28,980 nt of DNA from a virus: the IMG/VR virus record IMGVR_UViG_3300030105_002225, positions 1 through 28,980 of that record; one strand, written 5' to 3'. The notes beneath the pieces are model-generated. The model was not told the DNA's origin and ran no database searches. It saw nothing but the letters and a program-made list of their open reading frames with translations. The translations under genes were made by a program, and so were the position numbers. Positions within the stretch are counted from its first letter, which is position 1. Every line of letters starts with the position of its first letter. Positions 1-28,980 of the stretch are shown piece by piece.

Positions 1-84
1 GGTGTTCAAGACAGCTATATTAAATTTCTTGAGATGAGTATTAATGAACTAAAAGTTTCTCAGAATAATCCACTACTCAACTAA
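1..84 (+). CDS. 3' end of an unidentified gene (partial)
   Basis: Frame 1 is open from the window edge to the TAA at 82-84 and encodes 27 residues ending in SQNNPLLN. The next ORF starts on the last base of this stop (TAATG), a spacing typical of coupled phage genes. Too little is present to identify a family, and it cannot be said whether this is a phage or host gene. Confidence 0.5.
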   Translation, partial: GVQDSYIKFLEMSINELKVSQNNPLLN

Positions 85-266
85 TGCGTCCAGTCAAGGA
101 TGCTTTACTTGGCAAATGTAAAGAATGTAATAAAGAGATTTGGCGGAATGATAAAGGCTGGGTCCTTGAAGAATACAATGGTATCTACAAAAGATACTTA
201 TGCCATGATGCACGCCAAGAGACTACATGCTTTACAAAACATATTCGTAATGACCTGGAGGCCTAG
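84..266 (+). CDS. Small Cys-rich protein, possibly zinc-binding
   Basis: A 60-residue ORF with a CKEC pair near residue 12, then a CHDA motif and a further Cys followed by KH. This spacing could form a small zinc site. It starts on the TAATG overlap with the preceding gene, which supports co-translation. Its last codons (256-266) lie in the 3' end of the tRNA-Cys gene on the other strand, so its C-terminus may have been created when sequences were joined at an attachment site. No family was recognised. Confidence 0.5.
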   Translation: MRPVKDALLGKCKECNKEIWRNDKGWVLEEYNGIYKRYLCHDARQETTCFTKHIRNDLEA

Positions 267-329
267 ATCGGAATTGAACCGATGTACTCAGATTTGCAGT
301 CTGATGCGTAACCACTCCGCCACTAGGCC
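256..329 (-). tRNA. tRNA-Cys (GCA anticodon)
   Basis: The minus strand folds into a complete 74-nt cloverleaf. The acceptor stem is GGCCTAG/CTAGGCC, the D-arm GCG...CGC with a GG-containing loop, and the anticodon stem TCAGA/TCTGA with loop CTGCAAA (anticodon GCA). The T-arm is ATCGG/CCGAT with loop TTCAATT. The discriminator is U and CCA is encoded at 256-258. U73 is the known hallmark of tRNA-Cys. It lies about 1.5 kb from the integrase, so it may be the attachment site or a phage-carried tRNA. Confidence 0.96.
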
Positions 330-630
330 ATGTCGTACTCATATCTTATGATACAGTTTGTATCAAAACTTTAATAAAATAAAAACACTTCCCGTTCTCG
401 TGGTCGTTTCGTACCACACATTTCAAAATATTTTTTAAGCATATTATCAAATACTTTTGTAAATCACCCATATACAAGCAGACTGCAAATCCTTCAGCCG
501 ATGTCATTCTGACACAAAAAACCCCTCCAAATCACAAAAAACATAAAAAAACATTATTTTTTTTTAACTAATTTTTCCCAGTATTTCAACGTTTATTATA
601 TAAACCCGTTCCCGTTCCCCATGTCGTACT
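328..630 (+). repeat. Direct repeat pair in the non-coding stretch between the tRNA and the first early gene
   Basis: The 12-mer CCATGTCGTACT occurs at 328-339, at the tRNA 5' edge, and again at 619-630, touching the -35 box of the early promoter. A second shared 9-mer, TTCCCGTTC, occurs at 389-397 and 609-617. The rest of 367-608 is AT-rich with poly-A and poly-T runs, and no ORF or RNA gene was recognised in it. Beside an integrase operon, repeats like these could be integrase arm-type or regulatory sites; that is inference. Confidence 0.4.
338..366 (-). promoter_or_regulatory. Probable promoter of the tRNA-Cys gene, overlapping a 17-bp inverted repeat
   Basis: On the minus strand a TTGATA box (361-366) is followed after 17 bp by TATGAG (338-343). 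This places a start a few bases upstream of the mature tRNA 5' end at 329. The spacer contains the inverted repeat TGATAC-N5-GTATCA (349-365). That repeat could be an operator or integrase site, or may just be a chance palindrome. Confidence 0.45.
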
Positions 631-660
631 TGACAGAATACGTTCTGTACCCCATATAAA
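630..660 (+). promoter_or_regulatory. Promoter of the integrase operon with a palindromic operator
   Basis: TTGACA at 630-635 is a consensus -35. A -10 follows as CATATA (653-658, 17-bp spacer) or TATAAA (655-660, 19-bp spacer). Between them lies ACAGAATACGTTCTGT (633-648), with perfect 6-bp arms ACAGAA/TTCTGT around a 4-bp centre. A repressor bound here would block the promoter. Just downstream, 668-684 matches the AGAT...ATCACA motif that recurs in the switch region. Confidence 0.65.
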
Positions 661-727
661 CATTGTGAGATTAAAGATCACATACGACAAAAAAAACCCC
701 CCCAAAAAAATAACGAAAGGTAACGAC

Positions 728-943
728 ATGACACAGTATCAATTCACTGACCAACAACTTACAAAACTAAAAACAGAATATGAGATTATGAGAAACAAAA
801 CAATCACACCAGCCAATGCTCGTAAGTTGGACAAGATGATTGATAAGATTCCAGCTTCAGGTTTACAACAATTAGCCGATGCGGACATCCCGTTCATATC
901 AGACGTGGCTGAATTAAAATATCTCAACACACTAAACAAATAA
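728..943 (+). CDS. Hypothetical early phage protein (71 aa)
   Basis: First gene of the rightward integrase operon. The start at 728 is chosen over the in-frame ATG at 665 because GAAAGG lies about 8 bases upstream of 728. The same ribosome-binding sequence, AAATAACGAAAGGTAAC, precedes the next gene. The protein is hydrophilic and predicted helical (QLTKLKTEYEIMRNK near the N-terminus), with no recognisable domain. Confidence 0.75.
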   Translation: MTQYQFTDQQLTKLKTEYEIMRNKTITPANARKLDKMIDKIPASGLQQLADADIPFISDVAELKYLNTLNK

Positions 944-956
944 CGAAAGGTAACAA

Positions 957-1325
957 ATGAAAAAAATAACTAGAAGTACAGTCAAGGCATTTATTAGATA
1001 TGCAAGACACAACTTATACATCAAAAACAAAAGCAGCTTCAATGGTATGACCGATGCATGTGAGCCAGTCCAGGACAATGATTGGAGACAAGCTGAGGTC
1101 CTAGCAATGAATGAATGGGACAACATAAACACATTGGGTGTGAAGGATGCCTACTTCGTTGGCCCCCACGGCAGCAAAGATTATTTTTATCCAATAATTA
1201 CTTATGACTTTATTGGTTATGAAGTGAGCAATTGTTGTGGCAATTTTTTACTCGGAATTAAAAAAGATAAGCTTTGGTTAATACCAGGCCAAGACAAACT
1301 AAAACAATTAGCAGAAAGCAATTAA
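957..1325 (+). CDS. Conserved phage protein of unknown function (122 aa)
   Basis: The N-terminal pattern STVKAFIRYARHNLYIK followed by SSFNGMTD resembles a hypothetical family that I recall from many dsDNA phages; this is from memory, not a search. The C-terminal half holds GYEVSNCCGNFLLGIKKD. A GAAAGG ribosome-binding site precedes the ATG. It sits in the early operon upstream of the integrase, between two other small genes. No function is known. Confidence 0.75.
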   Translation: MKKITRSTVKAFIRYARHNLYIKNKSSFNGMTDACEPVQDNDWRQAEVLAMNEWDNINTLGVKDAYFVGPHGSKDYFYPIITYDFIGYEVSNCCGNFLLGIKKDKLWLIPGQDKLKQLAESN

Positions 1326-1544
1326 ATGACAGATATAGAAAAACAAATCAAAACGTTTGGCATGGAGAAACAAGATGTCTTAGACGACTATGACAAAATC
1401 AAAAGCCGCTATGAAGGGGCTGAGGTTACATATCTTATGGGTATCTTATCTGATGCCCAGGAAGAGATGCAAATGGGCCACGCTGTCCAAGCCAATCAAT
1501 TCATAAACAAAGCAAAATTAATAATCTCAACAGGAAGGTACTAA
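1326..1544 (+). CDS. Hypothetical early phage protein (72 aa)
   Basis: The ATG directly follows the stop of the preceding gene with no gap, suggesting translational coupling. The protein is acidic and helical (MTDIEKQIKTFGMEKQ at the N-terminus, a later SDAQEEMQMGHAVQAN segment) with no known motif. Its 3' end carries the AGGAAGG ribosome-binding site of the next, TTG-started gene. Confidence 0.65.
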   Translation: MTDIEKQIKTFGMEKQDVLDDYDKIKSRYEGAEVTYLMGILSDAQEEMQMGHAVQANQFINKAKLIISTGRY

Positions 1545-1545
1545 T

Positions 1546-1719
1546 TTGATAGACAAACCAAAAAACGGAAGACTATATCACTTGACTGGCAAGCAAGGTG
1601 ATAAGTGCATAGCCAACGGCAACACCTGGGAGGAGTCTGAATATACTAGAGCTGAGTATAAAGCAGCTCTTGGCTTCCCTGATAATGCCCTGGATGAATT
1701 TATAAAGAGGACTGCCTAA
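1546..1719 (+). CDS. Small hypothetical protein with TTG start (57 aa)
   Basis: An open frame starts with TTG at 1546, preceded at good spacing by AGGAAGG. It begins LIDKPKNGRLYHLTGKQGDK and ends in DEFIKRTA. The stop at 1717-1719 overlaps the ATG of the next ORF (TAATG). The ordered spacing on both sides supports a real gene despite its size and unusual start. No family was recognised. Confidence 0.6.
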   Translation: MIDKPKNGRLYHLTGKQGDKCIANGNTWEESEYTRAEYKAALGFPDNALDEFIKRTA

Positions 1720-1826
1720 TGGAAGCTCTACTTTATTATTTCATTCTACCATCACTTGGATTGCTAACGGTAATCCTGGCGGTGTTATATATCAAAATGT
1801 TTATTCAACAGATCGGAGACTTATAA
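1719..1826 (+). CDS. Single-pass membrane mini-protein (35 aa)
   Basis: The ATG overlaps the previous stop. The product begins MEALLYYFILPSLGLLTV and continues hydrophobic to about residue 25, followed by a short tail ending in QQIGDL. It is therefore probably one transmembrane helix. It ends two bases before the integrase, and the GGAG ribosome-binding site of the integrase lies in its last codons. Its role is unknown. Confidence 0.55.
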   Translation: MEALLYYFILPSLGLLTVILAVLYIKMFIQQIGDL

Positions 1827-1827
1827 A

Positions 1828-3051
1828 ATGATAAAAGCCACTAACAAAACTGGTCCAGGTGTACAAACCTTTACCAAAAACGGATTCGAAATCTATCGGG
1901 TTGTCACTACCTATCAAGGTAAGGACCTGACCAAGATATTTAATCCGCATACTCAATATAAAAATCAATCAAATCCTAAGAAAGCTGCCTTGGAAGCAGC
2001 TCAGGAATTTGTCATAACGATCCGCAACAAAAAGAAACAGAAATCACTTGGCTCAGTCTTTAGTAAAAAGACAATTGCTGAAGGTTGTGATCTGTTGATT
2101 GAGAAAAAAACGGAGCAACATGAGACACCTGACGGTGGTTTAAAAAAGAGATCACTTCAAGCTATCATTAATAGATGTGGCCATATAAAAAATAGTGTCA
2201 TTGCCAATAGACTGGTGAAACATACTAAGTTTCATACTATAAAAGATTTAGCCAGGGACATGCAAATTAAAAAATATAGTGATGCATCAGTCCAAAAAGT
2301 ATGCAGTGTATTTAATATGATGATTACACAATGTATGGATCCAGGTACGGATGCAAAAAATCAGCCGATAGATCCATGGATTGACTTTAATCCATGTACT
2401 GATTTCACTCACAAACGTAAAGATCCAAAACCTGAAATAGAAATACCATCAGTTGAAGATGTACAAAAGATGGTGCTTCATTCTCCAAAATTTTATCAGC
2501 TGCTATATCTCTTTATGAGTACCACTGGTTTAAGGTTTTCAGAAGTTGCTGGGTTAACCTGGGACAATGTTAAGTATGAAGAGGATCAGGTATGGGTAAG
2601 AAATATTTATGATGATGAGTTAAAAGCTTTATCTCCTAGATTAAAGACCCATAATAGTAAACGAGAAGTGCCACTTATGACACAATTGAAAAAAGCATTA
2701 CTGCAATGGCAAGCCGATGAAGATAGTCATAAAGATTTGGTGTTTGGATTTGATGGTACCTTTTTAAATTATAGCAAAGTGTATAGGAATTACAAAGACA
2801 TGAAGAAGCTGCATGATTTAGATTGTGGAGGGATCCATGGGTTTAGACACTTCTACGCTAGTATGTTGATTGAATGGAACGTTAAAGGCTTGGTGTCAGT
2901 GAAAGAGATACCTATCTTTTTAGGTCACCACTCGTTTGATTTTACTCTTAAACAGTATGGTCATAAGTTTAAACAAGCTGGTAAGTGGGATAATACTGTT
3001 GATAGCTTTAGCAATGAGATAGGACAAACATTAAAACTATCTACTAATTAA
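1828..3051 (+). CDS. int: Tyrosine-family integrase
   Basis: This 407-residue site-specific recombinase would integrate and excise the phage genome. The catalytic set of the lambda-integrase family is visible: R236 in TTGLRFSE, K273 in LKTHNSKREVPL, H337 and R340 in HGFRH, H367 in LGHH, and nucleophile Y377 in QYGHK. The N-terminal 60 or so residues resemble an arm-binding region and the middle a core-binding domain. It is the last gene of the rightward early operon and is followed at once by a strong terminator. The tRNA-Cys at 256-329 is the obvious candidate target. Confidence 0.95.
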   Translation: MIKATNKTGPGVQTFTKNGFEIYRVVTTYQGKDLTKIFNPHTQYKNQSNPKKAALEAAQEFVITIRNKKKQKSLGSVFSKKTIAEGCDLLIEKKTEQHETPDGGLKKRSLQAIINRCGHIKNSVIANRLVKHTKFHTIKDLARDMQIKKYSDASVQKVCSVFNMMITQCMDPGTDAKNQPIDPWIDFNPCTDFTHKRKDPKPEIEIPSVEDVQKMVLHSPKFYQLLYLFMSTTGLRFSEVAGLTWDNVKYEEDQVWVRNIYDDELKALSPRLKTHNSKREVPLMTQLKKALLQWQADEDSHKDLVFGFDGTFLNYSKVYRNYKDMKKLHDLDCGGIHGFRHFYASMLIEWNVKGLVSVKEIPIFLGHHSFDFTLKQYGHKFKQAGKWDNTVDSFSNEIGQTLKLSTN

Positions 3052-3266
3052 GCCACTTTTTGGTCAAATTGGGGGGTACCTAGTGTGTTGGGTGCCCTCT
3101 TTTTTTTAATCCTCGTGGCTCTCTGTGCGTTTTTTGTTGTGCAAAGTAGACAAAATATGCGTTCTATGCCGCTACAGTCATATTCCCAGGTAAATTTTAT
3201 ATTGCTGTAAAATGGATTAAATTTCTTGTGACACAAGTCACACTCCAATTGTATTTTACAACTCAC
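3048..3266 (-). CDS. Putative zinc-ribbon mini-protein
   Basis: A 72-residue product with two Cys pairs, ECDLCHKKF near residue 9 and FCLLCTTK near residue 40, the usual arrangement of a small zinc ribbon. It starts with GTG, overlapping the TGA of the upstream gene (GTGA). It is the last gene of the leftward early operon. The basic C-terminal tail (RIKKKRAPNTLG) is encoded across the integrase terminator, and the final codon overlaps the integrase stop, so the two operons converge with no spare DNA. Confidence 0.65.
   Translation of the reverse strand: MSCKIQLECDLCHKKFNPFYSNIKFTWEYDCSGIERIFCLLCTTKNAQRATRIKKKRAPNTLGTPQFDQKVA
3071..3107 (+). terminator. Rho-independent terminator of the integrase operon
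   Basis: The arms GGGGGGTACC (3071-3080) and GGTGCCCTC (3091-3099) pair with one bulge and are followed by eight T residues (3100-3107). It lies 20 bases after the integrase stop. The convergent minus-strand gene 3048-3266 reads through the same DNA. Confidence 0.85.
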
Positions 3267-3616
3267 TGATCCAAGTACGGATCCTTATTTAAATAATCTA
3301 TGATGGCACCTCTTATTGTTATTGGTGAACCGTCAGCTCGTCTCATGGTGCGACTTTTTAATACTGCAAGAGCTTCCATTGGATCAGGGTACGAATCTAA
3401 CTGGGCAGTAATATCATAACCAGCTTCAACAATCATTGAGTACAGCTCTGTTCCTTCTTTCATTTCAGGCCAGGGCTTTACAACTCTTAACTCTGCTGTT
3501 TCAGGATCTAATTGTATTTCTAAATATATTTTTTGACCGTTATGATAAAGTGGCTGCCTAACCAATGGTCGTCTGTTAGCTTTAATTTCAAACTGTTCAG
3601 GATTGCTATTACTCAT
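3263..3616 (-). CDS. Hypothetical phage protein (117 aa)
   Basis: A strong GGAGG ribosome-binding site precedes the ATG, which overlaps the stop of the winged-helix gene. The sequence is soluble and mixed alpha/beta, with RRPLVRQPLYHNGQKIYLE near the N-terminus and a conserved-looking RRADGSPITIRGAIIDYL near the C-terminus. No family was recognised. Its place in the recombination operon suggests an accessory early function, but nothing in the sequence fixes it. Confidence 0.75.
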   Translation of the reverse strand: MSNSNPEQFEIKANRRPLVRQPLYHNGQKIYLEIQLDPETAELRVVKPWPEMKEGTELYSMIVEAGYDITAQLDSYPDPMEALAVLKSRTMRRADGSPITIRGAIIDYLNKDPYLDQ

Positions 3617-3810
3617 AATACCTCCAAAGATCTGCTTTTACCAAGCTGTCGTTTTAAGAATCCACGTTCAATAAGTTGGTTAATATGCGTACGAGCCGTG
3701 CTTTGGTTTACTCCAATAGCTTCTGCAACTTCTTTTTGAGAAGGTCCATAGCCAAATTCTTTTAACCACTTTTTTATAAAGTCTAAAACATTTTTTTGTT
3801 TTTCTGTCAT
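3613..3810 (-). CDS. Stand-alone LexA-type winged-helix DNA-binding protein
   Basis: The 65 residues match the N-terminal DNA-binding domain of LexA. The opening MTEKQKNVLDFIKKWLKEFG is followed by GPSQKEVAEAIGVNQSTA, the recognition helix region THINQLIERGFLKR and a wing ending RSLEVL. Bacterial LexA is about 200 residues and carries an S24 autoprotease, which is absent here. The gene overlaps both neighbours by 4 bases. It may bind SOS boxes or phage operators without being cleavable; that is inference. Confidence 0.8.
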   Translation of the reverse strand: MTEKQKNVLDFIKKWLKEFGYGPSQKEVAEAIGVNQSTARTHINQLIERGFLKRQLGKSRSLEVL

Positions 3811-4025
3811 TCAAATAATCCTATAAGTTTATTAAGAAACCATCGAGCTTTGTATAAGCATGGAAGGATGTCCCCTTTTTTACCAGCCCTGGATAAATAT
3901 TTCATAATTGAACCTTTCAAATAACCAATGTATTCATCGTGGCTCAACTCATTTTGTATTACCTCTATAGTTTCAAGTTCTTTATTTTCTATGTAATGAT
4001 TAGGTTTGTTAATTAAGTCGTTCAT
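3807..4025 (-). CDS. DUF3310 family protein
   Basis: The short conserved pattern of this phage family is clear: INKPNHYIE at the N-terminus, ETIEVIQNELSHDEYIGYLK in the middle, then IMKYLSRAGKKGD and KARWFLNKLI. At 72 residues it is full length for the family. Members are common in phage early regions and are sometimes labelled nucleotide kinase, but no activity is established. The ATG overlaps the stop of the 25-residue membrane peptide upstream. Confidence 0.85.
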   Translation of the reverse strand: MNDLINKPNHYIENKELETIEVIQNELSHDEYIGYLKGSIMKYLSRAGKKGDILPCLYKARWFLNKLIGLFE

Positions 4026-4099
4026 AATGTGCTCACAATCACTATGGTTAATAAAACGGTGGCTAAAATTATCCAGCCAAATGGTGAAAAATAATTCAT
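4022..4099 (-). CDS. 25-residue membrane peptide
   Basis: The minus strand reads ATG at 4097-4099 after a near-perfect AGGAG site, and encodes MNYFSPFGWIILATVLLTIV plus five more residues, almost all hydrophobic. The TGA overlaps the ATG of the DUF3310 gene (ATGA). The strong ribosome-binding site and coupling argue for real translation. One helix with a short polar N-terminus fits a membrane insertion role such as a superinfection-exclusion or toxin-like peptide; that is speculation. Confidence 0.6.
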   Translation of the reverse strand: MNYFSPFGWIILATVLLTIVIVSTL

Positions 4100-4173
4100 A
4101 ATACTCCTGGGTGGGGCTAAGGATTTAACGAAAAGAAATCACTATTAATGCAAAACACTCAGCCCCATAAAGA

Positions 4174-4452
4174 TTAAAACGGTATTTCGTCATCCACTTC
4201 ATTACTAGGCACTGGAGCAGCTGCGACAGCTGGCTTTGCATCAGTATCTTTAGTAATTTGCAGTGTGTAAGATCCGTCTTCTTGTTTCCACATTGAAACC
4301 CTGGCTTCATTCCAGATGTTTGCTTGTGAAATATTACCTTCTGCATCAGCTGTACCCATTGTAATAGGGCCTCCAATGTCAGGACTTTTATCGTTAGCTT
4401 TTGTGTTTGGATATACTTTTCCAAAACCTAGTTTTATATATTTACTATTCAT
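4174..4452 (-). CDS. Putative ssDNA-binding or SSB-mimic protein with acidic tail
   Basis: The 92-residue product ends in NEVDDEIPF, essentially the C-terminal tip by which bacterial SSB proteins recruit repair and replication partners. An Ala/Pro-rich linker (KPAVAAAPVPS) precedes the tip, also as in SSB. The body (about 60 residues) shows FGKVYPNTKAND and WKQEDGSYTLQIT and is shorter than a canonical OB fold. It follows the annealing protein with an ATGA overlap. The exonuclease, annealing protein and SSB-like protein together suggest a recombination set. Confidence 0.65.
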   Translation of the reverse strand: MNSKYIKLGFGKVYPNTKANDKSPDIGGPITMGTADAEGNISQANIWNEARVSMWKQEDGSYTLQITKDTDAKPAVAAAPVPSNEVDDEIPF

Positions 4453-5102
4453 TTTTTAGTTTTACCTTTCTTGAGTTCTATCTCGATTGCACGGAAGTGT
4501 TTTACAAATGTAGAAAATTTCTCAGGATCTCCCGCTTCTAGTCCTTTTAAAAATTCTTTAGTTAATGGTTCACTTACGACAGCTTTCAACGACTCAGTAT
4601 GACTGGCATTATCTAATCGTAGAATCACACTATCATAAGTGACCGTTTCAGTATTAAGTACGGTACCAGTATGTACTTGTCCTGACTTTTGCAGCAGCTC
4701 ACTATCTCTGATAGCATTTGCCAATTCCTCAGCTGAGGAAATCTTGTCATTGGATAAACCAAGATTAGCTAGGCATCTGCCCCAGCTGCTTGTTTCACAA
4801 TTTTCTAATGCGGATGTTTTATTGACTGGACCAACAGCTCTAAATTCTTCTGCGGTGCCAGTAGCAACTAAATTACCATCTATAAACAGAGATGCTTTCA
4901 TTACTACTCTGTTGGCATTGTTTTCTAATATTTCTGCATTTAAGGATGCCCTGGTGCCAAAATGTTTTCTTAACATTTGTATTCGAGGACCAACTTCAAG
5001 GTATTTTTTACCTTTTAATGAAATTGAAAGCTGTTCTTGTTTAATTGATAATTCGTTAATAGCGTTTTGTAGAATTTTATCTGCTGATGTTAATTGTGCC
5101 AT
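4449..5102 (-). CDS. Probable single-strand annealing recombinase
   Basis: The start at 5102 is preferred over the in-frame ATG at 5165 because AGGAGGG precedes it and the upstream start lies well inside the exonuclease gene. The 217-residue product has KYLEVGPRIQMLRKHFG early and the signature VNKTSALENCETSSWGRCLA (about residues 93-112). That signature recalls the TSxxENxETSAxGRALA motif of phage annealing proteins often labelled ERF or Rad52-like. It lies next to an exonuclease gene, as in lambda-Red-type systems. The family is assigned from motif memory and context, so the fold needs confirmation. Confidence 0.65.
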   Translation of the reverse strand: MAQLTSADKILQNAINELSIKQEQLSISLKGKKYLEVGPRIQMLRKHFGTRASLNAEILENNANRVVMKASLFIDGNLVATGTAEEFRAVGPVNKTSALENCETSSWGRCLANLGLSNDKISSAEELANAIRDSELLQKSGQVHTGTVLNTETVTYDSVILRLDNASHTESLKAVVSEPLTKEFLKGLEAGDPEKFSTFVKHFRAIEIELKKGKTKK

Positions 5103-5109
5103 AACCCTC

Positions 5110-6063
5110 CTATAAGTCGTGTGCTTGTTTGTATGCTTCTTTTGCCGTAGCCAGCTGTTCCTCACCTAAATCCCAATAAAAAGCATGTTCAAAATCGGGG
5201 TTCATAAAGCTCAGTAATCTTTTTACAGAACCTTTACTGTTAATAATGTGTCTATCTCTAAGTCGTGCTTGTTGTCTGTAAAACTCCATGTGCTCGGCCA
5301 TTGCATCAGCTGTTAACAAATCACAATTACTTGAATCAAAGATTTTATGTTCTTTGTCGTTTACATAAAGTAAGAAGGGTCGTTTTTGGCCACTTGCAAA
5401 ATGGTAGAAGCTGGTTTGTCGGCAGTGCTCAATTTGTGGAATTTCAGGAATCTTAACGGTACTAACAGACCTAGTGCCATCTTTCTTAACAGCATTTAAT
5501 TTAGGCAGCTTACATTTCTGTTCAATAAATTTAAGTTCATCTTCACCATCGATGCGGCCCAGCATATTAATATGAGCTAACGGTAAAGTAACGTTTCTTT
5601 CAGCGGTAACTTTAAAATTTTTTGTTGTTTTTAAATCAATGCTTTTAAAACCATCGTATGAATTTTTTAAATAAGCGGGAGCAAGGTGTTTTATAGCTTC
5701 AAACTTTTCACGATCTTTTTGATCCCAGGGGGCATAAGCTCTAATCTCATCGTTTAAAGTCTCCAGGGCTTGATCCATCGACATTTTGTTATTGTTTTCT
5801 ACCTTGTTACTACTGTAGGTCCAAATCTCATCACAAAACATCATTTGTGTAATGCTGCCAATAACGGTACCAAAAAACATATTAACATTAGTTTTTAAAT
5901 TACGTCTTTTATCTTGGTCCAAAGCAACATATTTGTAAGCCCATAGTGCCAATGGCATATTCATTTGCGTAGGACTGTAATGATCTAATCCAAATTCTAA
6001 AAATTCAGGAGGTACTATTCCTAAAATATCTTCTAATGATTCTGTTTTAATTTTTTGACTCAT
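5110..6063 (-). CDS. PD-(D/E)XK exonuclease (RecB/Cas4-like)
   Basis: A 317-residue product with the nuclease core LGRIDGEDE then KFIEQKCK, giving the D...E-x-K metal site. It is followed by QIEHCRQTSFYHFASGQK, like the QxxxY helix of the RecB family. It would resect double-stranded ends for the annealing protein encoded next, whose ribosome-binding site overlaps this stop. First gene of the leftward operon. No clear ribosome-binding site precedes the ATG, so its translation or start is less certain than the rest. Confidence 0.8.
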   Translation of the reverse strand: MSQKIKTESLEDILGIVPPEFLEFGLDHYSPTQMNMPLALWAYKYVALDQDKRRNLKTNVNMFFGTVIGSITQMMFCDEIWTYSSNKVENNNKMSMDQALETLNDEIRAYAPWDQKDREKFEAIKHLAPAYLKNSYDGFKSIDLKTTKNFKVTAERNVTLPLAHINMLGRIDGEDELKFIEQKCKLPKLNAVKKDGTRSVSTVKIPEIPQIEHCRQTSFYHFASGQKRPFLLYVNDKEHKIFDSSNCDLLTADAMAEHMEFYRQQARLRDRHIINSKGSVKRLLSFMNPDFEHAFYWDLGEEQLATAKEAYKQAHDL

Positions 6064-6098
6064 GTGAACTAATTAAATTGATTTGCTAAAAAAAGGCA

Positions 6099-6134
6099 AG
6101 ATAAAAAATCACATTAGATAAATTAAATCACATT
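6099..6134 (-). repeat. Two tandem copies of the AGAT...ATCACA motif before the leftward operon
   Basis: On the plus strand AGATAAAAAATCACATT (6099-6115) is directly followed by AGATAAATTAAATCACATT (6116-6134). The copies differ only by two inserted bases and local A/T changes. Related copies are at 7000-7018 (inverted) in the switch and 668-684 at the integrase promoter. The placement fits regulator binding or a leader-RNA signal. Confidence 0.6.
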
Positions 6135-6136
6135 GC

Positions 6137-6165
6137 AATATAATTGTAATATACATTGTATGTAA
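6137..6165 (-). promoter_or_regulatory. Candidate leftward early promoter (PL-like)
   Basis: On the minus strand TTACAT (6160-6165) and TATATT (6137-6142) are separated by 17 bp. The predicted start near 6130 puts the tandem motif in the leader of the exonuclease operon. The -35 is weak, which suggests activation or a wrong choice among several AT-rich options. Confidence 0.45.
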
Positions 6166-6180
6166 TTATTGAGGATATGC

Positions 6181-6203
6181 TTGATAATTGTTAGCATTAT
6201 CAA
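6181..6203. promoter_or_regulatory. 23-bp palindromic operator candidate
   Basis: Perfect 8-bp arms TTGATAAT and ATTATCAA flank the 7-bp centre TGTTAGC. It sits just upstream of the leftward promoter candidate and overlaps the end of the hairpin after the repressor gene. The position matches lambda OL. Confidence 0.55.
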
Positions 6204-6246
6204 ATACCACATTTAGACTTATTAGGCCTAAATATTAGTGGTATTT
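6202..6246 (-). terminator. Hairpin after the repressor gene
   Basis: Arms AAATACCAC (6202-6210) and GTGGTATTT (6238-6246) pair over 9 bp, with an inner ATTTAG/CTAAAT pairing and a central TTAGGCCTAA palindrome. It lies 29 bases past the repressor stop and may end its transcript, or insulate the leftward promoter. The tail is T-poor, so intrinsic termination is not certain. Confidence 0.5.
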
Positions 6247-6274
6247 TCTGAAGGAAAGGAAATATTTTATAGAA

Positions 6275-6952
6275 TTAGACGATGTATTTTGGTTTTATAA
6301 TAATAAAATCCATGTGATATAAATTGGTAACGTCTTTGTGTTCTATGGTTACATAACGTGTGTTTTGTATATCTCCAATGTACAACAATGGTTCAGTTTT
6401 TCCAATTGGGACACTTAATCCACACAACATGCCACAGAAAAAATCTTTGTTTTTTGTTTTAAGCATAATTGGAAACATCATAGAATCTTTTAAATTACTT
6501 AAAGTTGGATCTATTGATTGTTTGGAAAACAAATGCACTGATGGAATGTAATTAGCAAAGAAAAATTGTGAATTATCCTCACCAGGTGCAACTGCATAAT
6601 GGCTTTTAATAAATTCAGTGGGGCAATAAACCTTGGTTCCAGTGGGTTTAAATACGATACGCATATCATGGGTTTTACAAGGAATGGCATCTACCAGCTT
6701 TACACGACTTTCATCAACTTGGTAAAATTCAGTCCAACTAAAATCATAAGTTTCGGCAATGTCTTTAGCCAGCTCTACTGGTATTGGCCGTCTACCATTT
6801 ACAATTCTTGATAAATGTTCACGGGTGTACCACTTCTTACTACCCTTACTGTACTTGGTAAAAATTTCATCTATAGGTATATCTCTTACCTTTAATACTG
6901 GCTTCATTAAGAACCCATCTCCCATGTGAAGTGTTATTGGCTTTGCGTTCAT
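6275..6952 (-). CDS. CI-like phage repressor
   Basis: A 225-residue protein with an N-terminal helix-turn-helix region around YTREHLSRIVNGRRPIPVEL (about residues 42-61) and a longer C-terminal domain. Its place and direction equal lambda cI: leftward, between the leftward operon and a divergent cro-like gene. AGAGGA precedes the ATG. The C-terminal half has no visible GDSM-type serine motif or S24 lysine, so RecA-stimulated self-cleavage is not supported. Induction may need another factor. Confidence 0.75.
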   Translation of the reverse strand: MNAKPITLHMGDGFLMKPVLKVRDIPIDEIFTKYSKGSKKWYTREHLSRIVNGRRPIPVELAKDIAETYDFSWTEFYQVDESRVKLVDAIPCKTHDMRIVFKPTGTKVYCPTEFIKSHYAVAPGEDNSQFFFANYIPSVHLFSKQSIDPTLSNLKDSMMFPIMLKTKNKDFFCGMLCGLSVPIGKTEPLLYIGDIQNTRYVTIEHKDVTNLYHMDFIIIKPKYIV

Positions 6953-7105
6953 TCTATATTTTTCCTCTCATAATAATTTGTTTATCATAGTCTATTTTGG
7001 CTGTGATTTTTTATATCTTAATAGATCTATAATGTCTAAATAATTATATAATATTCTATATTTAGTGACTTTGATTTATTTGATCTATTGATACTAATAT
7101 AGAAT
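6951..7105. promoter_or_regulatory. Switch region between repressor and cro-like genes (OR-like)
   Basis: The divergent intergenic region carries three copies of ATTCTATATT: 6951-6960, 7053-7062, and inverted at 7096-7105. The outer two overlap the start codons of the repressor and cro-like genes. It also holds the palindrome ATAGATCTAT (7021-7030), a consensus TATAAT (7047-7052), a TTGATT/TAATAT pair (7071-7076, 7095-7100, 18-bp spacer) facing cro, and one inverted AGAT...ATCACA motif (7000-7018). Confidence 0.6.
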
Positions 7106-7325
7106 GTACTTATCAAAGTGGTGTGATCTACAGAAAATTGGCCAAAAAGAGCTTAAACAGAAGCTACAAACTGTATCACCCAGTTCAGTGAACAAATGGC
7201 TAAGGTCCAGAAGGTTCCCGTCAGTAGAAATGCTGATAAAAATCGAACACCTAACTGATGGAGCTGTCACTGCAAATGATTTTGTAAAACAATGGCAAGA
7301 ACAACAAGGACAGCATGGTAAGTAA
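7104..7325 (+). CDS. Cro-like transcription regulator
   Basis: A 73-residue small HTH protein. The helix-turn-helix spans IGQKELKQKLQTVSPSSVNK and WLRSRRFPSVEMLIKIEHLT, close to the Cro/YdaS type in which Q-x-L and the SxxxxNKWL recognition helix are usual. It is divergent from the CI-like repressor. No ribosome-binding site is seen and a -10-like TAATAT lies 3 bases before the ATG, so translation from a leaderless transcript is possible. It heads the rightward early operon. Confidence 0.75.
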   Translation: MYLSKWCDLQKIGQKELKQKLQTVSPSSVNKWLRSRRFPSVEMLIKIEHLTDGAVTANDFVKQWQEQQGQHGK

Positions 7326-7602
7326 AAAGAAATTTAACCTGGCTGATTCTCGGTTGGTAAAAATTACTTGGAACGATGCTCAGGACCATGAAACTGGATG
7401 GATAGAATTACATAAAGCTAAAAAACATAAACTAGCAGCTGTGGTGTCTGTTGGTTGGATCCTGGATGAAACTGATAAACAAATAACTTTAATAGCTGAC
7501 TTTGTACCTCAAGATAATGGCACCTCAAGAATAACAGCTATTCCAAAAGATTGGTGTCAAACAATAACAACATTAGTGGATGGTAAAGATGGATCCCGAT
7601 GA
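7315..7602 (+). CDS. Conserved phage protein of unknown function (95 aa)
   Basis: The ATG lies inside the end of the cro-like gene (11-base overlap). The product has VKITWNDAQDHETGWIELHK, then AAVVSVGWILDETDKQITLI, and IPKDWCQTITTL near the C-terminus. This W-x-DA ... VVSVGW ... IPK layout recalls a small beta-rich hypothetical family of phages. There is no established role. It is second in the rightward early operon. Confidence 0.75.
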   Translation: MVSKKKFNLADSRLVKITWNDAQDHETGWIELHKAKKHKLAAVVSVGWILDETDKQITLIADFVPQDNGTSRITAIPKDWCQTITTLVDGKDGSR

Positions 7603-7784
7603 TGAATTTGGTTGGATGGTATTTAATCCTATTTCATTTTGCATTAATTATTGGTGTCTTGATCTACAGCTATCACTTAGGTCAAGTATTTTTTATTTTA
7701 GAAGATCAGTGGACCGAAATTAAAATAGCACGAGAAAACATAGAACTAATTTGTATGGAGCTTGGTTGTAAATATGATAATTGA
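7599..7784 (+). CDS. Small membrane protein (61 aa)
   Basis: It starts at ATGATG overlapping the previous TGA. The N-terminal WYLILFHFALIIGVLIYSY is one transmembrane helix, followed by an amphipathic or acidic cytosolic segment (QWTEIKIARENIELI). In lambdoid early operons such proteins are diverse accessory genes. No family was recognised. Confidence 0.6.
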   Translation: MMNLVGWYLILFHFALIIGVLIYSYHLGQVFFILEDQWTEIKIARENIELICMELGCKYDN

Positions 7785-8265
7785 TTTAAAATGGTATGAG
7801 TTTTTTGCAGCAGCTTCTACTGGCATATTGCGTAAATCACAGTCCATTGCATTTGAACACAAAGATGCATACGGAGTCGTTTTTAACCCCATAGAAGATA
7901 TTGGCTGGCAAGTTGTATCAGCAGCTTCCGAAATGGCCTGTAGCAGTGCTCTAAATCGTTATTACAGTCATTCTGTAAACACTTTTAGTGCAGCTGACAT
8001 CGGTAAAAACATCGAGGTCAAATGTCAAATGCATCACAAGATTGATAGAAGTAAAAACACCAACTATTTAATCATGCGTGAGAACATGAACTCGGACTAC
8101 TTCTACATCCTGGTGTTGTGTCATTCATTAACGAGGTATGAGGTCCTGGGATATATCAAGGGAGCTGACGGCAAGAAACAAGAATGGCAAACTCAAGTTG
8201 GAAGCAGACCACCTTTTTATAAAGTACCACTAACAGCATTGACACCCATTGAGGTTATTCAGTGA
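7774..8265 (+). CDS. Hypothetical early protein with possible PD-(D/E)XK-like core
   Basis: The ATG at 7774 is chosen over an in-frame TTG at 7762, which would sit too close to the only purine-rich site. The 163-residue product has ADIGKNIEVKCQ in the middle, a possible D...E-x-K metal pattern, and a conserved-looking C-terminal part SLTRYEVLGYIKGAD, then SRPPFYKVPLTALTPI. I recall similar architectures in phage hypothetical proteins. The nuclease reading is inference only. The stop overlaps the GTG of the next gene. Confidence 0.65.
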   Translation: MIIDLKWYEFFAAASTGILRKSQSIAFEHKDAYGVVFNPIEDIGWQVVSAASEMACSSALNRYYSHSVNTFSAADIGKNIEVKCQMHHKIDRSKNTNYLIMRENMNSDYFYILVLCHSLTRYEVLGYIKGADGKKQEWQTQVGSRPPFYKVPLTALTPIEVIQ

Positions 8266-8819
8266 ACTGGGGCAGCTTCATCAGAGCTGACGTTACACCA
8301 CAAGCTAAGGTTGTATATCTCTACCTGGAGGAATTTATGGCCAGGCACAAACGAGTGTACTGCCGCCAAGGGACTATGGCTAAGGACCTGAGCTTAAGCA
8401 AGAGAACCATAGTGCGTTGCATTAAAGAGCTGTGTGATAAGAACTTTATCTCCAGGAAACGATTGCGGAGTAGCTGTGATTATTTTGTGCACCTAGGATT
8501 GTTACATCAAGAGACGCCAAATCTGTCCAGTATTAGTAAACCTAAATATACTAGAGTATCTAAGAATATATCTAAGACTAAGGAGACGACAAGGTTGTCG
8601 TCTCTAACGTCTCACCTGGGGAAGAATCTTAGCTTGCCATACAGAAATGCTGTTAAAGATATAAGGGGGGGGAAACGTCTTAGAAAGTCGGACCAACTAC
8701 TGAAAGATAAGTTCTTTGTAGAGATGAAATCTAAGGGCAATCACGAAGAGTTTTGGAGACAGCTCATTGAAGGTGAGATTGAGTGGCCAAAAGAACTACC
8801 AAAGTTAGGTAAGCAATGA
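8262..8819 (+). CDS. O-like replication initiator with N-terminal winged helix
   Basis: It starts with GTG overlapping the previous TGA (GTGA). Residues 1-75 form a winged helix of the phage replication-protein O or HTH_36 type: RADVTPQAKVVYLYLEEF, MAKDLSLSKRTIVRCIKEL and CDKNFISRKRLR. The C-terminal half is basic and Ser/Lys rich and would contact partner proteins. The gene contains tandem repeats and a perfect palindrome (8557-8604), the place where lambda keeps its origin inside O. Replication would then depend on host enzymes. Confidence 0.7.
   Translation: MNWGSFIRADVTPQAKVVYLYLEEFMARHKRVYCRQGTMAKDLSLSKRTIVRCIKELCDKNFISRKRLRSSCDYFVHLGLLHQETPNLSSISKPKYTRVSKNISKTKETTRLSSLTSHLGKNLSLPYRNAVKDIRGGKRLRKSDQLLKDKFFVEMKSKGNHEEFWRQLIEGEIEWPKELPKLGKQ
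8557..8684. other. Candidate replication origin inside the O-like gene
   Basis: Two 12-bp tandem repeats TATCTAAGAATA (8557-8568) and TATCTAAGACTA (8569-8580) are followed by a palindrome with arms GAGACGACAA (8583-8592) and TTGTCGTCTC (8595-8604). An inverted TCTTAGA lies at 8678-8684, and CGTCTC or its complement recurs nearby. AT-rich DNA precedes the repeats. The arrangement resembles iterons next to a structured element, but no initiation is shown. Confidence 0.45.
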
Positions 8820-9223
8820 GCATAAGTTCAATACAAGTGATAGATTTGTTTCAAACAGCCTATGACACTGACAAGAAGCTTCCAGCAGTCTTTAAAAAGG
8901 GAGCTAACTCAATGAAGTTTGATGTAGTACATGAAAAATCGGACCATCATGCTTGGAGTAAACAAGAGATCAGAATAGCAGCATCAAGTAATGAGATTAG
9001 AACCTATGAGTATTGCTTATTCTATTTAAATCCATTGATGAGTGTTGAAGAAAGAAAACTAGTATGGGCTAGATGCTATGGAGCACCTTGGCATTGGATT
9101 GGTAAGAACATCTTACGTTGCTCACGACACACTGCAAAGAAAAGATATATGAACATAATAAGACTGCTAAGGATGCGTATTTGTATTGATGAAAAATTAC
9201 TTGCCAAGTTACCTCGAATATGA
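8816..9223 (+). CDS. DUF6362-like phage protein
   Basis: 135 residues, ATGA overlap with the initiator gene. The second half, PLMSVEERKLVWARCYGAPW then HWIGKNILRCSRHTAKKRYM, matches the WaRa...pWk.Ia...sr.TA pattern that I associate with DUF6362, a phage family with a helix-turn-helix-like C-terminus. It occupies the position of lambda P, but nothing shows helicase loading. The role may be DNA binding in replication or late switching. Confidence 0.65.
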   Translation: MSISSIQVIDLFQTAYDTDKKLPAVFKKGANSMKFDVVHEKSDHHAWSKQEIRIAASSNEIRTYEYCLFYLNPLMSVEERKLVWARCYGAPWHWIGKNILRCSRHTAKKRYMNIIRLLRMRICIDEKLLAKLPRI

Positions 9224-9284
9224 AACTAATTCTATATACTTTGCAATAGCTTTGTATTTACCACAAATCAAAACATAATATCAA

Positions 9285-9608
9285 ATGGTTGGAAGGCCCT
9301 TACACAAGATTTATTGTGAGAGCATGACACGCAGAAGTAACTTTACGGTTCAATGTAGAGCTAAGGGGAACTTGATGAAGTCAGGCAAGTATCGTTGTAA
9401 AAATCATGGCGGTATGTCTCTATCCAATGGACAAAGAACCTTTGATGGTAAGATCAAGGCAATGATGAATTTAAGACCATTTAAAAACAAAACTTATGAT
9501 GAAGTTAGAAAAATACTCGGACCAAATTTTGGAACAACTCCAGCTTGGAGTACCACTCACGAAGATAGCAAAGAGCAAAGACATGCCTGGACTATCGACA
9601 ATCTATAA
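9285..9608 (+). CDS. HGG-motif Cys/His protein upstream of terminase
   Basis: The core reads CRAKGNLMKSGKYRCKNHGG followed by MSLSNGQRTFDGKIKAM, close to the C-x-A...RC.nHGG.StGp.T.eGK pattern of small phage proteins found near terminase genes. It probably binds metal through the Cys and His residues. The frame stays open 113 bases into the TerS gene, so the last 37 residues are encoded in overlap. The ATG at 9324 is an alternative start with a weak GTGAGA site. Confidence 0.6.
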   Translation: MVGRPLHKIYCESMTRRSNFTVQCRAKGNLMKSGKYRCKNHGGMSLSNGQRTFDGKIKAMMNLRPFKNKTYDEVRKILGPNFGTTPAWSTTHEDSKEQRHAWTIDNL

Positions 9609-9966
9609 ATGGGTTCGTGAGAGTGAGAAGTTTGCTAACGATATAACTGAAGCAAGAAGGACTGGAGCTCAGACCTGGCTAGATACAGCTATGGAGATAT
9701 TAGATAGAGAAGATATACCACCGCAACAGTTTCAGATAGTACGAGAGAAGCTGCATCATATCAGGTTCATAGCAAGTAAGCTCATTAGTCTTTATGGTGA
9801 CCGCAGTGAGGTTAAGAATACTGGGGAGAGTAGCATAGTGATTAAGTGGGAGCAGCCTGATGATGGGTTTTTAACACATGAAGCACACACTCTCACGGGC
9901 ACGACAAGGACCTCTGAAAATGTAAAGCAAATCGTACCAAGTACGGGCAGCCTAGAGAATAATTAA
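9496..9966 (+). CDS. terS: Terminase small subunit
   Basis: A 156-residue protein with an N-terminal helix-turn-helix, YSDQILEQLQLGVPLTKIAK then GLSTIYKWVRESEKFANDI, followed by a helical oligomerisation region (ITEARRTGAQTWLDTAMEIL). This is the usual layout of small terminases, which recognise pac/cos DNA. A stop closes the frame eight codons before the ATG, so the start cannot lie further upstream. No ribosome-binding site is seen, and translation may rely on ribosomes from the overlapping HGG gene. TerL follows after one small gene. Confidence 0.8.
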   Translation: MMKLEKYSDQILEQLQLGVPLTKIAKSKDMPGLSTIYKWVRESEKFANDITEARRTGAQTWLDTAMEILDREDIPPQQFQIVREKLHHIRFIASKLISLYGDRSEVKNTGESSIVIKWEQPDDGFLTHEAHTLTGTTRTSENVKQIVPSTGSLENN

Positions 9967-9992
9967 GACGTAGCCTAGGATAACGAAGGATT

Positions 9993-10052
9993 GTGTAGCC
10001 TTTGACCTTTTTTTTTGGCTCTACACGGACCTCGACCACCCCCAAATGGGGG
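9993..10052 (+). promoter_or_regulatory. Two hairpins between terS and terL
   Basis: GTGTAGCC (9993-10000) pairs with GGCT and CTACAC (10017-10026) around a T-rich loop. CCCCC (10039-10043) pairs with GGGGG (10048-10052) around AAAT, and the G run continues to 10054. A TATATATATATA-type stretch follows at about 10062-10072. These may attenuate or set the ratio of TerS to the late genes. The T run is inside the first loop, so a standard terminator is not shown. Confidence 0.45.
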
Positions 10053-10101
10053 GGCATCTATTATATATATATACATGGGAATTTAAAACGGACAGACACA
10101 C

Positions 10102-10278
10102 ATGAATACAAAACCTGACGTAGTAGCAGCAGTCTTTTATGATGAAAACAAACAAACAGTAACAGTTGAGTTTTCTAAATTTGAAGATGAATCTTCTGCT
10201 ATGCAAGCTTGTGATTTTTTAATTAACTTGCTTGACCTACATAAAGCAGAAGTGCCGTTTGATAGTACCTTGCACTAA
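10102..10278 (+). CDS. Small hypothetical protein before TerL (58 aa)
   Basis: Reads MNTKPDVVAAVFYDENKQTV then acidic/helical sequence ending PFDSTLH. Its TAA overlaps the TerL ATG (TAATG). The composition is normal and the frame is intact, which supports a gene. No family was recognised. Confidence 0.6.
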   Translation: MNTKPDVVAAVFYDENKQTVTVEFSKFEDESSAMQACDFLINLLDLHKAEVPFDSTLH

Positions 10279-11561
10279 TGACAACGATAACGATACCGTA
10301 TAGCCCTAGGCCGCAACAAATGAAGTTGCATGCAGCATTAGATAAGTTTCGATTTGCCGTGTGCGTTATGCATCGTAGGGGTGGTAAAACAGTATTTAGT
10401 ATTAACCATTTAATTAAGGAAGCCTTAACCACTAATCATAAAGATTTTAGAGGTGGCTTTTTTTGTCCTACCAGGGTGCAAGCAAAACAAGTTGCCTGGG
10501 ATATGGTAAAAGAGTTTTCCAGGGTAGTTCCTGGAATGAAATATAACGAGACTGAGTTGCGGGCCGATTTTCCCAACGGTGCTCGTATCACATTATTTGG
10601 TGCTGAGAATATTGATAGTGCCAGGGGCCTGAAGTTTGATCTAATTGTAAATGATGAGTTTGCTCAAATGGATCCACGGATGTTTACGGAAGTACAACGT
10701 CCAGCTATTTCAGACCGATTAGGAAAGATTGTGTTCATTGGTACGCCCAATGGCATGGATGCCTTTTATCATCTATTTGAAGATGCTAAAGGTAACGATG
10801 AATGGTTTACTTGTCTTTTTAAAGCAAGTGAAACTAAACTAATACCACAAACGGAATTGGACTCTGCTCGTAAATTACAAACAGAGGACCAATACAACCA
10901 AGAGTTCGAGTGCTCGTTTACAGCAAACGTCTCAGGGGCCGTGTATGGTAAATTTTTAGAAAAAATGGAACAGGAGAAACGCATTGGTAAATTTCCTTAC
11001 GACACTGGTTACCCAGTTGATGTCTATTTCGACTTGGGTATCTCTGATCAAACGTGCCTTTTATTCACTCAAACGATTGGTCGAGCACTATTCGTCATTG
11101 ACTGTTATAACAATAGCAATCATGGCCTTGATCATTATGCTCAAGTAATAAAAGACAAGAACTTTTTAATACGCAATTATGTATTCCCCCACGACATAGC
11201 GGTCCGTGAAATGTCCACGGGCCACAGTCGACAAGAATACGCCTATCAATTAGGCATGCGGCCAATAAAGATTTGTCCCAAGCTACCTGTTGAAGATGGG
11301 TTGCATGCGGGACAGATGCTGTTGTCTAAATCATTTATTGATCGGGACAATTGCAAACCATTTCTTGATGCAATGAAATGGTACCACCGAAAATATATGG
11401 ACCGAGATAAAACTTATAGTCGGCCCGTACACGATTGGAGTTCACATTACGCAGACACTTGGCGTTATGTAGCAATTGCTAATCAAGAACTAGATTTAAA
11501 CCAACTTAGACCACCGCAGAAAGAAGCTGCGGGTCTACACTATAATCCATTGGAGATGTAA
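10278..11561 (+). CDS. terL: Terminase large subunit
   Basis: The 427-residue DNA-packaging motor has an ATPase and a nuclease domain. The ATPase shows a Walker A-type HRRGGKT (32-38), Walker B D126/E127 in LIVNDEFAQM, and GTPNG (155-159) as the coupling motif. The C-terminal RNase H-fold nuclease shows D252 in YFDLGISD and H390/D393 in SSHYADT. The length is slightly short but complete. It starts on the stop of the 58-residue gene. Confidence 0.95.
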   Translation: MTTITIPYSPRPQQMKLHAALDKFRFAVCVMHRRGGKTVFSINHLIKEALTTNHKDFRGGFFCPTRVQAKQVAWDMVKEFSRVVPGMKYNETELRADFPNGARITLFGAENIDSARGLKFDLIVNDEFAQMDPRMFTEVQRPAISDRLGKIVFIGTPNGMDAFYHLFEDAKGNDEWFTCLFKASETKLIPQTELDSARKLQTEDQYNQEFECSFTANVSGAVYGKFLEKMEQEKRIGKFPYDTGYPVDVYFDLGISDQTCLLFTQTIGRALFVIDCYNNSNHGLDHYAQVIKDKNFLIRNYVFPHDIAVREMSTGHSRQEYAYQLGMRPIKICPKLPVEDGLHAGQMLLSKSFIDRDNCKPFLDAMKWYHRKYMDRDKTYSRPVHDWSSHYADTWRYVAIANQELDLNQLRPPQKEAAGLHYNPLEM

Positions 11562-11562
11562 T

Positions 11563-11829
11563 ATGGGATTTTTAAAACCAAAGACAGTAGTAATGCCAGC
11601 TGCGGCACAGACCCCAGTTGCAGATAGCTATGTACCACCACCAGCTGCAACTATTGAAGATACTTATGAAGTTGAAAACGAAGATGGTACAACTTCAACT
11701 ACTACGGCTGAAACTGAAGCACAGAAAAAAATTAGAAGAAAGAAAAAAGGTATGAGTAATACTATTTTAACTTCTAACCAAGGTGATACTTCTGAAGCTA
11801 ATGTTTATAGTGCTACACTTTTATCTTGA
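11563..11829 (+). CDS. Hypothetical protein with C-terminal RKKKG...TLLS signature
   Basis: 88 residues: Pro/Ala-rich N-terminus, acidic Thr-rich centre (ENEDGTTSTTTAETEAQ), and the tail RKKKGMSNTILTSNQG plus VYSATLLS. The tail aligns without gaps with the end of the protein at 12222-12719. Similar 'ILT..G....TLL' tails occur beside phage portal genes. It may be a small head or connector component. Confidence 0.65.
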   Translation: MGFLKPKTVVMPAAAQTPVADSYVPPPAATIEDTYEVENEDGTTSTTTAETEAQKKIRRKKKGMSNTILTSNQGDTSEANVYSATLLS

Positions 11830-12221
11830 TAGATATATTAAGAACTGATGATTATTCTGTTTTATTTAATTATTTAACAATTAATAAATTTAATAACTTA
11901 GAAGATCATAATGAAGTTATTTATTATGCAAAAATATTTAAATTTGTAAATAATAATACAACAGCTGGTTTTGTATGGATGTATGAAATTGAAGCTAACG
12001 TCTACCATGTACACATGCATATTCAAGATGAGCATAAAGGTAGAATATTAACTCGGCATGTAGTTAATAAGTTTTATAAACTTGCCACTGAATTAGGAGC
12101 TAAACTGTTAGAAGCTAGTCCTATAAACAAAACATTAATAGATTTATATGCACGCATTGGGTGGGAAAAAACCAAACGTAATGCAGCACAATTAAAACTA
12201 CCTTACACATGGAGAAAATAA
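11826..12221 (+). CDS. GNAT-like acetyltransferase domain protein
   Basis: It starts with TTG overlapping the previous TGA. The 131-residue product has HVHMHIQDEHKGRILTRHVV (about residues 61-80), corresponding to the acyl-CoA loop and helix of GNAT enzymes, followed by the beta/alpha end LIDLYARIGWEKTKRN. The Q/R-x-x-G-x-G motif is degenerate (DEHKGRIL), so catalytic activity is uncertain. It is embedded between two genes with the same C-terminal tail, upstream of the portal. Confidence 0.65.
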   Translation: MIDILRTDDYSVLFNYLTINKFNNLEDHNEVIYYAKIFKFVNNNTTAGFVWMYEIEANVYHVHMHIQDEHKGRILTRHVVNKFYKLATELGAKLLEASPINKTLIDLYARIGWEKTKRNAAQLKLPYTWRK

Positions 12222-12719
12222 ATGGGTTCAATATTAAAGAAAGCTAAAAAGAAAATTATTAATTTAGTAGACAAAGTTGTAGACGTTGTGCCTGACGCAC
12301 CAACTGGACCTACAGCTGAAGAAATAGCTGCTGAAAAAGCTGCTACTGACAAAGCTGCCGCTAACAAAGCTGCCGCTGCTAAAGCTGCTGCTACTGCTGC
12401 TTCTGCTAAAAAGGTTGCCGCAGAGAAAGCCGCTACAGAGAAAGCTGCTACTGACAAAGCTGCCGCTGATAAAGTTGCCGCAGATGCTGCCGCTGCTACG
12501 AAAGCTGCCGCTGACAAAGCTGCTTCAGAGAAAGCAGAACTAGGTAGAGTTAATGCAGCCAACTATGATTCTAAGGCTGGGTCTAACGCAGAAACTACTT
12601 CTGTTGGTAATGCTGAAGCTATTGATAGAAAGAAAAAAGGTCGTAAACCTTTAATTAAAACTGCTGCTAAAGGTGTCTTAGGTGATCCTGTAGTCTATAA
12701 ACCAACACTATTGGGTTAA
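12222..12719 (+). CDS. Ala/Lys-rich repetitive structural protein with TLLG tail
   Basis: 165 residues: basic N-terminus MGSILKKAKKKIINLVDK, then about 75 residues of imperfect repeats of the kind EKAATDKAAADK (about residues 30-108), predicted to be long helices. The end is RKKKGRKPLIKTAAKG plus VYKPTLLG. GGAG precedes the start. The low-complexity middle fits a filamentous or scaffold-like rod. The neighbouring portal gene suggests a virion or assembly role. Confidence 0.7.
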   Translation: MGSILKKAKKKIINLVDKVVDVVPDAPTGPTAEEIAAEKAATDKAAANKAAAAKAAATAASAKKVAAEKAATEKAATDKAAADKVAADAAAATKAAADKAASEKAELGRVNAANYDSKAGSNAETTSVGNAEAIDRKKKGRKPLIKTAAKGVLGDPVVYKPTLLG

Positions 12720-12893
12720 ATGTATAACTCACCAACCGTACTTAATGCTCCAATTAAATTTGCAGCTGCAACTGACATGACTAAAGGTATGAAACCATTG
12801 CAAAAAAAAGGCAAGGTTTTTACTCAAATGAATAACATGTATGGCCTAAACGCCATGCGGCAAGATAAAAAAACTTTAATGGGTAAAATATGA
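12720..12893 (+). CDS. Small hypothetical protein before portal (57 aa)
   Basis: Starts immediately after the previous TAA and its TGA overlaps the portal ATG. The product begins MYNSPTVLNAPIKFAAATDM and is basic and Met-rich (QMNNMYGLNAMRQDKK). The coupling on both sides supports expression. No family was recognised. Confidence 0.6.
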   Translation: MYNSPTVLNAPIKFAAATDMTKGMKPLQKKGKVFTQMNNMYGLNAMRQDKKTLMGKI

Positions 12894-14479
12894 ACGCTAA
12901 CGATCTAAAAGCACAATTTGAAAAATTAAGAACTACTAGGTCTAACTGGGAAAGTCACTGGCAAGAAGTGGCTGACTATTGTTTACCTCGTAGAGCCGAT
13001 GTTACCAAATCAAGAAGCAAGGGAGATAAACGTACAGAATTTATTTATGATGGAACAGCTCTTCACGCACTTGAATTGTTAGCTTCATCACTCCATGGTA
13101 TGCTGACTAACTCAGCGTCACCATGGTTTAGTATGAGATTTAAAGATGAATCTTTTAGCGGTGATGAAGAAGCCCAGGAATGGCTAGAGTCTGCAACTCG
13201 TACAATGTACACAGCATTTGCACGATCTAATTTCCAACAAGAAATTCACGAAGTCTATACAGACCTCGTGGCTTTCGGTACATCTTGCATGTTAATTGAA
13301 CCTGATGAAGATAATATTTTAAGATTTAGCACCAGACACATTAAAGAAATTTATGCAGCAGAAAATCATAAAGGTATAGTTGATACTATTCATCGTGAAT
13401 TTAAAATGTCTGCTAGAGCTGCATTAGCAAAGTTTGGTGATAAATTACCAAAACGAATGTTACAAACTGCTAAGGAACATCCTTACGAAGAAGTTACTTT
13501 ATATCATTGTGTAAAACCGAATGACAAAACTAATCCATATAAAATGGATAATTTGTCTATGCCATTTACATCAATCTATTATGACAAAGATGAAAGCACA
13601 ATTATTTCAGTATCAGGTTACAATGAGTTTCCGTATGTAGTTCCACGTTGGTTAAAATCATCTAGTGAAACTTATGGTCGTTCACCATCTATGTCAGCAC
13701 TGCCTGATATTAAGATGTTAAACAAAATGTCTGAGACAACTATTAAAGCAGCACAGAAAATGGTAGATCCACCCCTACTCGTGCCTGATGACAGCTTTGT
13801 CTTACCAGTAAGAACTCAACCAGGTGGTTTAAACTTTTATCGTTCAGGTAGTCGTGATCGTATTGAACCATTAAACATCGGAGCAAATACTCCAGTAGGT
13901 ATTAATCTTGAAGAGCAACGTAGAGCTGCTATTCAACAAACATATTTTATTGACCAATTAATATCTGAGCAAAGTCAAAGAATGACAGCTACAGAAGTTA
14001 TGCAACGTAACGAAGAGAAGATGCGGATGCTAGCACCCGTCTTAGGCCGTTTACAAGCTGAGATGTTAAAGCCATTAATTGATCGTTCATTTAATATTTT
14101 AGTAAGATCCAAAATGTTACCTGAGCCACCAAAACAATTGCAAGGTCAAACAATTGATATTGAATATGTATCACCACTAGCACGTTCTCAACGTTCAGGT
14201 GATGTACAAGCTATTATGAGAACTATGGAAATGATTGCACCATTAAGTGATCGTCTACCAGTTATGGACCACATTGATCCTGATATGTTAGTTAAACATA
14301 TTACCGATGTTTTAGGTGTCCCTCGAAAAGTTTTACGATCTGATAAAGAGATTGTAGAAATAAGAACCCAACGAGCTGAAGCCGAACAAGCCGCTGCTGA
14401 ACAACAACAACAGATGCAAGCAGCACAAATGGCCCAACAAGCAGCTCCAATGGTTAAAACCCTAACTGAAGGAGAATAA
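12890..14479 (+). CDS. Portal protein (T7 gp8-like head-tail connector)
   Basis: 529 residues, the usual size of T7-type portals. It would form the dodecameric DNA entry ring. Recognisable parts are the N-terminal SNWESHWQEVADYCLPRRAD, the middle WLKSSSETYGRSPSMSAL, and the conserved helix QRMTATEVMQRNEEKMRMLA, typical of the head-tail connector family. The C-terminal tail is Gln/Ala rich (EQQQQMQAAQMAQQAA). The order portal, scaffold, capsid matches T7. Confidence 0.93.
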   Translation: MNANDLKAQFEKLRTTRSNWESHWQEVADYCLPRRADVTKSRSKGDKRTEFIYDGTALHALELLASSLHGMLTNSASPWFSMRFKDESFSGDEEAQEWLESATRTMYTAFARSNFQQEIHEVYTDLVAFGTSCMLIEPDEDNILRFSTRHIKEIYAAENHKGIVDTIHREFKMSARAALAKFGDKLPKRMLQTAKEHPYEEVTLYHCVKPNDKTNPYKMDNLSMPFTSIYYDKDESTIISVSGYNEFPYVVPRWLKSSSETYGRSPSMSALPDIKMLNKMSETTIKAAQKMVDPPLLVPDDSFVLPVRTQPGGLNFYRSGSRDRIEPLNIGANTPVGINLEEQRRAAIQQTYFIDQLISEQSQRMTATEVMQRNEEKMRMLAPVLGRLQAEMLKPLIDRSFNILVRSKMLPEPPKQLQGQTIDIEYVSPLARSQRSGDVQAIMRTMEMIAPLSDRLPVMDHIDPDMLVKHITDVLGVPRKVLRSDKEIVEIRTQRAEAEQAAAEQQQQMQAAQMAQQAAPMVKTLTEGE

Positions 14480-14480
14480 T

Positions 14481-14726
14481 ATGACTGATGAACAACAAAA
14501 TCAGCAAATTAAAGAACAACAAAACCTAATGAAAGAAATGACTGAAGCGTATCAAGCAACATTCGGATCTGACGAAGGTCAAAAAGTATTGAACGATTTA
14601 GGTCGTAGATGCTTTGCTAACAATACTACCTATGTACCTGGTGATGCAAGTGCGTCACAAATAAATGAAGGCACACGCTCTGTGTTTTTATTTATCAATC
14701 AAATGATAAACCATAAGGAGAAATAG
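14481..14726 (+). CDS. Bbp19-like small phage protein
   Basis: 81 residues, GGAG before the start. The pattern YQATFGSDEGQKVLNDLGRR, then CFANNTTYVPGD and a later EGTRSVFLFINQMI fits the small family often found between portal and scaffold genes (Bbp19 type). The biochemical role is unknown. Its fixed position suggests an assembly function. Confidence 0.7.
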   Translation: MTDEQQNQQIKEQQNLMKEMTEAYQATFGSDEGQKVLNDLGRRCFANNTTYVPGDASASQINEGTRSVFLFINQMINHKEK

Positions 14727-15578
14727 ATGTCAGAAGAACAGACAACTGTTGCCGAGGAACAACAAACTCCCACGCAATCTGAGACACCAACATCAATACC
14801 AACACCAACTCAACCAATAAATTTTATTGATAGCTTACCTGAAGATATTAGAGGTGAAGCATCATTAGCTAACATTAAAGATATAGATCAACTAGCTAAA
14901 GGTTATGTCCATGCACAACGTATGGTCGGAGCAGATAAAATTGGTTTACCCAATCAACACTCAACTGATAATGATTGGAATGAAGTCTACAGTAAACTGG
15001 GTCGACCAGAAGCTGCGGACCAATATGAAATTAATTATCAAGTACCAGTTGAAGGCATGGAAGCTACTAACCTTCCAGGCTATCAAGAAGCAGCTCATGC
15101 AGCTGGACTTAATAATTCTCAAGCTCAAAAGTTAATTGATTGGTATTCAGGCTTAGAAAAAGAAAGCCTTGAATCGACAGAAGTAACTGCACTAGCAGCA
15201 AGAGAAACCGCAGAAACAGACCTTAGAAAAGAATATGGTTTAGCTTATGATAAAAAATTATCACAAGCTGATGGCATATTTTCTAAATTTTTTGGTTCTG
15301 ATTTCGCAAGTATTAAACTTGAAGATGGATCGTTGTTAGGTGATAACGCAACTTTCATTAAAAGCCTGGTAAGTTTATCCAGTAACTTTAGTGAAGATAC
15401 CGTTACTGCCGATCAAACCTCTTCAGGGGCCATGACACCCAATGAAGCTAATGCTGAGATTTCAAAAATCACAGCACCAAACTCACCATACTGGGATAAA
15501 ATGCATCCGCAACATCAAGCAACCGTGGATCAAGTATTTCAGTTACGTCAAATGGCACATCCCGATTCAGTAGAATAA
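14727..15578 (+). CDS. Scaffolding (capsid assembly) protein
   Basis: 283 residues, AAGGAG before the start. A Pro/Thr/Gln-rich acidic N-terminus is followed by FIDSLPEDIRGEASLANIKD and LAKGYVHAQRMVGADKIGLP, a pattern of T7 gp9-type assembly proteins. The long helical, charged remainder ends in a segment near WDKMHPQHQATVDQVF. It would guide procapsid formation and leave or be lost on maturation. It sits directly before the major capsid gene. Confidence 0.85.
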   Translation: MSEEQTTVAEEQQTPTQSETPTSIPTPTQPINFIDSLPEDIRGEASLANIKDIDQLAKGYVHAQRMVGADKIGLPNQHSTDNDWNEVYSKLGRPEAADQYEINYQVPVEGMEATNLPGYQEAAHAAGLNNSQAQKLIDWYSGLEKESLESTEVTALAARETAETDLRKEYGLAYDKKLSQADGIFSKFFGSDFASIKLEDGSLLGDNATFIKSLVSLSSNFSEDTVTADQTSSGAMTPNEANAEISKITAPNSPYWDKMHPQHQATVDQVFQLRQMAHPDSVE

Positions 15579-15599
15579 TCCGACAAGTTAGGACTTTAC

Positions 15600-15629
15600 T
15601 TGACAGCTACGAATAGATTAGCCGATTAG
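15600..15629 (+). promoter_or_regulatory. Weak promoter candidate before the major capsid gene
   Basis: A consensus TTGACA (15600-15605) lies in the 133-bp gap between scaffold and capsid genes. The best -10 at normal spacing is GATTAG (15624-15629), which is poor. An extra promoter would raise capsid expression, but the evidence is thin. Confidence 0.25.
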
Positions 15630-15711
15630 CAAACGTAATTTGTAAGAAAACCCGTGAGGATAACTTTCTGAAATTTTTAATAACTTAACATAACACAGAA
15701 GGAGAGAAACT

Positions 15712-16587
15712 ATGAGTTCTCAAATTACGACTGCGTTTGTCGAGCAATACTCGGCTAACGTGCAAATGTTATCTCAGCAAATGGGATCACAACTTCGTAG
15801 TGCTGTTGATGTTGAAACAATCACTGGAAAAAATGCATTTTTCGAGCAAATCGGTTCTGTAGCTGCACAGCTAAAAACCACTCGTCATGCTGATACTCCA
15901 CAGATTGATACACCTCACGCACGAAGAAGAGTAAGCCTTGAAGATTATGTCTTTGCTGACCTTATCGATGATATTGATAAAGTCCGCATGCTAATCGATC
16001 CAACATCTAGCTACGCAAAAGCTGCGGCAGCTGCGATGAATAGATCGATTGATGACGTGGTTATCTCGGCTCTTGGTGGAGCTGCTTTCACTGGAACAAC
16101 TGGTAGTACATCTACTGCGTTGCCCGCTGTAAGCAAGTTTGCAACAAGCAATCAATCTGACGGTCTTACAATAGCCAAGTTACTAGCGGCTAAGAAAAGA
16201 TTTGATGAAAAGGACGTAGACCCGTCAATATCAAGGTATATCGTATGTGGCCCACAACAAATCTCTGATTTGTTAAACACCACTGAAATCAAAAATTCTG
16301 ATTTCAATACGGTAAAAGCTTTAGCTCAAGGACAAGTGGATTCATTCTTAGGATTTAAATTCATTACGTCTAACAGACTAAAACTTGATGGAACCAATAC
16401 CGATGACAGACTGGCTTATGCCTTTACTCAAGATGCTATTAAATTAGCAATTGGTAAAGATGTACAGTCAAAAATAGATGAACGTTCTGATAAGAATTAC
16501 AGTACGCAAGTTTACTATTGTATGTCAATTGGTGCAACTCGTATGGAAGAAGAAAAAGTATTTCAAATTCCATGCCACGAAGCATAG
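15712..16587 (+). CDS. Major capsid protein
   Basis: 291 residues, with a strong GAAGGAG before the ATG. The N-terminal half (FVEQYSANVQMLSQQMGSQL, RRVSLEDYVFADLIDDIDK) and the C-terminal CMSIGATRMEEEKVFQIPCH resemble HK97-fold major capsid proteins of short-tailed phages. The position after the scaffold gene is diagnostic. The 5' leader is long and AT-rich. The exact subfamily cannot be fixed by eye. Confidence 0.9.
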   Translation: MSSQITTAFVEQYSANVQMLSQQMGSQLRSAVDVETITGKNAFFEQIGSVAAQLKTTRHADTPQIDTPHARRRVSLEDYVFADLIDDIDKVRMLIDPTSSYAKAAAAAMNRSIDDVVISALGGAAFTGTTGSTSTALPAVSKFATSNQSDGLTIAKLLAAKKRFDEKDVDPSISRYIVCGPQQISDLLNTTEIKNSDFNTVKALAQGQVDSFLGFKFITSNRLKLDGTNTDDRLAYAFTQDAIKLAIGKDVQSKIDERSDKNYSTQVYYCMSIGATRMEEEKVFQIPCHEA

Positions 16588-16602
16588 AAAGGAAGGTAAA
16601 TT

Positions 16603-17082
16603 ATGGGTACTAAGAACTCAACTTTAGTAGCTAATTTTGAAGCTGTACCAACAGTTAAAAATAGTGCTGCACTTCTACATGGCGTGGTTCGTGTAGCACA
16701 AGGAACTATAGCTCTTGCCGCTGGTGATAGTGATGACAATGATATTGTTATGCTAGCACCAATACCAAGTAATGCTGTTGTGTCTCAAATATTTGTAGGT
16801 TCAGATACGCTTGGCGGATCTTGTACTTTCAATGTTGGGATTTACACAGCTGCTGGAGCAGTAGTGGACGAAGATTTATTTGCAAGTGCGGTGGCTGATG
16901 CTGCTGCATTGGCAGATCTTCGTTTCGAAGCTGCAAACATCAACACGGCTGGGCAGAAAATGCACGTCCTTGCTGGTGATGCAGTGGATCCTGGTGGGTA
17001 TTACTATATAGCTGCAACTATGCAAGCTGCTGGTGGTACTGCTGGTGACATGTCTTTTAACATTCATTATGTTATTAACTAG
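16603..17082 (+). CDS. Putative head decoration or accessory capsid protein
   Basis: 159 residues, Ala/Val/Gly-rich and beta-strand rich (VVSQIFVGSDTLGGSCTFNV, then GGYYYIAATMQAAGG). It follows the capsid gene after 15 bases with AGGAAGG before the start. Proteins in this place in marine podoviruses are often virion structural or decoration proteins. Family identity is not established. A strong hairpin follows, so it shares a transcript segment with the capsid gene. Confidence 0.65.
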   Translation: MGTKNSTLVANFEAVPTVKNSAALLHGVVRVAQGTIALAAGDSDDNDIVMLAPIPSNAVVSQIFVGSDTLGGSCTFNVGIYTAAGAVVDEDLFASAVADAAALADLRFEAANINTAGQKMHVLAGDAVDPGGYYYIAATMQAAGGTAGDMSFNIHYVIN

Positions 17083-17092
17083 ACACTAAAAA

Positions 17093-17125
17093 TTTAAGGA
17101 CAGTCGTTATGCGGCTGTCCTTAAA
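17093..17125 (+). terminator. Strong hairpin after capsid/decoration genes
   Basis: TTTAAGGACAG (17093-17103) pairs perfectly with CTGTCCTTAAA (17115-17125). With TCG/CGG added the stem is about 14 bp around TTATG. No long T run follows, so it may be a partial terminator, an mRNA-stabilising end or a processing site. Confidence 0.65.
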
Positions 17126-17153
17126 GTTATCAAATTATTTATAAGGATTTCAA

Positions 17154-17297
17154 ATGGCAAAAACAGGTTTATATGCAAACATGAACGCTAGAAAAAAAGC
17201 TGGCACATCAAGATCAAAATCAAAATCCACTGTATCATCTAAAGCATACAGCAATATGAAAGCTGGTTTTCCAAAAAAGAAAACATTAGTAGGATAA
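17154..17297 (+). CDS. Small basic phage protein (47 aa)
   Basis: Begins MAKTGLYANMNARKKAGTSR and continues Ser/Lys-rich (SKSKSTVSSKAY), ending FPKKKTLVG. Short basic 'GLYANI..RRKAGTSR' proteins are known to me as conserved in marine phages next to tail genes. AAGGA precedes the ATG. It may bind nucleic acid or the virion. Function unknown. Confidence 0.7.
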   Translation: MAKTGLYANMNARKKAGTSRSKSKSTVSSKAYSNMKAGFPKKKTLVG

Positions 17298-17298
17298 T

Positions 17299-17886
17299 AT
17301 GACATCAGTAGTAGAAATTTGTAACTCAGCTTTAAATAGTTTGGGTGCAACTAACATCACCGCACTTACAGAAGATTCTAAAAATGCCAGGCTATGTAAT
17401 CAACGGTATGAACCAATCCGTGATGCAATTTTTAGAACGCATTATTGGAATTGTTTAATCAAACGAGTACAACTAGCAGCTGATACCACGACACCAGCAT
17501 ACGAATTTGCCTATCAATACACGTTACCATCAGACAGTATTCGAGTTATGAAAATTGGTGGTTATCACAATGGCTCATCATCAGACTTAGACAGCGGTCA
17601 AAAATTTAAAGTTGAAGGTCGTAAAATTATTACCGATGAAGCTGAAGTATTTTTAACGTATCTGGCTAAAGTTGTAAATCCCCAGGAGTACGACACATTA
17701 TTAGTTGAAACTATTGGTGCACGATTATGTGCAGAAATAGCTTATGCTATTACGCAATCCACTACTGTTGCAACACAACTACAAGAAATTTATCAAAGCA
17801 AACTAAAAGAAGCACGCTTTGTGGATGCTACTGAAGGCACTCCATATAGCCTAGACTCAAGTTCATTTATTAATTCGAGGTTTTAA
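17299..17886 (+). CDS. Tail tubular protein A (T7 gp11-like adaptor)
   Basis: 195 residues, matching the size of T7 gp11. The N-terminal VVEICNSALNSLGATNITAL, the RYEPIRDAIFRTHYWNC motif and the later LVETIGARLCAEIAYAITQS are typical of this gatekeeper family. It would attach below the portal and bind the nozzle protein. Its stop overlaps the start of the tail tubular B gene. Confidence 0.92.
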   Translation: MTSVVEICNSALNSLGATNITALTEDSKNARLCNQRYEPIRDAIFRTHYWNCLIKRVQLAADTTTPAYEFAYQYTLPSDSIRVMKIGGYHNGSSSDLDSGQKFKVEGRKIITDEAEVFLTYLAKVVNPQEYDTLLVETIGARLCAEIAYAITQSTTVATQLQEIYQSKLKEARFVDATEGTPYSLDSSSFINSRF

Positions 17887-20672
17887 TGGCTAAGACAACT
17901 TTTGCCTTTACCAGCTTTGCTGCTGGTGAACTATCTCCACGTTTAGATGGTCGAACTGATTTACAACAGTATTTCAGGGGATGTCGTACTTTAGAAAATA
18001 TGACAGTACATCCACACGGAGGAGTTTCCAGACGACCAGGTACCGTTTATGCCAGTGAAGTCAAAACCAGTGGTAATTCTACACGACTAATCCCATTTGA
18101 ATTTTCAACTACACAAACTTACATGATGGAGTTTGGTGATGAGTATGTACGTTTTTTTAAAAACAACGGTATTATTACTGAGTCAGGCAAAACCATTACA
18201 GCTATTACTAAAGCTAATCCTGGAGTAGTTACTGCTAACTCTCATGGTTATTCTGCTGGTGATTATGTAATCTTAGCTGGAATTGTTGGCATGACTGAAC
18301 TTAATGGCCGACAATTTAAAGTAGGTACTGTTGCAACTAACACGTTTCAATTGCTAGATATGGACGGCAATAATTTTAATACCTCAGCCCTAACTACTTA
18401 TTCTTCAGATGGCACAGCATTTAGAATTTATCAAATTGTATCACCTTACGATAAGGCTGATTTATTTGGATTGAAGTATGCACAATCAGCAGATGTCATG
18501 TACATCACTCACCCTAATTATCCCATCAAAAAATTAAGTCGAACTGGTCACACATCGTGGACCTTAGATTCAGTTCTATTAGATACAGGTACTGATTTTA
18601 CAGTTTCAGCAATTACCAAAGCCAATCCAGGTGTTGTTACTACTTCAGCTAACCATGGATTTGCAGTTGGAGACTTTATAACTTTTAGAAGTATTGGTGG
18701 TATGACACAATTGGCTGATAACCTTTTATTTAAAGTTGGTACAATACCAAACGCTACTACGTTTCAATTGCAAAATGCAGCTGGTACAAATGTTAATACT
18801 AGTGGCTTTGGAACATTCAGTGCTGGTGGTAGTGATGTGGTAGAACGAGTTAATAACCCAGTATTAAATTATGCCACTGGCAATTATCCAAGCACCGTAT
18901 CTTTTTTCGAGCAACGTTTAGTCTTTGGAGGTACTGACAACAATCCTCAATCATTATGGTTTAGTAAAGCTGGTGCGTATGAAAACTTTACCACTGGTGT
19001 TAATGCCACTGATGCTATGATTTATACCATTGCATCTAACCAAGTAAATGCCATTAGGTTTTTATCTGCTACCAATCAATTATTAATTGGTACTGTTGGT
19101 GGTGAGTTCTTAGCTACTTCAGGCAGTGTCAGTGAACCTGTAACCCCAACTAATATTCAAATTACCAAGCAAACTAACTATGGAGCTGCCAATGTGGATG
19201 CATTGCAGATTGCCAACGTTACAATGTTTTTACAACGAGCTAAAAGAAAAATTAGAGAGCTAGTCTACAACTATGATGTTGATGGTTATGTAGCACCTGA
19301 TATGACAATTTTAGCTGAACATATTACTACTGGTGGTTTAATCCAATTTGCGTATCAACAAGAACCTGACAGTATTTTATGGGCTGTAAGAGATGATGGC
19401 ACTTTACTGGGATTGACTTACCAAAGAAATGAAGAAGTAGTAGCCTGGCATCGACACATCTTAGGCGGCTTTGCTGACACTGGTAAAACAATTGTTCATG
19501 CTTTTAAAAGCTGGACCGCTAGTTCTAGTACTGTAAGCACAGCCAACAACACTGTCACAATTAGTTCACACGGCTATAGCACAGGTGATCCTATTTATTA
19601 TTATGCTACTGCTAATGTTATTGGTGGCTTGCAAACTGACTTATTATATTTTGCTATAGCAACTAACTCCAACACACTTAAATTTGCTACAACCTCAGCT
19701 AATGCAACTGCGGGCACAGCTGTTGACATAACAAGTATTACTGGCTCAACAGTGCAGTACATATTTGAAGGTGTAAACATAGCTACTAACGTTTTATATT
19801 CAGCAGCCCATGGATTATCTACTGGTGATTATTTTTATTATCGACCAGTTGGAACTAAACTTTCAGGTTTAAGTAAAAATGCTAAATATTTTGTAAAACG
19901 AATAGACGACAACCAATTTAAAGTTTCTGCTTCATCCGATCTAAGTACATTTTTAGATTTACAATATGCTGCTTCCAGCAGTGCTACTGAAACTGATTTA
20001 ATATTAACTGATGCTAAATGTGAATCAATTGGGGTAGTACCAAGTGATGATGGTGAGTATCAATTATGGATGGTGGTTAATCGTTTCGTTAATGGAGCAA
20101 CTAGAAGAACAGTTGAATATTTAAATGACTTTGATTTTGGTGACACCCAGGACGATGCGTTCTTTATGGATAGTGGCTTAACTTATGACAGTGTGCCTAC
20201 TACCACGCTATCAGGCCTGGACCATTTAGAAGGTGAAACTGTAACTATCCTGGCAGATGGAGCATCACATGCTGATAAAGTAGTTAGTGGTGGCAATATA
20301 ACTTTAGATCGATCCGCACAAAAAGTGCACGTTGGTTTAGGTTATACATCTCTATTGCAAACATTACGCATTGAAGCTGGATCAGCTCAAGGTGTGGCTC
20401 AATCTAAAATTAAACGTATTAACGAAATAACTATTCGGATGCACAAAACCCTTGGCTTAGAAGTTGGCGGTGATTTAGACAACATGGAAAATATCCCATT
20501 TAGATCAAGTAGTGGATTAATGAATGTACCAATTAGTTTATTTTCAGGTGATAAAACCATTGAGTTTAGAGATGATTACAATACGGATGGTCATGTGTTT
20601 GTAAGACAAGCACAACCTTTACCATTAACAATATTGGCCATCTATCCTGAAGTTACAGTATATGAAGGATGA
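17886..20672 (+). CDS. Tail tubular protein B (T7 gp12-like nozzle) with FCCH-like repeats
   Basis: 928 residues. The N-terminus FTSFAAGELSPRLDGRTDLQ is the classic tail tubular B opening. Four beta repeats of the 'HGyxxGDxvx...G...Ln...F.V......F.L' kind occur at about residues 101-178, 238-318, 548-625 and 630-700, similar to the E1 FCCH-domain module often inserted in these nozzles. The first two are close paralogues (both contain ITKANPGVVT). It ends with QPLPLTILAIYPEVTVYEG, the conserved nozzle end. Confidence 0.92.
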   Translation: MAKTTFAFTSFAAGELSPRLDGRTDLQQYFRGCRTLENMTVHPHGGVSRRPGTVYASEVKTSGNSTRLIPFEFSTTQTYMMEFGDEYVRFFKNNGIITESGKTITAITKANPGVVTANSHGYSAGDYVILAGIVGMTELNGRQFKVGTVATNTFQLLDMDGNNFNTSALTTYSSDGTAFRIYQIVSPYDKADLFGLKYAQSADVMYITHPNYPIKKLSRTGHTSWTLDSVLLDTGTDFTVSAITKANPGVVTTSANHGFAVGDFITFRSIGGMTQLADNLLFKVGTIPNATTFQLQNAAGTNVNTSGFGTFSAGGSDVVERVNNPVLNYATGNYPSTVSFFEQRLVFGGTDNNPQSLWFSKAGAYENFTTGVNATDAMIYTIASNQVNAIRFLSATNQLLIGTVGGEFLATSGSVSEPVTPTNIQITKQTNYGAANVDALQIANVTMFLQRAKRKIRELVYNYDVDGYVAPDMTILAEHITTGGLIQFAYQQEPDSILWAVRDDGTLLGLTYQRNEEVVAWHRHILGGFADTGKTIVHAFKSWTASSSTVSTANNTVTISSHGYSTGDPIYYYATANVIGGLQTDLLYFAIATNSNTLKFATTSANATAGTAVDITSITGSTVQYIFEGVNIATNVLYSAAHGLSTGDYFYYRPVGTKLSGLSKNAKYFVKRIDDNQFKVSASSDLSTFLDLQYAASSSATETDLILTDAKCESIGVVPSDDGEYQLWMVVNRFVNGATRRTVEYLNDFDFGDTQDDAFFMDSGLTYDSVPTTTLSGLDHLEGETVTILADGASHADKVVSGGNITLDRSAQKVHVGLGYTSLLQTLRIEAGSAQGVAQSKIKRINEITIRMHKTLGLEVGGDLDNMENIPFRSSSGLMNVPISLFSGDKTIEFRDDYNTDGHVFVRQAQPLPLTILAIYPEVTVYEG

Positions 20673-21109
20673 TAGAAATAATTCCGTTTGAATTTGAGCA
20701 TGCTAAATTTATAGCTACGCATCAAATGAACGCTGAGATTATTAATGTTAAAGATCGATACTTAAAAAATTTAGAAAGTTTAGTTCAACCTAAAACAAGT
20801 TGGACTGGATTAGTTGATGGTAAAATAATAGCAGCTGGTGGCATGGTAGAATTATGGGACCATGTTTACGAAGGCTGGATTATGGCAACGGCAGATATAA
20901 AAAATCATCCGATTGCTACTGCAAGAATAATAAAAAGAATTTTTAAAAAGCAAATGCCTTTACATAAGGTGCAACGTTTACAAACAACAGTCAAAGCAGA
21001 TTATGCCATTGGTCATAAATTTGCTGATTGGCTAGGATTAACACAAGAGGGTTTAATGAAACAATATTTAGATGGTGATGATTATTACCTATATGCGAGG
21101 ACTTACTAA
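20669..21109 (+). CDS. T7 gp13-like protein with GNAT-like fold
   Basis: 146 residues, ATGA overlap with tail tubular B. WTGLVDGKIIAAGGMVELWD, YEGWIMATADIKNHPIATAR and the end YLDGDDYYLYARTY match the acetyltransferase-like fold of the Gp13 family, found at the same place after the nozzle gene in T7-like phages. T7 gp13 is needed for ejectosome assembly. The CoA-binding loop is not obvious, so activity is doubtful. Confidence 0.75.
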   Translation: MIEIIPFEFEHAKFIATHQMNAEIINVKDRYLKNLESLVQPKTSWTGLVDGKIIAAGGMVELWDHVYEGWIMATADIKNHPIATARIIKRIFKKQMPLHKVQRLQTTVKADYAIGHKFADWLGLTQEGLMKQYLDGDDYYLYARTY

Positions 21110-21582
21110 TGGCTAGTAGTATATTAAGTGCTGGTGCAAGTGTTCAAGCTGGGAGAGCTGCTGAGAATGATGCCAAAGCTAACAAGCAAATAGCAGAACG
21201 TAATGCCGATAAACTAAAGATGGATGCTGAGACGGCTATCAAGCTTGGCAATCGAGATGTAAAAATATTTGATAATCAATTTGAAACATTACAAGCTGAA
21301 ACAGAAATGGCTTATTTAAAGTCAGGTGTAACATTATCAGGTACAGCTTTAGAGGTATTAGAAAATAACTATGCCCAAGCTGAGATGGAAAAAGAAACCA
21401 TTAGGTACAATGCTAAAGTAGACTCAGCTGATAAAATTGAGCTAAGTGTTATTTCACAAATGCAAGGTGCCGCAGCTCTAGCAAGAGGACAAAACGCAAA
21501 ACGAGCTTCATATCTAACGGCTGGTTCAACATTATTGAAAGGTGGAAGTGACGCTAAAGATGCGGGAACTTTCATGGTATAA
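21109..21582 (+). CDS. Internal virion protein (gp14-like)
   Basis: 157 residues. A Gly/Ala/Ser N-terminus (SSILSAGASVQAGRAAENDA) is followed by a long Ala/Lys/Glu helix, and the end is SYLTAGSTLLKGGSDAKDAG. T7 gp14-type ejection proteins have this helical, low-Cys composition, and the place in the gene order matches. It would form the outer-membrane part of the ejection channel. The ATG overlaps the preceding stop. Confidence 0.75.
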   Translation: MASSILSAGASVQAGRAAENDAKANKQIAERNADKLKMDAETAIKLGNRDVKIFDNQFETLQAETEMAYLKSGVTLSGTALEVLENNYAQAEMEKETIRYNAKVDSADKIELSVISQMQGAAALARGQNAKRASYLTAGSTLLKGGSDAKDAGTFMV

Positions 21583-21585
21583 ATT

Positions 21586-23424
21586 ATGGTAAAAATTCCA
21601 ACATACGAAAGTCAAACAGTAGCTAAAGCTCCTATTAGTCGTAATCGACCTTTAATAGCAGACAGTGGTGCAGCTGAGGTTTATGCAACAGCAGCTCAAG
21701 CAGCAAATGTTGCTGGTGAGGTTTTACAAAAACATACAGCTATTAAGAATGATAAAGACTTATTAGCGGCAATGAAAAAGTACAAAATTGGGGACATAGA
21801 CAACAATCAACCTGGTGAAAACCAAATGATTATTACAGCATCAACTAGTGACGATTTTGAAACGGCCCTACCCAGTTATAACGAAGCTGCTAAAGCCTGG
21901 CAGCAACAAGTAGCTGAGAGTATTTCGAATGGGCAAGTAAGAGATAAATTTTTAATCAAAAGCGGTGAAAGTTTATTAAGTGGTTATCTAAATGTAGAAA
22001 GATCAGTATTTTCAAATAACCGTACATCTTATCAAGAAACTATTAAAGACGATGCTACCGATACCGTTAATAATTATGTCGAAGCATTTTTAGTTAAAGA
22101 CACTTTAGGCTTATCTCAAGCGGGTGCTAAATTATTTGGCACACTTGATAACGAAGGTGCCATTAAAGATTTCTCATTTGGCCAAAGATTAAAAGATCGA
22201 GGTATGTTACCCGCTGGTACTACAGCAGAGCAGTATGATGAGAACATGAAAGTTGCTATGCTTAATACATTAGCCGTATCTCTTATTGAAAATAATCCAG
22301 CAGAATTTATAAATCTTGAAACAAAAGATTTTTTTAATTTAATCGATCCTAGCAAATTAGTTGAGTACAAAGCAAAAGCTAATGATTCTTACAACAATAA
22401 ATCGGTTATAAGTTTATTAGAATTTTTGCCATTAGACACCACAAGAAGTGAAGAAGAAACAGAAGCATTATTCTTACAAGCAGATAGTGGCAATTTTGGT
22501 GGTGATGAAAATAAAAAAGTACTTCTTGACTCTTTAGACGCAGAGGGAAAATTAAAATTTTCTCAAGCCTTGTCTCAACGCAAATCAGAAATTAAAGCTG
22601 AGATATCTTGGGATCGTCAAAATACAGCTTTTAAAGAAAATGTAGCTAATGAAGCAGTTTATATGGGTGCGTACCAAGGCATATTCAATGGCACTGTTGG
22701 GATTGATGATCTTAATGGTATGAACTGGCAAGGTGTAACAGGCAGTGCAATGAAGGACCAACTTAAATTGTTAGTTGTATCTCGTGCTAATGGTCAGTTG
22801 CCGACTGATGGCAGTTTAACTCAATATAACAAGATTTTTGACCAAGTAGTAAATAAAGAAATTTTAGACGTAACGTCACCATTTTTATTACAAGGTGAAA
22901 CTGAAGCTAAAAGTATTATTCAACGTACTGGTGGCTTAGATGGTTTGGGTTTTAATCAGTTTCAAAATTTATCTTCGTTAATGACTAAAACTAACAACAA
23001 AGATTTAATATTTCAAGAGCAACAATTTCAAGAATTTTTGATAGCTTATGGAAAACAAATTTTGGGTTCACCAGCTTTTGAAAAATATAATGTCAAAGGC
23101 AAAGGCCGCCAGTTTCAATTCAATCTAGTCATGCGTACTGCTTATGAAAATGGTATTAAGGAAGGATTTGCCCCACTCGATTTATTGTCTGAAACAAGCC
23201 CTAATTTTATAGGAATCAATTTAGACAAATTTTTACCTTCAAATAGACAGTTAATGGAAGAAATTGCAGCATCAGCAAAAGGCAGTGAGGATGGATCTGA
23301 AGTGTCACTAGATATAAAATCATGGTTAGATGTAGCACCACAAAAACCAGCTGGAATGTCTAAGGATGAGTGGCAAGAAACCAAAGAATATAAAGAGTGG
23401 AAAAATAAAGAACCAACAAGTTAA
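21586..23424 (+). CDS. Internal virion protein (gp15-like)
   Basis: 612 residues, helical and charged, starting MVKIPTYESQTVAKAPISRN and ending EWQETKEYKEWKNKEP. The assignment rests mainly on gene order (13-14-15-16-17 of T7) and length. No enzymatic domain was seen. It would be ejected into the periplasm with its larger neighbour. The ribosome-binding site is weak. Confidence 0.7.
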   Translation: MVKIPTYESQTVAKAPISRNRPLIADSGAAEVYATAAQAANVAGEVLQKHTAIKNDKDLLAAMKKYKIGDIDNNQPGENQMIITASTSDDFETALPSYNEAAKAWQQQVAESISNGQVRDKFLIKSGESLLSGYLNVERSVFSNNRTSYQETIKDDATDTVNNYVEAFLVKDTLGLSQAGAKLFGTLDNEGAIKDFSFGQRLKDRGMLPAGTTAEQYDENMKVAMLNTLAVSLIENNPAEFINLETKDFFNLIDPSKLVEYKAKANDSYNNKSVISLLEFLPLDTTRSEEETEALFLQADSGNFGGDENKKVLLDSLDAEGKLKFSQALSQRKSEIKAEISWDRQNTAFKENVANEAVYMGAYQGIFNGTVGIDDLNGMNWQGVTGSAMKDQLKLLVVSRANGQLPTDGSLTQYNKIFDQVVNKEILDVTSPFLLQGETEAKSIIQRTGGLDGLGFNQFQNLSSLMTKTNNKDLIFQEQQFQEFLIAYGKQILGSPAFEKYNVKGKGRQFQFNLVMRTAYENGIKEGFAPLDLLSETSPNFIGINLDKFLPSNRQLMEEIAASAKGSEDGSEVSLDIKSWLDVAPQKPAGMSKDEWQETKEYKEWKNKEPTS

Positions 23425-23427
23425 ACT

Positions 23428-26400
23428 ATGACTTCATTATTAAAAGAAATAAATGAGATGCAAGCCACGGGCTTTAGCCAGGGAGAAATTGATAATTTTT
23501 CAGCAACTAAAAGAGCAGAACTAAAAGCCCAGGGTTATACAGACAATGAGATTCTATCTGAGTTTGGTGTTAAAAAAACTCCAAATACAGATCAAGAAGA
23601 GTATTGGGCTAACGTTTCAAAGCTATCTTATTCAGAACAGGCTACCCGCAATCTTACTGATAAAATTAAAAGTGATAATGAGTGGATGCCTGAAATAGAG
23701 TATGGCGTTGGTGGTCCAAGACCTACATCAGAAACTCAATTAATGATTGATGATTATGTAAACAACTCTAGCTCTGATGAAAATGAATTTGAATTAAAGA
23801 GATATTTTTCAAGAGGATTAGATGGTTCTACTATTAATCTAATGAAAAATTATTATACGACTGGTGAAGTGCCTGATGTTTATAAAAATACTGATTTAAC
23901 TAATCCGAGTACCATAGAACGAGTTACACAATCACTCGGTCAAATACTAGCTGATGCACCTATTTATGTTGGTGCTGGTGGTGCAACTACTTTTGCAACT
24001 GGTAGTCCTATAGCTGGTGGATTTGCAGCTGGGTTTGTAAATGGATCTTTACGAGAAAGTTACTTAGAAGCTTTGGAACGTGGAGATGTCAATACTTTTA
24101 AAGAGTGGTCCGATGTTTTTGTTGAAGAAGGTTTTAAAGGTGGATTAAAAGAAGGAGCCATGATTGCCGCAGCTGTTGCTGCACCTGGAGTTGGTGGCTT
24201 TGTAATGAATAAGTTTGCTCCTGTAGCTACTGCACAATTATCTAAAATTTACGGGGCTAAAGCATTTGGTAAATATGCTGCTAGTTGGGCTGGTTTTAAT
24301 ACTGCTATGGGTGTTATTGAGCAAAGGATGCCAACAAAAGAAGAGCTGGTAGATTCAGCTATCCTATTTGGTATCTTGGGGTTTGGTTCTAAAGGTATAG
24401 AAAACACTTATAATTATATAAAAAAGAATCCTGAAAAATCAGTTTTAGAATCTACTCAAGAAATCATTAATGATCCAATTTTAAAAGAAGATATTTTAAG
24501 TGTTAATAATGTAGATCGACATACTCCAATTGTTAGAACACAAGAACGATTAAGTATCTTAGAGCAAAAAGAAGCAAAGGTTGGTAGAAATGAAATGTCA
24601 TTTGTTGAAGCCAACGAACTTAAATCATTAAGAGAATTGAATGAGAAAGGTGAAATACCAGGTGAGTTTGATATTAGTCTAAATATTGACACTATGGACA
24701 CAATCTCATTAAAAGATTTATTTAATGAATCTTTATATAGCAAATCAAGAGTTAAAGATTTATTGGAAAGTCCAGAGTTTGAAAACCATCCTGAAATTTT
24801 AAGACTAAAAGATAGTGTTGCTAGAATTGAAACAACTTTAGACAAAGCAAAAAGAGAAGGTAAATTTGATGAAACAACTAATACCTTTACTGAAGCTTGG
24901 AAGCTAGAAAACAATTGGGCCCAAATTATTAAAGATTTAAATTCTAATGTAAACGCCAGTAGCAACCGCAAAGCTGTTATATTATATGGTGGCTCTGCAA
25001 CAGGTAAATCTACACAAGCAAATCGTATTAATAGCGGTGAACAAAAATATCAAATAGTTGATCCTGATTTTGTAAAAGAACATCCACAATTTGCTAAAAC
25101 ATATGAAGATGGCAAAGGAGCTAATGCCTTGCATTTTGAAAGCAAAGCCATTGCTAACAGAATTTTAGACCAATCTACTAATAAAGGCACCAATGTAATA
25201 GTGCCTTTAGTTGGTAGTGGTGGTACAGCAAACGTAGCAGCTATAGCTAAAATGTTATATAACAAAGGTTATGAAGTTACTGTTGGTGGATTAGAAACAT
25301 TAGCTAACGAAGCTATCTATAGAACATTAAAAAGAACATTGGACAACGGCAGATATGTCCCTATAGAGTATGTTAAATCTGCAGCTAAACAATCAAGGGA
25401 AAATTACGAATATGCAAAAGAACTCAAAGAAGTCTCAGAAACCTTTAGACTCGACACTACCCCTAAAGGGGAACCAATCCTTATTGAACGATCAGGAACT
25501 GGCACAACAAATGTTGAAACAAGACGAGATGGCGGAACAGGATCTGCTGAATCTTCTAACAGCATCGGCATCCCAAATGTCGAAAGAAAAAGCGTAGCTG
25601 AAAGCATAAGTTACGAACCTCCAAAAAGGGAAAGAGTTCCTTTTGAGGATTTAAAAAATGAATTTATTAGAACTGTTGTCGATCAATTCCATCCGTTATT
25701 AAGAGCTGTCAGAAGAGTTGGTCCTGAAGAATATAAAAATGGTAGATTAAATCCATACGAAGAAATACGCACACAGCCAGGCATGGTAGGAATTGCTATG
25801 CAATTTATAACTAATGCTACATTTGAATTTGGATCACAAGCACGAGTCACTGGAAAAAGCTTATTAGAAGTTTTAAAACCATTAAAAAATATGGCCGACT
25901 ATGCAAGACTGTCTGAATATTTAGTATCTAAAAGAGTAATTGAATTAAATCAAAGAGGAATTAAAACTGGTGTAGATTTAGTTGATGCTCAACGTATTGT
26001 AAAAGAAAGACGAGCAGAATACGAAACTATCTCCAAAGAATTAGAAGGGTTTCAAGATCGTTTGTTACAATACATGGCTGACTCAGGTATTCTAAGTGAA
26101 AAGGCTTTAGCGGCAATGCGTGAGGCTAATAAAGATTATGTTCCATTTAGTAGAGTGCAAGATATTAATAAAAAAGGTTCTGCTACTGGTGCTGGTTCTT
26201 TAAGTAAAGAAGTTTCAAATCCTATTAAAAAAATTAAAGGCAGTAATCTAAAAATTATTGATCCTATAGAATCTATTTTTGGCAACGTATTTCATTTTAT
26301 TACAGTTGCAGAACGCAATGCATCTGTAAAAAGTTTTATTGAAATGACTGAAAAATTTCCTGAAAAATTTCCTGAAGTAAATAAAGTTAAAACTAAAATG

Positions 26401-28230
26401 AAAGCTGTTAAAATTACGACAGAAGAAATGAACACAGTATTTGAAAATTCAAAAATTGATGCAAAAACTGCTGAAAATTTGACAGTGTTTAGAAGAGAAA
26501 ACACAGTGCTTTCTGAAACAGAAGTGGTTATCTTTAGAAATGGTGAAAAAGAAGTTTGGCAAGTTGGTAGAGAATTTGCAACAGCTATCCGAGGTTTAGA
26601 CAAAGTAAATTTAGCTAGATATATAAGAGCTTTTTCAATTCCATCAAGATTATTAAGAGCTGGCTCTACTTTATCACCTGACTTCTTTATAAGAAATTTA
26701 CTTAGAGACACATCTCAGTCAGGCATCTTTTCTAAATCAGGCAGTATTTTACAAGCAGCTCCCATACTATCCACGTTTCGTGGTGTGTTTCACATGATGT
26801 CAGGCAAGCTATCACCTAAAATTGATTCTATGACTAATAAGTTTGAACGCTCAGGTGCGGTACAATCAATGTTAGTGAGTATGGATAGAAACTACATGGA
26901 TGTTAAAGTACATAAAGAATTAAATATCTTGCCCGTATGGAATAAAGTGAAGGGTGCTAATCCATTAGAACTATTAAGAATTTTGTCTGAAGCTACAGAA
27001 ACTACAACTCGTATGGCAGAATTTTCATCAGCTTACAATAAAGCTTTGAAAAATGGATTAACAGAAAAAGAAGCTTTGCGTAGAGCTGGGTTTGAAGCAC
27101 GGGATGTTACTTTAGATTTCTCCAAACGTGGTGCTAAGATGCAATCTATTAATGCTATTACTGCTTTCTTTAATGCCAATATTCAAGGTTGGGCTAAATT
27201 AGCAGAAGGTTTTAGAGATCAACCAGGAGTCACTACTGCTCGAATAGCTACTTATATTATGTTGCCAAGTGCCTTAATGTGGTGGGTCAATCACGATAAA
27301 GAAACATACAAAGAGTTACCCCAATGGCAAAAAGATATGTTTTGGATTGTTATTACTGGAGAAGGACCTGAAGAAGTGGTTTACAGAGTACCAAAACCAT
27401 TTGGCCCTGGTATTCTTTTTGGTACTGGCACAGAAAGAATATTAGATTTAATGTTCTCTGAAACTCCTGATGATGTATCTGAATTTTTAACCGAGTTTGT
27501 AGCAGATAATGCAACTGATTTAATTCCTGATCCTGACATCGTAAAACCATTTATAGAGCAAGCATTTAATAAAAATACTTTTACCAATCAACCTATTGTG
27601 CCTTATAGCATGGAAGGTATTTTCCCTGAATATCAATATACTCCATATACGAGTGAAGTAGCCAAGGAAATTGGTAATACAATTAGAGCTTTTATGAACA
27701 CAGCTGATCCTGATGGTAAAGCTGGCACATTTTCACCAGTTACTAGCCCAGCAAGAATTGATGCTATTTTAAAAGGCTGGTCAGGTACACTTGGTAAATA
27801 TGTATTAGAAGCTGCTGATGCAGCTTTAATAGCAAGTGGTTATTCAGAAGATCCTATTAGGCCAGCAAAAAAATTGTCTGACATGCCATTTATAAAAGCA
27901 TTTGTAGTTCGTCACCCATCTTCAGGTTCTGAATTTATTGAAGATTTTTATAAAGAATATGAAGAAATACAAACAGCTTTAACCACTTTAAATCAAGTAG
28001 AACCTTCTGAAGTAGGCAACGTAATTGATATTATAGATCAAGATATTGGGTTTGATTATATAGCTCTGCAAGCTTATGCTGACGTTTTAAACTCACAACG
28101 AAGTTTAATTAATATTGTGATTAGAGATAAGGTTAATTACAGCCCTATTGAAAAACGCCAAATATTAGACGATACATATTATCAAATGATTACCATAGCC
28201 AAAGAGGGCTTAAAACTATTCAATAAATAA
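23428..28230 (+). CDS. Giant ejection protein with zeta-toxin-like kinase and LPD38 domains
   Basis: 1600 residues in the place of T7 gp16. Two Gly/Ala-rich hydrophobic stretches (about 172-206 and 243-265) may insert in membranes. Residues ~505-690 resemble a zeta toxin/UDP-sugar kinase: Walker A GGSATGKST (521-529), VDPDFVKEHPQF with D545/D547, and a late TLDNGRYVPIEYVKSAAKQS. The C-terminal half contains RLLRAGSTLSPDFFIRN (1074-1090) with nearby RD and later FSKRGAK...FNANIQG, matching the large polyvalent-protein domain LPD38. No lytic transglycosylase motif was seen, unlike T7 gp16. It is probably injected with the DNA. Confidence 0.8.
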   Translation: MTSLLKEINEMQATGFSQGEIDNFSATKRAELKAQGYTDNEILSEFGVKKTPNTDQEEYWANVSKLSYSEQATRNLTDKIKSDNEWMPEIEYGVGGPRPTSETQLMIDDYVNNSSSDENEFELKRYFSRGLDGSTINLMKNYYTTGEVPDVYKNTDLTNPSTIERVTQSLGQILADAPIYVGAGGATTFATGSPIAGGFAAGFVNGSLRESYLEALERGDVNTFKEWSDVFVEEGFKGGLKEGAMIAAAVAAPGVGGFVMNKFAPVATAQLSKIYGAKAFGKYAASWAGFNTAMGVIEQRMPTKEELVDSAILFGILGFGSKGIENTYNYIKKNPEKSVLESTQEIINDPILKEDILSVNNVDRHTPIVRTQERLSILEQKEAKVGRNEMSFVEANELKSLRELNEKGEIPGEFDISLNIDTMDTISLKDLFNESLYSKSRVKDLLESPEFENHPEILRLKDSVARIETTLDKAKREGKFDETTNTFTEAWKLENNWAQIIKDLNSNVNASSNRKAVILYGGSATGKSTQANRINSGEQKYQIVDPDFVKEHPQFAKTYEDGKGANALHFESKAIANRILDQSTNKGTNVIVPLVGSGGTANVAAIAKMLYNKGYEVTVGGLETLANEAIYRTLKRTLDNGRYVPIEYVKSAAKQSRENYEYAKELKEVSETFRLDTTPKGEPILIERSGTGTTNVETRRDGGTGSAESSNSIGIPNVERKSVAESISYEPPKRERVPFEDLKNEFIRTVVDQFHPLLRAVRRVGPEEYKNGRLNPYEEIRTQPGMVGIAMQFITNATFEFGSQARVTGKSLLEVLKPLKNMADYARLSEYLVSKRVIELNQRGIKTGVDLVDAQRIVKERRAEYETISKELEGFQDRLLQYMADSGILSEKALAAMREANKDYVPFSRVQDINKKGSATGAGSLSKEVSNPIKKIKGSNLKIIDPIESIFGNVFHFITVAERNASVKSFIEMTEKFPEKFPEVNKVKTKMKAVKITTEEMNTVFENSKIDAKTAENLTVFRRENTVLSETEVVIFRNGEKEVWQVGREFATAIRGLDKVNLARYIRAFSIPSRLLRAGSTLSPDFFIRNLLRDTSQSGIFSKSGSILQAAPILSTFRGVFHMMSGKLSPKIDSMTNKFERSGAVQSMLVSMDRNYMDVKVHKELNILPVWNKVKGANPLELLRILSEATETTTRMAEFSSAYNKALKNGLTEKEALRRAGFEARDVTLDFSKRGAKMQSINAITAFFNANIQGWAKLAEGFRDQPGVTTARIATYIMLPSALMWWVNHDKETYKELPQWQKDMFWIVITGEGPEEVVYRVPKPFGPGILFGTGTERILDLMFSETPDDVSEFLTEFVADNATDLIPDPDIVKPFIEQAFNKNTFTNQPIVPYSMEGIFPEYQYTPYTSEVAKEIGNTIRAFMNTADPDGKAGTFSPVTSPARIDAILKGWSGTLGKYVLEAADAALIASGYSEDPIRPAKKLSDMPFIKAFVVRHPSSGSEFIEDFYKEYEEIQTALTTLNQVEPSEVGNVIDIIDQDIGFDYIALQAYADVLNSQRSLINIVIRDKVNYSPIEKRQILDDTYYQMITIAKEGLKLFNK

Positions 28231-28238
28231 TTTTTGAC

Positions 28239-28298
28239 ATCTTGGTCCGAATAACTTAGTAATTTAGATACAATTACTATAAATCCGTACTCCAAGAT
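28239..28298 (+). other. Nested hairpin in the gap before the tail fibre gene
   Basis: An outer inverted repeat ATCTTGG (28239-28245) and CCAAGAT (28292-28298) encloses a second one, AGTAATT (28258-28264) and AATTACT (28272-28278). A TTGACA (28234-28239) overlaps the left edge, but no good -10 follows. The element may be a structured leader or a small RNA; its function is unknown. Confidence 0.4.
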
Positions 28299-28305
28299 TT
28301 AATAT

Positions 28306-28335
28306 AAAGCTGGCTATAATGCTGGCTTTTTTTTT
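28306..28335 (+). terminator. Rho-independent terminator before the tail fibre gene
   Basis: AAAGCTGGC (28306-28314) pairs with GCTGGCTTT (28321-28329), using two central G-U pairs, around a 6-base loop TATAAT. The run of Ts continues to 28335 (nine in all). It should limit transcription from the ejection genes into the fibre gene, or leave a read-through fraction. Confidence 0.8.
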
Positions 28336-28349
28336 ACCCTAGGACAATT

Positions 28350-28980
28350 ATGACACTATCAACTACAACTGTGAAGAACAGTTATACTGGCAATGCATCT
28401 ACAACTGCATTTAACTACACATTTTCAATTAACTCGACAGCGGAGCTGGTGGTTATTGAGAGAAGTGCAGCTGGTGTAGAAACTGTAAAAGCTTTAACCA
28501 CTCACTATACTATTGCCGATGCTGGTTCATCAGGTGGTACTGTTACATTTGGTACGGCCCCAGCTTCAGGGGTAACTGTAGTGCTTATTCGAGATACTTC
28601 ATTAACCCAAGAAACAGATTATGTAGCTAACGATCCTTTCCCAGCTGAAACTCACGAAGATACTTTAGACAAACTGCAAATGCAAATTCAAGAGGTCCAG
28701 GAAGAAGTTGATCGTTCTATGAAACTATCAAGAACGAATACCATGACTTCTACTGAGTTTACGAACTCAGCTACTGATCGTGCATCTAAAGTCCTGGCGT
28801 TTGATAGCTCAGGTGAATTATCCGTTACCCAAGAATTAGGAACTTTTAGAGGAACATCTGCAACTACTACTACGGCAGCTCACGTTATAAGAGATTTAGT
28901 TAAAGGCTCAACTACAGCACAACTGAATAATATTTATATTTGTATTCAAGCTAGTCCAATCGGCACAGCTCTAACTAATA
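28350..28980 (+). CDS. Tail fibre protein, N-terminal part (T7 gp17-like; partial)
   Basis: The frame is open from the ATG (AGGA upstream) to the window edge, 210 codons. The N-terminal region contains NYTFSINSTAELVVIERSAA, then VTFGTAPASGVTVVLIRDTS and the coiled-coil-like ETHEDTLDKLQMQIQEVQEE followed by VDRSMKLSRTN. This is the typical virion-attachment domain of T7 gp17-type fibres. The receptor-binding part lies beyond the window. It follows a terminator, so it may use its own promoter or read-through. Confidence 0.92.
   Translation, partial: MTLSTTTVKNSYTGNASTTAFNYTFSINSTAELVVIERSAAGVETVKALTTHYTIADAGSSGGTVTFGTAPASGVTVVLIRDTSLTQETDYVANDPFPAETHEDTLDKLQMQIQEVQEEVDRSMKLSRTNTMTSTEFTNSATDRASKVLAFDSSGELSVTQELGTFRGTSATTTTAAHVIRDLVKGSTTAQLNNIYICIQASPIGTALTN

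Follow-up and report, generated by a model that had tools for sequence, protein, structure and literature searches.

A zeta-type P-loop kinase domain appears to be inserted between the two conserved halves of a 1600-residue ejection-type protein of a podovirus-type phage, and throughout the viral subfamily to which this domain belongs the ATP-site residues are kept and the UDP-N-acetylglucosamine (UNAG)-site residues are not. The phage, of marine type, is the IMG/VR virus record IMGVR_UViG_3300030105_002225, and the whole stretch of 28,980 bases that was analysed is referred to here as the window. In the reading that we favour, to which we assign a probability of about 0.5, the protein would be packaged and ejected and would act as an active kinase on a molecule other than UNAG.

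Genomic setting of the kinase-bearing gene

The record also encodes a terminase, a head-tail connector, a capsid protein and T7-like tail and internal virion proteins, as identified with PHROG profiles, and the presence of an integrase at its left end (1828-3051; PHROG 1, E 3e-36) indicates that the phage is probably temperate. The kinase is borne by an ORF with an ATG start, in the following setting:

17299..20672, + strand, tail tubular protein A and B homologues
20669..21582, + strand, two internal virion protein homologues (PHROG 308, E 4e-10; PHROG 418, E 2e-12)
21586..23424, + strand, gp15-sized ORF of 612 aa in the T7 gp15 position
23428..28230, + strand, ejection-type protein of 1600 aa in the gp16 position, an LPD38 polyvalent protein bearing the kinase
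28350..28979, + strand, N-terminus of the tail fibre (PHROG 1640), cut by the window end

The order of the two internal virion genes, the gp15-sized ORF, the 1600-aa ORF and the tail fibre is annotated identically in the Pelagibacter phages HTVC034P and Lederberg EXVC029P, and HTVC204P has one extra small gene. Family profile searches gave no match for the 612-aa ORF. The 1600-aa ORF, lying between this gp15-like ORF and the tail fibre, occupies a T7 gp16-type position, and the initial annotation was right in placing LPD38 and the kinase in one chain at this point of the gene order. A length of 1600 aa, the combination of LPD38 with a kinase and the location between internal virion and fibre genes together give the product the make-up of a polyvalent protein.

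Two neighbouring genes have features of their own. The tail tubular protein B homologue (17886-20672) matches Pfam E1_FCCH over two stretches (E 1e-24), an odd domain for a tail protein and probably a reflection of repeats. The positional counterparts of the PHROG 308 homologue (20669-21109) in pelagiphages are annotated as acetyltransferases, so that a GNAT-like protein may also be present in the ejection cassette.

The kinase as an insertion at a variable hinge

The 1600-aa protein was divided as follows:

23428..24522, + strand, N-terminal scaffold, residues 1-365, common to HTVC034P, Lederberg EXVC029P, HTVC204P and the IMG/VR relative L004
24523..24768, + strand, hinge or linker, residues 366-447, absent or short in isolated homologues
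24769..24942, + strand, N-terminal extension of the kinase module, residues 448-505, with an HPEI motif common to relatives
24943..25497, + strand, zeta-fold kinase core, residues 506-690, supported by Pfam, profile, AlphaFold2 and fold matches
25633..28227, + strand, C-terminal scaffold, residues 736-1600
27301..27894, + strand, LPD38, residues 1292-1489 (Pfam E 4e-39)

The isolated homologues infect Pelagibacter and match residues 1-365 and ~680/740-1599, with ~10-50 residues between the two blocks. The LPD38 homologues of HTVC034P, EXVC029P and HTVC204P share the gene position, residues 1-365 and residues ~735-1600 with the window protein but are without the kinase. Because isolated pelagiphage homologues thus share both flanks in its absence, we read the kinase, with high confidence from these alignments, as an insertion at a variable hinge between conserved halves. 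At the kinase site L004 has a charged K/E linker, and the hinge is partly common to the kinase proteins of L100, L103, L104, L080 and L115. The kinase was present in only two of the 17 IMG/VR homologue records searched, and a further contig (L043) ends inside it. One relative, L031, is 93% identical to the window overall, with a dS of 0.43 in residues 448-505 and 0.33 in residues 506-690, higher than the 0.04-0.20 of other parts, which suggests allelic exchange of the kinase module; the dN/dS of 0.37 in the kinase core would be consistent with purifying selection, both readings being drawn from this one sequence pair.

T7 gp16 and the window protein have a common gene position but differ in that the latter lacks an SLT transglycosylase, and no such domain was found anywhere in the record. 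A review describes the N-terminal SLT domain of gp16 as phage-specific (PMC8954989), and it is therefore not a strict requirement for a gp16-type protein. In L009 (4989-10295) an SLT transglycosylase does stand at the N-terminus of an LPD38 homologue, which connects LPD38 proteins with ejection proteins of the gp16 type. In Pelagibacter phage HTVC010P (L035, 5962-9585) several annotated ORFs together make up the gp16-position region that corresponds to the window protein, which reflects either a split gene or sequence errors. Hydropathy analysis of residues 1-365 gave a single segment near 242-264, just above threshold and too weak for membrane topology.

The domain has a zeta-type kinase fold

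The Pfam Zeta_toxin family (PF06414) matched residues 510-665 with E 5.2e-12 and 46.1 bits, well above the curated cut-off of 22.3 bits, and a genome search gave E 9.5e-16. By single sequence, PezT was the best match in the PDB (E 1.4e-4), and with a 49-sequence profile zeta (1gvn/3q8x) was the best solved structure (E 5e-9). An AlphaFold2 model built from the 49-sequence alignment (pLDDT 87.3, pTM 0.86) had zeta as its top Foldseek match (E 1.8e-9). When the predicted fold was compared by VIA-align, Z was 16.2 over 198 residues for zeta 1gvn_B, 15.5 over 227 residues for AvrRxo1 (4z8t), 14.9 for PezT and 13.9 for polynucleotide kinase; the gap between the first two is below one Z unit, so zeta and AvrRxo1 are structurally tied. 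It is near certain that residues ~506-690 form a zeta-type P-loop kinase domain, as had been suggested from the sequence, and both profile search and structure prediction now bear this out.

The Clostridium thermocellum polynucleotide kinase was the next fold match after the zeta family, and this raises the alternative that the domain is a polynucleotide-kinase-like enzyme that repairs or marks DNA or RNA ends, be they those of the incoming genome or those of host RNA. PHROG 505 'polynucleotide kinase' supports this with a weak match to the window (E 3e-4) and with matches to relatives such as L103 (E 2e-10), and a kinase within a DNA-ejecting protein would adjoin DNA ends. However, the matches to zeta and AvrRxo1 have higher scores and extend over more residues, and the 1600-aa chain showed neither a phosphatase nor a ligase as partner domain, and we regard such an activity as improbable.

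The ATP site is kept and the substrate site is altered

The motifs named in the initial annotation for residues ~505-690 were all found in place, including VDPDFVKEHPQF (residues 544-555 of the 1600-aa product) and GRYVPIEYVKSA (residues 641-652). The functional elements of the core are:

24988..25014, + strand, Walker A GGSATGKST, residues 521-529; K527 is equivalent to zeta K46
25060..25068, + strand, DxD, residues 545-547; D547 is equivalent to the zeta catalytic D67 (alignment and profile)
25132..25143, + strand, HxES, residues 569-572; H and E invariant in the subfamily
25192..25215, + strand, NVIVPLVG, residues 589-596; P593 and V595 in place of zeta E116 and T118
25321..25353, + strand, lid arginines R632, R636 (zeta R158) and R642 (likely zeta R171)

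The equivalences of D547 with D67, R636 with R158, P593 with E116 and V595 with T118 come from the sequence-profile alignment to 1gvn rather than from superposed coordinates; R642 lies in the lid, beyond the point at which that alignment stops, and is invariant in 49/49. The subfamily alignment comprises 49 viral sequences, most of them ~20-40% identical to the window kinase, and K527, D545, D547, K550, H569, E571, N589, G596, R636 and R642 are invariant in all of them. D67, E116, R158 and R171 are indispensable to zeta for both toxicity and ATPase activity, which E116A abolishes (PMC6356619); T118 contacts the UDP beta-phosphate, and PezT in which this residue is changed to valine is nontoxic (PMC3062530). 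At the E116 position the viral subfamily has proline in 44/49 sequences and an acidic residue in none (0/49), and at the T118 position V or I in all 49.

Since E116 and T118 are replaced subfamily-wide while the ATP-site residues are kept, a substrate shift away from UNAG appears well supported, and the domain is likely not to be a UNAG kinase. Since the catalytic residues are invariant in 49 divergent sequences, it is probably an active kinase. That the new substrate might be nucleotide-like, for example, is a guess. The suggestion that a zeta-type kinase arriving with the genome could act on cell-wall precursors thus fares unevenly, the kinase fold standing firm on the Pfam, profile and Z-score evidence and the cell-wall target being weakened by the replacements of E116 by P and T118 by V across the subfamily.

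That suggestion corresponds to a proposal that Iyer et al. made in 2017 (PMC5512222) about the zeta domains of polyvalent and MuF proteins, namely that a UNAG kinase delivered with DNA weakens or halts cell-wall synthesis at entry. The top fold and profile matches to zeta, and the match of the window member to NCBIfam PezT (E 1.2e-5), agree with this proposal, but two positions needed for zeta/PezT toxicity are changed, and a lethal injected toxin would presumably oppose lysogeny and give little to a phage that carries an integrase. We therefore consider UNAG phosphorylation by this domain unlikely. At E up to 0.01, NCBIfam AvrRxo1/XopAJ (NF041405) was matched by 18 of the 49 members, far below its curated cut-off, and PezT by 7 of the 49, and the window member had no match to NF041405.

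Without E116, the proposed magnesium-binding acid, the enzyme could be weak or inactive, though the other catalytic residues are kept. Were the zeta fold non-catalytic, it would be retained for structure or for nucleotide or DNA binding in packaging and ejection, and its fusion to structural proteins, including one portal-kinase-MuF ORF (L111), is in keeping with such a role. A purely structural domain would not, however, need the Walker lysine, catalytic aspartate and lid arginines that are found in 49/49 sequences, and we think this explanation quite unlikely. An active kinase with an altered substrate is the reading that we carry forward.

Searches for an antitoxin agreed with the earlier remark that none is seen next to the domain. 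No match to the epsilon antitoxin (PF08998), the type sought across the whole record, was obtained, and none of the scanned neighbours of the kinase ORF resembled an antitoxin.

Distribution of the kinase subfamily

IMG/VR yielded 65 loci when queried with an alignment; two are the window's own kin, and the counts given here refer to the other 63. The kinase subfamily is encoded by ~60 IMG/VR contigs, some of them near-duplicates. At 37 of the 63 loci the kinase is preceded, on the same strand, by window-like genes for capsid, tail or internal virion proteins, and at 28 a window-like fibre gene follows downstream, with both at 27. At most tail-cassette loci the kinase occupies the C-terminal part of an ORF of ~720-1240 aa, which is followed by an ORF of ~830 aa and then by the fibre. 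Among the proteins matched by the ~830-aa ORF are annotated virion structural proteins of podoviruses, those of Vibrio included, and unnamed Yersinia phage proteins, and Pelagibacter phages are also represented. The closest cassette relatives (L100, L103, L104 and L115; 37-40% kinase identity) are also related to the window in their tail tube, internal virion and fibre genes.

Fusion of the kinase ORF with the ~830-aa ORF was considered as an origin of the window protein, but comparison of profiles from three such ORFs with the C-terminal region of the window protein gave no support (probability 0.1). The scaffolds are therefore treated as unrelated, and on these comparisons the kinase is taken to occur on at least two unrelated podovirus ejection scaffolds.

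The kinase is also found in LPD38 polyvalent proteins of L085, L092, L093, L098, L102 and L054, and in L099 it occurs with ddrB-ParB. In L085 (2409-12290) a single chain of 3294 aa carries LPD38 and the kinase together with an ADP-ribosyltransferase (ART-PolyVal). In L054, a bacterial genome, a 2462-aa polyvalent protein (1750-9135, minus strand) bears the same kinase subfamily and a zinc-peptidase-like HEVGHH motif, and its C-terminal region is homologous to the LPD38 part of the window protein (31% identity, E 9e-112). A single ORF of 1154 aa in L111 (5967-9428) encodes a portal, the kinase and a MuF-like head domain, and this is the clear case of a portal-kinase-MuF fusion. Seven of 27 relatives matched PHROG 21 'portal', but these were not counted as evidence that portal fusion is common because in L060, the one examined in detail, the match is confined to positions 1026-1325 of 1362 of the profile, near its C-terminal end. 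An open-access literature search found no paper on zeta toxins with portal fusions.

In a phylogenetic tree the subfamily stands apart from the zeta domains of haloviruses, PSS2, Bacteroides phages and plasmids (support 96/92), its exact placement being unsure owing to long outgroup branches. With the window domain as query, a single-sequence search of bacterial genomes gave no match, an alignment query being necessary there, and a plasmid search returned only weak zeta matches (E 2e-3 and worse). PADLOC gave no match.

Discussion

Our working model is that a zeta-fold small-molecule kinase, inserted at the hinge of a gp16-position ejection protein, would be packaged and then ejected with the DNA, would reach the host cytoplasm, the site of ATP, and would there phosphorylate a hydroxyl of a non-UNAG molecule, most plausibly a nucleotide-like one, so as to give the phage an advantage in the first minutes of infection. 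Delivery with DNA is suggested by gene position and homology, and packaging and ejection are probable on these grounds. When T7 gp16 is ejected, its N-terminal part is found in the periplasm and its C-terminal part in the cytoplasm (PMC8954989); should the window protein follow the same pattern, cytoplasmic ATP could come within reach of a kinase located between its halves.

T7 gp16 is present at 4-6 copies per virion (PMC8954989), and zeta works at ~1100-1350 per minute, roughly 20 turnovers per second (PMC6356619). By our estimate, 4-6 copies at the zeta rate would accomplish some 5-7 x 10^4 events in ten minutes. Given generally known cell volumes, this would be a sizeable share of the pool of a 1 mM metabolite only in very small cells; as regards UNAG, it would cover the pool in a marine cell of very small size, a point in favour of a UNAG target, and would fall ~tenfold or more short for a cell the size of E. 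coli, a point against it. A scarce signal or a local target could be affected in any cell.

A kinase of this general kind is already known, since zeta-like kinases in polyvalent and MuF proteins were reported by Iyer et al. (2017; PMC5512222). Those systems resemble ours in that a zeta-type kinase is fused to a large protein predicted to travel with invading DNA; they were reported for conjugative elements and MuF fusions, whereas here the kinase is found in an LPD38 protein in the T7 gp16 position and in podovirus ejection cassettes, and the E116/T118 motif is replaced by PxVG. With the epsilon/zeta and PezAT systems (1gvn, 3q8x, 2p5t) the window domain has in common the fold, the Walker A lysine, the catalytic aspartate, R158 and probably R171, but it is without an epsilon antitoxin, E116 and T118 are replaced, and it is buried in a 1600-aa virion-type protein. 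AvrRxo1, from a crop pathogen, is an injected bacterial effector of zeta fold that has kept the ATP site and lost the UNAG site, does not phosphorylate UNAG significantly and phosphorylates NAD at the 3' hydroxyl (PMC5087710), and so provides a precedent for a changed substrate. It is like the window domain in its fold, its retained ATP site and its lost UNAG-site residues, a likeness taken from the published description and from family and fold matches, the window failing its NCBIfam model; AvrRxo1, however, is delivered by type III secretion with a partner protein. What is new, within the reach of these searches and of the open-access literature, is the location in the gp16 position and in ejection cassettes, with two scaffolds, together with the PxVG subfamily and the case against UNAG as its substrate.

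Taken further, and only tentatively, these data may point to an unnamed, widespread PxVG family of virion-delivered zeta-fold kinases, carried on at least two unrelated podovirus ejection scaffolds and on polyvalent and portal-MuF proteins, that would act in the first minutes of infection on a nucleotide-like host target rather than UNAG, such as a defence signal or an adenine dinucleotide. Were NAD-like or signalling nucleotides its substrates, such a kinase would serve in counter-defence or takeover at an early stage, reaching the cell before phage gene expression. With one kinase family, unrelated scaffolds and a predicted substrate change, the polyvalent-protein idea would become directly testable in marine podoviruses, and a 'zeta toxin' label on a phage protein need not mean cell-wall attack.
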